A stretch of DNA of 50,884 nucleotides, taken from NCBI GenBank assembly GCA_900197625.1, contig FZLS01000012.1, positions 1 through 50,884 of the forward strand, in the 5' to 3' direction. Source of the stretch: Rhodobacteraceae bacterium Water-Bin34 (GTDB taxonomy: Bacteria; Pseudomonadota; Alphaproteobacteria; Rhodobacterales; Rhodobacteraceae). The translations under genes were made by a program, and so were the position numbers. The notes beneath the pieces were generated by a model. That model ran no database searches and was not told where the DNA came from. It was given only the letters and a program-made list of their open reading frames with translations. This document shows, piece after piece, positions 1 through 50,884 of the stretch; position 1 is the first letter of the stretch, and every line of letters begins with the position of its first letter.

Positions 1-127
1 CTGCATCATATTTCTTAAAATAGATCTTACCATCTTGGGTGTTGATCGCGAGTTCACCAAGTTCCAGTTGAGCAGTGGTCGGTATTCGACCGGCAACCGA
101 ACTTCGGCGTAATTTAATTGTTGACAT
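1..127 (-). CDS. Phage tail-fibre/virion protein, N-terminal fragment (runs off left edge)
   Basis: Only the first 42 codons are in the window, and the gene continues beyond base 1. The ATG at 125-127 on the minus strand is preceded by an AAAGGGA ribosome binding site. The peptide begins MSTIKLRRSS and contains TTAQLELGELAINTQDGK. This signature (xTxAQLxxGExAINxxDGKxY) opens many tail-fibre and receptor-binding proteins of marine T4-like phages and resembles Mtd-type N-terminal domains. It is expected to attach the protein to the baseplate or to a neighbouring fibre. The gene is the last of a long minus-strand run that already contains several fibre genes. The function of the missing part cannot be judged. 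Confidence 0.75.
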   Translation of the reverse strand, partial: MSTIKLRRSSVAGRIPTTAQLELGELAINTQDGKIYFKKYDA

Positions 128-189
128 ATCTATGTCCCTTTGTTATAATAGCTATATAGCTCTTTAATATACTAATATGTTCTAATAAA

Positions 190-3100
190 TTAGAACGTTC
201 CACCATCTAATATGTTAACTGCTATTTCAATCTTTCCGGATGTAATGGTAGTATCTACTCCATCAGTTCCTTCAATTGTTAGGGTTTCACCCAACGCTAT
301 AGCAGTATTTGCACCTGATTCTCCTGAGATATTTATCAAAGAATTAGCAAGTTTTACGTTATCAATATCTCCATCAGTAATAGAGAATTCTGTACCTGTA
401 AGTGTTAATGCTTCTCCTGCAGTATATGTACCTGCTCCAGAGAATTGATACCAAACTACATCGTCTGTATTAACAGCGAATGTTTCGGCATCAGTAACGG
501 TAGCAACAAAACCTGTACTTCTATTTACAGTACCGTCTGTTACAAACTGGAATGATCCAGGAATTTCACTTGATTCGTTAAAGTATTCGCCTCGAGTAAG
601 TTCCCAAGGAGTTGACCCATCGCCAACTACAGTAACTTCATACGAACCATTTTCTTCTTGATTTGTTTGATCTTTAACAAGAACTCTATCACCAACACTC
701 CAAGCAGTTACACCGTCAAGAACAAGCACTCCATTAAAGTTTGCTGTAAGTACGCCAGCATTAAATGTTGCTCCTAAATTTGCAGTAGTAGCACCAAGTG
801 CGGCTGGAATAACTCTAAGTCCTTGAGCAGCTGCATCAACATATGATTTAGTTGCAGCGTCTTGTCCTGCAATTGGATTTAAAAGGTTGGTAATTTTAGA
901 ACTATTAACATCTATATCACCGCCAGCATCAATACTTACTCCATTATTGGATTCAATATTAAGTATACCAGAAGTTACTTTAATTGTTCTTGCGCCTACA
1001 TCCCCACCAATACTAACATCATCGACGACAAGTTTGTCTTGTATCTGAATTTGTTTTAAGTATGAATCAGTGCCGCCTGGATGCAAGAAATAAGATGTAG
1101 AATCTGTATCTACAAATTTTTCAGCTAATACATTACCGTTTTGTACAACCCAGTTACCAGTTGATCTTTCTGAATAAGCAGCATAGTTAAATGTGTTATC
1201 AAGGAAACCAATTTTACCGCCACTAGCATAGAAATGCGAGAAGCTTCCTGGTCCATCGCGCATTTTAATTTCTGCGAATGTACTACCAAAGCCAATTTCA
1301 GCTTTATTAAGTCGTGAAGTTCCAGCAGGATCTGCATAGAATTGATTATTATCTGAATCTACAAATCTTGGAGCAACAATGTCACCGGAAGCAGTACCAC
1401 CAGCAGTTGTAATATATCTTGTATCAAGTTCTGTATAATCAACTTCGATAGCTGAGTTAGAATTTGGACCAGGTGTATGAGTAACAATAATACCTGTATT
1501 TGAACCGTCACTTGTTACATGCGATATATAATCTGCTGTAATATCTGCAGTAATCGTAGTATTCGTTAATCTTGAAACTGTTGAAGTACCGGTAAGGTCT
1601 CCAGCCAAAGTAATATTAAAGTCATTTGCATAAAGATTAATAACGTCATTAGCATCATCATTTACAACGATAATACCTTCGTGAGTACCATCAGTAAACA
1701 TAAGACCAATAATATCACGAGATGTCTCAGTGAAGTTTGGAATCGCGTTAGCTTGTAATTCTAATGGGATATCTGTAGCAAAATCAATACGACCGTCAGG
1801 TGTAATTCTGATACGAGGTGTAAATCCATCAGTACCATACATACCTTCAGATCCTGTCATAGGATCATCTAGGCCAATCTTAAAGCTATTATTTGCTGAA
1901 TCTAATTCTTGTAATTCAAGACCACGACCAAGATCAATTGTTGGACTTGAAAGTAAGTTAACACCATCTGTATAAGTGTTAGCCTGATCTATGATTGTTA
2001 AACCAGATGAGAATGTGTTATCAAGGTAACCAAGAGTAACTGCATCGGTAGGATTAACTGGAGTAGCAAGACCAGTAATAGTATTGTTTGCAACATTAAT
2101 ATCGCCAACAGGATTAATAGTTAAATCATTGGTTGCTGTTAATAAACCGTTGACAAACATGTCACCTGTGTTATAATTAATTATCAGCTTATCAAGGTTA
2201 GAACCAAATAATAAATTACCTTGATCATTAATTTGCATTCTCTGAACGGCATCGGTGTAGAAATCTAGTTCATTGTTATTTGCACCAGCCGATGTTTCAG
2301 CAATGATATAAGTATTTTTATCTAAGTCGATTACCGATCCCGCAAGACCTGTCCAGATACTTCCGTCGTATCCTTCAAACCTTCCTTCGTCTGTATTAAA
2401 TCGTAACATACCTGCTTGACCAATAGGTCTTAAAGCAGTATTTGCTGACGGCATTTTAACAGCGCCAGTTGTATCGAATACTATCGTTTCATCAGAACTT
2501 GTAATAGTATCGACATGAATTTTATGCCAGTTTTTAGATGCAGAACCAAGAGAATAAATTCTATCTTGATCTGGTATAATATGAGAAGTAACGTCTGCAG
2601 CAAATGCTACTGTATCTGAATCTTGATCACCGATTGTAAGATTACCAGCAATACCAACATCACCAGTAAAGTCTACTCTATTTGCTTCAAAGGTTGCAGA
2701 TAATGTGCCACCGGCAAAAACTTGTATTTGATCATTATCAGCGCCAGGAGTTGACTCTGCAGTAATTTTTGTATCTTGGTCAACATCAATAACACCACCA
2801 AGACCTGACCAAGCAATACCATCGTATCCCTCGAATTGCCCGTCGTTAGAATTAAATCGTACCATGCCTTGTACAGCAGTAGGACGATCAGTAGATAAAC
2901 CTACCGGTAACGTTAATGCTCCTTCACCTGAAATGGTAAGAACGTCACCAGCTCCTGTGGGAGTAATTGCTGTAAGTGGTAAAGTACTATCGACATTAAA
3001 CTCAGTACCATTAAGTGTTAAACCATTACCAGCTAAGAATGTTCCTTCGCCTTGGAACTGAGTCCAAGTAACATCGTCATCATTAATGCTGAACGAAGAT

Positions 3101-4143
3101 GCGTCTTCAACCGTTGCAACCCAACCAGTTCCGCCGTTTACTGTACCATCTGTAACAAACTCGTATGAACCTGGAAGTTCTGAATCTTCGTTTGACCAAA
3201 CTGTTCTTTGGAATACCCAAGCAGTATTAGCACTACCTTGTTGGATAAGATCATATGAACCGTTTTGAGTAGCATCAGTTTGATCTTTTACAAGTAAGTT
3301 ATCGCCAATATCCCAAGTAGTAATATCATCGATATATAAAACGTTGACTGGAGGTAGAGTAAGTGTATCTGAATATGTGTTATTACCTTGAGCAAAAGTT
3401 GCCCCGAGATCGGTTGTAGTTGCACCAAGAGCTGATGGACGTACTACCAGACCTTTAACAATATTATCTACATATCTTTTGTTAGTAGCATCAGTGGGCA
3501 AGATCGGGTCATCGAACACCTTAATAGTTGTTTCTACTCGATCTAATTCAAATTCTAAATATCTTTTGTTAACTACGTCTTGTTGATTAACTGGATCTTC
3601 AACGTTAATAATACGATGAGTACCAATGTTAACAACTGCATCTGATAATGCAAGATCAAAGTTAAGATCTGCTGGTACCGAAATAGTATTAGCAGTAATA
3701 CTAAATTCGCCAGCTTCTATAAGATTTAATTCTCTTAATTCGTTAGTTGATTCGCCTAACGTAATTGATGTATTACCAATTGTAAAATCTTTTGTATTGA
3801 TTAAACCATCTGCAACAACAAAGTTATTAGCATTTAACCCTGAATTGGAAACACCAAGTACGTGACCAAACGTATCAAAAGTAGCATTTTGTAAAAATTG
3901 TAAGCTACTATTAACTGTGTTTGCTACTGAACTTGTATTGGAATGTGATATTACAAGGTTTGCTGATTCGGTATCATTTTCTGGTGTTATGATAATACCT
4001 TGTCCGCCGTCTACCGCGCGAACATATTCACCTACTGTATCTATACCTAATGCAATAGAATCTGGTACGATGACCGGTCTTTTTTCGCCTGCTGCTACGA
4101 GGCGAATATTTTTAGTTTGACCAACTTTAACTTTTACGGCCAC
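190..4143 (-). CDS. Large tail-fibre-like virion protein with internal duplications (1317 aa)
   Basis: This is a virion protein of fibre type, rich in Asn, Thr, Gly and Asp with short beta-strand periodicity and no signal peptide or membrane segment. Two pairs of internal duplications are visible. A segment of about 170 residues that starts with a KxYVD motif, carries LVKDQT and FVTDGTVN, and ends near LTLxGTEF occurs at residues 215-385 and 1093-1260. A segment of about 60 residues with MVRFN/MLRFN, FEGYDG and W(S/T)GL occurs near 418-478 and 568-630. FVDxD...P(A/G)GT repeats lie between them. Similar repeats are common in fibres of marine T4-like phages. It starts 2 nt after the stop of the upstream 109-aa gene, so it is presumably served by the late promoter at 4513-4520. 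Receptor binding is an inference. Confidence 0.75.
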   Translation of the reverse strand: MAVKVKVGQTKNIRLVAAGEKRPVIVPDSIALGIDTVGEYVRAVDGGQGIIITPENDTESANLVISHSNTSSVANTVNSSLQFLQNATFDTFGHVLGVSNSGLNANNFVVADGLINTKDFTIGNTSITLGESTNELRELNLIEAGEFSITANTISVPADLNFDLALSDAVVNIGTHRIINVEDPVNQQDVVNKRYLEFELDRVETTIKVFDDPILPTDATNKRYVDNIVKGLVVRPSALGATTTDLGATFAQGNNTYSDTLTLPPVNVLYIDDITTWDIGDNLLVKDQTDATQNGSYDLIQQGSANTAWVFQRTVWSNEDSELPGSYEFVTDGTVNGGTGWVATVEDASSFSINDDDVTWTQFQGEGTFLAGNGLTLNGTEFNVDSTLPLTAITPTGAGDVLTISGEGALTLPVGLSTDRPTAVQGMVRFNSNDGQFEGYDGIAWSGLGGVIDVDQDTKITAESTPGADNDQIQVFAGGTLSATFEANRVDFTGDVGIAGNLTIGDQDSDTVAFAADVTSHIIPDQDRIYSLGSASKNWHKIHVDTITSSDETIVFDTTGAVKMPSANTALRPIGQAGMLRFNTDEGRFEGYDGSIWTGLAGSVIDLDKNTYIIAETSAGANNNELDFYTDAVQRMQINDQGNLLFGSNLDKLIINYNTGDMFVNGLLTATNDLTINPVGDINVANNTITGLATPVNPTDAVTLGYLDNTFSSGLTIIDQANTYTDGVNLLSSPTIDLGRGLELQELDSANNSFKIGLDDPMTGSEGMYGTDGFTPRIRITPDGRIDFATDIPLELQANAIPNFTETSRDIIGLMFTDGTHEGIIVVNDDANDVINLYANDFNITLAGDLTGTSTVSRLTNTTITADITADYISHVTSDGSNTGIIVTHTPGPNSNSAIEVDYTELDTRYITTAGGTASGDIVAPRFVDSDNNQFYADPAGTSRLNKAEIGFGSTFAEIKMRDGPGSFSHFYASGGKIGFLDNTFNYAAYSERSTGNWVVQNGNVLAEKFVDTDSTSYFLHPGGTDSYLKQIQIQDKLVVDDVSIGGDVGARTIKVTSGILNIESNNGVSIDAGGDIDVNSSKITNLLNPIAGQDAATKSYVDAAAQGLRVIPAALGATTANLGATFNAGVLTANFNGVLVLDGVTAWSVGDRVLVKDQTNQEENGSYEVTVVGDGSTPWELTRGEYFNESSEIPGSFQFVTDGTVNRSTGFVATVTDAETFAVNTDDVVWYQFSGAGTYTAGEALTLTGTEFSITDGDIDNVKLANSLINISGESGANTAIALGETLTIEGTDGVDTTITSGKIEIAVNILDGGTF

Positions 4144-4145
4144 AC

Positions 4146-4475
4146 CTATACCTCCGTGATTGTTGATACAACGAATACTATTCCATCAACTATTTTTGAC
4201 AATTCTCCGGTTGGTTTTCTCATAATCACGTCATATTGATACTTTCCTGGCTTAAGTTGACTTGTTACAAGTGCATCCAGTTTTAAAGTAATATCATTTT
4301 CATTTTTTTCAAATTCAAACTCCGCGGTTCTTTTTGAAGAGTATAGCTTTCTTATATCTCCGAAAAAAGAATAATTCGCTATTGGCAGATCTAAGTCATC
4401 GTCATCAAATAATTCGACGGTAAGCCTAAAATCTGTACCTTGGTCTATATAAATGTTTAATTGGGAACTACTCAT
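4146..4475 (-). CDS. Small beta-rich virion protein, function unknown (109 aa)
   Basis: A short acidic protein beginning MSSSQLNIYIDQGTDFRL. Alternating hydrophobic strands, a KPGKYQYDVI segment and no hydrophobic anchor suggest a single beta-sandwich domain. The N-terminal pattern (I..GtdF.l...l.D....) is reminiscent of small baseplate or fibre-associated proteins of the BppU N-terminal type. I cannot assign a family with confidence. It is the first gene after a terminator and carries its own late promoter 38 nt upstream of the ATG. It lies 2 nt before the 1317-aa fibre gene, so an accessory or connector role for that fibre is the natural guess. Confidence 0.7.
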   Translation of the reverse strand: MSSSQLNIYIDQGTDFRLTVELFDDDDLDLPIANYSFFGDIRKLYSSKRTAEFEFEKNENDITLKLDALVTSQLKPGKYQYDVIMRKPTGELSKIVDGIVFVVSTITEV

Positions 4476-4512
4476 CTTATCTATTATCTCTTTTATAAAA
4501 GCTATTTTTCTT

Positions 4513-4520
4513 TATTTATA
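4513..4520 (-). promoter_or_regulatory. T4-type late promoter element TATAAATA
   Basis: The plus strand reads TATTTATA, so the minus strand has an exact match to the T4 late promoter consensus TATAAATA. It lies about 38 nt upstream of the ATG of the 109-aa gene and just downstream of the terminator of the collagen-fibre gene. This is a sensible place to restart transcription. T4 late promoters need only this -10 element, recognised by a gp55-type sigma factor with gp33 and the sliding clamp; those factors are not in the window. Confidence 0.8.
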
Positions 4521-4544
4521 ATAGAACAACATAGGATAATATCG

Positions 4545-4567
4545 AAAAAAGGGGGCGGAAGCCCCCT
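4545..4567 (-). terminator. Rho-independent terminator after the collagen-like fibre gene
   Basis: Read on the minus strand this is AGGGGGC, loop TTCC, GCCCCCT, then a run of T. It gives a GC-rich 7-bp stem closed by a tetraloop and followed by a U tract, starting about 22 nt past the stop codon of the 1592-aa gene. It is in the correct orientation for minus-strand transcription. It separates that gene from the next late promoter at 4513-4520. No comparable hairpin was seen elsewhere in the window. Confidence 0.88.
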
Positions 4568-4588
4568 ATTTGTCACGTGCAAATTCTA

Positions 4589-7500
4589 TTAGCCTTTAAG
4601 ATCGTTAACTTCGTCTTTAAGTTCTTTAATTGCTTCTACTATGAGTGCAGTAACGTTACCATATGCAACACTCTTAATTCCATCATCTCCTTCAGTAACA
4701 ACTTCCGGTAATACACTTTCAATTTCTTGAGCAATAAAGCCGGCTTTTCTTACACCAGGTCTTGATTTCATATCGAAGTAAACACCTCTTAGATCACAAA
4801 CTTTTTCAAGAGCAGAATCGATAGTTACGATATTCTCTTTTAATCTTTCGTCTGAGTTAGCATTTAAATCACCGGTTGCAGTAAAGTCACCAGTTGTCAT
4901 ATCGAATGTGAATACGTCAGCGTTGGTGCCACCTCTAAATGCAACAGTTGGCATGTTACCAGAATCGCCTCTAATAACATAAGCATTTGAAGCAGTTTCG
5001 TATAATGTCTCAACGTAAGGTGAACCACCAGTACCACCAAATCCTAATGTTTGATCAGCTGGAATCCAGAAAGAACTTGTGTTACCATCAATACCTGCGG
5101 CTGTTAATGTACCAACAACTGTAAGGTTACCTTCAACTTGAATATTTTCTACTGTTAATTCGTCATCTTCAGAAGTATAGAAGAAGTTAGATTCTCCACC
5201 TGGGTTTGGACCAGTTGTACCCATCATTGGTCGAGATGTGTTACCACCTTCGAACATTGTTATGAATACTGGAGTACCTTGTAATCCTGTTTCGTGGATG
5301 TTCTGTAAGTTATTAACTCCACCTTCAGGACCAAAGCCCTGCATACCTTGAGTACCTTGGAATCCGCGTTCGCCTTGGAAACCTTGAGCAGCCTGTGTAC
5401 CTTGAATACCTTGAGTACCTTGACCTGGGAAACCCTGAATACCAAGATCACCTTGCATACCTTGAGTACCTTGGATACCTTGTGAACCAACTCCTGGAGG
5501 ACCTTGGAAACCTAAGTCACCTTGGAAACCCTGTGCACCTTGGTTACCGTCATTACCCAATCCACCGCCGATACCTTGGAAACCTTGTATACCCAAGAAG
5601 CCTTGAACACCTTGAGAACCGCCTTCACCTAAATCACCGATTAGACCTTGAGTACCTTGGAAACCGAAGAAACCCTGTACACCCTCATCGCCGATACCAG
5701 CTGGACCTTGGAAACCTTGTAGACCTTGAATACCGTCTCCGGCGTCACCTTGGAAACCTTGAACACCGTCGTCGCCGTCAATACCTTGAATACCTTGAAC
5801 ACCGCCTTCACCGATACCAGTTAAGCCTTGTAGACCTTGAATACCTTCGTCGCCAACTTCGCCGTCTAATCCTTGTGGACCTTGAATACCTTGTATACCA
5901 GCTCCTGGAGGACCTAAGTCACCTTGAATACCTTGGTGTCCTTGTAATGCGTCACCTTGAATACCTTGGAAACCTTGAATACCAGTAGCACCGACTCCAG
6001 CAAAACCTTGGAAGCCTTGGAAACCTTGTGTACCCTGATTAGCCGTACCTTGGAAACCTTGAGTACCTTGTGATCCTTGGAAACCTTCGTCTCCATCAGC
6101 ACCAGCAATACCTTGAACAGATTGTGTACCTTGAGTACCCTGTGAACCTTGTGTACCATCGCCACCAATAAATCCTGCTTGACCTTGGAAGCCTTGAGTA
6201 CCTTGCATTCCTTGGAAGCCTTGAGTACCAGCTTCACCTGGACCGCCTTGAAGACCTTGTGATCCTTGGAAACCTTCAAAGCCTTGAAGACCTTGGATAC
6301 CTGCTGGACCAATATCACCTGTTCTTGCGAATGTAATGATAATATCTTCGTCTTGACTAAAGTTCGATACTGATCCACTTACGTATGCAGCATCTATATC
6401 AAAGTACCCACTTGATTCTGTTAATGCAGAAATTGTAAAGATTACAAAGTTTGCTGGAGTAGCTTTTTCTGATATTTTAAAGTGACCTTTAATAGGACTT
6501 GTTGAATCATCAACTGTTCTAAGGAACGGCTGAATATCTACAAAGTTATCGTCTCTATCATCGATAAACAATTTAGTTGCAGATGCAAGAGTAGCATTAT
6601 TGAATTTTAAATAACCAGTACTATCTGTGCTACTTGGATCGGTAGCTGCTGTATTTGTACTATATGTGTAATCAAATGTTACACCACCAAATCCACCAGT
6701 TGAACCTTGGAAACCGCCTCCACCTTGAAGACCAGTAAAGCCTTGAACACCTTGTGGTCCAATTGGTCCTGGGAAACCTTGAATACCTTGGAAACCAAGA
6801 TCACCTTGGAAACCGTCTGTACCTTGAAGACCAGCACCTGTTGAACCTTGGAAACCTAAGTCACCTTGGAAACCTTGAATGCCCTGTAATCCTTGAATAC
6901 CTTGTAAGCCCTGTTCACCAGCTCTTGTAAAGGTAAAGATTATGTCTGTATTATTTGTAAAATATGTTGCGTCAGCATTAGTAGATTTAGTTAAATACGT
7001 AATACTTAAGTTATAATAAGTTGAATTTTCTACTAAACCTGTTAAGCTATAAAGTAAGAATTCTGCAGGATCAGCAATAGAAACAATCTTGATATAACCA
7101 AGCATTGCAGAACCACCATCATCTAAACTTCTTAGATAATCATCGAGGTTTGCACCATTTGTTTCTGTATCCGACATGCGCATAATTGTAGCTGCAGTAA
7201 GATCAGTATTGTTAAATTTAATTAAGCCTGAAGCTGGACCTGTAGGTGTTGTACTTGGAGTAAAGTCATATTCAAATGAAGCTCCACCGTAAGCACCAGC
7301 AATACCTTGAGCACCTTGTGTGCCTTGGAATCCTTGTATACCTTGATGGCCTTGAGTACCTTGTGTTCCTTGGAATCCTAAGAAACCTTGTAAGCCTTGA
7401 GTACCCTGTGCACCTTGAATACCAGCATCACCGCGTGGAACAAAGTTAATTAATGTTTTTGCAGTATGACCAGAACCAATAACATCTAAATCCCAGCTGT

Positions 7501-9367
7501 AACTATTACCTGAAGTAAGTCCATATTGACCTACATATGTAACATCGAAGATAACAAAGGTTTTAGTACCACTTGTATCCCAGTTAACTGCTGAAAATTC
7601 GTATACTACTTGATGGTGTCCACCAGGACCATTGCCATCATCAAAACTTTCTATTACAACAAGACCTTTTGAGGATCCTGGAATAGCTGCTAGCCAATCA
7701 AACATTTCATCAAGTTCACCAGTATAGTTACTTAATGGAATATCGTCTAATACTAATTTAGTCGCGCTTTGAACATTGGTGTTATTAATTTTCCAAGCAG
7801 AAATGCCTGGATTAGTAGTTGGGTCAAGGTCATTAGTGAAAGCCCACTCATATGTTAAACCACCGTACCAACCAACAGCACCCTGTAGTCCCTGAGTACC
7901 CTGGAAGCCTTGAGTTCCTTGGAACCCTTGGATACCTACATCACCCTGTAAACCTTGAACTCCTTGGAATCCTTGTGTGCCTTGATGGCCTTGAGTACCT
8001 TGGAAGCCTTGCGTTCCTTGAACACCTTGATGTCCTTGAGTACCTTGCGAACCTTGGAAACCTTCGTCACCTTGTAAGCCTTGTACACCCTGAGTTCCTT
8101 GCATCCCTTGAATGCCGGTAAAACCTTGGAAACCCTGTGTACCTTGAATTGATTGTGGACCTTGAGTACCTTGAAGACCCTGTAAGCCTTGAAGACCTTG
8201 TAATCCTTGAACGCCCTGTGTACCCTGAATACCTTGATCGCCTGCTAAGCTAAATGCAACTAATGTTGGAAGCTGTTGAGTGGTGCCTGGGTTTGGAGTA
8301 TTTAATTGAACGAAGTCGCTCTTAATACCATCGCCTGATAAGAAAGTAACATCTAATTCCCAATAACCTGTTCTATCTGTTGCTCCCTGAATTTGGAAGA
8401 TCATATAGTTTGATGGGTTATTACGAAGAGTTATCTTCATAGTACCTTTATTTGCAGTACCTACAGCAGCAATAGCAGTATATAAACCTTCTAAGTTTAC
8501 ACCATAGAAAGCTTCATCGTCAATCCAAATTTTTGTAACTGAACTAAAGTTATCACCAGGATTAGGCGCACCATTTAAGATCATGTCACCAGTGCCTGGA
8601 TCGGCTTCTACAATTCCATCATCGATTCTAAATTCTACTACGTGACCAGCATCGTCTCCACTAAATCCTTGGAAACCTGTATCGCCTTGGATACCTTGTG
8701 TACCCTGCATACCTTGAATTGACTGCGGTCCTTGCGTACCTTGAATACCGAAGTCGCCCTGTATTCCTTGGACACCTTGCACACCTTGTGGTCCTTGTGT
8801 CCCTTGGTTACCTTGAATACCTTGCAAGCCTTGAACACCAATAAAACCTTGTAAGCCCTGCGTACCTTGGAAACCTCTAAAACCTCTTGATCCCTGAATA
8901 CCTTCTTCACCAATAGTACCTTGAGCACCTTGTGTGCCTTGGATACCAGTAAAGCCTTGTACGCCTCTGAATGAACCAATGTTTACCCAAACAGCTCCAT
9001 CATATACCCATAACTCATCGTCAGTATTATCGACAACTGCGTTACCAAGAACTGCTGATGGGAATGCAGCGTTTAATGTTGCTTGTTGGTCTCCACCAGC
9101 ATCAACATCGGCAACAGAACCGATTACATCGAATCCTGGGCCATAATCTCCTTGTAAACCTTGAAGACCAGCAGGTCCTGTTGTACCTGTAGTACCTTGA
9201 ACACCAGCACCAACTGCTGTCCAAACTGTTCCATTTGATACATATATAAGACCATCGCTACCATAAGCGACCGCACCTGTATATGGAGCTGGATCGAGTT
9301 GAATAGGGACCTGTTGCGGTTGGCCCTGTCCAACGATTTTGCTACCGCTTATTGATCTAAAAGCCAT
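4589..9367 (-). CDS. Collagen-like tail fibre with C-terminal S74 self-cleaving chaperone domain (1592 aa)
   Basis: The N-terminus (residues 1-130) is globular. It is followed by tracts of Gly-X-Y triplets in which Y is nearly always Gln (GLQGIQGFQG style). The tracts are interrupted by four homologous beta-rich modules of about 100-135 residues, recognisable by a (K/M)(L/I)xxDD/DxE core and a closing F(T/A)RxGDxG-like junction. The last tract, about 330 residues, leads to a knob. Residues 1505-1592 begin SDERLKENI and contain GFIAQEIE and a final helix, matching the Peptidase_S74 intramolecular chaperone of phage tailspikes, which trimerises and then cleaves itself off. The protein is therefore expected to be a trimeric, collagen-like fibre. 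Its ATG overlaps the stop of the 140-aa gene by one base (TAATG), and a terminator follows. Confidence 0.88.
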   Translation of the reverse strand: MAFRSISGSKIVGQGQPQQVPIQLDPAPYTGAVAYGSDGLIYVSNGTVWTAVGAGVQGTTGTTGPAGLQGLQGDYGPGFDVIGSVADVDAGGDQQATLNAAFPSAVLGNAVVDNTDDELWVYDGAVWVNIGSFRGVQGFTGIQGTQGAQGTIGEEGIQGSRGFRGFQGTQGLQGFIGVQGLQGIQGNQGTQGPQGVQGVQGIQGDFGIQGTQGPQSIQGMQGTQGIQGDTGFQGFSGDDAGHVVEFRIDDGIVEADPGTGDMILNGAPNPGDNFSSVTKIWIDDEAFYGVNLEGLYTAIAAVGTANKGTMKITLRNNPSNYMIFQIQGATDRTGYWELDVTFLSGDGIKSDFVQLNTPNPGTTQQLPTLVAFSLAGDQGIQGTQGVQGLQGLQGLQGLQGTQGPQSIQGTQGFQGFTGIQGMQGTQGVQGLQGDEGFQGSQGTQGHQGVQGTQGFQGTQGHQGTQGFQGVQGLQGDVGIQGFQGTQGFQGTQGLQGAVGWYGGLTYEWAFTNDLDPTTNPGISAWKINNTNVQSATKLVLDDIPLSNYTGELDEMFDWLAAIPGSSKGLVVIESFDDGNGPGGHHQVVYEFSAVNWDTSGTKTFVIFDVTYVGQYGLTSGNSYSWDLDVIGSGHTAKTLINFVPRGDAGIQGAQGTQGLQGFLGFQGTQGTQGHQGIQGFQGTQGAQGIAGAYGGASFEYDFTPSTTPTGPASGLIKFNNTDLTAATIMRMSDTETNGANLDDYLRSLDDGGSAMLGYIKIVSIADPAEFLLYSLTGLVENSTYYNLSITYLTKSTNADATYFTNNTDIIFTFTRAGEQGLQGIQGLQGIQGFQGDLGFQGSTGAGLQGTDGFQGDLGFQGIQGFPGPIGPQGVQGFTGLQGGGGFQGSTGGFGGVTFDYTYSTNTAATDPSSTDSTGYLKFNNATLASATKLFIDDRDDNFVDIQPFLRTVDDSTSPIKGHFKISEKATPANFVIFTISALTESSGYFDIDAAYVSGSVSNFSQDEDIIITFARTGDIGPAGIQGLQGFEGFQGSQGLQGGPGEAGTQGFQGMQGTQGFQGQAGFIGGDGTQGSQGTQGTQSVQGIAGADGDEGFQGSQGTQGFQGTANQGTQGFQGFQGFAGVGATGIQGFQGIQGDALQGHQGIQGDLGPPGAGIQGIQGPQGLDGEVGDEGIQGLQGLTGIGEGGVQGIQGIDGDDGVQGFQGDAGDGIQGLQGFQGPAGIGDEGVQGFFGFQGTQGLIGDLGEGGSQGVQGFLGIQGFQGIGGGLGNDGNQGAQGFQGDLGFQGPPGVGSQGIQGTQGMQGDLGIQGFPGQGTQGIQGTQAAQGFQGERGFQGTQGMQGFGPEGGVNNLQNIHETGLQGTPVFITMFEGGNTSRPMMGTTGPNPGGESNFFYTSEDDELTVENIQVEGNLTVVGTLTAAGIDGNTSSFWIPADQTLGFGGTGGSPYVETLYETASNAYVIRGDSGNMPTVAFRGGTNADVFTFDMTTGDFTATGDLNANSDERLKENIVTIDSALEKVCDLRGVYFDMKSRPGVRKAGFIAQEIESVLPEVVTEGDDGIKSVAYGNVTALIVEAIKELKDEVNDLKG
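5320..8966 (-). repeat. Interspersed Gly-X-Gln coding repeats (collagen-like tracts)
   Basis: Degenerate 9-base units (plus strand about CCTTGxxxA) encode G-X-Q triplets. They form tracts at roughly 5320-6318, 6697-6918, 7290-7432, 7866-8245 and 8648-8966, with a short one near 9136-9208. Unique modules lie between the tracts. The tracts are low-complexity and are prone to expansion or contraction by recombination and to assembly error. They create long but meaningless open frames on the opposite strand. Confidence 0.85.
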
Positions 9368-9789
9368 TATACATCATCCTCCTCGGATTGACCAAGGGTA
9401 AAGGATAATGAAGCATCCACGGCTAAGTTTGTATCAGTTTTTAATTCTAGTAAATCTCCAGATTTAAAGAATTGTCCATTGAGTGGTAAAGGAATTGTGT
9501 CATACGCAGGAATTTGAAGATTTCTGATAATCCAAAAAGTATCATTATCTTCATACCTATACGTTCTTACGTCAACCATTACTGTGTTTGCTGTAAAGTT
9601 ACATAAGATGAGAGGAGAAATAACTTCTCCTACTCCAGGTTCTACCGTTGTTGAACCACCAAACACTAATTCAGGTACCTCATAATTTGGTACTTCAATC
9701 ATAGTCTGCCAATTCGTACTCAACGTAAAGGACTTGGCTACCGGTTTAGCATCTGGTGCCTGAGATGTTACGATTGTTGTAATAGTCAT
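9367..9789 (-). CDS. Virion structural protein, possible fibre connector (140 aa)
   Basis: A 140-residue, beta-rich protein without signal peptide. Features are an N-terminal Thr/Ser stretch, a central LILCNFTANTVMVDVRTYRY strand pair, a PAYDTIPLPLNGQFFKSGDLLELK segment and an acidic tail (EEDDV). The layout, with hydrophobic strands and an xPxxGxFxxxGDxL turn, is like small virion proteins that sit beside fibre genes in marine T4-like phages. It overlaps both neighbours by one base (TAATG), so it is translationally coupled between the 3683-aa protein and the collagen-like fibre. A role in attaching or organising these fibres is inferred from position only. Confidence 0.7.
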   Translation of the reverse strand: MTITTIVTSQAPDAKPVAKSFTLSTNWQTMIEVPNYEVPELVFGGSTTVEPGVGEVISPLILCNFTANTVMVDVRTYRYEDNDTFWIIRNLQIPAYDTIPLPLNGQFFKSGDLLELKTDTNLAVDASLSFTLGQSEEDDV

Positions 9790-12700
9790 TATAGTGATGC
9801 CCTTGAGTTAGATGCCCTTCGTGCGAGTTTTCTTACCGATGATGTAAACGGTCGACCTTCGATTCGACCTGTTCTACCATTAATCTTCAATCCTCGTGCG
9901 AAGTACTGGTTATTTAATTCGTCTGATCCAGACCATCTGATTCGACCGCCATTTTCTGATAATACCGAAGCATTAGCACCGATAGCAGCACCAACGTTCC
10001 TGAAGTTCAATGGTAAGGCGTTTCTGTTAACACCTGCCGAAGCACCGTTGAACTGGTGAGCAATGGATTCAACTAGCGATCCAAATACTAGGAAGTTAGG
10101 TCGTATGACACTATCTATAATTACGTTATCAATCAATTCGGTTACCATATTTCTATGCGTTAGGTCCGGAGCAATATTGTTATTTATATAAGTTTTCATC
10201 TGTGTCCAAGCGCCTGTGAATGCGTCAAGTAAATCAGTATTATTCTGACCAACTGATGCCCAAGCTACGCCTGTCCAGTGGAAGATTTCGCCAACATAAC
10301 GATTATCGTTATTATTAGTTGGAATAATATATGCATCCCAACGTTTCATATCAGTTAATGCGTCTCTTGCAGCTGCATCAACGACCGTACCTTTGAATCT
10401 TAAGTTTCTCCAATTAGCAAATGATGCTGGCGGATTGAACACTGGGAATACATGTTGTGCATCGATATTAAATAATGCGCCAACGAAAGATCTAGAAGCT
10501 TGATCAGCACCCGCACCAGAAACGTTATATAAGTTATTTGGATTAAGTGATGGATCAGTATATCTAAAGTCGTTTTGGATAACTTTAAGGAAGTTACCTG
10601 CATCACGATAAGTTTTAGGTAGATCAATAAACTTGTATTCAGAAGTAATGAATCTTTGTACTTCACGCTGTATTCGAGTTCTGTTATCGCCAAGAATATC
10701 TTTAGCAAACTTGAATGTTTTATCAGTTTCCCAACCAAAGTCTGGATCAATTGATGGTCCAAGCTTATTAACATCATTGTAGAATAATGCGTTGTAGAAG
10801 ATTAATCCTAAATCTGTTGCTTGCTTAGATTGTACTTCAGTACCAAGTTCAGATCTAATAACCTGACCAGGATATGTACCTCTAACAATTTGTGCAACAA
10901 TGTAACCAAGTTGACGATATGCTTGAGCAGTTGCTTCTCTTGTATCTTCAGGAACTCTTAATTCGTTATTCCAGAAGTAGAAGTTTGCATTCCATCTTGT
11001 TGCAAGGTTACCACCGTAGTTAAGATCCCAAGACATAGCATCTAGGATATAACCAGCATCTCTACGACATTTAGCTTTGCTGTAATCAACAATTGTAAAT
11101 GTATCTTTTAAGAATTCAGTTACATCATCTGCAAGTTCGTCAAGGTTTTCATCAATTGAGTTAGCAGCTGCTATTCTATCAGCATCAACCCAAGATAGAT
11201 CAGGTTCAGTAATTGCTGGGATAGCATCAATTGAATCTCTTCTAATTGTATCTTCAACTATTCTTACAAGATCAGCTACTTCTTCAGCTTCAACTGCGGT
11301 AGCGGCTGTAACTGCCACTTGAGTTGATGAACTATGCTTGGATATTGAAGTATCAACTGTTCCACCAACTACGATCTTCTCGACAGTGTCTGCTAATTCA
11401 GTAAAGAATCTTGCAGTTTGTTGTCTTTGATCTGCTGGTAATACTGATACTGCATTTACAAAGTAAAGACCTGCAGTTTGAACAGTTGCATAGTTTGTTG
11501 AGTAGTTAACATCGTGAGATAATGCATCGATCATTGTACCAACGTCTCTTCTACATTTCTCTTTAGAGTAACTAATACCATTGTAAGTATCGTAAATGTA
11601 TGTTTGTAGATCAGTCGCCATTTGAACTGTATTATTATCAATAACGTTTTTAGCAGCAAGAATATCTGCATCGATCCAGTTTGTGAATGGCTCAACTCTT
11701 GCAGGTATTGCTGATGGACTGTTATCGTCTGAAACTTTGCTTAACATTAATGCTAGGTTCATAGCTTCAGTAGCAATAGGTCTTCTAGTTGCTATGGTTG
11801 GCATTTCTTGTTTAACGTGGTTACCAGTAACATGTGATATTGCATTGAGTGATGCTCTTACGAATGTATGAGCTCCACCGCCTTTACCGTAAGCAACTTT
11901 ACCAACTTGCATTGTAATTGTAGTTGCATCAGCACTTGTAATGTAATATGGGTTACCATAGTATGGATCGCCAAGTTGTGGAGATGGATGTTCTGCAATA
12001 TCTCCGTCTAGGCTACATGTAAATACGATACTTTCAGGAGCAATCATTACATGATCACCGGCTGTAAGACCGTGTCCTGTACCTAATGTTGCTGTAAAGA
12101 TTCCTGAATCAGGATCATATGATGCGCTTGTAGGAGTAAATTGATTACCAATTTCTCTTTCAACTGGCTCGTTACGAACAACATGTTGAACAACTTTAGC
12201 CATATATTCGAAGGCTTCTCTTGTTGCTTGACGTTGATCGATTGGTAAGATATTTACTGCATTCTTGAAGTAAAGTTCTGCAGTTCCATGCATTGCAGCG
12301 TTACCACCGTATTGAATATCATGTGATATTGCATCGACGATATAACCTGTATCTCTTCTGCATCTTGCTTCTTCGTATTGTAGGAATGCAAACTTATCAT
12401 TTAAGTATTGAACAACTGAAGATCCTAGAGCTTCTTTACGTCCAAGGATAAGATCTTTTTCAGTTTCAAAATTATAACCAGTAGCAGCAGCGTCAGTAAT
12501 TGTAGCTTCTCTTGCTTGTGGTAGATTAATTAATGAATCATCAGTAATAATATCTGCAACGATCTTAATAAGTAACTCAACCTCGATACCAGATGCGCCA
12601 ACAACGTTACCGAATCCAGATGTTACCTGAGAAACTCCATTACCTGTTGTAGGAGTAACTGTTTGCTTAAGAACGACTTGTTCAGCTACTGCAGCTAAGT

Positions 12701-15700
12701 GGTTATATAATGCGGCAGTTGGAGCTCTTTGAGCTTCAGGTAATCCAACATTAATACCATTTTCGAAGTATAGTTTAGCAAAGTCTCTCATTGCAACATT
12801 AGAACCGTGTCTAATATCGTAAGCTGTAGCTTCAACTAAGAATCCAACGTCTCTTCTACATTTTGTTTCGTCATAAACTAATGAACCGTGATTTTGTGCA
12901 ATCCAAGCAATAGCTTCTTCTTGTAAGAATGGAATGTTAAGAGTTAAGCCTTGAGTTGCAGCTGCATCTGAGTTACCAACATTTGCAATACCGTAATCAT
13001 AAGTAACTCCAGCAGTACCGTTCTTCATAATGTTAATTACATTATTGAATGCGTTTGTTGCTCTTGTTAATGCAGCACCAGATAGTCTTGGTAGAATATC
13101 GTCTTGTACATATTCGATAGCTTCAACTGTTTCTGATAATTGCTCATTAATTACATTTTGAGCAAGTGCTGTACCTACTCGATAAGCTTTACCGTAGTAT
13201 TGTGAAGGATAATCAGAACCAGTTTGTACGTCTCTTGCAACTGCATCGATAATAAATCCTACGTCTCTTGCACATTTTGCTTCATCGTAAGTATAGTTAT
13301 TATCTCGTACAAAACGAACAACTTCTTCTTGGATAAACTCTCTGTTCCATTGTAAAGTCTTTCTTGCAAATGTTCTTGCAGGATCCATTAAAGGACCGCC
13401 CGTAGCGACTGGTAATGGACGTGGTGTTTGTTGTCCAACCGATATGTCAAGTGATCCAGTATAATCTGGAACTACTAATCTGTCATCTACTACGTTAGCA
13501 ATAATCATTGCAAGGTTCTTAGCAGCTAATCCTGTTGCAGCGTCAGCGGCATCAAGAGTAACATTTTGCATTTCAAGGTTACCAGTAACTTGTGATAATC
13601 CATCAGTTAATGCACTTACAAATGTATGAGCTCCGGTATATGCTCCAGCAGCTGATACCCACATTGTAATAGTTGTACCTGTTACTCCAATAATTGGGCA
13701 AGGCTTGTGGTGGAATCTATGATGTGCTTCTGGACTTGCGTGATCTTGTGCACCAGATCCTGTATCACAACTAAATGTAATTGCACCTTCGGTAAACCAA
13801 ATATAATCGTCAGTTGTTAATGTGTGAGTACCAATCGTTGCTACCATAATACCAGTTACTGGATCGTAAGTAGCGTTAGTTGGAGTAAATCTAGAACCGA
13901 ATACTGGCTCATTGATTTCGTTCTTAACAACTTTTTCCATTACATCAGCAATATGTGTAAATGCTAATCTTGATGGTTCTCTTTGATAATATGGTAATGT
14001 ATTTACTGCGCCTTCGAAGTAATATCTTGCGTTGTAAACTGTAGCAGTATCTCCACCATACTCTAAATCTTCTGAGATTGCATCAACAATGTAACCAACG
14101 TCTCTAGAACATTTGGTAACTTCGTAACCGTGACCATCGAATGTTTCGTAAATATGATCGATAATTTCAGTTTGATACTTAGGCTTCTGACCAAGTATTG
14201 CTTCTGATTCAGACTTAAGTGGATAGTTTGAAGTTAATTTATAAACTGGTTCTACAACTGTTGGAACTGTTCCATCATTTTGTTCAAGTGTTTCACCAAT
14301 TTGAGCAAATAAGTTTACAGCCCTTGAAGCAATGCTTACACCAAGTGATCTTCTTAATCCGTTAGTTGTAGCACTTACAAATGTATGGACTTTATCAACA
14401 CCGGCTTTACCAACTTGCATTGTAATAGTTGTTGAAGTTACTGAGTCAATTCTAACAGGCTTGTTAAAGATTGGATCAGTAGGTCTTGGGTGTGAGATAT
14501 TAATCGGTGTAGGATCAGAATCTGATGTTGGGCAACTAAATGTAATTGCGTTTTCATCAAAGATTACGTGATCGCCTTTAACAAATCTATGTCTATCACC
14601 AAGTGTCATTGTCATAACACCGGTTAAGTGGTTATATGCAATGTCTGTTGCTGTATAAGCGTCAGCCATAGTAGCTCTTCTAACACTGTTAGCAGTAGCA
14701 CTAATGAAACTATGTACATCAGTATTTGAACCGGCTGAGCCTGCATTTACTGTAATTGTTTGAGCAGCAATGTCTGTAATTACGTATGGCTTACCAAGAT
14801 TAGGATCATTTGCATTTGGATGAGAATCTGTACCACCGCCATTAAATGCGCATTGGAATGTAATTGCATTAGGATCGATACTAATACGATCGCCAATTGC
14901 GAAAGTATGAACTCCAATTGTTAATACCATAACACCAGTTACTGGATCGTAAGTAGCATTCGATGGAGAGAAAGATTCTTCATCAGTTAATACTTGAGTT
15001 TCTGTACCTTGTAGAGGAGTAACTGTTTCGCCTCTTACAATTTGTCCTACCAAGTAAGATACAAATTCATATGCACCTGATGTTGGAACAATTTCTTCAT
15101 CACTTAATACTGGTAAAGCATTTTCGAAATAAAGTCTTGAATTATTTACTGTTGCAGCGTTTCCACCGTGTTGTAAGTCCCAAGAAGCTGTATCAACGAA
15201 GATACCTAAGTCTCTTTCACAAGCAGCTTGATCATATGTAAATCCAGGATGATTAGCAGCAATCCAAGCAATAACTTCTTTTTGTATAAATGCTTTGTTA
15301 TTTTGTAATGCAGTTTTTGCAGCGTATGCGTCAATCGATACTGATTGTCCACCAAATACTAATGCGTCAGCAGCAGCATTTCCGTTTGACATAATATCGA
15401 TAATTTCATCGAATGAAGCGTTTGATCTTGCGATTGCAGTAGCGTCAGTTAATACTTCAGTTGCAATCTTATCTTTTAACCAAGTAATAGCTCCAACTGT
15501 TTCAGTAAGCTGATTATTAACTACGTTGTTTGCACCAACTGTACCGATTCTATAACCTTTACCAACATATATTGAGTTAACGTTTGAATCAGTTGCAATA
15601 TCTCTTGCTACAGCATTTAAAATAAATCCTGTATCTCGCATACATTTATCTTTGTCATAGATGAAGTAGTTATCATTCATATATGCATCGACTTCAGCTT

Positions 15701-18700
15701 GTAGATATGCTTTGTTCTTTTGTAAGATTCTCGATGCATATACACCTTGTTGAGAACCTGCGACTTTAATAACTGCACCTTCGTCTGCACTTACAAATGT
15801 ATGGGTATCTGTATTTGTTCCTGCAGTACCGCAATAAACTGTAACAACATCACCAGCAACGTTTGTAATTGCTAATGGTAACTTGTATGACCAATCACCG
15901 ATACGTGGTGAGAAATCAGTACCTCCACCGTTTGCAGCACAACTAAATGCGAAACTTTGTGGTTGTAATTCGATATGATCGTCAGTTGTAAGATCGTGAC
16001 CTGGAATTGTAATATCTAAAATACCTGTTACTGGATCATAATCTGCAGTTGTAGGAGTATAAGCTTTTAATACTTTAGCAGGATCTGAGAAGAACAATGC
16101 GTTAGCATCGATACAATCAGATGTTGCACTTACAAATGTATGGTTATTAGCATGGCCATTTGCATTACCTACGTTTACTGTAATTGTATTACCTGTTACT
16201 GCTTTAACTCTTACTGGTTCTTTATATGCAGGGTGGTCGTATAATGGAGCAGCATCTGTTCCTGTTACACCGCCAACGTCACAACTAAATACAATTGATT
16301 CTGGAGCAATTTCAATCCATTTACCAACTGGTAGATCGTGATTACCAATTGTAAGTTCCATATCGCCTGATACTGGATCGTATGTTGCAGTTTCTGGAGT
16401 AAATGTTCCTGTCCACATATCACCTTCGCGAATAGCGTTGGTTGTTGCAGATACAAAGGTATGAACTGATGTGTCACTTGACTCACCAACATTTACTGTA
16501 ATTGTTGTTGCATCTCTATCAGAAATCTTAATTGATTTCTTATATGCAGGATGTCTTTTTTCTGCTTGGATAGCGTTAGTTTCTGCTGATACAAATGTAT
16601 GTAATCCACCGCCATTTGCGACTCCACCAACATTCATATGAATCGTATTACCATCAACTCTATCAATAACAATTTGTTTCTTGTAGAATGGGTGATGTGA
16701 TTCAGGAGCTGGGTGGTTTGTTATGTCACCATCTAATGCACATGTAAATACAATTGAGTTTGGTTTGAACTCTACAAGATCGCCAGCTTTAAGAGCATTT
16801 GTTCCAATGTTTGCACTGAACTCGCCAGTTGCTGGATCATAAGATGCAGTTGTAGGAGTATAGTTAATAAACTCAGTAGTTGGATATGAATGCTCAGTAA
16901 CGTTACCGTCTAATGCGCATGTAAATGTTAAACTATTTGGTTCAATAAAGATACTATCGCCAATTTGGAAATCGTGAGAACCAATTGTAAGTACTGTTGT
17001 ACCTGATGTCGGAGTATATACTGCATTTGTAGGAGTATATTTCTTACCATTATTGTTAAGCAATCTAGTCATTTCATCGAATGCTTTATTTGCTCTATCT
17101 TCAGCAATTGAATTAGTTACTAAGTCTGCAGTTTCTGCTTTTAAGTAATTAATTGAACCAACTGTTTCGACCAACTGATCAGTAACACTAACTTCTCCAG
17201 ACTTAGTACGATAAGCCGCACCAGTTTGAATTGAGTTATAGTTTGTACCAAGCATTACATCTCTTTGAACTGCTGGTAAGATATATTCTTCTGTATCTCT
17301 GTGACATTTCTTACTGTCATAGAAGTAGAATTCATTATCTACCCAGTCCATCATGTAATCTTGTACGAACTCTCGGTTTAATTGTAAACCTGCTCGAGCA
17401 TTACGCTTATTAACATCGATAGATGAATTATCGCTGAATGTAATTGCGTCGCCGATTACTGATACTGCATGATCTTTTGCTTCAACAAATCTATGTTCGA
17501 AATTAGCTTTTCCTAATCCTGGATTAACTGTAATCGTTTTAGCTGATACAGCAACAATTGGTAATGCAGCCAAGTAAGCTTTATCAACTTTTCTTGGATG
17601 ACTGATTTGTGTTTTAAAGTTATCAGAAGCACATGTAAATGTAACCCCGCCTTCTGCAATATTAACATAACGTCCAACTGTTAAATCGTGGGTACCAATT
17701 GTAATAACCATTCTACCAGTTTCTGGATCATATGTTACTTTAGTTGGAGTATATTTCTTACCTGAGTTAGCAAGAGCATTAATGATCGTATTAAATGATG
17801 CATAAGCGTCTACTGCGCCAGCAGGAGAATCGTCTTGAATAATTTCATCAGTTGTTTTACGTAATCTTTCGAAAGCAGCTACTGTTTCATTTCTTTGATT
17901 TTCAAGAGATGTTCTAGCAGTATTAACATAGTATGCTAATCCAGTAGTTACAGCATTATAGTTTGTATCCAATAACATGTCAAACTTAGTTGCTGGTAAG
18001 ATATATTCTTTTACGTCTCTTTCACATTTATCGCCATCGTAAGCATAGAATTCATCGTTGTTATCGATCCAATCTACAAACTCATCAATGATTAAGTTTC
18101 TGTTATCTTGAACAAGCTCTCTTGCCGCAACTGCGTCTGTATCGCCAGTATTAGCAAAGATAATATCTTCAGCAGCTTCTTCACCATTTTGAAGAATATT
18201 TAATGTTTCATCTAAAGATCTATCTAAACGAGTTTGTACTTCGCCTGATTGTTCGTTAGTAAAGATATGATTAATGTCTGCTTTAATATGTTCAATAGAA
18301 CCTACTGTTTCAGTCATTTGATCGCTAATAACAACATATGAAATTGGCGAACGATATGTGATACCGTTTAAACGACCCCAGTAGTTAGAATTTGTTGCAA
18401 CGTCATAAGATGCAGAATCAACAATTAATCCTGTATCTCTGAAACATTTATCAGCATTATAACCTTGATAACCAAGTCCTGGTCCGCCTTCAAATCCTGT
18501 TGTAGTATTTGCAGTTAAATAATCGATCATATTATCGATAATTTCAGCTTGATTTTCATCAATTGTATCTGCAAAATCTGTATTAGAAATTAGGTTAAGG
18601 TCATTAGCTTGTGCAGGTTTAATAATAACGGTTGAACCTCTTGCACGCATTGAGATGTCACCGAACTGAGAACCTGAGTTGTTCAATGTCATTTGACCAC

Positions 18701-20840
18701 CGTCTAATGCGAAGAACGCTTGACGTGTAAAGATCGAAAGTGAACCAATACCGTTAACACCAGCACCGTTTTTAGCAACGTATCCTGTACCGTTTTGAGT
18801 ACGAGGTGTGAAACCAAAACATAATACGTATGTATATAGTGAGTCAGTATCAAGTACTGCTCTATCTGCTAGAAGACAACCACCACCGCGGCCAACCAAT
18901 CTATTTGGGAAATCGTCAATCCCGATACTTTCCACTGTACCTGTACCACCACGTTGGGCATAAAGAATATCTCCAACATCTACATTACCTTTCAAGTTTC
19001 TGACATAGATTTGTCTGGCTGAATCAATATCATCAATATAAGATATAAATCCGCGAGCACCACTTGAGAAAGTAACTTCATCGTTAACTTCAAATTGATT
19101 TTGTGGGCTGTGGCCAACTTCCATGTAGAATTCGCGACCTAAATCGAGAATAGTACCTTTCGAGTTAAATGGATTTAGAGGTGGTTCAACATCTAAACGG
19201 TTGAAGTTTGAAAGCTGAGATGAATCTCGAATATATGGAGATCTTCTTAACAATGCACCTGGACGATATGCGATAGCAAATCCGCCTTCAGGTTGATCAA
19301 AGTTATCTACTTCAAAGTTCATATATGCAAAACCTTGAACATAACAACCAGATCCAACTAAAATACCGTTAGTTTGTTCGTAACCTGGCTTCTTCTGAAT
19401 TACTGTAGCGTACTGACCAGCAGTTGAAGTCATTGAACAATCATCAGGTAATACAATCGGTTCATCAACATAGTAGGTGCCTGGACCCACAGAAATATGT
19501 ACTGCGTTGTTTATGTCGTTACGATCTGGGTTACCACCTGCTTTTTGAATCGCAAGCTCTGATGCTCTAGCAAGGGTTCTGATTGGCTGTAGAATGCTTC
19601 CTGGATATCTATCATCGCCATCTGATGCTACGTGAATTTTAAGAGATTTTTCTGTTTTCTTAGAGAATTCATCGTACAATTGACGATAAGTCATTTTCTC
19701 TGTATCGCCAGTTTTGACGTTCTTTAGAGCAAAATAACTATCTTCATCAAGCATTGGCTCGAATGTTTTAGTAATATCCATATCGAAGTCAACAAGAGCA
19801 GATTCTTCGATTGTTGAATTAGAAACTACTGACTCTTCGATATCAGAATTTTTAATTGTTGATCTTTGTTGTACTAGATCTTCAGAGGTTGAACTTCCAA
19901 TTTGGATATTAGTTGCAACAACTTGGTCCATAGAACCAGTTAACTGAGCATCTTCTAATATTGGATTAGTGAATGTGTTATTATCACCAGTACCATTTGA
20001 GAAATCAGAGTTTGTAATTACAATGTTGTTAGCATTAGTATCGTAAATCTCACCATTTGAGAAGTTCGAATCAGTTATGTCTGTTGTAGTAATCGTATTG
20101 TTAGATAAAACAGTATCGTATATTTCGCCATTAGCGAATACTGAATTTGTAATGATTACATTATCTAAATCTGTATCTCTAATATCCGAATTAGAAATAT
20201 CGGTATCGACAATAGTTACATTGGATACTGCACTATCACTGATAGTACCATTTGAAAAATCGGTAGTAACAATTTGTGAGTTAGAGATAAACGCATCTTC
20301 AAGGATAAGTTCATCAATCTCGATGTTTGTAAGGATTAAGCCGTTTGCTGTACCTTGATCGATGGTAACATTATTATAGAATGAATCATCGATAGTAGAA
20401 TTTGTAAAGATATTATTGTTACCAGTCGAGTTGTTTAACTCAGATTGATCTACAATAGTATTTGTGAATACGTTATTATTACCAGTACCATCTGAGAAGT
20501 CAGAACCTACGATGGTTACGTTGGCAACTGCAGTGCCAGTCATTGTTCCGCCAGTAATATCGGAATCGTCTATAGCTGAATCGTTAATTGAACCGTCGTT
20601 AAATGTGTTACGATTCATTACGTTATCTTCAATTGTAGAGTTGAAGATTCTTACACCGGAAATCGATCCGCCAGTGATTGTTATTCTATCAAAAACTTCA
20701 TATTGTAAAGCTTGTACAAGTTCTTTTCTCGTAATGTTTTTAGTACCGTCATCACCCTGGATAAGGTTAACGATAACAAAAAGGTCTTCAGAGCGAGTAT
20801 TGGCACCTTTAATCGGACCTAATTCTGAAATCTTTGACAT
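9789..20840 (-). CDS. Giant mosaic virion protein with solenoid N-terminus and two interleaved repeat families (3683 aa)
   Basis: One uninterrupted frame of 11 kb. Residues 1-50 (MSKISELGPIKGANTRSEDL...) look like a conserved virion-attachment segment. Residues about 50-330 are short Asn/Asp/Ser repeats (SNGEIYDT, FTNSTIDDS) typical of a beta-solenoid. Residues about 390-720 resemble a pectate-lyase-like beta-helix region (DGDDRYPGSILQPIRTLARA, VGPGTYYV). After that, two families alternate: at least 11 helical units with (K/R)CxRDxG...DAxxxD, and about nine beta units (YDPxTGxM, IGxHxL, FxC, ending HTFVSA). The C-terminus is basic. It could be a giant tail fibre or a baseplate-linked adhesin. 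No catalytic site was recognised. An exact late promoter lies 41 nt upstream, and the site AAGGG precedes the ATG. Confidence 0.82.
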   Translation of the reverse strand: MSKISELGPIKGANTRSEDLFVIVNLIQGDDGTKNITRKELVQALQYEVFDRITITGGSISGVRIFNSTIEDNVMNRNTFNDGSINDSAIDDSDITGGTMTGTAVANVTIVGSDFSDGTGNNNVFTNTIVDQSELNNSTGNNNIFTNSTIDDSFYNNVTIDQGTANGLILTNIEIDELILEDAFISNSQIVTTDFSNGTISDSAVSNVTIVDTDISNSDIRDTDLDNVIITNSVFANGEIYDTVLSNNTITTTDITDSNFSNGEIYDTNANNIVITNSDFSNGTGDNNTFTNPILEDAQLTGSMDQVVATNIQIGSSTSEDLVQQRSTIKNSDIEESVVSNSTIEESALVDFDMDITKTFEPMLDEDSYFALKNVKTGDTEKMTYRQLYDEFSKKTEKSLKIHVASDGDDRYPGSILQPIRTLARASELAIQKAGGNPDRNDINNAVHISVGPGTYYVDEPIVLPDDCSMTSTAGQYATVIQKKPGYEQTNGILVGSGCYVQGFAYMNFEVDNFDQPEGGFAIAYRPGALLRRSPYIRDSSQLSNFNRLDVEPPLNPFNSKGTILDLGREFYMEVGHSPQNQFEVNDEVTFSSGARGFISYIDDIDSARQIYVRNLKGNVDVGDILYAQRGGTGTVESIGIDDFPNRLVGRGGGCLLADRAVLDTDSLYTYVLCFGFTPRTQNGTGYVAKNGAGVNGIGSLSIFTRQAFFALDGGQMTLNNSGSQFGDISMRARGSTVIIKPAQANDLNLISNTDFADTIDENQAEIIDNMIDYLTANTTTGFEGGPGLGYQGYNADKCFRDTGLIVDSASYDVATNSNYWGRLNGITYRSPISYVVISDQMTETVGSIEHIKADINHIFTNEQSGEVQTRLDRSLDETLNILQNGEEAAEDIIFANTGDTDAVAARELVQDNRNLIIDEFVDWIDNNDEFYAYDGDKCERDVKEYILPATKFDMLLDTNYNAVTTGLAYYVNTARTSLENQRNETVAAFERLRKTTDEIIQDDSPAGAVDAYASFNTIINALANSGKKYTPTKVTYDPETGRMVITIGTHDLTVGRYVNIAEGGVTFTCASDNFKTQISHPRKVDKAYLAALPIVAVSAKTITVNPGLGKANFEHRFVEAKDHAVSVIGDAITFSDNSSIDVNKRNARAGLQLNREFVQDYMMDWVDNEFYFYDSKKCHRDTEEYILPAVQRDVMLGTNYNSIQTGAAYRTKSGEVSVTDQLVETVGSINYLKAETADLVTNSIAEDRANKAFDEMTRLLNNNGKKYTPTNAVYTPTSGTTVLTIGSHDFQIGDSIFIEPNSLTFTCALDGNVTEHSYPTTEFINYTPTTASYDPATGEFSANIGTNALKAGDLVEFKPNSIVFTCALDGDITNHPAPESHHPFYKKQIVIDRVDGNTIHMNVGGVANGGGLHTFVSAETNAIQAEKRHPAYKKSIKISDRDATTITVNVGESSDTSVHTFVSATTNAIREGDMWTGTFTPETATYDPVSGDMELTIGNHDLPVGKWIEIAPESIVFSCDVGGVTGTDAAPLYDHPAYKEPVRVKAVTGNTITVNVGNANGHANNHTFVSATSDCIDANALFFSDPAKVLKAYTPTTADYDPVTGILDITIPGHDLTTDDHIELQPQSFAFSCAANGGGTDFSPRIGDWSYKLPLAITNVAGDVVTVYCGTAGTNTDTHTFVSADEGAVIKVAGSQQGVYASRILQKNKAYLQAEVDAYMNDNYFIYDKDKCMRDTGFILNAVARDIATDSNVNSIYVGKGYRIGTVGANNVVNNQLTETVGAITWLKDKIATEVLTDATAIARSNASFDEIIDIMSNGNAAADALVFGGQSVSIDAYAAKTALQNNKAFIQKEVIAWIAANHPGFTYDQAACERDLGIFVDTASWDLQHGGNAATVNNSRLYFENALPVLSDEEIVPTSGAYEFVSYLVGQIVRGETVTPLQGTETQVLTDEESFSPSNATYDPVTGVMVLTIGVHTFAIGDRISIDPNAITFQCAFNGGGTDSHPNANDPNLGKPYVITDIAAQTITVNAGSAGSNTDVHSFISATANSVRRATMADAYTATDIAYNHLTGVMTMTLGDRHRFVKGDHVIFDENAITFSCPTSDSDPTPINISHPRPTDPIFNKPVRIDSVTSTTITMQVGKAGVDKVHTFVSATTNGLRRSLGVSIASRAVNLFAQIGETLEQNDGTVPTVVEPVYKLTSNYPLKSESEAILGQKPKYQTEIIDHIYETFDGHGYEVTKCSRDVGYIVDAISEDLEYGGDTATVYNARYYFEGAVNTLPYYQREPSRLAFTHIADVMEKVVKNEINEPVFGSRFTPTNATYDPVTGIMVATIGTHTLTTDDYIWFTEGAITFSCDTGSGAQDHASPEAHHRFHHKPCPIIGVTGTTITMWVSAAGAYTGAHTFVSALTDGLSQVTGNLEMQNVTLDAADAATGLAAKNLAMIIANVVDDRLVVPDYTGSLDISVGQQTPRPLPVATGGPLMDPARTFARKTLQWNREFIQEEVVRFVRDNNYTYDEAKCARDVGFIIDAVARDVQTGSDYPSQYYGKAYRVGTALAQNVINEQLSETVEAIEYVQDDILPRLSGAALTRATNAFNNVINIMKNGTAGVTYDYGIANVGNSDAAATQGLTLNIPFLQEEAIAWIAQNHGSLVYDETKCRRDVGFLVEATAYDIRHGSNVAMRDFAKLYFENGINVGLPEAQRAPTAALYNHLAAVAEQVVLKQTVTPTTGNGVSQVTSGFGNVVGASGIEVELLIKIVADIITDDSLINLPQAREATITDAAATGYNFETEKDLILGRKEALGSSVVQYLNDKFAFLQYEEARCRRDTGYIVDAISHDIQYGGNAAMHGTAELYFKNAVNILPIDQRQATREAFEYMAKVVQHVVRNEPVEREIGNQFTPTSASYDPDSGIFTATLGTGHGLTAGDHVMIAPESIVFTCSLDGDIAEHPSPQLGDPYYGNPYYITSADATTITMQVGKVAYGKGGGAHTFVRASLNAISHVTGNHVKQEMPTIATRRPIATEAMNLALMLSKVSDDNSPSAIPARVEPFTNWIDADILAAKNVIDNNTVQMATDLQTYIYDTYNGISYSKEKCRRDVGTMIDALSHDVNYSTNYATVQTAGLYFVNAVSVLPADQRQQTARFFTELADTVEKIVVGGTVDTSISKHSSSTQVAVTAATAVEAEEVADLVRIVEDTIRRDSIDAIPAITEPDLSWVDADRIAAANSIDENLDELADDVTEFLKDTFTIVDYSKAKCRRDAGYILDAMSWDLNYGGNLATRWNANFYFWNNELRVPEDTREATAQAYRQLGYIVAQIVRGTYPGQVIRSELGTEVQSKQATDLGLIFYNALFYNDVNKLGPSIDPDFGWETDKTFKFAKDILGDNRTRIQREVQRFITSEYKFIDLPKTYRDAGNFLKVIQNDFRYTDPSLNPNNLYNVSGAGADQASRSFVGALFNIDAQHVFPVFNPPASFANWRNLRFKGTVVDAAARDALTDMKRWDAYIIPTNNNDNRYVGEIFHWTGVAWASVGQNNTDLLDAFTGAWTQMKTYINNNIAPDLTHRNMVTELIDNVIIDSVIRPNFLVFGSLVESIAHQFNGASAGVNRNALPLNFRNVGAAIGANASVLSENGGRIRWSGSDELNNQYFARGLKINGRTGRIEGRPFTSSVRKLARRASNSRASL
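10181..10188 (-). promoter_or_regulatory. Possible internal late promoter element TATAAATA
   Basis: An exact TATAAATA on the minus strand inside the 3' end of the 3683-aa gene, about 390 nt before the start of the 140-aa gene. It could boost expression of the 140-aa protein and the collagen fibre. The octamer also arises by chance in AT-rich coding sequence, and the distance to the next start is much longer than at the intergenic sites. Confidence 0.3.
10980..18480 (-). repeat. Two interleaved protein-coding repeat families inside the giant gene
   Basis: Helical units with a KCxRD signature occur near 18440, 18040, 17300, 15640, 15220, 14110, 13270, 12860, 12350, 11560 and 11060, with a degenerate one near 10610. 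Beta units that open with YTPT.ATYDP and close with HTFVSA lie between many of them, from about 17,750 down to 11,840. The repeats are diverged at DNA level, so they represent old duplication rather than recent tandem copying. Confidence 0.75.
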
Positions 20841-20880
20841 TTGATGATACCCTTATGTGTTATAGCTCGTTGTTTAACTT

Positions 20881-20888
20881 TATTTATA
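20881..20888 (-). promoter_or_regulatory. T4-type late promoter element TATAAATA
   Basis: Exact TATAAATA on the minus strand in the 74-nt gap between the ParB-like gene and the 3683-aa gene, about 41 nt upstream of the latter's ATG. Exact consensus and spacing both match the other late promoters in this window. Confidence 0.8.
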
Positions 20889-20914
20889 TAAAATAGGATG
20901 CGCAAACTTTGTTC

Positions 20915-21262
20915 TTAACTAATAAACTTTAGTGCCTGATGTTCCTCTATTACATAAACTCGTATATTACTACGACCGCTATTCTGTGCTTTTAATAATC
21001 TGTGCCGACCATCTATCATTCTATAAGGTTTATCTGCAGGATTTTTCATACCTTTAACTACTATACCTGCGAGATCTATGTCAGCTTGTTTGTATCGACT
21101 ATCTCTTGTTTCTATTGTTCTCGTTGTTTTGTGGCCTATATCATCTATATTTATCGAAATTGGTTCTATGTTTTTCAGCTTAACCCACTCATAGATTTTA
21201 CTACAATCTATTTGTGTTGGCACATTAAATAATTGCCAATCGCCGTCCATCATATGTATCAT
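20915..21262 (-). CDS. ParB-like nuclease-domain protein (115 aa)
   Basis: The core signature is at residues 80-105: YRMIDGRHRLLKAQNSG followed by a VYVI strand. This is the ParB/Srx-type motif (DGxHRLxAxxxxG...I.vyv) found in ParB N-terminal domains and in many small phage proteins. Residues 30-70 supply the preceding strand-helix (ISINIDDI...IVVKGMK). There is no helix-turn-helix and the protein is far shorter than partition ParB, so plasmid-type segregation is unlikely. The fold can bind nucleotides or act as a nuclease or kinase; which applies here is unknown. Its ATG overlaps the stop of the 2OG gene as ATGA. The next promoter lies downstream, so it is probably the last gene of its operon. 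Confidence 0.7.
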   Translation of the reverse strand: MIHMMDGDWQLFNVPTQIDCSKIYEWVKLKNIEPISINIDDIGHKTTRTIETRDSRYKQADIDLAGIVVKGMKNPADKPYRMIDGRHRLLKAQNSGRSNIRVYVIEEHQALKFIS

Positions 21263-21792
21263 CTTATAGAAAACCCAAAACTTAATCTATCTGTTTCCGA
21301 ACCCACGCAATGCCAAAGGAATGGTGGTTCGCCAGTTACTTCAAATAAACGACTTGTAAGTCCTTTATCATCATAATCTGTAATTACTTTTTCATCTTTT
21401 ATATATCTAAAAAAAGATTTGTCTGCTTCATTTGTCCAAGTTAAATAAAGTCTTTTACAAGGATCGTTCCTATTGGTATGCCATCCCATATATCCTGTTG
21501 GAGGATAATGAAAAAAGCCCGTGGCACGAACAACTTGTTTTGGAAATAGTTTTTGAATTAATTGCGTTATTTGTTGAGTAACTCCTAACCCTTCGAAACT
21601 TACCATATTAGTTTCGTTACTAATTGAGAGGTTTGAAGTGCTAAGATATTCTAGGGTTAACTTGTCAGCCCAATCTTTTACTGTTTTTGCTCCGGCTATT
21701 CTTGTATTTAAGAGCATATCTCTATAATTCTTCTCAATTATTTTTTCAGCTTCTATTTTAGTTTCATCCGGAAGATCAAACCTTATGCTCAT
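21259..21792 (-). CDS. 2-oxoglutarate/Fe(II) dioxygenase-like protein with an HxN variant site (177 aa)
   Basis: A C-terminal double-stranded beta-helix is suggested by the ordered motifs YPPTGYMGWHTN (residues 97-107), LYLTWTN, FFRY, and WHCVGSETDRLSFGFSIR (160-177). In 2OG-Fe(II) dioxygenases the metal is held by HxD...H, and an Arg about 8-10 residues later binds 2-oxoglutarate. Here the equivalents are H105, N107, H161 and R169, so the usual Asp is Asn. Proteins of this type are frequent next to fibre genes in marine phages and are suspected of hydroxylating virion proteins, but substrates are mostly unknown. It is coupled by ATGA overlaps to both neighbours. It may be active with a weakened site or be a structural relative. 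Confidence 0.72.
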   Translation of the reverse strand: MSIRFDLPDETKIEAEKIIEKNYRDMLLNTRIAGAKTVKDWADKLTLEYLSTSNLSISNETNMVSFEGLGVTQQITQLIQKLFPKQVVRATGFFHYPPTGYMGWHTNRNDPCKRLYLTWTNEADKSFFRYIKDEKVITDYDDKGLTSRLFEVTGEPPFLWHCVGSETDRLSFGFSIR

Positions 21793-22283
21793 GCTAGCTT
21801 AGGATTATATTTAGCTTCAAAATCAATGAAAGCGTTAGGAACTGCTTCATATGCAGTCCAATAGTCAGTAGCACGTGATAAATCAACAGTATTCGGTAAA
21901 TCTCTTAACTTTTGTTTATCAGCTTCAATTTCTGTAACAACATCATTTAAACCTTTTGTTAAGGCTCTCATCGCAAGTGTATCTAACATATTTAATGCCA
22001 TACCACGTTGGTTGCGTATTAAACCTAAAATATATACTTGAACAAGTTCCATATCCCATTCAACTCTTGAAGGCTTTTTAACATTATTAAATTTTAAATA
22101 TTCAGGCATACCAACCATAGACCAATCTTCACGACTTGAATTTTCGTCAATGTATGGTACTTCAACATAACCTGCACCTTTTGGTATTACTCCATCAGAA
22201 ATAAGTTTACTTACTTTTTGAGTAGTACTAATAACTGATACTTTTGGAGTATTTAATGGTGAATTGAAAAATATGGTTTTCAT
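21789..22283 (-). CDS. Probable tail/fibre assembly chaperone-like protein (164 aa)
   Basis: A mostly helical 164-residue protein. The N-terminal third is extended (PKVSVISTTQKVSKLI, then GAGYVEVPYID). The C-terminal half contains a long helix and the segment KQKLRDLPNTVDLSRATD followed by AVPNAF. The pattern LRDLP...D...A...P is typical of small tail-fibre assembly chaperones encoded beside fibre genes (Phage_TAC or tail_APC type). I base the call on that pattern and on the location directly downstream of a 458-aa fibre-like gene. It has its own AGAGAG-type ribosome binding site and overlaps the next gene by ATGA. No promoter consensus is visible in the short gap before it. Confidence 0.55.
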   Translation of the reverse strand: MKTIFFNSPLNTPKVSVISTTQKVSKLISDGVIPKGAGYVEVPYIDENSSREDWSMVGMPEYLKFNNVKKPSRVEWDMELVQVYILGLIRNQRGMALNMLDTLAMRALTKGLNDVVTEIEADKQKLRDLPNTVDLSRATDYWTAYEAVPNAFIDFEAKYNPKLA

Positions 22284-22297
22284 TTGTTATTCTCTCT

Positions 22298-23674
22298 TTA
22301 ATATAATATTGCGATATTAATTAATCGCGGGTTCACGGTTGTTATACCAAATGTAGCACCCGTATTGTTATCGTTACCGCCAAAGTGTTGATAATCAATA
22401 ATAGTTCTAGTAGCTTTAATAACGAATGAACTTGTAGTTTGTGATTGAACCCAAGCGTTATAGTTTGTAAATGCTTGTGTTACACCTTGAGCGTCACGCG
22501 CAGTAGAAGCCGTTACAGCAGTTTGTTTATCGTCTACGTTACCAATAACGATTGCATAATTATCATTACTTGTTGGTCTTCCGCCAGCAATATTAGATGG
22601 AATAGTTACAGTATAAGTACCAGTAGCACCTTTTGATACTGTTAAACCACCACCGCTTGAAAATACGGTCCCGTTTGCACCATCGAAACTAATATAACCT
22701 TTTACTAATTGAACAATACCTGTTAACTCTGAACCATCGCCAGTGAACTTATCTGCATCTACAGTCCCTGTTACTGTAGCGTCACCGGCTACTGTAAGAT
22801 CTCCATCAACGTCAACGTCGTTAAAAGTAACATCGTCATTTGTTCCAACGTCTTGACCAATAGTAATTACACCATCTACACCGTCATAAGATACTCCAAC
22901 TCCAGGACTTAATGATGCGATTGCTCTTGCTTCTGTAAAGTAAAGGTTGTCATCGCCTTCGCTTAAACTATCTGTGTCGTGATTTGTTAATGAACTTACT
23001 GTACCATTTACGTTACCAGTAAATGTTGCTGGTACGTTGGCAGCTGGTCCACCGTTTTCGAAAATTTTGTTTCCTGCTGGATGGTAAATATCACCTGTAA
23101 AATCACCAACAAAGGTACCAGTAAAATCACCACTTGCTCCTGTTTGTACAACAAGGTTATTTGCAGTAAGTATTCCTGGCACTGTTAAATTCGTACCAAT
23201 TTGAACATCAGCAGAAGTTACGAGACTTGGAACAGTTAATACGCCGGCAGTTGATAAAGAAAATTGACCGCCTCCGCCATTATTCATTTCAAAAGAAGAA
23301 TCGCCTCCAGCAGCGTAACCAATATCCCAATTCGTTTGGTTATCAGTAAATCTTGCTTTACCTCCGCCAGAAGCGAAGGCAATTGTTATTCCGATTGCAT
23401 CAGCAACTGGAGTAACACTAATTGGCGAGGCAAAAGAAACTGGAGTAGCTGGAGTCCTAGACTCAATTGTATCTGTGCTTACTTTAACTACACCAATTAG
23501 CTCGTTTGCAGTAAATTCTCCATTGAGAATTGCATCTCCGTCTGTGGTATCTGCCGTACCCGCTTGAGCAGTGATTGCAGAATCTCGGAAGATATTAACC
23601 ATCTCATTAGTTTTATCAAACCAATTTTGAAATGTTTGTGTCGTAGCTATGTTTTGAATATTTGGTTTGGCCAT
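22298..23674 (-). CDS. Tail-fibre-like virion protein (458 aa)
   Basis: The N-terminal 40 residues form a helical attachment segment (TFQNWFDKTNEMVNIF) seen at the start of several marine phage fibre proteins. The rest is Gly/Thr/Asn/Val-rich beta repeat, with lines such as DVDVDGDLTVAGDATVTG and FTGDGSELTGI that are classic for trimeric phage fibre shafts. The C-terminal 130 residues (after LVKGYISFDGANGTV) form a probable globular tip ending in VNPRLINIAILY. No chaperone domain of S74 type is present, which fits with a separate small chaperone encoded 14 nt downstream. It starts 1 nt after the coiled-coil gene. Receptor recognition is an inference. Confidence 0.75.
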   Translation of the reverse strand: MAKPNIQNIATTQTFQNWFDKTNEMVNIFRDSAITAQAGTADTTDGDAILNGEFTANELIGVVKVSTDTIESRTPATPVSFASPISVTPVADAIGITIAFASGGGKARFTDNQTNWDIGYAAGGDSSFEMNNGGGGQFSLSTAGVLTVPSLVTSADVQIGTNLTVPGILTANNLVVQTGASGDFTGTFVGDFTGDIYHPAGNKIFENGGPAANVPATFTGNVNGTVSSLTNHDTDSLSEGDDNLYFTEARAIASLSPGVGVSYDGVDGVITIGQDVGTNDDVTFNDVDVDGDLTVAGDATVTGTVDADKFTGDGSELTGIVQLVKGYISFDGANGTVFSSGGGLTVSKGATGTYTVTIPSNIAGGRPTSNDNYAIVIGNVDDKQTAVTASTARDAQGVTQAFTNYNAWVQSQTTSSFVIKATRTIIDYQHFGGNDNNTGATFGITTVNPRLINIAILY

Positions 23675-23863
23675 TTATCTCTTCTCTATTTTATCTACCC
23701 TATCGCTCAGTCTTTTCAAACAGGCTTTAGCTTCGTTAAGTTCGCTTTGTAATCTATCTACTTTTCTATATAATGCTCTTTCTGATTTATATTTATTAAG
23801 AGCTTGTATATCAGTATTTATTACTGCTCCGCTGTCATCTCGTACTAAAGCTGGCTTGATCAT
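23675..23863 (-). CDS. Small coiled-coil protein (62 aa)
   Basis: A 62-residue protein whose residues 25-60 form a heptad-patterned charged helix (LYRKVDRLQSELNEAK, then LKRLSDRVDKIEKR), predicting a coiled coil. The first 20 residues (MIKPALVRDDSGAVINTD) are extended. The ATG overlaps the stop of the 1786-aa gene by 4 nt (ATGA), and the stop is directly followed by the 458-aa fibre gene. Both indicate a genuine coupled gene. Small coiled-coil proteins at this location could be oligomerisation adaptors between the large baseplate protein and the fibre. No function is known to me. Confidence 0.7.
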   Translation of the reverse strand: MIKPALVRDDSGAVINTDIQALNKYKSERALYRKVDRLQSELNEAKACLKRLSDRVDKIEKR

Positions 23864-26800
23864 GTCAATGCAATGCCTCTATAGTCTTTTACAAATGGTG
23901 CATTATGAATGCTGTCAGCAATTAAGTCAATTCTTATTGCAAACTTTCTATATCCAAGGAATGTACCTGCATCACTTGTATATGTTAATACACCGGTATC
24001 TTTGTTTGCATCTGCTACAGCATATCTATATTCTCTAAAGTCGTCTAAATTAGAAGATGACGAGAAGGTTTGTGCGCCTTCAATAGTTTCTAATTCAATC
24101 CAATCAATAGTATCTTCTGCAGAGCTATCTTGTGCATGTTGTGGTCTAATATAAACTTTAATTTCAGTTCCTGCTGGTCTATAACCTGTTAAGTACAGAT
24201 TTAAATCTTCAGCATCTAAGTCTTCAGCTAATTCAACAGTCTTAGAAATATATTTAGATGTTGTAACAGTTGAATCTGTTACTTTAAATTGATATGCTAA
24301 TAGCGTTGCTAATTCTAAATCAACAATTGGAGTCGAAGTAGAGTTAGATGAGTTAGTCATAGCCACATTAATTAAGAATGGTTTTGGATTTACAAAGTTG
24401 TTTGACCTAGAATAAATAACAACACCATTTTGAGTGAAGAAGTTATTATCACCAAACTTCATTGGCATATCATATGAATTAACAACGTTTGCTGGATCTG
24501 TAAACGTACCACTGATTGAAGTTGTTGTTACAGAATCGTTTGTTTTCTGAATTAATGGTTGTACATAACTTAAATTAATATTATCAACCGATCCAATTGT
24601 ACCAGTTGTTGTTGAATCAAGACCTGTAAGAGTATCACCAGCAACAAATTTCTTAGACATAATCGAAGAACTTTGTTTTAAGTGAAGTGTAGATGCAGTA
24701 TACTTGTTGTAATGTGAAATGATACCAGCAACAATTGGAATACCAGAAGATGTTGCGCCATTGAATGAACAAGGTTTATCTGTAGTCATTTCAGTAGCTG
24801 AATCAACACTTACAATTCTAAATATATCCCTTGCAGTATTACCTGAATTAATTACAAGAATATAATCGCCTGCTGCATAATCAGCAGTAAAGTCATTACC
24901 CGATTGAGTAATAATATTTGTTCCTTGTATCATTGAAACTGAATATCCTACATCAATTTGCTTATAAGCATATTCATTAATATTGAATCTTCCAGTCCAA
25001 TCAGATAATGTTAAGAACTCGTGATCATCATTAGTAAGAGAAACACTACCTGTTGCAGCGTTAAAGTCGTGACGATATAAGTTAAACTTAATATCTTCGT
25101 CTTGTACTGATTGCCATGCTCTATTGTTTGTAGATGTGAATAGAACTCCATCACCCCAGTCCATTACAACTGCTTGACCTTGAGTAGGACCGGCAGTAAG
25201 ATCATCACCACCAACTTTAGAAGTATAATGTAAGTAGTTTGGATCGTTAGCATCTGGCATAATTACCACTGCATATTCTTTTTCAACATCCATTCTAATC
25301 GGAGCATCAAATTGAACTTCTGTAACTGCCGAAGCGTCGTCTGATACACTTACTTCTGAAGGAGATAAATGAGTCTTAGAGAATGGTAAAATAATATTAG
25401 ATGGATAACCATTAATAACTTCGCGTATTGTAATAGTAACACCGTTAATATTTGATTTACGTTTAAAGAATAAATCAACTTTAGATACAAAGATTGAATT
25501 AGATCCACGACCCATACCTTGTTTAATAAAGAATGTTTGAGCTAATGGATCGCCTCGTCTTGTTACCTGAGTCATACGAGATGCTAAGTTTCTTGATGTA
25601 GCAGTTTCTTCTGTACCAAACTCTGGCATTCTTGTTGCGATGGTTGCTTTGTTCTGTGTAATATTATATGCGTGATAAGCAATTTCACCTTTTGAAGTAG
25701 AAGCTGATTCAATACTTGAATATTGACTCACATCAACTGCGGTAAGTACTCTATCACCTACATAGAATTGACCTTGTGGAATTCTAAATACAGCTCTTAA
25801 AATACCGTTTGAATCGGTTGTAACTGCAGCTCCGCGATCTCCAACTTTTTGTACATTTCTTGCATCCATTGCAGCAGGAGAGCCTGGAGCAACATGTGCA
25901 TTAACATCAACACCATCAAAGAAGAAGTAGTGTTGTGTACTAGGACGTAGACCAGAGATGAATACTTTAACGTTTCTTGATCTCATAAATGGTTGGAATT
26001 GAACGTTAGTAACAAAGTCACCAACTTGATCTAATCCACCATCGTTTACAGTAAGACTTGATATTGTACCAGCTTGAGTCCTAGGAGTAATTGTAGTTGT
26101 CGTTCTACCAGAAGTAATACTAGTTGAAGGACCGTTGGTAATTGGACCATCCCAGCTTGTACCAGTGATTGGTAATACTTCTTGTAAATCTTGGAATACA
26201 CCCGCTAAATCAATTTCTAATGGTACTGGATTTTGAATAGTATCGTGAGCCATATCGTGGCTTGGAGAAATCTGAGCATTACCATCATATTTCCAGAAGT
26301 TAGATACACAGTTTCTAAAGTTTGTAGCATAAGGCTGACCAATTAACTTAACATTAGCATTTCTACTTAATGAAGCAACTTCAGCACTATTAACATCTGG
26401 GAATATAGTTGCGCCTGCGGCAGTACTATATTTAAGATCTATTGGGAATGTATTCAATGCAGGAGTAAGAATTTTCTTATCAAAATGAATAGCAGCTTTA
26501 TAGTTAGGATCTTCTGTATTAGCAATATCTGCATCATTCATTGGATCTACAATGTAACCATTCTTAAATCTTGATAAACCATTTTCATCTAAAATTAATA
26601 GATTTTCTGAGCTTTGTTCTAATTGATTTAAACTAATGTAATATTCAAGACCTTCAATTCTTTTTTCGATCTTTTCAATATCACGCATTGTATAGTTTGG
26701 AGTACCGACTGATTTTACTTGTACAGCTGACGAGAACTTACCTTGCTCTGACGCTTCTTTTTGTGATAAGGCAGGATAACCAGGAATAAACACTGTTGAA

Positions 26801-29220
26801 ACAATTAATTGATCTGATCCAACTTTAGGTGTAATTGGATTCTGGCTTTCTTCACCTTTAATAATTTGTGAGTTACCATATGAATCGAAACAAATAGCAT
26901 CAACTCTTGATAGATAACTTTCAACGTCTGATGTGATTGCAGATTCCAATGCCGGTACTAAGAATGTACCAGTAAATGTTGGTGTAACACTTTGTACTGC
27001 GGCTGTTACAACTCCAGCTGCTCCTTGAGATACATCAGTATAATCAACATTTGAATCTTTATCAGCATATGGTCTAAAATCAAAACAATTTCTTAATTGA
27101 TATAATTTACCATTAGTAGCTTTATAGCTTTCTAAATCAGATGATCTTACAAATCCATCTGGTAATGTTGCTGTATCGTCATCAATAGGATAACTATTAA
27201 TGTTAAAGAAGTGTTGTCCTTGCGAAGTATTACGCTGGTAAACTGCAAGTTGTACAACTAATTGTTGACCATTTGCTGGTTGTGGACGACCTTGGATATA
27301 TTCCATATATGATCGATCATAGAAATGGTCGTTTTGATTTGTGTGTAATTTAAAACTGTCGGTAAAATCTGTTCCACCAGGTCCAGTACTAACACTAATA
27401 ATTTTGTATACATCAGGGAAACCTAAACTGTATTTAGAAGTAACAGTTGCAAAGTTAACTTTGATATATGGTTTAACTGATGTTTTAGGATGTGGTATTG
27501 CGTTCGTTAATCTCTTATTGAAGTATACCTCTGCACCACCGGCTGCTGCGCCTGGATCTAATGCAATAGTCATTACTGAATCTGCTAATGTTTTGGTAAC
27601 ACTTACTACTGAAATAACTGTATTTGTGGTATCGACTACGAGAATATCATCTTGATTTACTGCAAAGTCTTCGCCAACTGCAGCTGTAATTTCAATTTCA
27701 TCATTAACTACAGATACAGCTTTTTGAGCTCTAACTGGAATAACCATATCGGTAAATTCTTTAATGTATGGAGTACCTGTATCGAAAACAACTGGTGACT
27801 TATTAATTTCTCTTACTTTGTCATTTGCAGCAACTGTGATCTCACCGGCAGATCCAACAATTTTTACAACTTCATCAAAGTTATTAGGTAAGAGCATTTT
27901 AACGCCCATTAAATATACTCGAGTAGGTGTAAGGTTTTTAACGTATGCCTTACCAATCGTACCATTTACTGAGTTTTTAAGATCTACTATTGCATAGTTA
28001 GTATCCACTGTACCAGAAATAGCTACTACATTAAGATAAGATCCATAATCTATACTTGTTGCTTGGTTAGGTTGAATCGCAGTATTAGCGACATCGTCAA
28101 TTGCAAAATCTAATTTACCACTGTTTTCTACTCTGAAACCTTTAATATAAGCCGTGCCTTTACCAACAAGAGCAGTAAGCTCATTGTTTCTTCGGTCCAT
28201 ATCAACTTTAAAGTTTTCTAAAACATAGTTACCTGATTCTTCGTATGTTCTTTTTGCCATTTCATCAGCAATAGAATTGAACTGAGCAACGTCACGTAAA
28301 GTAACTGCTGAGCCATTTTGATAACGAATCAATGTAAAGAATACAGGATCTACGTCTGCAACTGCAGTATCTTTTACAACTAATTTTGGAACCATTGAAA
28401 GTCTATCAGCACCAGGTGCATTTTCATTCTGCGACCCGTTTGCATTATCATACAAAGTGTTATCTTGTAATGAACTTACTAATAATTCGTCAACTTCATA
28501 ACCAACTGATAAATCATCAGGTTGATCGTTGTATTTTGATACAACTAATGTTTGATCTTTTGTAAATAGGAAATGACCTTTTTGGAAAATAACACCGGCC
28601 GATGCTCTAATACCGAATGATTTACCAACAGGATCATTTTGTAATGTTACGTTAATTTGCCATAAAGCAGCGTCTGCTCCAGATCCGCCTTCTTGTAATG
28701 CGCTAACTAAAACTGAACCGTTATAAACATATTTCGTAATTGTTAATGCTTCACCAGTTTGGAAACGTTGAACAGCACCATTTGTATTCAAATAGTTAAT
28801 AAAGAAAGTATTAAGATCTGGTGGTCTTGTTTCAAAACCGCGAGTAGCAGCAATGATATTAGCTTTAAGACCAGCAGCATTTGATACCTCGTATACAACA
28901 TCGACGTCTGTTACTAAGCCGTCAATAATTGCTGTACTTGGACCAGATACGTATGATTCAACATCGAAGTCAGTTTTATCGGTTAACCTTACAAATTCTA
29001 AACCGTTAAGGTTAGTAAAGTTACAACCTTTAATAATAGTACCTTCCTGGTAGATATTATCTCCGAATTGCTCTACTTGATTTTGAAGAATTGATTGAAG
29101 TTGAGTCAGCTCTCTTGCTTGTACAGCATATGCTGGCTTAAACAGAATCTTATAGAACTGCTTTTCGACATCAAAGTCATCAAAATATGGTGCAATATTT
29201 AAATTTGTATTAATAGGCAT
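23860..29220 (-). CDS. Giant DUF4815-type baseplate/fibre structural protein (1786 aa)
   Basis: The N-terminus (MPINTNLNIAPYFDDFD, then ARELTQLQSILQNQVEQFG and EGTIIKGCNF) matches the DUF4815 signature found in large virion proteins of cyanophages and pelagiphages. The following 500 residues continue this region. Near residues 1078-1100 a strand-rich repeat (SGLRPSTQHYFFFDG) occurs. Near 1227 is GDPLAQTFFI, followed by a jelly-roll-like stretch (VDLFFKRKS, ITIREVINGYPS). The C-terminus is another beta domain (GYRPAGTEIKVYIRPQHA). It follows the gp8-like wedge gene by 15 nt and has an AAAGGAAA ribosome site. Order and size suggest a tail-fibre-like component attached to the baseplate. No enzyme motif was recognised. 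Confidence 0.8.
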   Translation of the reverse strand: MPINTNLNIAPYFDDFDVEKQFYKILFKPAYAVQARELTQLQSILQNQVEQFGDNIYQEGTIIKGCNFTNLNGLEFVRLTDKTDFDVESYVSGPSTAIIDGLVTDVDVVYEVSNAAGLKANIIAATRGFETRPPDLNTFFINYLNTNGAVQRFQTGEALTITKYVYNGSVLVSALQEGGSGADAALWQINVTLQNDPVGKSFGIRASAGVIFQKGHFLFTKDQTLVVSKYNDQPDDLSVGYEVDELLVSSLQDNTLYDNANGSQNENAPGADRLSMVPKLVVKDTAVADVDPVFFTLIRYQNGSAVTLRDVAQFNSIADEMAKRTYEESGNYVLENFKVDMDRRNNELTALVGKGTAYIKGFRVENSGKLDFAIDDVANTAIQPNQATSIDYGSYLNVVAISGTVDTNYAIVDLKNSVNGTIGKAYVKNLTPTRVYLMGVKMLLPNNFDEVVKIVGSAGEITVAANDKVREINKSPVVFDTGTPYIKEFTDMVIPVRAQKAVSVVNDEIEITAAVGEDFAVNQDDILVVDTTNTVISVVSVTKTLADSVMTIALDPGAAAGGAEVYFNKRLTNAIPHPKTSVKPYIKVNFATVTSKYSLGFPDVYKIISVSTGPGGTDFTDSFKLHTNQNDHFYDRSYMEYIQGRPQPANGQQLVVQLAVYQRNTSQGQHFFNINSYPIDDDTATLPDGFVRSSDLESYKATNGKLYQLRNCFDFRPYADKDSNVDYTDVSQGAAGVVTAAVQSVTPTFTGTFLVPALESAITSDVESYLSRVDAICFDSYGNSQIIKGEESQNPITPKVGSDQLIVSTVFIPGYPALSQKEASEQGKFSSAVQVKSVGTPNYTMRDIEKIEKRIEGLEYYISLNQLEQSSENLLILDENGLSRFKNGYIVDPMNDADIANTEDPNYKAAIHFDKKILTPALNTFPIDLKYSTAAGATIFPDVNSAEVASLSRNANVKLIGQPYATNFRNCVSNFWKYDGNAQISPSHDMAHDTIQNPVPLEIDLAGVFQDLQEVLPITGTSWDGPITNGPSTSITSGRTTTTITPRTQAGTISSLTVNDGGLDQVGDFVTNVQFQPFMRSRNVKVFISGLRPSTQHYFFFDGVDVNAHVAPGSPAAMDARNVQKVGDRGAAVTTDSNGILRAVFRIPQGQFYVGDRVLTAVDVSQYSSIESASTSKGEIAYHAYNITQNKATIATRMPEFGTEETATSRNLASRMTQVTRRGDPLAQTFFIKQGMGRGSNSIFVSKVDLFFKRKSNINGVTITIREVINGYPSNIILPFSKTHLSPSEVSVSDDASAVTEVQFDAPIRMDVEKEYAVVIMPDANDPNYLHYTSKVGGDDLTAGPTQGQAVVMDWGDGVLFTSTNNRAWQSVQDEDIKFNLYRHDFNAATGSVSLTNDDHEFLTLSDWTGRFNINEYAYKQIDVGYSVSMIQGTNIITQSGNDFTADYAAGDYILVINSGNTARDIFRIVSVDSATEMTTDKPCSFNGATSSGIPIVAGIISHYNKYTASTLHLKQSSSIMSKKFVAGDTLTGLDSTTTGTIGSVDNINLSYVQPLIQKTNDSVTTTSISGTFTDPANVVNSYDMPMKFGDNNFFTQNGVVIYSRSNNFVNPKPFLINVAMTNSSNSTSTPIVDLELATLLAYQFKVTDSTVTTSKYISKTVELAEDLDAEDLNLYLTGYRPAGTEIKVYIRPQHAQDSSAEDTIDWIELETIEGAQTFSSSSNLDDFREYRYAVADANKDTGVLTYTSDAGTFLGYRKFAIRIDLIADSIHNAPFVKDYRGIALT

Positions 29221-29235
29221 CTATTTGAGTTTCCT

Positions 29236-30888
29236 TTAAAATTCTAAGACCAACTTATATTCTTCTCTTGAACTTTCAGCCCGATTTAACGGGAAAAAGT
29301 CTTCCATAAAGTATACTGTTCCGGATCTTTGAGTATATCTTGATTCAATAACATTATTAGCTACTGGTATATTTATCTGTATTCTTTGTCCTGTTGCATT
29401 AATCAGGTCCTTATCATAGTCTAATGATATGTCATTATTAGCACTATTTATTTGCGGTCCCATATAGTTACAGATAAAGACTGTATTGGAACTTGCTTGT
29501 ATATCATGTATACGACCACTAAAAGTGATGTTATTATTTATATCGACCTGAGTAACAGTTGTATCTACTTCAAACTTTCCATAATCATCGGTAATAATTT
29601 CTATTCTATTATCAAATACTTCAGGTGAAGCAGTGTTTGCTGTTTCTGGGTCAGGCGTAAATTCTGGATTCTTTACAATTCCAACAGCAGAATAACTATT
29701 AGATTTGCCAATTTTATTATTGTCTGTTTCTGTAATGTATGCATATAATAAAACGTGTCTGCAATGCATTTCATCAATAAGATTAAAACCGTGATAACCT
29801 AATGGAGATAATACTGGTCTTAATGTTGCTCTTACATCGACAGGATTATCATCTTCATCTGGTTCAAAATCAAAAATAGGATCGACAATACGAGCTGTAA
29901 TATTATTATAGTTTGAGCCTGTTTCTAATAATTCGATATTAGTAATTGTACCTTCTACAACTCTTGGAATAGCAACAGCACCTTCGCCATCACCTAATAT
30001 TTCAACCGTTGGTACGATTTTAAGTGTTGAGTTAATAATAACGCCATCACCTTTTGGATCTCCAACAACTCTTAATCTTACTACTCGAGCTGTTTCATCA
30101 TAGGTAGAACTATCAACAACGTATGTATACGCAACGTTATTTGGAGTATTTAAATATATTGTCATACCAGCATAGTAGTTAGAAATCTGGCTTAGGAAAG
30201 AAGATTGAATTACAATTTCACCATTATTACCTGGAGGACCAACCACGATACCACTTTCTAATGTAGGATAACCTGCATTATCAATATAGTTTTCTACAAA
30301 AATATCAGAAACTTCTGAACCTGTAATGACGTTATTAGCATCTGCTTCAGGATCAGGATTAATTTCAAATGTACCAACTAAAGGAATAAAACCAGAAGCA
30401 TTATAAGCTTCAAATTGTTGCTCAGTTAAATAATACATAAACTTCCAAACATAACCGTCTGGCATTCTGTAAATCTGATTTTCAGTTGTTGGATTATAAT
30501 TTGGTGGTACTGTAGAAAGAGCACCATTATTATTTGAAAGGCATTTATAAATTCTGTAATCGCCTGAATCGTTATTTGTAGGACCCACAACAGAATAAAA
30601 GTTTGACTGTTCTAAGTCAATAAGATCATCGTACTGAGTATATAATGCATCTTTTTGCCAAGGATAATATTTAATCATAAACTTAATATCAGAGTTAAAT
30701 ACTTGCTTGCCGAAAAGAATGCTTTCTTTAAATTCCATCTTCGAGTGCAGTGAGTTAACAGCAGGAATACGATTCAACTCGCCGATAACGGTTGAAGAAA
30801 TCATAAAATAGAACTCATTATCGAGAAGTTCTTGATAGAAATCTCGAGTAATGTCGTTCTTCATCGTTGTAGTTAAAATTTCTGGCAT
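29236..30888 (-). CDS. gp8: Baseplate wedge subunit, gp8-like (550 aa)
   Basis: The region YRIYKCLSNNNG (near residue 110) followed by PP..NP and MPDGYVWKFMYYLT (near 142-155) matches T4 gp8, where YRCL...PP...DGYVWEYLF occurs in the same order. An N-terminal helix and an FYFMISS strand precede it. At 550 residues it is longer than T4 gp8 (334) but typical for marine relatives, which carry added beta domains in the C-terminal half. gp8 dimers belong to the baseplate wedge and help bind tail fibre parts. A TATAAATA late promoter lies 25 nt upstream of the ATG. The giant DUF4815 protein follows directly. Confidence 0.75.
   Translation of the reverse strand: MPEILTTTMKNDITRDFYQELLDNEFYFMISSTVIGELNRIPAVNSLHSKMEFKESILFGKQVFNSDIKFMIKYYPWQKDALYTQYDDLIDLEQSNFYSVVGPTNNDSGDYRIYKCLSNNNGALSTVPPNYNPTTENQIYRMPDGYVWKFMYYLTEQQFEAYNASGFIPLVGTFEINPDPEADANNVITGSEVSDIFVENYIDNAGYPTLESGIVVGPPGNNGEIVIQSSFLSQISNYYAGMTIYLNTPNNVAYTYVVDSSTYDETARVVRLRVVGDPKGDGVIINSTLKIVPTVEILGDGEGAVAIPRVVEGTITNIELLETGSNYNNITARIVDPIFDFEPDEDDNPVDVRATLRPVLSPLGYHGFNLIDEMHCRHVLLYAYITETDNNKIGKSNSYSAVGIVKNPEFTPDPETANTASPEVFDNRIEIITDDYGKFEVDTTVTQVDINNNITFSGRIHDIQASSNTVFICNYMGPQINSANNDISLDYDKDLINATGQRIQINIPVANNVIESRYTQRSGTVYFMEDFFPLNRAESSREEYKLVLEF
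29535..29542 (-). promoter_or_regulatory. Possible internal late promoter element TATAAATA
   Basis: Exact TATAAATA on the minus strand within the 3' part of the gp8-like gene, about 315 nt before the start of the 1786-aa gene. It could provide extra transcripts of that gene, but a chance match in AT-rich coding DNA is equally possible. Confidence 0.3.
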
Positions 30889-30912
30889 TTCACTTAACCC
30901 TAGCTTTTGTAA

Positions 30913-30920
30913 TATTTATA
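30913..30920 (-). promoter_or_regulatory. T4-type late promoter element TATAAATA
   Basis: Exact TATAAATA on the minus strand, 25 nt upstream of the gp8-like ATG, in the 39-nt gap after the subtilase stop codon. Of the intergenic late promoters here it is the closest to its start codon. Confidence 0.75.
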
Positions 30921-30927
30921 AACACTT

Positions 30928-33498
30928 TTAACCTCTTCTGCGAATACGTTGCCGTGGATAAACTGTTCCTGATTCCGGCCTCGCATTAAAATTCTTTTGT
31001 GGAAAACTATTTCCCGATACACTTCTTTGATTTATCCAACGCAACATTCTATTGGGTGCACCTTGTAAACTGTCTCTATCCATAGGATCATCAGTTCCGG
31101 TGTCTGCCATTAAATCTTTATTAGAGTTATTTATTATCCATTCTTGCGCCTGAGCCTGATTCATGTTAGGCCAAGATTCTGCAAGAATAGCAAGTACACC
31201 AGCAACCTGTGGTCCAGCCATACTTGTTCCTTGATACTTACCTAACTGATACGTACTATTTCTTGGATCAGCCGTACCGCCTGAATGTAAGCTACTTTGA
31301 ATACCTTCGCCAGCAGCATAGACATCTACTTGAGTTCCACAATTACTAAAGTTAGCTTTATCTTCATTCTCATCATTTGATAAAGCTCCAACATTAATAC
31401 TTGCGGCTAAACCTGCAGCTGAGCCAGAACCTCGGTGTAAAAAATTAGTAAAAGAATTTCCAAGAAAATCTAATGTATATTCATTATCATAATCTTGATC
31501 TCCAGATGCAGTTGTTTTCCAACTCGCATTTCCAGCAGAACATACAATAATAATACCATCAGCAATTGCGTCTTCCATATCTGCATTTCTTGAATCGAAC
31601 CAGTTAGGAATAGTCATTGATAAATCAGCGTTTGGAGCGTAACAACCTCTTGCTTGCAATTCAGCTTGATTTAAAGCTGCGCCATAAGTATTAGATGTAG
31701 CACCACGATAAGTAATCTGATATATATATCCAAATCCATTTGTACCAGGTGTTGTAATTGATCCATAACTATTATTTGTAATTGTTGGATTACGTCGACC
31801 AGTTTCTGGATTAATAGGTTTTGTATTGTGCCATTGTCTTATATAGTCCCATATCCTTGTACTTGATAAACTATTTGGATTTGTACCATATGGACTAATG
31901 TTATAAATGTTAGCATCTCTTGCCCAACCCTGAGAATTACCTGCTACTGTTCCTGCACAATGGCATCCGTGATTATTATCATCTTCGTCAGTTTCATCTG
32001 TATACAAACCACTTCTATCATAAGTGTATGTACCATTTGAACCAAATCCTAAAGCACTTGTTAACGAAAACCAATTAAATTGATTAATTCTTGAAGCGCC
32101 GTTTGCTGCTGGTGTATAATATGAAGGACCGGTATCATTATCCCTAAAAATATCTCTTAAAACAGCAAAGTCTGGTTTACTTAACACTGGTTCAAAATAT
32201 GATTTAAATAGGGCGTACCCTTTCGGATTATTAGTTAACATTCCAGATGGAGTTTTTACTGAGTCAGACCATTCCGGTGACAGTGATCCGCCATCCCAAA
32301 AAGTACTCATATCCCACATTGACCAGTTCATCAAATACATATATTCTTTATAAGCTACCTCAGCTGCCTCATCCACTGTTGCCCAATCGGATGCATAACC
32401 AGACGGATCAAAAAATCCGCCATCAATAGCTTCTTTCATAGCAAGGTGCAATTCTGTTGTTTGCCAATTAGCATTATTAGTTGCTAACCAATTCACAGCT
32501 GTTGCAGATCCCGGCACCGCACCCATAATACCAAACAAATGTATTGTGTGCATAAGATGTTCTACAAGTTCTTCAATATCTCTATCACCAACCGATGGGC
32601 TTGGCCCGCTAATATTAGCATACCAAACCATATCGTTATGTACGTGGTCATCTAAAAAATCTACGTATCCTGCATACTGTGCAGCGCCTGCGTCTGTTAA
32701 AAAGTTTGGACTATATTCAGAACCACCACCGTATGCAATTCTTTGAACGGCAGGAAGTCCTGCGTGTATAGTTCCTGTAGCGCCTTGTAATGTTTTAATT
32801 AAATTGATTTGATGGTCTACATTAATAAGAGGATATGTTGGATCAATTAACAATGTTACCATTTTGGCAGTTTTTTCTGCCCACATATCAGGTACTGCGG
32901 TTTGACCTCCAACTGCGCCCGCAACAACCATCTTTAAACCACGAGCTGTTATTTGTCTATCAAATACTGCTCCATTAGATGAGTCATTTACAAGTGCACC
33001 ATTTGAATAATCTATCCCAGTTCCAATTGCTGCAAATTCTGGGTGGGCAGGATTAATATGACCATCTACAATTACAACATCAACATTTTTACCTGAAGCA
33101 GTAACTGTTAGCGTATCAGTTATATTTGGACTACTACCGTCAGAGCCCCAGTTACTTCTATTTGCTTCTTCGGAATGTCTAAGCAAACCCCAGTTTACGT
33201 CGTCTACATCTGTAAACCAATCTTTAGAAAACTTTTCAGTTACTTTCCAACCAGCAGGACGCGTTGTGAGTTCTATCATTTCTACGAGTTCAACAGCTCT
33301 TACTCTATCGTCTTGTTTAATGAGCATTGCTTCAGCATGTTCTAACATGTAATGAGTGTTACGACTTATTTCTCTTCTATGGGTAAGCCCGACCGCTCTG
33401 TTTGGAATAAACAAATCACCGCCTTCTGTTTCCATATCATCATAAAAAGATTCTAAATCTTCTCTATTATGAAGTGTGATGATCCATTCCTGTAGCAT
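30928..33498 (-). CDS. Subtilisin-like serine protease (S8 family) with a very large insertion (856 aa)
   Basis: All three S8 motifs are present in order: Asp145 in VDVVIVDGHI, His510 in NHGCHCAGT, and Ser759 in GTSMAGPQVAG. The oxyanion-type SAGN also lies between His and Ser. In subtilisin about 30 residues separate Asp and His; here there are 365, so an extra domain of some 330 residues (about 160-500) is inserted in the catalytic domain. The first 110 residues resemble a propeptide (MLQEWIITLHNREDLESF...). No secretory signal peptide is seen, so it probably acts within the infected cell or the virion. It lies between a fibre-like gene and the gp8-like gene. Possible roles are maturation of virion proteins or attack on host surface proteins; neither is shown. 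Confidence 0.85.
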   Translation of the reverse strand: MLQEWIITLHNREDLESFYDDMETEGGDLFIPNRAVGLTHRREISRNTHYMLEHAEAMLIKQDDRVRAVELVEMIELTTRPAGWKVTEKFSKDWFTDVDDVNWGLLRHSEEANRSNWGSDGSSPNITDTLTVTASGKNVDVVIVDGHINPAHPEFAAIGTGIDYSNGALVNDSSNGAVFDRQITARGLKMVVAGAVGGQTAVPDMWAEKTAKMVTLLIDPTYPLINVDHQINLIKTLQGATGTIHAGLPAVQRIAYGGGSEYSPNFLTDAGAAQYAGYVDFLDDHVHNDMVWYANISGPSPSVGDRDIEELVEHLMHTIHLFGIMGAVPGSATAVNWLATNNANWQTTELHLAMKEAIDGGFFDPSGYASDWATVDEAAEVAYKEYMYLMNWSMWDMSTFWDGGSLSPEWSDSVKTPSGMLTNNPKGYALFKSYFEPVLSKPDFAVLRDIFRDNDTGPSYYTPAANGASRINQFNWFSLTSALGFGSNGTYTYDRSGLYTDETDEDDNNHGCHCAGTVAGNSQGWARDANIYNISPYGTNPNSLSSTRIWDYIRQWHNTKPINPETGRRNPTITNNSYGSITTPGTNGFGYIYQITYRGATSNTYGAALNQAELQARGCYAPNADLSMTIPNWFDSRNADMEDAIADGIIIVCSAGNASWKTTASGDQDYDNEYTLDFLGNSFTNFLHRGSGSAAGLAASINVGALSNDENEDKANFSNCGTQVDVYAAGEGIQSSLHSGGTADPRNSTYQLGKYQGTSMAGPQVAGVLAILAESWPNMNQAQAQEWIINNSNKDLMADTGTDDPMDRDSLQGAPNRMLRWINQRSVSGNSFPQKNFNARPESGTVYPRQRIRRRG

Positions 33499-33501
33499 TT
33501 A

Positions 33502-34572
33502 TTAAGCCTCTAACTGAAGAACATTAAGTGTTACTGTAATAGCCGTTGTGCCACCGCTTTTATTTCTTACTTTAACAGGTATGTTTGTTGTTGGTGTTGA
33601 TTCTAAATTATAACCAATTACACCAGGAGAGATCATTACTGTTTGAGCTCCGGTTGTAATTACTTCTGCAATAATACCTGAATCTGGAGCAGGATCTGTA
33701 GTTTCTAATCTTGAATTATCTGCACTACGTGCTGTGTTGGTAGCATAAATTGTTACCCAAGCTGCAGCTGATGTTGTGATTGTATATAATCCGTATCCTT
33801 TAAATCCTGTAATATCAATATCTGTTGATACTCCGTTTGCAATAGAAGCTGTTGCGGCTGACTTATCTGAACGAGATGGTAAACCACCTCCGCCACCAAC
33901 TTCTGATTGATTTGCTAATCTTACCCAAGAACCTGAGTGAGCAAAATATGCTGCGCCTGTTCCATGTACGTGTGCAAACATACCGTGATATGTTGAAGCA
34001 CTTGGTAAATCGCCTTCTGCAGAATATACGTTACCAAATAATACTTTATTGCCACCCATATCTAAATCTGCGCCAACTACCGCTGCAATTGCGTCAGAAT
34101 CTGAATATGAAGCGCCTGAACCTGCTTGATCTACCCACGCATAATCAGATCCATTCCAACTTAGAATTTTTCCTGATGGAGTAGATGAATTATTTAAATG
34201 AGCGTCTACATCAGCATTTGCATATGATCCACCGCCACTTGCTGCAGCAATCCAATCATAATCACTACCATCCCAGGATAAAATTTGACCTGAACTTGCA
34301 GTAGATGTATTTAAATGTACGTCAACGTCAGCATCTACATATGCTGAACCGCCGCCAGAACCACCAGCAGCAAAAGAGAAAGTACCGTCGCCGTTTGCCG
34401 TAAGCACCTGCCCATCTTCACCGTCTTCAATATCGAGATCTAGTAATGTTAAATCTCCAATATTGTCATACAGTTCAGTAAAGTTAGCATTGGTTTTCGA
34501 CATGGCTGAACGAATTGGATCACCCGTTCCGTCATTGGCTTCCTCGCCTATGTTAATTATTAATTTAGCCAT
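33502..34572 (-). CDS. Fibre-like virion protein with N-terminal attachment motif (356 aa)
   Basis: It begins MAKLIINIGEEANDGTGD and continues KTNANFTELY, an N-terminal motif shared by many marine phage fibre or virion proteins and thought to be an attachment segment. Two copies of a 32-residue repeat (DADVDVHLN...SGQILSWDGSDY and ANADVDAHLN...SGKILSWNGSDY) occupy residues 79-110 and 118-149, separated by Gly/Ser linkers. The C-terminal half is a beta-rich domain (SATASIANGVSTDIDITGF to the end). It follows the gp7/gpI-like gene and has a near-consensus late promoter 37 nt upstream. Its partner and receptor are unknown. Confidence 0.75.
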   Translation of the reverse strand: MAKLIINIGEEANDGTGDPIRSAMSKTNANFTELYDNIGDLTLLDLDIEDGEDGQVLTANGDGTFSFAAGGSGGGSAYVDADVDVHLNTSTASSGQILSWDGSDYDWIAAASGGGSYANADVDAHLNNSSTPSGKILSWNGSDYAWVDQAGSGASYSDSDAIAAVVGADLDMGGNKVLFGNVYSAEGDLPSASTYHGMFAHVHGTGAAYFAHSGSWVRLANQSEVGGGGGLPSRSDKSAATASIANGVSTDIDITGFKGYGLYTITTSAAAWVTIYATNTARSADNSRLETTDPAPDSGIIAEVITTGAQTVMISPGVIGYNLESTPTTNIPVKVRNKSGGTTAITVTLNVLQLEA

Positions 34573-34608
34573 GTGTACTCCTATAAGTTTTATATAGCTT
34601 TAATAGCT

Positions 34609-34616
34609 TATTTATT
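34609..34616 (-). promoter_or_regulatory. Near-consensus late promoter AATAAATA
   Basis: The minus strand reads AATAAATA, 7 of 8 bases of TATAAATA, starting 37 nt upstream of the 356-aa gene. The spacing equals that of the exact promoters at 4513, 20881 and 46101, which supports it despite the mismatch. It overlaps the stop of the gp7/gpI-like gene. Confidence 0.5.
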
Positions 34617-36949
34617 TAACCGTTATCGACAGTAAACGTAAGTGTATCGTCTACTGTATATACAAAATTGTCTGCCCTAACTGTTTGGTCGCCAGTATCT
34701 TGATTAGGACCAACAATAGGATCTCCACCTTTAACATAATCATCTTTACGTATTATTTGGAATCGAGATGAGACCTTAGGACCTGTTGTTTGTTCGTATG
34801 AAAATCTACCAAATAGTTTAGATCCTGCAAGGTGCATTGTATCTTTTACAACCTTATCATATTTCTTTTGATCTACCGTTGATTTAATTACATAAGAATA
34901 TTCTTGATAGTAATCACTATCTTGAACCTTCATATCTGAATCATAGTATTTAAATACTTTATCGATTGGATCAGTAAAATAACCATTGATATGAGAGCTT
35001 TTGCTTCCCCAGAATCCAGCTGTAATACCTTGTGTCCTTGCACTTAATATTCCACTTGCTTGAATTTCATCGAGATCATTAGTTAAAAATACAGTTTCTC
35101 CATCAATATAACCAAAGCCAGAGTTTCTTATTTCTGCTGCTTTAATTCTTCCTTCAGAGAATAATGTTCTGTTTTCAATATCGGCATTTAATCCAAACTT
35201 TTCAGAACCATAATCTCTATTAACTGCTAATATATCGTATTCATTACCTTTATGAACAAACTCTGCATTGGCTGCCGCTGTTCTTAATCCATAATAACTA
35301 TATGGTGTAACATATAAAATACCAGCATCATTATCAACTTTATTAATAACAGCAGTAGTACTCGTTAATGCTTGGGTAATTGTATCGCCAACTGAGAATG
35401 AGGCAGAGAAATTATCAACAATAATAATTTGATCGTATCTTTCAAACGCTGCCATTTGTTCATCTATTGCAATACTAAATGTATCATTAACATATTCTGA
35501 ACCAGGATTTATATTTTCAAAAGATTTAATAGTACCAATATCAAATGGTGTTAAATCGAATGCTTGATTTAAAGGTGTTGAAAGAGTTACTGGAGAAGCG
35601 GTACCTGACATTGGAATTAATGCCGGTGGAACTGCATTATAATCAGATGAGTTAATTGGTACTGCAGTAAAGTTTCCAACAATATCTGTAATTAAAGAAA
35701 CACTTTCAATGTTTTCTAACTCTTCTACTTTAACGTCAGTTATAACTCCTGTGTTTGCATATAAAGCACCAGGTGAAGAGTTATTTACTGCCGATACACC
35801 GAATATATCTCCGGTTCCATCTTCAGGATCATATGCAGTAATTGTAAAGTTATCAGGATTTCCGTTTTCGTCTTCGCGATTTATTGTAGAAATTGGTCTG
35901 CCAATTGCAAATGTATCGCCAGGTTCCATTTTAACGCCAACTGCAATAGAGTTTTGGCCTATAACTGTACCTTCATTACCTTGATTATCTCTTAATACTT
36001 CGAGTTCTCGGAATCTAAAATCTTCGTTTGGTAAAACAACAACTAAATCTGATACTAATAATTTTGTATTGTCAATTGTATAACCGAATCCACCGTCTTT
36101 AATAGTATAATCAACTGTACCAGTAAATTCAGTTTGCAATTCAGTTACAATCGCAGTACCGCCTTTACCGTATTCTGATTTAATATTAAAAATATCACCA
36201 ACGTTATTACCTGTGGTTCCACCATAATCTAAATCGATTGCAATTTCATTTGCTGAACCATTTAATTTACCAAAGGCAACATCTTCGCTTCCGATTCTAC
36301 ACATAATATCATCGAACTTAACGAATGTTCCTTTTGTTCCTGTAATATAAATGATAGGTGTTAATGTACCATTTAAATAAACAAAGTTAATTTTATCTAC
36401 GATAGCTTTTGCTTTAGAAATAGATCCATAAATGTTTCTACTTAATAAATCGTTATATTCATATCTTGATCCTAATCTCGATACAAAACTATTATTATTT
36501 GGAAGGATTTGTAAGTAAGTACCGGTTTTCCAAATAGAATCAGATGCTTTTAACATATACTTTGCAGGATACATTACTTGAATGTCTTCTTTATAGAACA
36601 TTCTAAAGAATAATATTAAACCTGCTTCTGTACCTTTTCGACGATATAAATCTAAAATATTACGTATAACAAATTTTACTGTTTTATCATCTTCAATTGG
36701 CGGCATATCTGCCATATATTTCTTCTTAAAGAAAATTAACATTTCAGAAAGAGTCGTACCAACATCTCTATATTCAAATAACCTACGTGAGTTATAAACA
36801 CCCATATTAGGCTGGGTTTCTACGAACTTATAATAATGTTCTACCATTGCAACTAGTTCAGACCCAAACTCTCTATAATAAGCAGGGAACTGTTGCGCGA
36901 TTTTAAACGCGATATTCTTTTCGACTAGATTAACGGTATTATCAGCCAT
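34616..36949 (-). CDS. gp7: Baseplate wedge protein, gp7/gpI-like (777 aa)
   Basis: The first 150 residues are helical: FPAYYREFGSELVAMVEHYY, then LFEYRDVGTT, FFKKKYMADMP and IRNILDLYRRKGTEAGLILF. A helical bundle ending in a YRRKGT-type motif is the hallmark of the gpI-like domain found in P2 gpI and at the start of T4-type wedge gp7. The rest (residues 170-777) is beta-rich with several repeated YG/GYID turns, and presumably forms the arm. T4 gp7 is 1032 aa. It sits directly after gp6 with no gap, as in T4 (6-7-8), which supports the call. The C-terminus does not resemble T4 by eye, so the gp7 name rests mainly on order and the N-terminal domain. Confidence 0.65.
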   Translation of the reverse strand: MADNTVNLVEKNIAFKIAQQFPAYYREFGSELVAMVEHYYKFVETQPNMGVYNSRRLFEYRDVGTTLSEMLIFFKKKYMADMPPIEDDKTVKFVIRNILDLYRRKGTEAGLILFFRMFYKEDIQVMYPAKYMLKASDSIWKTGTYLQILPNNNSFVSRLGSRYEYNDLLSRNIYGSISKAKAIVDKINFVYLNGTLTPIIYITGTKGTFVKFDDIMCRIGSEDVAFGKLNGSANEIAIDLDYGGTTGNNVGDIFNIKSEYGKGGTAIVTELQTEFTGTVDYTIKDGGFGYTIDNTKLLVSDLVVVLPNEDFRFRELEVLRDNQGNEGTVIGQNSIAVGVKMEPGDTFAIGRPISTINREDENGNPDNFTITAYDPEDGTGDIFGVSAVNNSSPGALYANTGVITDVKVEELENIESVSLITDIVGNFTAVPINSSDYNAVPPALIPMSGTASPVTLSTPLNQAFDLTPFDIGTIKSFENINPGSEYVNDTFSIAIDEQMAAFERYDQIIIVDNFSASFSVGDTITQALTSTTAVINKVDNDAGILYVTPYSYYGLRTAAANAEFVHKGNEYDILAVNRDYGSEKFGLNADIENRTLFSEGRIKAAEIRNSGFGYIDGETVFLTNDLDEIQASGILSARTQGITAGFWGSKSSHINGYFTDPIDKVFKYYDSDMKVQDSDYYQEYSYVIKSTVDQKKYDKVVKDTMHLAGSKLFGRFSYEQTTGPKVSSRFQIIRKDDYVKGGDPIVGPNQDTGDQTVRADNFVYTVDDTLTFTVDNG

Positions 36950-38746
36950 TTACTTAACCTCTACCATATTGATTGTTACATCATCGTCAAGTATAACAAA
37001 GATTCTTCCTGCAGGTGATGCAATATCATCATTGGCAGTAGTTACCATAATGCGTATTCCTGAACCTTTATAATTTGTTACTTTAAAGTCGACCAAGTTA
37101 ATCTCACCAGTTTTATAGTTTACAGTACCAGCAATTGGTTTAACAATTTGTGGATTTGCCAAATCTGAGGTGACAATCTGCATATTACCTAAACCATCAT
37201 CTTGAAGATATGAATCAACTCCATTAAATTCAAACACTCCACTTACAACGGCAGGTTTATAATCTGTAAATCCGTTTGAATCTTTGAATGGATATGGTTT
37301 AACAAGTTTTGCATAGAATTTAAATGATGGTGAAGATGAGATATTTAATGCCGGCGAATAAACAACATATGGACATACATTTATTTCGTTACTTAAAATT
37401 GCAATATCAGTAGCATCGATGTTTGAAGATAATTGAGATAGTCTTAATGTAGTATCAAAGTCATCTAAGTACGTAGTATTATATGATGATACTGCAGTTC
37501 TAATATTTGCTTCAAGTTCTCCAGCAGATTTCTTAGTAACTTTAGAATCGAATGAAACGTTTGCTTCAACACAACCGTAAATAAATTCTGATGCAATAAA
37601 TACTGGCTCAATACCAAGTGGGCTTTTTTCTTTTAAATATTTAATATATGCCGATGCAAGAACAGAAGATAAACCTTCTCTTCCTTCGCCTAGGTAAACT
37701 GAAATAGCAACTTTACCAAACTGTGGTGGATCTAATGTTTCACCACCATACGCTGCAACTGAATCAATCTCTGGGAAGTTTTGCTTTAATAAGATTTCAT
37801 AATCATTAGTTGTAACTGCTCTTTCTTGAATTTGTAAAGACTTAGGAGCAAAGTAACGAATGTTTTCTAATGTTTCTCGGTCTGCTCCACCCTGAGCTAT
37901 ATCTTTAGTAAGACACTCAATAGTTGCGGTAGGACTTACTGAGCCAAGATTAAACGCTTCCGCTCCATTTGCTTCGGTGCCTGATGTAATACGATATCTT
38001 ACTCGAATATCTTCGAATGCTTCGGGCTGTAAACCAAATACGTTATTACCAAAGTAAACTGTATAACGACCATCGTAATATGGTTCTACATAGAATACTT
38101 TATCTGTTGGTCCTACACCAAATAAATCATCTTTACGAATAAACTTATTTGCATCTTCTGTTGCTTCAGCATCTACGAATACTTCGATTGAATCTGTATC
38201 TGCGTTTTCGTTTGTAAGAATAACTCGTAGAATACCGTCATCACCAATAAAATAACCTTCTCTTTCAAATGATGATAACATTTCACCTTCAAAGATTTCT
38301 ACATTTTCCGCAACAAATGTTCCAACGTCAGTTTTACGAGCAACATATGTTTTATCGTTTACAAAGTTAAATTGTTGTCCTTGGAATGAAGTAGTGAAAT
38401 CAGAATATGCAGGAATTGTAACTGTTTGACCCACAATAGTTGTATCAACAATAGTAACTGTAACTAATGCTCTGGCTGATCGTCGTGATCTTGGTAGATA
38501 ATTAAGTTCTTTTGCATGAGACATCACTGAGTTTTTTAACACTGCTGAATCTAAGAACATTTCATTAACTGCCATATTTGTATAGAAGTTATTTTGGTAT
38601 GTGTTATAAGCCAAGACATCCAAGAACACTGACATGTTCGAACCTTCAAAGTTATAATCCTTGAACTGCGTCTGGCCTTTCAGATAGTTTTTAAATTGGG
38701 CTTTGATTGATTCAAAATCCAACTCTGAAATATTTAATTTAGCCAT
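36950..38746 (-). CDS. gp6: Baseplate wedge subunit gp6 (baseplate J-like, 598 aa)
   Basis: The N-terminus has DYNFEGSNMSVFLDVLAYNT, then NFYTNMAVNEMFLDSAVL and AKELNYLPRSRRSA, the conserved opening of T4-type gp6. The middle includes RVRYRITSGTEANGAEAFNLG and APKSLQIQERAVTTNDYE, typical baseplate-J motifs (RAVTxxDYE). Length is 598, against 660 in T4. gp6 forms the continuous ring of wedge dimers that holds the baseplate together and rearranges when the tail contracts. It is directly followed by the gp7/gpI-like gene and preceded by gp25, giving the wedge order 25-6-7. A strong ribosome site (AGAGGACACG) lies before the ATG. Confidence 0.92.
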   Translation of the reverse strand: MAKLNISELDFESIKAQFKNYLKGQTQFKDYNFEGSNMSVFLDVLAYNTYQNNFYTNMAVNEMFLDSAVLKNSVMSHAKELNYLPRSRRSARALVTVTIVDTTIVGQTVTIPAYSDFTTSFQGQQFNFVNDKTYVARKTDVGTFVAENVEIFEGEMLSSFEREGYFIGDDGILRVILTNENADTDSIEVFVDAEATEDANKFIRKDDLFGVGPTDKVFYVEPYYDGRYTVYFGNNVFGLQPEAFEDIRVRYRITSGTEANGAEAFNLGSVSPTATIECLTKDIAQGGADRETLENIRYFAPKSLQIQERAVTTNDYEILLKQNFPEIDSVAAYGGETLDPPQFGKVAISVYLGEGREGLSSVLASAYIKYLKEKSPLGIEPVFIASEFIYGCVEANVSFDSKVTKKSAGELEANIRTAVSSYNTTYLDDFDTTLRLSQLSSNIDATDIAILSNEINVCPYVVYSPALNISSSPSFKFYAKLVKPYPFKDSNGFTDYKPAVVSGVFEFNGVDSYLQDDGLGNMQIVTSDLANPQIVKPIAGTVNYKTGEINLVDFKVTNYKGSGIRIMVTTANDDIASPAGRIFVILDDDVTINMVEVK

Positions 38747-39163
38747 TTATCGTGTCCTCTCTAAGAATACATCTAGCTTAATCGGCTGCTGTACGTTTGT
38801 TATATAAAATACAATCTTGACTCGGACTGTATTATCGTCTATATTGGAAGTTGCTGTTACATCAATAAGTTCTGCTCTTGGCTCATATAATTCAATCGTG
38901 TTCCTTACTTGGTTTTGAATTAATATTAGAACTGCTGGTGTAATATTTTCGAATAATAAAGCATTAATATCGCCACCAATATTTGGCTGCATTAATCTTT
39001 CGCCACGGTCTGTAAGTATAAGATTTTTAATAGATTCTTTAACAGAATCTTCATCTTTCCAAACTGTTATATCTGAGGATACAGGACTAATCTCAAGATT
39101 CTTCTTAAAATCTTGATATAAATTAATTTTTTTAGTTTTAGCCGTAAATACGTTGGCTACCAT
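38747..39163 (-). CDS. gp25: Baseplate wedge subunit gp25 (138 aa)
   Basis: The central motif LTDRGERLMQPNIGGDINALLFE is the conserved gp25 core (ER...PxxGxxxxxLLFE), followed by the helix NITPAVLILIQNQVRNTIELYEPR and final strands ending in LDVFLERTR. Length (138) matches T4 gp25 (132). gp25 sits at the wedge base, stabilises the gp6/gp7/gp53 core bundle and starts sheath assembly; a related fold is used in type VI secretion (TssE). It lies 1 base from gp6 and 2 from the 537-aa gene. Confidence 0.93.
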   Translation of the reverse strand: MVANVFTAKTKKINLYQDFKKNLEISPVSSDITVWKDEDSVKESIKNLILTDRGERLMQPNIGGDINALLFENITPAVLILIQNQVRNTIELYEPRAELIDVTATSNIDDNTVRVKIVFYITNVQQPIKLDVFLERTR

Positions 39164-39165
39164 AA

Positions 39166-40779
39166 TTAGCTCCTGTTATCTTCTGAACGTTTGTCCCAGA
39201 ATTTTGATCTGCCTACATCCAAATGTATGGCTTTATCATGTAATCCTATTCCTCTAAATCCTTCTTTTCTTGCTAAAAGCTCAAACTCTCCTAATCGTTT
39301 AGGATCAAATCCTTTCCAAGTTAAAAGAACTGCATTACCATGTGTATAAGCTGTTGATTTATCTCCACCTATTTCTTGATTATATTGAACGCTTGTAAAT
39401 CCTTCTTTTAAAATCAACTTGCCATTAATTACATTTTCTTTTGTAGCTCTCTTGTGCAATCGTAAAAGCATAACCCTTAAATCTATATTAAGCATAGTCC
39501 AGCCTTCTGCAGCTGGTTTCATATCAAACACCCAATCGCCATCTACTTCTAATCTTGAATCATCACCAAATACAAGAGCGTCGAAATCAGGTAAGTCTCT
39601 ATATTCAAATGCAGAAATTGGTCTAAAATTGCCTGCTAAAGTAAATGCGTCTCTTGCTTTATTTATTTGTTCTCGTCTTGCCTCTTCGGATAATCTTGCA
39701 GCTCCGCCACGTATTGCTTCACCAGTAATCCTATTAGATGCGTTTGATAATGTATTAAATACTTCGTCATATCTATTAGCAAAATCATTAAGTGGATCTT
39801 TTAAACCATTAAGCAGTCCTTCAATACCCGTTGCAAGTCCACAAAGGCGAGATATTAAAAACATAATTTCTTCTATTGATGGATTTTCAAATAATCCTAC
39901 TGCGTAATTAATTAAGTTTTCAATTTTGTCTGTTATTCTCTTTGCTTCTTCTGGTCCACATACTGTTTGTAATGCTGTTTTCTTTTCTTCAGTATCTGCA
40001 ACTATTTTTGCTTGAACAGGACTTGTAATTGGACCAGTAATTGCTTCAACATTAAAGTTAGATATAGATCTACAGACTTTTTGAATAGTCTTTTCGATCA
40101 TCTCTTTAATTTTCTTTTTAATTGATTCAATTAATGCTTTAACTTTAATCTTCTCAAACAATGCTTTAATAGGATCTTCGATATTTTTAATCTTTTCAAT
40201 AAGTGCAAATACATCCTGTAATACACCATCAATAGTATCAAGTAAATCAAAGAATCCATTAATTGCTGCAAAGATATTATTAAACAATGAACAGAATCCA
40301 CCAAGAATACTTGTACTAAAATCACCGTTATAATAACCGTCAAGTTCAGATAAGAATCTTGGACCATTTGCATTTGAAGATTCAATTGCTGTTGCGGGAG
40401 TATAATTAGAACTTTCAAAGAATGATGCAACTTCTAAAGCAGTAAGCGGACCTTTTGCAATTCTAAAATTAAGAACTTCATAATCATTTCCGTTATTAGC
40501 TGCTAAAGCATCAAGTGTTGATTGTCTTTTAAAGAAGTCAGCATTTATTTTATCTACGGCTTCATAAAATGTTGTACTACCGTAAGTTTTAACCATACTA
40601 CTTAAAGAATTTCCGTTAGTATCTCCTTCAATAGTACCTTCAAACTGTTTTCTGAATGTTTCTATTTGAGCAGTAGTAAACTCTCCTCTGCCATTAACTG
40701 GATTACCGATATATGGTTTTGCTTGTTTATTTAAACAACTTCTACAAAGACCTTTTCCTGGTTTACATTCGCAAGCCAT
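39166..40779 (-). CDS. Virion protein with Cys-rich N-terminus and degenerate M15 peptidase-like C-terminus (537 aa)
   Basis: Residues 1-20 have four Cys (C3, C5, C12, C15, pattern CxC-x6-CxxC), a possible metal site. Residues about 160-350 are amphipathic helices (FFDLLDTIDGVLQDVFALIE and similar) with hydrophobic stretches. Residues about 445-530 align without gaps to the M15_3 peptidase core: N..IGGDKSTAYTHGNAVLL, then GIGLHDKAIHLDVG. The metal His and Asp of the usual SxHxxGxAxD motif are replaced by Tyr478 and Leu485, while His519 is kept, so zinc peptidase activity is doubtful. It lies between the gp5 spike and gp25, with one-base overlap with gp5. A hub-associated cell-wall-binding role is an inference. 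Confidence 0.72.
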   Translation of the reverse strand: MACECKPGKGLCRSCLNKQAKPYIGNPVNGRGEFTTAQIETFRKQFEGTIEGDTNGNSLSSMVKTYGSTTFYEAVDKINADFFKRQSTLDALAANNGNDYEVLNFRIAKGPLTALEVASFFESSNYTPATAIESSNANGPRFLSELDGYYNGDFSTSILGGFCSLFNNIFAAINGFFDLLDTIDGVLQDVFALIEKIKNIEDPIKALFEKIKVKALIESIKKKIKEMIEKTIQKVCRSISNFNVEAITGPITSPVQAKIVADTEEKKTALQTVCGPEEAKRITDKIENLINYAVGLFENPSIEEIMFLISRLCGLATGIEGLLNGLKDPLNDFANRYDEVFNTLSNASNRITGEAIRGGAARLSEEARREQINKARDAFTLAGNFRPISAFEYRDLPDFDALVFGDDSRLEVDGDWVFDMKPAAEGWTMLNIDLRVMLLRLHKRATKENVINGKLILKEGFTSVQYNQEIGGDKSTAYTHGNAVLLTWKGFDPKRLGEFELLARKEGFRGIGLHDKAIHLDVGRSKFWDKRSEDNRS

Positions 40780-42908
40780 TATCTTACCAACCCTCCACTG
40801 CCAATATTATCTCCACCCGATTTAACTTCATCAAGTACATTTAAGAATTGCTGTACTGAAGTAAGAGATCTATTGCCTGCTTCATCACCAGCATATTTAC
40901 TCTTACCTGCGTTTGGACCTGTTACCAACGGTAATGATGCCCATTCAGATGCAAGGTTATTTGCAAATTGTTCTCTTGACATTGTACCATCAAGGAATTT
41001 ACTTAAACCTCTTTGGTCAAGAAGAACAATAGCCATCTTGTCTTGATTTTCTGGACTGAATAAATCAGAAGCAGGTATACCAGCTCTTGTATATAATGGA
41101 TTACCTGGCCCAGTGGTAGAATCATTATTATAACCTCGTAAAGTATCTTCCATAATTTGATAACGACCTGATGCTTCTGATAGTTGAGTTTGATCAATGC
41201 TTTCTTGCCAATCTAAAACTTCTTGTATAGTCATTTTAGTAAGAGGTTTAGCTGGATATAATGATCTTGAAACAAGTCCTGATATATCGTCATAGCCTTC
41301 TGATTCTTTATTACCAATAAAATCAAGTAGTGGCGTAGCTGCAGTTTGAGTTGCTGCAGTAATTTCAGAAAGTACTGGTTTTGCCGGGAATTGAGATCCT
41401 CTTGTTTTTGCAGAGTAACCTGAACTACCTAATGAACCCATATCATAACGAGGACCAATAGATGTCTTTTTACCAACAGGCTCTGGAGCTTCAACGCCGC
41501 CTGCTCCCCAAGCAATTTCTGGTATTGCTGATCCAGGAATAAATGGTTTTTGCATTATCGGTGGTATCGCAAATTTTGGTGTTATAACTGCAGTAGTAAC
41601 TGCTGCAAGAGATGGTCTTGGTGGAACAGGTGGTGCAAGATTAACCATACCAGAACCAACATTAACAATTGGTCCACCAACGTTTGTTTGTACTCCACCG
41701 TTAATTGCCAAATCTATTCCAGCATCAATGTCTGTATTAATACCCGACGATATAAACGAGCTTCCAACTGATTTTACGTTCCAAGTTGTTGCTAACTGAT
41801 TAATTGCTAATGCACTTACGTTCATTTCAGCAATTGCTTGAATATTAACTTGTGTATTACCGCGTAAATGTAATTTATCTGTAGCATCTACTTGAATTTT
41901 TTCTGCCTTAATTGAAATAGCACCATACTTTGGAGGGAATCCACCACCTACAAGACCTGTAGATATATTTGTTTCTTTTGCAGATTTAATAGACATTGTA
42001 CCAACATTTGCGTCAAGTTTAACATCCGCTCCACGTACCTGAGCTTGTTCTGAAGCATTAATTGTTGCTTGTCCACCAACTGATAACATATAGTTACCGT
42101 GTACTTGTGTTTGTAAGTCACCTTCGACTTCTTCGATCTTATTACCTTTTACATAAACATATGAGTTGCCTAAAATAGTAACTGTACTCATACCGCCAAC
42201 AACGACATGTTGTTTTCTATCCATTACATCATAATGATCGCCTTTAGTTTTTTGCGTAGTAGTACCACGATCATCGATTTGAATAAAGGAACCAGATTTA
42301 TGATGGATCATAATTCTTTCTGCTCCAGGAGTATCATCTAATTCGATAGTATGAGAACCTGATTCAATAACTTTATTATGTGGATATTCAGTATCGTATG
42401 CTGCTCCTGGCTCATCCCATTGATATTCAGTACCACCAATAGGAACATTAACTGCTCTACCCATTTCTTGTTGAAGAACATATGAATCTTGAATATATTC
42501 ACCACGGGATAAATCGCTATTTGATGGTTTACCTGAGTCTTCAGGACCCGAACCTTTTGATAAAAGATCTCCATCCTTTGGAGGAATCCATCCCCAGCCA
42601 AATTTCTTTGGATCAATTTCATCTATTGCTTGTGTTGGAATAAGCCCAAGTATCATTGGTTGTTGGGCATCTCTACCGTCTAAGAACATTCCATATACCC
42701 AAGAGTTAACCTTAGGAACTACGTTTGGATCATATCCACCTTGAGCAACAATAGCCCAAGGAAGCATATCTGTGGGAACCTCATCAACTGTTCCGTGTAC
42801 TCCAAAGGCACGAACTCTCACTCTACCTTCTAATCGTTGGTCAACATTTCCTTCGATTACACCAATAAAAAATAGTGGATTTCTAATTCCTGCGCCGTGT
42901 TCATGCAT
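40779..42908 (-). CDS. gp5: gp5-like tail spike with C-terminal lambda R-like lytic domain (709 aa)
   Basis: Residues 1-110 form the OB-fold seen in gp5/gpV spikes (FFIGVIEGNVD, GRVRVRAFGVHG, LPWAIVAQ, VNSWVYGMFLDG). Residues about 190-450 are the triple-stranded beta-helix type repeat (ESGSHTIELDD, VVVGGMSTVTILGNSYVYVKGN, VHGNYMLSVGGQA). A Pro-rich linker follows. Residues about 529-700 resemble the lambda R transglycosylase: NKESEGYDD with candidate catalytic Glu537, SGRYQIM, FSPENQDKMA, and ASEWASLP. In T4 the lysozyme is a different family and is inserted between OB-fold and helix, so the architecture here is rearranged. The protein should pierce the outer membrane and cut peptidoglycan. 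It overlaps the gp27-like gene by one base, as expected for its hub partner. Confidence 0.85.
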   Translation of the reverse strand: MHEHGAGIRNPLFFIGVIEGNVDQRLEGRVRVRAFGVHGTVDEVPTDMLPWAIVAQGGYDPNVVPKVNSWVYGMFLDGRDAQQPMILGLIPTQAIDEIDPKKFGWGWIPPKDGDLLSKGSGPEDSGKPSNSDLSRGEYIQDSYVLQQEMGRAVNVPIGGTEYQWDEPGAAYDTEYPHNKVIESGSHTIELDDTPGAERIMIHHKSGSFIQIDDRGTTTQKTKGDHYDVMDRKQHVVVGGMSTVTILGNSYVYVKGNKIEEVEGDLQTQVHGNYMLSVGGQATINASEQAQVRGADVKLDANVGTMSIKSAKETNISTGLVGGGFPPKYGAISIKAEKIQVDATDKLHLRGNTQVNIQAIAEMNVSALAINQLATTWNVKSVGSSFISSGINTDIDAGIDLAINGGVQTNVGGPIVNVGSGMVNLAPPVPPRPSLAAVTTAVITPKFAIPPIMQKPFIPGSAIPEIAWGAGGVEAPEPVGKKTSIGPRYDMGSLGSSGYSAKTRGSQFPAKPVLSEITAATQTAATPLLDFIGNKESEGYDDISGLVSRSLYPAKPLTKMTIQEVLDWQESIDQTQLSEASGRYQIMEDTLRGYNNDSTTGPGNPLYTRAGIPASDLFSPENQDKMAIVLLDQRGLSKFLDGTMSREQFANNLASEWASLPLVTGPNAGKSKYAGDEAGNRSLTSVQQFLNVLDEVKSGGDNIGSGGLVR

Positions 42909-44359
42909 TATATATTTACTCCAATATCGGCAGTTTCACTTTCAATTAATTCTTCTTGGCCACTATGGTCAAACTTAACAATATTAATAGTTGTATGTAA
43001 AGTACCTTCAGTCATTTTATGATTTGTTGATTTAATCATATATCTGCCTGATAATGTATCGTTCATACTAATTACAGAATCAACACCGTCCAAAGCTTTT
43101 ATTTCTAACATTATAATTTGACCTGGTCGTAAATCTAATCGACCTTTTAATTGAGCCATAATGTTTGTATTATGAAGATGGTGATAATAAGAAACTCTGT
43201 TATGTACAATATCAGCAAAGCGCTGATCATGTTTAATATTAGATGGACTATCACCGTCTCCATTATAATCTTTAAATACCATAAACGTTCTTGCGTTTTC
43301 TTGTTTAAACGTATCTTTTCTAAACTTTTCGGTATGTGGATTATCTTTTATTTCTCGAGGCTTACCAGTCATATCAACATATGATGTTTTTGAGAAATCA
43401 AACATTGAATCTGTTAATCTCTTTTTAAGTAAATCAACTTGAATAACTCTATTTACATATGCTCCTGAAGTTAAATCAGTTGATGTATCAATACCTTTTG
43501 ATAAAACTTGTAAATCTTCTATTCGATTAAATTGCGCCTCTACGTTTTTAGCATCTAAATCTACAACTGGCGCATAGAATAATTTTTCAATATTAAGTTT
43601 ATCTTCAGCATACAAATTATTTGCTCTTTTAATAAAGAATTCGTCTGTGCAAAAATAGAAATCTTCAATTGTCTCAAAAAATCTAAATGTTTGAGAAGGT
43701 GTTGAAGGATTATATGATCTTGATGCTGCAAAGTACATTGCTTCAGATGGTTCTAAATCTGGAATAATAAGTTGCGTTTGGTTTTTTGTTTTCTGAACAA
43801 AAAGAGATCTATCGGGATCGTCTTGAGATTTGCCATCTTTAATTAAATCATAAACTTTAGTTTCATAAGGAAGTGGTATTTTAGATTTTTTTAATTTTGG
43901 GTCTACAATATCGGCTGGTCTTAATTTAGCATAGCCTTTAGTAAACATATCATGCGCCATAGCATCTGGAGTATTAAGATAAGATGTGAGAATTTTTCTG
44001 GTAGACGCGTTAAATGACTGCTTTGAAACAAAATGAATAGTATATGTTACAGCATTAGAACTTGGCCTTGGCATAATATTAGATACTCTATGCACACGTG
44101 CAGCAATGAATACTTCTGTCTTAAAATCCATTCCAACTAAAGTAAGGTTTAATGTTTCTTCGCCTCTAATGGGCATACCTTCTAATACATTAGAAGAATC
44201 AAGAATATTAATGCTCCCACTATAAGCAACGGCATCCATAGACTGATTAATCTCAAACCCATAAACATAGTTTGATGATAAATCTCGTCTAGTATTACCG
44301 TCATATGAAATAAGCTCTACTCGAGTTACTTCGACTGTTCCGGGATTAAAATCGTCCAT
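42908..44359 (-). CDS. gp27: Baseplate hub protein, gp27-like (483 aa)
   Basis: The N-terminal half has FEINQSMDAVAYSGSINILDS, GEETLNLTLVGM and VTYTIHFVSKQSFNA, the strand order of the first tail-hub barrel of gp27/gpD-type proteins. The C-terminal end (GQIIMLEIKALDGVDS, LSGRYMIKSTNHKMTEG, LHTTINIVKF) is the typical end of phage hub proteins, where the last barrel reads G.y.V....H. Length 483, against 391 in T4, is usual for marine relatives. gp27 trimers form the hub to which the gp5 spike binds, and the spike gene follows with a one-base overlap. It begins one base before the stop of the small 85-aa gene. Confidence 0.8.
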   Translation of the reverse strand: MDDFNPGTVEVTRVELISYDGNTRRDLSSNYVYGFEINQSMDAVAYSGSINILDSSNVLEGMPIRGEETLNLTLVGMDFKTEVFIAARVHRVSNIMPRPSSNAVTYTIHFVSKQSFNASTRKILTSYLNTPDAMAHDMFTKGYAKLRPADIVDPKLKKSKIPLPYETKVYDLIKDGKSQDDPDRSLFVQKTKNQTQLIIPDLEPSEAMYFAASRSYNPSTPSQTFRFFETIEDFYFCTDEFFIKRANNLYAEDKLNIEKLFYAPVVDLDAKNVEAQFNRIEDLQVLSKGIDTSTDLTSGAYVNRVIQVDLLKKRLTDSMFDFSKTSYVDMTGKPREIKDNPHTEKFRKDTFKQENARTFMVFKDYNGDGDSPSNIKHDQRFADIVHNRVSYYHHLHNTNIMAQLKGRLDLRPGQIIMLEIKALDGVDSVISMNDTLSGRYMIKSTNHKMTEGTLHTTINIVKFDHSGQEELIESETADIGVNI

Positions 44360-44617
44360 TTACCTGTCTTTTATTTTCCGTGCAAATTCTTTTGTGATAA
44401 GTGGCAGATAACCTTTATCAATAAGGAATATTTCTTTTTTGTTTTCGTTTTCGGCCAATTCTTGATCGTAAACTTTCCATTCTTTCCACTCTTCAGGAAT
44501 GATTCGTTTAATAATAATCTTACGACCTTGTTCAGTTCGTAGAATAATGCGATCTTCTTTACGCAAATAAATCGTTTGGAAAGATTCTGGCGCTAATTTT
44601 ACTATGTCTACTGCCAT
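44360..44617 (-). CDS. Conserved-looking small protein of unknown function (85 aa)
   Basis: An 85-residue, highly charged protein (MAVDIVKLAPESFQTIYLRK ... KIKDR) with alternating strands in the first half and helices in the second. It sits tightly between gp53 and the gp27-like gene with almost no spacing, so it is very probably translated. No motif, signal peptide or membrane segment was recognised. Position among baseplate hub and wedge genes suggests a minor baseplate or assembly protein. I do not recognise the family. Confidence 0.6.
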   Translation of the reverse strand: MAVDIVKLAPESFQTIYLRKEDRIILRTEQGRKIIIKRIIPEEWKEWKVYDQELAENENKKEIFLIDKGYLPLITKEFARKIKDR

Positions 44618-44620
44618 CTT

Positions 44621-44992
44621 TTATACAACCTTATAGTAATAGATAATGTTATCACCATTATCGTCTTTTGTCCATTCAACAACTTCATCACCGACTTTAC
44701 CAGATTCTTCTCTATACTTTTCTACTAAATACGCGTTAAAATCAGCTTCTGCCATTGGCCACTGATGATAAGGATCAATAATATTATTTGATATATTAAC
44801 TAACCAAACATAGTCTGGCGAACCATAATAAGCGTTTGCAACATCTTCTGCTCTATAACCTTCTTTAACTGTGTAAGGTAAATATAGCATAGGATTAGAA
44901 GTAACAAAATTCGTAAAACTATTTCTACGAGTAATATCTTTTACCTGCACACCTTCATAATTTATTGTTGGAAATTTTGAAAAATATTTCAT
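44621..44992 (-). CDS. gp53: Baseplate wedge subunit gp53 (123 aa)
   Basis: The segment AEDVANAYYGSPDYVWLVNISNN and then DPYHQWPMAEADF matches T4 gp53, which has ANAIYGNPQLYWVLLMCNDNYDPYYGW at the same place. The N-terminus (FPTINYEGVQVKDITRRNSF) is the extended segment before it. At 123 residues it is shorter than T4 gp53 (196) because the C-terminal helical part is reduced. gp53 clamps neighbouring wedges together around the hub. The ATG overlaps the gp48 stop by one base. Confidence 0.88.
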   Translation of the reverse strand: MKYFSKFPTINYEGVQVKDITRRNSFTNFVTSNPMLYLPYTVKEGYRAEDVANAYYGSPDYVWLVNISNNIIDPYHQWPMAEADFNAYLVEKYREESGKVGDEVVEWTKDDNGDNIIYYYKVV

Positions 44993-46062
44993 TATGCAGT
45001 CCTTGAATTATTTTGCGCGGGATATTGACTTGGATCAAAGTTTATTGCAACTTCTTCTTCATCCAGTACTGCGCCGTCAGTTTGTAATGATGGAGCACCA
45101 TAATCTTGAGCTGTTTCAATTTGCAGTTCTTGTAGATTTAACGATATTTGAACTCCGGCTGGTCTTCCTCCTGCCATTACTGCCAATGTTCCGCCGGCAG
45201 CATAGTCAACAGTCATAGAAGTAACCATACAAGGCTTAAACTTCATATAAAATGTATCATCAACGCCAATAAGAAATATCTTACATGTACGTGGAAACTT
45301 TAAGAAAGCCTTTTTAATACCTTCAGATCCTGTACCAATATCTACTGCTTCGGGTAATACGTTTAACTTTAAGGCTTTAATAACATCTTGAATTCTTTGA
45401 GAATCTCTTGGATTATCTGGATATAGGTCCCATTGAAAAGTATGAGTTCTAAGTGATACACCTTCAAATGAAATTGTTTCTCTTGGGTTTAATGATTGAC
45501 CAACCGACAGATTTACTGCTCCAGCTAAACTATCTGGAATAAATTTAGATAACATAAATCTAGTCATACTTGCTGCATCGGCTGTAGATGTTTCAGTAAT
45601 ACTTTTTATTAAATTATTTATTGCGCCACTACTTCCGCTCGTGGCTGAAGCGGCCATTGCACCCATATTTTGTATTGCCTTTGGAATTTCTTTAATAGAA
45701 CCTCCATCTCCTTGAGATGCTTTTATAGCAGTTTGTACCATTCCTTCAATTAAAGGATTTTGCTGCATGTTATTATATATCAAACCAGTACTATCTTGTA
45801 ATTGCTTTGGAAACGGCAATTCAATAGAATTAGTACTACGTATGCCAACACCGCTTGATCTATTTTCAGCAATAAGTCCAGAACCTGTATTAGATACACT
45901 TTCACCGAACTTATCTTTGAAACCCTCGTAAGAATAATCTTCAAAGATCATAAGCATGCTATGAGGAAAAGGCTTGTCTGGAAATCTAATAAGATGAGAC
46001 TGAGAGGCATTCATCCGTTCGTTGTTATCTATTGTTTTTTCTGGCCGTGTTGATTCTGCCAT
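44992..46062 (-). CDS. gp48: Baseplate tail-tube cap gp48 (356 aa)
   Basis: The length (356) is close to T4 gp48 (364). The C-terminal part has FKPCMVTSMTVDYAAGG, GRPAGVQISLNLQELQIET, the usual final strands of gp48 (x.P..v....vdY...G...P..v.i.L...E...T). The middle contains EGVSLRTHTFQWDLYPDNPR and IKALKLNVLPEA, the conserved tube-fold strands and linker. gp48 sits on the hub under the tail tube and, with gp54, starts tube polymerisation. It is the first gene of the minus-strand block and carries an exact late promoter 38 nt upstream. Confidence 0.88.
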   Translation of the reverse strand: MAESTRPEKTIDNNERMNASQSHLIRFPDKPFPHSMLMIFEDYSYEGFKDKFGESVSNTGSGLIAENRSSGVGIRSTNSIELPFPKQLQDSTGLIYNNMQQNPLIEGMVQTAIKASQGDGGSIKEIPKAIQNMGAMAASATSGSSGAINNLIKSITETSTADAASMTRFMLSKFIPDSLAGAVNLSVGQSLNPRETISFEGVSLRTHTFQWDLYPDNPRDSQRIQDVIKALKLNVLPEAVDIGTGSEGIKKAFLKFPRTCKIFLIGVDDTFYMKFKPCMVTSMTVDYAAGGTLAVMAGGRPAGVQISLNLQELQIETAQDYGAPSLQTDGAVLDEEEVAINFDPSQYPAQNNSRTA

Positions 46063-46080
46063 TTGTACTATCCTTTGGAT

Positions 46081-46088
46081 TATAAATA
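46081..46088 (+). promoter_or_regulatory. T4-type late promoter element TATAAATA (rightward)
   Basis: Exact TATAAATA on the plus strand, ending 38 nt before the gp4 GTG start. It faces the leftward element at 46101-46108 across 12 bp. Predicted transcript start is near 46095. Confidence 0.82.
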
Positions 46089-46100
46089 ATTTATTATTTC

Positions 46101-46108
46101 TATTTATA
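46101..46108 (-). promoter_or_regulatory. T4-type late promoter element TATAAATA (leftward)
   Basis: Exact TATAAATA on the minus strand, 38 nt upstream of the gp48 ATG. Predicted transcript start is near 46094, directly next to the start of the rightward transcript. Both polymerases would need overlapping DNA. Confidence 0.82.
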
Positions 46109-46126
46109 ACTAATTGTGAGGTGTCG

Positions 46127-46591
46127 GTGGCTTATAGTGGACGGTTTAAACCAAAAAATCCATCTAAATATAAAGGTGACCCTACTAAGATTATTTATCG
46201 GTCTATGTGGGAGTTCAAATTTTTTCGGTATGTAGATGTACATCCTGACGTAATATGGTGGCAAAGTGAAGAAGTGATTGTACCTTATTATTCACCGATC
46301 GACGGAAAGCGTCATAGATACTTTCCAGATGTTATAGTACATAGTAAAGTACCATTATCAAAAGGTGGTGGCGAAAAGACTTTAATGATTGAGATTAAAC
46401 CTAAATATCAGACAGTGCCACCTGACATAAATAAGAAGAAGACATCAACAGGTCGAGTCTCGAGAAGATATTTAAATGAGGTTAAGACTTGGGGTACTAA
46501 TGAAGCAAAATGGAAAGCAGCTCGCGCATATTGTAATCAACGCGGCTGGGATTTTCAGATATATACAGAAGATCAACTAGGAATCAAATAA
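46127..46591 (+). CDS. gp4: Head completion protein gp4 (154 aa)
   Basis: The protein begins (M)AYSGRFKPKNPSKYKGDP and continues with IIYRSMWEFKFFRY and the PD...EIKP region. This matches T4-type gp4 (150 aa). The start is the GTG at 46127, preceded by GAGG with proper spacing; an upstream ATG at 46022 would add a non-homologous hydrophobic leader lying before the late promoter and is rejected. Asp in RYFPDVIV and the ExK in MIEIKPK give a PD-(D/E)xK nuclease-like pattern, and T4-family gp4 has been reported to be a nuclease needed for head morphogenesis. It works at the portal end after packaging. It is coupled by TAATG to the next gene. Confidence 0.88.
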   Translation: MAYSGRFKPKNPSKYKGDPTKIIYRSMWEFKFFRYVDVHPDVIWWQSEEVIVPYYSPIDGKRHRYFPDVIVHSKVPLSKGGGEKTLMIEIKPKYQTVPPDINKKKTSTGRVSRRYLNEVKTWGTNEAKWKAARAYCNQRGWDFQIYTEDQLGIK

Positions 46592-47214
46592 TGGCATCAA
46601 TGTTCGACGACATACTCCTTAAAGGAATACGATCTGGTAAAGCACCAGCGCGTACAGACGCAGCTAGACAGTGGTATAGAGATCAAGCCAAAGGTGTAAC
46701 TCGTACAAATAGAAATAGATCCAAAGGTGATAAACTCATTAAAGAGTTAAGACAAGATAATAGCAGACGCCAAGATTCTAGGTTTATGATGGGAAATATG
46801 TACTTATTTGCATATGATCCCAAACATAAAGACACTTTACCATATTATGACCGGTTTCCGCTTATTTTTCCAATAAATAAAGCAAAGGGTGGGTTTCTTG
46901 GTATCAATATGCATTATTTGCCACCGATTTTAAGAGCAAAATTAATGGATCAATTGTATACAGTGTTAACAAATAAAGCATTCGACGAAACAACGAGACT
47001 ATCTGCGTCATATAAAGTACTTAATAGTGCGGCAAAATTTAAAGAGTTTCAGCCAACTATTAAACATTATTTGAATGCACATGTAAGAACTAAACCAGCA
47101 TATATCAATCCATCAGAATGGGATATTGCATTGTTCTTACCGACTCAACAGTTTGTTGGTGCTACTGCTACCCAAGTATATGCTGATTCTAGACGAATCG
47201 TAAGAGGAAGATAA
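46591..47214 (+). CDS. gp2: Probable DNA end protector protein gp2 (207 aa)
   Basis: A basic, mainly helical protein. The first 60 residues are Arg/Lys-rich (AARQWYRDQAKGVTRTNRNR). The core reads MYLFAYDPKHKDTLPYYDRFP, LIFPI, GFLGINMHYLPPILRAKLMDQL and AYINPSEWDIALFLPTQQF. I recognise this core from marine T4-like phages, where it is annotated as gp2. In T4 gp2 protects packaged DNA ends from RecBCD and its gene neighbours gp4, as here. T4 gp2 is longer (274 aa). The assignment rests on remembered similarity and the gp4 neighbourhood, so a different virion role is possible. It is coupled to both neighbours by TAATG overlaps. Confidence 0.65.
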   Translation: MASMFDDILLKGIRSGKAPARTDAARQWYRDQAKGVTRTNRNRSKGDKLIKELRQDNSRRQDSRFMMGNMYLFAYDPKHKDTLPYYDRFPLIFPINKAKGGFLGINMHYLPPILRAKLMDQLYTVLTNKAFDETTRLSASYKVLNSAAKFKEFQPTIKHYLNAHVRTKPAYINPSEWDIALFLPTQQFVGATATQVYADSRRIVRGR

Positions 47215-47975
47215 TGGCATTTAACATATCAGAATTTAAAACGCAATTAGATTGGTTCGGTGGTCCATCGCGCGGTTCTTTATTCGAAGTACAAATATCA
47301 AGACCAGCAAACATAAAGTCAAGAGCAAGTTCAAGAGATCTTATATTCTTTTGTAAAAACGCCTCCGTTCCAGGTATTGTATTTAATACAGTACAGAATG
47401 ATCAGGTCGCTCAGTTTCGTAAATTAATGCCTTTGGGTGTTAACACTGAACCGGTTCAAGCAATCTTTATGCTTGATTCAGATCATCAAATATTATCCTT
47501 TTTCCACTCGTGGGCTCAAAATGTAGTTAATATAAGTACTGCCGCTGGCTCATTTGCAGAAGTAGATGGTAAGTTACCATTTGAAATAGGATATAAAGAC
47601 AACTACGCATGTAGAGTAGTAATTAGACAATACTCTACTAATTATGAAGAATCAGGTCAGTATTACGAAGTAATATTAGATAATGCATTTCCAATGATGA
47701 TTGGTGATGTTGATTTAGCGTGGGAAAATAATGATTCATTCTCAGTATTACCAGTATCTCTTCAATATGATAGAATACAATTTAGTGGTGAAAGAATTGG
47801 ATCACCTACCGCAAGATTCGGTAGAGGAAATGGTTTACTAGGATTAATACAACAGATCGGCGCCGTTGGTCAATTAATCGGAGCTGACCTTGTACCAACA
47901 TCGGTGCAAGACGCAGTAAACAAATATACAAGAGTAAATAACAAAGTGCGTCGAATAAAAGACTTTTTTGGTTAA
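47214..47975 (+). CDS. gp54: Tail-tube-fold protein, probably gp54 tube initiator (253 aa)
   Basis: Residues 1-190 show the tail-tube beta-barrel order: SLFEVQISRPANI, FFCKNASVPGIVF, FRKLMPLGVN, AIFMLDSDHQILSFFHSWAQ and a final DLAWENNDSFSVLPVSLQYD strand. This fold is shared by T4 gp19 (163 aa) and by the hub-to-tube adaptors gp54 and gp48. The added C-terminal helical tail (GLLGLIQQIGAVGQLIGADL) and length favour gp54, which in T4 is 320 aa. gp19 cannot be excluded. It precedes the gp26-like gene by 14 nt. The usual T4 pair 48-54 is split here by the strand switch. Confidence 0.65.
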   Translation: MAFNISEFKTQLDWFGGPSRGSLFEVQISRPANIKSRASSRDLIFFCKNASVPGIVFNTVQNDQVAQFRKLMPLGVNTEPVQAIFMLDSDHQILSFFHSWAQNVVNISTAAGSFAEVDGKLPFEIGYKDNYACRVVIRQYSTNYEESGQYYEVILDNAFPMMIGDVDLAWENNDSFSVLPVSLQYDRIQFSGERIGSPTARFGRGNGLLGLIQQIGAVGQLIGADLVPTSVQDAVNKYTRVNNKVRRIKDFFG

Positions 47976-47989
47976 TGGAGAAATAAATT

Positions 47990-48691
47990 ATGGCTTTACC
48001 TAAAATCGAATTACCGATTTTTGAATTGGAATTACCTTCAACAGGAGAGGCAGTTAAATACAGGCCTTTTACTGTTAAGGAAGAAAAAATATTGCTAGTG
48101 GCGCAAGAATCAAATGACGCTCAGCAAGAACTAATGGCAGTTAAACAAGTTGTTAATAATTGTTTAGTTGATAAAAAAGTTGAAGAACTTGCAATGTTTG
48201 ATTTAGAATATATTCTTTTAATATTAAGATCTAAATCAGTTGATAATATGATTGAATTTCAGATTACAGATCCTGAAACAGATAAAATTGTTGAGTTAAA
48301 ATTAGATATTGAAAGTGTTACTTTAACTACACCAGATAATAATAGAACAGAAGTTAAGATTAACGATGAATACACATTGTATTTAAAGTATCCATCAATA
48401 GATGAATATGCTAAGATTTTAGTTATGGATACTCAAGATCCTTTAGTTAACTATGTTTTAATGGTTGCATGTATGGATAAAGTAGCCTCTGAAGATGAAG
48501 TATCGCATTTTAAAGACTACAGCGAAGAAGATATCGCAGGTTTTGTAGATAATTTAGGTGCAGATGTTATCCAAGGTATTCAAGAATTTTTTGAGAATAT
48601 CCCTAGGTTAAGACATGAAATGAAATATACTAATGCTGATGGAAATGAAAAGACCTTTGTCGTGGAGGGCATGCGCAGTTTTTTTATCTAG
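47990..48691 (+). CDS. gp26: Baseplate hub/assembly protein gp26-like, unshifted product (233 aa)
   Basis: The opening ALPKIELPIFELELPSTGE, then YRPFTVKEEKILLVA, is the conserved start of the T4 gp26 family (baseplate T4 type; T4 gp26 is 208 aa). The remainder is a mixed helix/strand protein with MFDLEYILLILRSKSVD and DPLVNYVLMVACMD. In the zero frame it ends ...MRSFFI and stops at TAG 48689-48691, directly after a T7 run. The start ATG has a GGAGAAATAAATT leader. gp26 takes part in hub assembly in T4. A shifted longer product is predicted (see the entries at 48664 and 48685). It sits immediately upstream of the tape-measure-like gene. Confidence 0.82.
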   Translation: MALPKIELPIFELELPSTGEAVKYRPFTVKEEKILLVAQESNDAQQELMAVKQVVNNCLVDKKVEELAMFDLEYILLILRSKSVDNMIEFQITDPETDKIVELKLDIESVTLTTPDNNRTEVKINDEYTLYLKYPSIDEYAKILVMDTQDPLVNYVLMVACMDKVASEDEVSHFKDYSEEDIAGFVDNLGADVIQGIQEFFENIPRLRHEMKYTNADGNEKTFVVEGMRSFFI

Positions 48692-48750
48692 TGCTGTGTC
48701 ATACCTCGCTGGGTGACTATTATCAAATCATCTTTGCAATGGCACAGCAC
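48664..48750 (+). promoter_or_regulatory. Programmed -1 ribosomal frameshift signal
   Basis: Three elements occur in order. An internal Shine-Dalgarno GGAGGG lies at 48664-48669. After 9 nt there is a T7 slippery run (T TTT TTT, 48679-48685) in phase with the gp26 frame. After a 5-nt spacer, a 12-bp stem pairs GTGCTGTGTCAT (48691-48702) with ATGGCACAGCAC (48739-48750), with one G-U pair and a 36-nt loop. Spacing closely follows the E. coli dnaX signal. The -1 frame opens a 56-codon extension. Confidence 0.8.
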
Positions 48751-48855
48751 CACAATTGGTCGTTAAATGAGATTGAAAATATGTTACCATATGAAAGAGA
48801 ATTATATTTTGGAATGATCGTAGAATTTATTGCTAAGCAAAACGAAAATAATTAG
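48685..48855 (+). CDS. -1 frame extension of gp26-like protein (gp26-frameshift product, gp51 position; 56 codons)
   Basis: Reading in the -1 frame from TAT at 48685 gives 56 codons and stops with TAG at 48853-48855. The peptide includes SLGDYYQIIFAMAQHHNW, then LNEIENMLPYERELY and MIVEFIAKQNENN, a helical sequence clearly of protein-coding type. Joined to the first 232 residues of gp26 it predicts a 288-aa shifted product. The peptide resembles what I recall of small proteins annotated as gp51 (hub assembly catalyst) in marine T4-like phages. Alternatives are a separate gene starting at GTG 48691 by TAGTG coupling, or at ATG 48739. Neither has a clear own ribosome site, so frameshifting is preferred. 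The next gene starts 10 nt after the stop. Confidence 0.72.
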   Translation, partial: YLVLCHTSLGDYYQIIFAMAQHHNWSLNEIENMLPYERELYFGMIVEFIAKQNENN

Positions 48856-48865
48856 GAAGAAATAA

Positions 48866-50884
48866 ATGGCTGAGTTGTCACAAGAAACAATTGCTATAAT
48901 CGATAGATTAAAAGCCGAAGGAGATCTCAATAGAAATACTGGGACTAATTCTATACGCTCGATGAATATAAAACTAGATAAATTTGATAGTTTATTCAGA
49001 AGTATTAACGCGAACGTAATAGAACAAACTTCGATGCTAAAAATGCAATTAGGTATTGCTAATGATGCTCAAGAAAGAGCTAGAACTCAAGAACAGTTTG
49101 ATGAAGTTACTCCTCCCACACCTACTGCTCGCCAAACAGACGATTATAGTGATGGTAATAAAAAAGCAGATACAAATGCAGCCATTAATAAAATGGGAGA
49201 TGCAATTGCAAAAACTCTTAGTCTTAAAAACTTAGCAATAGGAGCTGGCGCAGGCTTTGTAGGATACAATCTATTAAAAGGTTTCATAGATACTAAGTAC
49301 GACGGCGCATTTACTGAAATGGAAGAAGGCCTTGGTGGTTTTGGTAAGGAACTTAAAAAGTTTAGTCTAGATGGTATGGATGATATTAAAACTACCATAA
49401 AAGATATGAATAAAACGCTTAAAGATCTTACAGGACCAGACGGAAGTATTACTAAATTAAACAATAACATTTCCGATTTAAGTGACAAAATGCGTGAGAT
49501 TGCTGATATGACTTGGGTAGATGTTGCAGCAAAAGCAATTGGAGCTATTTCGCTTATTACTCTTGGCGCAGCATCTGTTAGATACGGTTTAAATAGAATG
49601 AGCACCGACATGGAAGCGTTTAGAAAAGCCCAAGGCGGCCGAACGTGGCTCCAAAGAATATTTAATTTAAATAAAGATGGATCAGTAAAAACTCAAGTAG
49701 GCGGTGGAAGAGGCAGTGGTCCACTTGAAGTAGAAGCAAGAAAAGCTGAAGCAGCTAGATTAAAAGCTGCAAACGCAGGTCCAAAAGTTAATACCACCAA
49801 TATAAAACAGCCAACAATACCAAAGGGAGTTGGCACAAGCGGCGCAGGTTCAGTTACGCCAATAACGAGTCCAAAAGTTCCCTCAACCACACCGAAAATG
49901 GTAACCACTGCTGCAGGTACTCAGGTATCAAAACCTCAAATAAGAACTGATTCAATTGGTAAGAATGTTGGTGGAAAGGGTACAATTACTAAGAATGCCG
50001 CTGGTAGATTAGTATACAAAGATGGACCAAATGCTGGAAAATTTGTTAATGACGCAGACGCGCTTAAAGCAATGGAAAACAGCTTAGATTCAAGATATTC
50101 TAAAGTGTTTGGTAGACTTATAGCCTTATTTAAAATGGTTAAAATTGCTGCCGCTGTGTTACTTATGTATGAGATTTATACCATTTTAGAAGATGACGAT
50201 ACCTACCCAACTAAAGAAGATAAAATTAAAGCAATGGGTCCAATAATTGGTAACATAGTTGGTGGTTTAGGTGGAGCTGCACTTGGTGCGGCTATGGGTT
50301 CAATACCTCCTTTAACAGGCTGGGGTACACTTATTGGCGGCATTGGAGGCGGTATCTTAGGCGCGTTTATGGGTGGTTATCTTGGAGAGATTGTTGCAAA
50401 ATGGGCATTTGCTGAAGATCCAAAACCTAAGGATATTGATACATTAGACAATATTGTAGCACCTGGAGAAAATGCACCTCCAATGCCTACTGGTGGAGGC
50501 CACGGTGGTCGAGCTGCTCGTATAAGATGGGATAAAAAATATGGCAAAACACATAATAAAGACGGTACACCAAAGGTATTTAAACAAGGAACTAACCGTG
50601 GTGATAGATCAGGAGTAAATAAAACAAGAAGAACAGTTCAGCAGTTAAAAGATGCTGAGGCGGCGGCAGGCAGTTCTCAAGGTCCTGGCGGATATACACC
50701 AAACGAAATACAACTCCAAGAACAGGGGCTTATGGGCCAAGGCCGTGCTAATGTAAAATTAAATGAACAAGTAGCAATGTTAGGTGCCGCTGGTGCAATT
50801 GGTTCTGGTGGAGTAAACGTAGTTAATAATAATGCTCCAAATATTGCACCTGTTATGATGCAACAAGGCGGAAGTGATGTTACT
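48866..50884 (+). CDS. Tape-measure/baseplate hub protein, gp29-position (N-terminal 673 aa, runs off right edge)
   Basis: The ATG at 48866 follows AGGAAG at 48855-48860. The first 80 residues are helical and charged (SIRSMNIKLDKFDSLFRSIN). A hydrophobic stretch near residues 120-141 (LAIGAGAGFVGYNLLKGF) and a second near 410-440 (IALFKMVKIAAAVLLMYEIY) look like membrane segments. Residues about 456-515 are Gly-zipper-rich (GNIVGGLGGAALGAAMG). Long helices, hydrophobic segments and placement after the chaperone-like gp26 gene suggest a tape measure or gp29-type hub protein that sets tail length and may enter the membrane during ejection. The protein continues beyond the window, so its size is unknown. 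Confidence 0.7.
   Translation, partial: MAELSQETIAIIDRLKAEGDLNRNTGTNSIRSMNIKLDKFDSLFRSINANVIEQTSMLKMQLGIANDAQERARTQEQFDEVTPPTPTARQTDDYSDGNKKADTNAAINKMGDAIAKTLSLKNLAIGAGAGFVGYNLLKGFIDTKYDGAFTEMEEGLGGFGKELKKFSLDGMDDIKTTIKDMNKTLKDLTGPDGSITKLNNNISDLSDKMREIADMTWVDVAAKAIGAISLITLGAASVRYGLNRMSTDMEAFRKAQGGRTWLQRIFNLNKDGSVKTQVGGGRGSGPLEVEARKAEAARLKAANAGPKVNTTNIKQPTIPKGVGTSGAGSVTPITSPKVPSTTPKMVTTAAGTQVSKPQIRTDSIGKNVGGKGTITKNAAGRLVYKDGPNAGKFVNDADALKAMENSLDSRYSKVFGRLIALFKMVKIAAAVLLMYEIYTILEDDDTYPTKEDKIKAMGPIIGNIVGGLGGAALGAAMGSIPPLTGWGTLIGGIGGGILGAFMGGYLGEIVAKWAFAEDPKPKDIDTLDNIVAPGENAPPMPTGGGHGGRAARIRWDKKYGKTHNKDGTPKVFKQGTNRGDRSGVNKTRRTVQQLKDAEAAAGSSQGPGGYTPNEIQLQEQGLMGQGRANVKLNEQVAMLGAAGAIGSGGVNVVNNNAPNIAPVMMQQGGSDVT

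Follow-up and report, generated by a model that had tools for sequence, protein, structure and literature searches.

Organization of the gp26-like locus

The window, i.e., the whole stretch of 50,884 nucleotides analyzed in this work, harbors close to its end a gene whose product is related to the T4 baseplate protein gp26 and which overlaps an open −1 frame. The features of this locus, all on the forward (+) strand, are the following:

47214..47975, +, tail tube gene, the upstream neighbor (PHROG 45, tail tube; E 6e-31)
47990..48691, +, gp26-like gene, short form of 233 aa (frame-0 ORF)
48664..48669, +, internal Shine-Dalgarno-like motif GGAGGG, 9 nt 5′ of the T run
48679..48685, +, slippery heptamer T TTT TTT (frame-0 phase AG-T TTT TTT, i.e., X XXY YYZ)
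48679..48855, +, −1 frame encoding a gp51-type tail (58 codons counted from the start of the heptamer, then a TAG at 48853-48855)
48689..48691, +, frame-0 stop codon TAG, one codon past the heptamer
48691..48702, +, 5′ arm of a putative stimulatory stem
48739..48750, +, 3′ arm of the stem
48866..50884, +, downstream neighbor, from its position only possibly a tape measure gene, cut by the window end

The gp26-like ORF matches the Pfam family PF12322 (T4_baseplate) with an E value of 3.6e-51 and 174.4 bits (Pfam cut-off of 24.5), and its product matches PHROG 150 (baseplate hub; E 8.9e-57). The 3′ end of the gene reads GTG GAG GGC ATG CGC AGT TTT TTT ATC TAG. As regards the downstream neighbor, the best PHROG match of its product is a family of unknown function and the second one is a tail-associated lysin, these family matches being weak; a tape measure gene (or a similar one) is annotated one small gene past the tail in phages phiM12, HTVC008M, and Cr30.

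The initial annotation of this region had placed a GGAGGG motif and a 9-nt gap before a run of seven T residues, the run lying in phase and being followed by a 5-nt spacer, and had read the −1 frame as open up to the TAG at 48853. Each of these elements lies exactly there, and the sizes of 233 and 288 amino acids proposed for the two products are correct for a tandem slippage at codons 231-232.

Elsewhere, the window carries on the opposite (−) strand a 3683-aa open frame (9789-20840) and a 1786-aa protein (23860-29220), the latter with PHROG matches only of unknown function (358, E 9e-272; 877, E 2e-99).

The gp51-type tail and its relationship with T4 gp26 and gp51

The 58-residue sequence encoded by the −1 frame matches PHROG 634, annotated as “baseplate hub assembly catalyst” (gp51), with an E value of 7.2e-21, residues 2-56 of the tail being aligned to positions 56-110 of the 121 of the profile; no match to the tail was retrieved from Pfam. 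Probing 50,697 phage records with the tail (tblastn) retrieved 557 of them, whose names include Synechococcus (377), Cyanophage (61), Vibrio (51), and Prochlorococcus (24). The length of the tail ranges from 57 to 75 residues in 236 distinct loci. The assembly from which the window comes harbors seven gp51-tail loci, 41-100% identical to the tail of the window, on contigs C110, C86, C108, C197, C89, C262, and C136; several T4-like phages were apparently binned together in this assembly (G000).

In T4, both gp26 (208 aa) and gp51 (249 aa) match PF12322, with E values of 8.8e-64 and 3.9e-52, respectively. Residues 147-246 of T4 gp51 match PHROG 634, and a profile built on 178 distinct tails aligns to its residues 200-246, from a Phe onward (hhalign; E value of 1.3e-8, with a probability of 95.6). 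The same comparison with T4 gp26 gave an E value of 0.07, below the inclusion threshold. Judged by these alignments, T4 gp51 is a paralog of gp26 with the same tail fused in frame. Genes 26 and 51 of T4 lie on opposite strands, and gene 26 ends with GAG TTC TTT GAG TTA CTA TAA (protein EFFELL), without a slippery site and without the tail. A shorter product, 26′, which has the 3′ end of gene 26, is annotated in T4 at positions 115802-116089 (L091); given this shared 3′ end, the short form of T4 may itself come in two sizes.

The number of PF12322 genes differs between phages: T4 has two, and each of the 13 other named phages has one. Similarly, six T4-type virus records harbor two such genes each, and two cyanophage-type records harbor one. 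The heptamer or the tail was found in none of 10 T4-type genes 26 (11 loci were examined, one of which, L349, is cut before its end). The window and one cyanophage-type locus, used as positive controls for this check, both showed the heptamer and the tail. In one virus record (G005, locus L355) the gp51 frame is interrupted and PF12322 matches fall in two adjacent pieces.

The AlphaFold2 model of the window gp26 has a mean pLDDT of 87 and that of a T4-type gp51 of 92; in the latter, the tail is modeled as three helices following a junction helix. A comparison with predicted viral structures paired the gp26 model with proteins annotated as baseplate hub subunit and baseplate hub assembly chaperone and, with a lower rank, as baseplate hub assembly catalyst. 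For neither model did the fold search on the PDB give a match at E ≤ 0.001. Suggestive but non-significant for gp26 are its PDB matches to the uncharacterized protein 3fgx, which ranks third with an E value of 0.5, and to the tail assembly chaperone of HK97 (2ob9), which ranks seventh with an E value of 1.3; the latter is not among the best 50 fold matches listed for the gp51 model. Searching the PDB by sequence retrieved four weak matches, all unrelated, and NCBIfam gave nothing above the cut-off.

Phylogenetic distribution of the slippery heptamer

Six gp26 queries were run against viral contigs (at least 80, at least 80, 11, 78, at least 80, and 2 loci kept, respectively), and loci from the window's own assembly and from phage records were added, for a total of 345 loci, T4 having been excluded beforehand. 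One of them (L001) has a sequence identical to that of the window. Out of the 345, 344 were processed together, and five lacking a stop codon inside the locus were left out, so that 339 were counted; the remaining one (L083), read separately, has ACT TTT TTT ATG TAA at the site.

An in-frame N TTT TTY close to the stop codon is present in 337 of the 339 loci, the preceding base being T in 334 and G in three closely similar ones (L015, L018, and L019), where G TTT TTT replaces T TTT TTT. The two exceptions are L087, which has T TTT TTG, and L178, with an upstream interruption of gp26. The stop codon lies one codon past T TTT TTY in 294 of the 339. The conservation of the T run in relatives, proposed as a check in the initial annotation, is thus borne out, and it supports the claim made there that the elements are unlikely to occur together by chance.

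Since the 339 loci are not independent, they were collapsed to 280 distinct heptamer-bearing gp26 sequences, from which 32 representatives at 60% identity were picked. T TTT TTY occupies the site in all 32 representatives; of the 7400 other codon positions of the same genes, none carries this motif, and heptamers of any X XXY YYZ type number 40 there. Moreover, the first Phe codon at the site is TTT in 280 out of 280 sequences and the base before it is T in 279, while TTT accounts for 2293 of the 3045 Phe codons elsewhere in these genes; for comparison, the commonest codon has a share of 0.50-0.90 in each of 24 further conserved columns in which the residue has two codons. The Phe-Phe pair is written TTTTTC (208) or TTTTTT (72) at the site; elsewhere in the 280 genes it is written TTCTTT (132), TTTTTT (103), TTTTTC (29), or TTCTTC (18).

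Among the 13 named phages with a single gene, 10 harbor the heptamer at the end of gp26: all seven in one set (P-SSM2, S-PM2, S-SRM01, S-MbCM7, HTVC008M, phiM12, and Cr30) and three out of six in another (present in Ps15, G2, and nt-1; absent from TSW001, GR28A, and D504). The cassette is therefore not peculiar to the phage of the window. Phage nt-1 is filed in the Straboviridae like T4, which implies that both arrangements occur within one family. Aeromonas phage TSW001 (L359) and Vibrio phages GR28A (L360) and D504 (L361) keep the tail in the −1 frame without T TTT TTY, the site reading A CTT TTC, G GCT TTC, and A CTT TTC, respectively. In GR28A and D504 the stop codon is overlapped by an ATG (TAATG); TSW001 has no ATG in reach and has instead a CCCCTC...GAGGGG inverted repeat. 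These three phages might use either translational coupling or a different slippery site; that GR28A and D504 keep the tail with an ATG overlapping the stop and without the heptamer indicates that coupling can serve.

The upstream Shine-Dalgarno-like motif and the downstream stem

A Glu residue is present at the position of the Shine-Dalgarno-like motif in 243 of the 280 distinct relatives, and it is encoded by GAG in 180 of these 243, compared with 1530 of the 6206 Glu codons further upstream in the same genes. A Shine-Dalgarno-like pentamer lies within the 21 nt upstream in 229 of the 280.

Downstream of the heptamer, the 75 nt starting at 48686 have a folding energy of −23.5 kcal/mol, compared with −15.0 ± 2.5 kcal/mol in shuffled sequences (z −3.5); Rfam gave no match within 48500-49000. 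The stem was analyzed in 43 distinct sequences of the clade of the window, the window standing in for the identical L001. In all the 43 loci, the 62 nt at the stem rank, by folding energy, among the lowest 10% of the gene to which they belong. The 12-bp stem of the initial annotation does have its arms at 48691-48702 and 48739-48750, but only a part of it is conserved: the bases do not pair at the innermost position in 29 of the 43 sequences, nor at the two outermost positions in 8 and 11, respectively.

Three of five measures of pairing in these 43 sequences exceed those of shuffled alignments. Pairing cells amount to 88.0%, versus 84.0% in the shuffles and 21-57% with one arm slid; the covariation score is 0.196, versus 0.122 ± 0.009 and reached by none of 500 shuffles; and the cells changed on both sides are 22, versus 9.9 (0/500). 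The other two do not: pairs with changes on both sides are 2 versus 2.0 (482/500), and further pair types are 9 versus 7.7 (75/500). The best pair (columns 12-59) is UA in 21 sequences, AU in 9, UG in 7, GC in 2, CG in 1, and other in 3 (n = 43), and it requires no fewer than 17 changes on the gp26 tree (one side, 9; the other side, 15). Its 3′ base is the third base of an Ala/Val codon of the tail; thus, the changes are silent on that side.

A single universal stem was considered and rejected. The P-SSM2-like group has at the same place a different and shorter hairpin, with little covariation, which falls within the lowest-energy 10% in a fraction of 0.98 of 44 loci. In four other sets, the same stability measure gave 0.33 of 3, 0.40 of 43, 0.64 of 47, and 0.55 of 11, with only 0.33-0.55 unusually stable in sets C, D, and F, and several other groups of relatives have no clear stem. 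According to these data, the heptamer is a general feature and the stem a clade-specific one. The stem covariation that the initial annotation had proposed to look for is therefore found in the clade of the window, to which the exact stem is confined.

Access to the −1 frame

From this sequence evidence, the reading that we favor, with a probability of about 0.92, is that a programmed −1 ribosomal frameshift yields two forms of gp26, both putative tail-assembly chaperones. The annotation of gp26 and gp51 as separate genes implies a different explanation, that is, translational coupling, in which the tail is a small gp51 of its own and ribosomes restart close to the gp26 stop codon. Indeed, in the window a GTG (48691) overlaps the TAG, and in the P-SSM2 and S-PM2 records gp51 is annotated from an ATG two bases past the stop; the TAATG of GR28A and D504, which lack the heptamer, points in the same direction. 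Start codons were searched for in 236 distinct tails, from the last upstream −1 stop to the conserved YY motif (only upstream codons being considered in the four tails lacking the motif). An ATG is in reach in 136 tails, only a GTG or TTG in 40, and none of the three codons in 60. The commonest start is an ATG as the sixth codon of the tail (101/236), which in P-SSM2 falls just past the stop. The codon that shares the final base of the frame-0 stop is AGT in 83 of the 236 tails, ATG in 27, GCC in 23, and GTG in 20. A conserved independent start of the second frame in relatives, which the initial annotation had named as evidence against frameshifting, was not found. Moreover, the conserved residues of the tail start directly after Phe-Phe, ahead of the restart codons, and T4 has the same tail fused in frame. 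In six loci (L192, L218, L237, L238, L240, and L252), the frame-0 stop lies eight codons later, within the conserved tail, and the heptamer is unchanged; a restart after the stop would therefore lose the beginning of the tail in these loci. Coupling also provides no reason for the T TTT TTY of all 32 representatives, and as a general explanation we regard it as improbable.

Transcriptional slippage appears less probable still. According to this explanation, the RNA polymerase adds or drops a U within the T run, so that some of the mRNAs encode the fusion. Long T runs can slip, and that of the window has seven residues; however, TTTTTC, with six T residues including the preceding base, is the form found in 208 of the 280 sequences, which is short for slippage, and the phase is kept. 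Furthermore, the bias toward the Shine-Dalgarno-like motif and the covarying stem are ribosomal features, which argues against an event at the transcriptional level. Lastly, that the T run is a chance by-product of Phe-Phe, a pair conserved in the protein and present also in the EFFELL end of T4 gp26, or that a sequencing error split a single gene, has a negligible probability, in that T4 writes the pair within GAG TTC TTT, TTTTTY accounts for 132 of the 282 pairs elsewhere versus 280 of 280 at the site, mixed Phe codons were not seen at the site in similarly distant relatives, and the same phase recurs in hundreds of loci, on many contigs and in seven phage genome records.

A possible model for the synthesis and role of the two forms

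On the basis of programmed frameshifting, we can depict the following scenario. Ribosomes keeping the frame would stop at the TAG and release the short form of 233 aa. The contact between GGAGGG and the anti-Shine-Dalgarno sequence, together with the stem, would pause ribosomes, some of which would then slip at T TTT TTT and continue through the gp51 tail of 56 residues, giving the long form of 288 aa. By gene order and by analogy with gpG/gpGT of phage lambda, the short form would coat the tape measure protein, and the scarcer long form would recruit tube or hub subunits or nucleate the assembly. In T4 and its close kin, each of the two forms comes from a gene of its own, 26 or 51, these genes being diverged paralogs.

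The two-gene arrangement of T4 provides the key to this scenario: phages with one gene seem to make by frameshifting what T4 makes from two, which would account in them for the two proteins encoded by separate genes in T4. We lean toward considering T4 gp26 and gp51 as a tail chaperone pair of the G/GT type. In that case, a single gene with a −1 frameshift would be the more widespread arrangement, and in the T4 branch this gene, its one-gene state being assumed to be the older, would have been duplicated and the copies fixed as the short (gp26) and the long (gp51) form, their ratio being freed from frameshifting, with gp51 as the scarce long chaperone that starts the assembly of the tube or hub on the tape measure protein gp29.

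T4-like phages abound in the sea, and gp26 and gp51 are often annotated in them as two genes; the gp51 annotation is missing in S-MbCM7 and Aeromonas phage G2, and in HTVC008M it starts inside the tail. If a single gene gives both products by frameshifting, such annotations of gp26 and gp51 would be uniformly wrong. Full-text searches of the open-licence literature, which includes few subscription papers, gave among the matches listed no title or abstract opening on frameshifting in gp26/gp51.

Comparison with known systems

A review on T4 includes gp26 and gp51 among the hub assembly chaperones and describes gp51 as required but absent from the particle, its function being unknown (PMC3004832). 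The same review also cites support for the presence of gp26 in the hub, and a work by Snustad (1968) whose title refers to catalytic versus stoichiometric gene products (PMC3004832). With respect to the genes described here, the T4 pair (PF12322) is homologous, gp26 corresponding to the short form and gp51 to a paralog with the same tail; it differs in consisting of two genes, on opposite strands and with no frameshift site.

Frameshifting in tail-assembly genes is already known as a kind, the relevant part of PMC5009743 describing it for gpG/gpGT of lambda and for other genes of this type; in lambda, the partner of gpG is the tape measure protein, and that of the scarce gpGT is the tube protein (PMC5009743). 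The lambda genes share with the arrangement proposed for the window a −1 shift close to the end of the first gene, a short and a long form, and the vicinity of a tail tube gene and, putatively, of a tape measure gene, and by this gene order the pair of the window most likely works like gpG/gpGT. The resemblance is one of layout, no sequence relation or significant fold relation having been found. The sites differ too: the lambda slippery site is G GGA AAG, whereas that of the window is T TTT TTY with an upstream Shine-Dalgarno-like motif and a stem.

A similar layout is that of Escherichia coli dnaX, whose cassette consists of an upstream Shine-Dalgarno sequence, an A AAA AAG heptamer, and a downstream stem. 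The same three elements, with a similar spacing, occur in the window. The genes are unrelated, the heptamer is T TTT TTT/C rather than A AAA AAG, and the outcome is reversed, as frameshifting makes the shorter product in dnaX and would give the longer one here.
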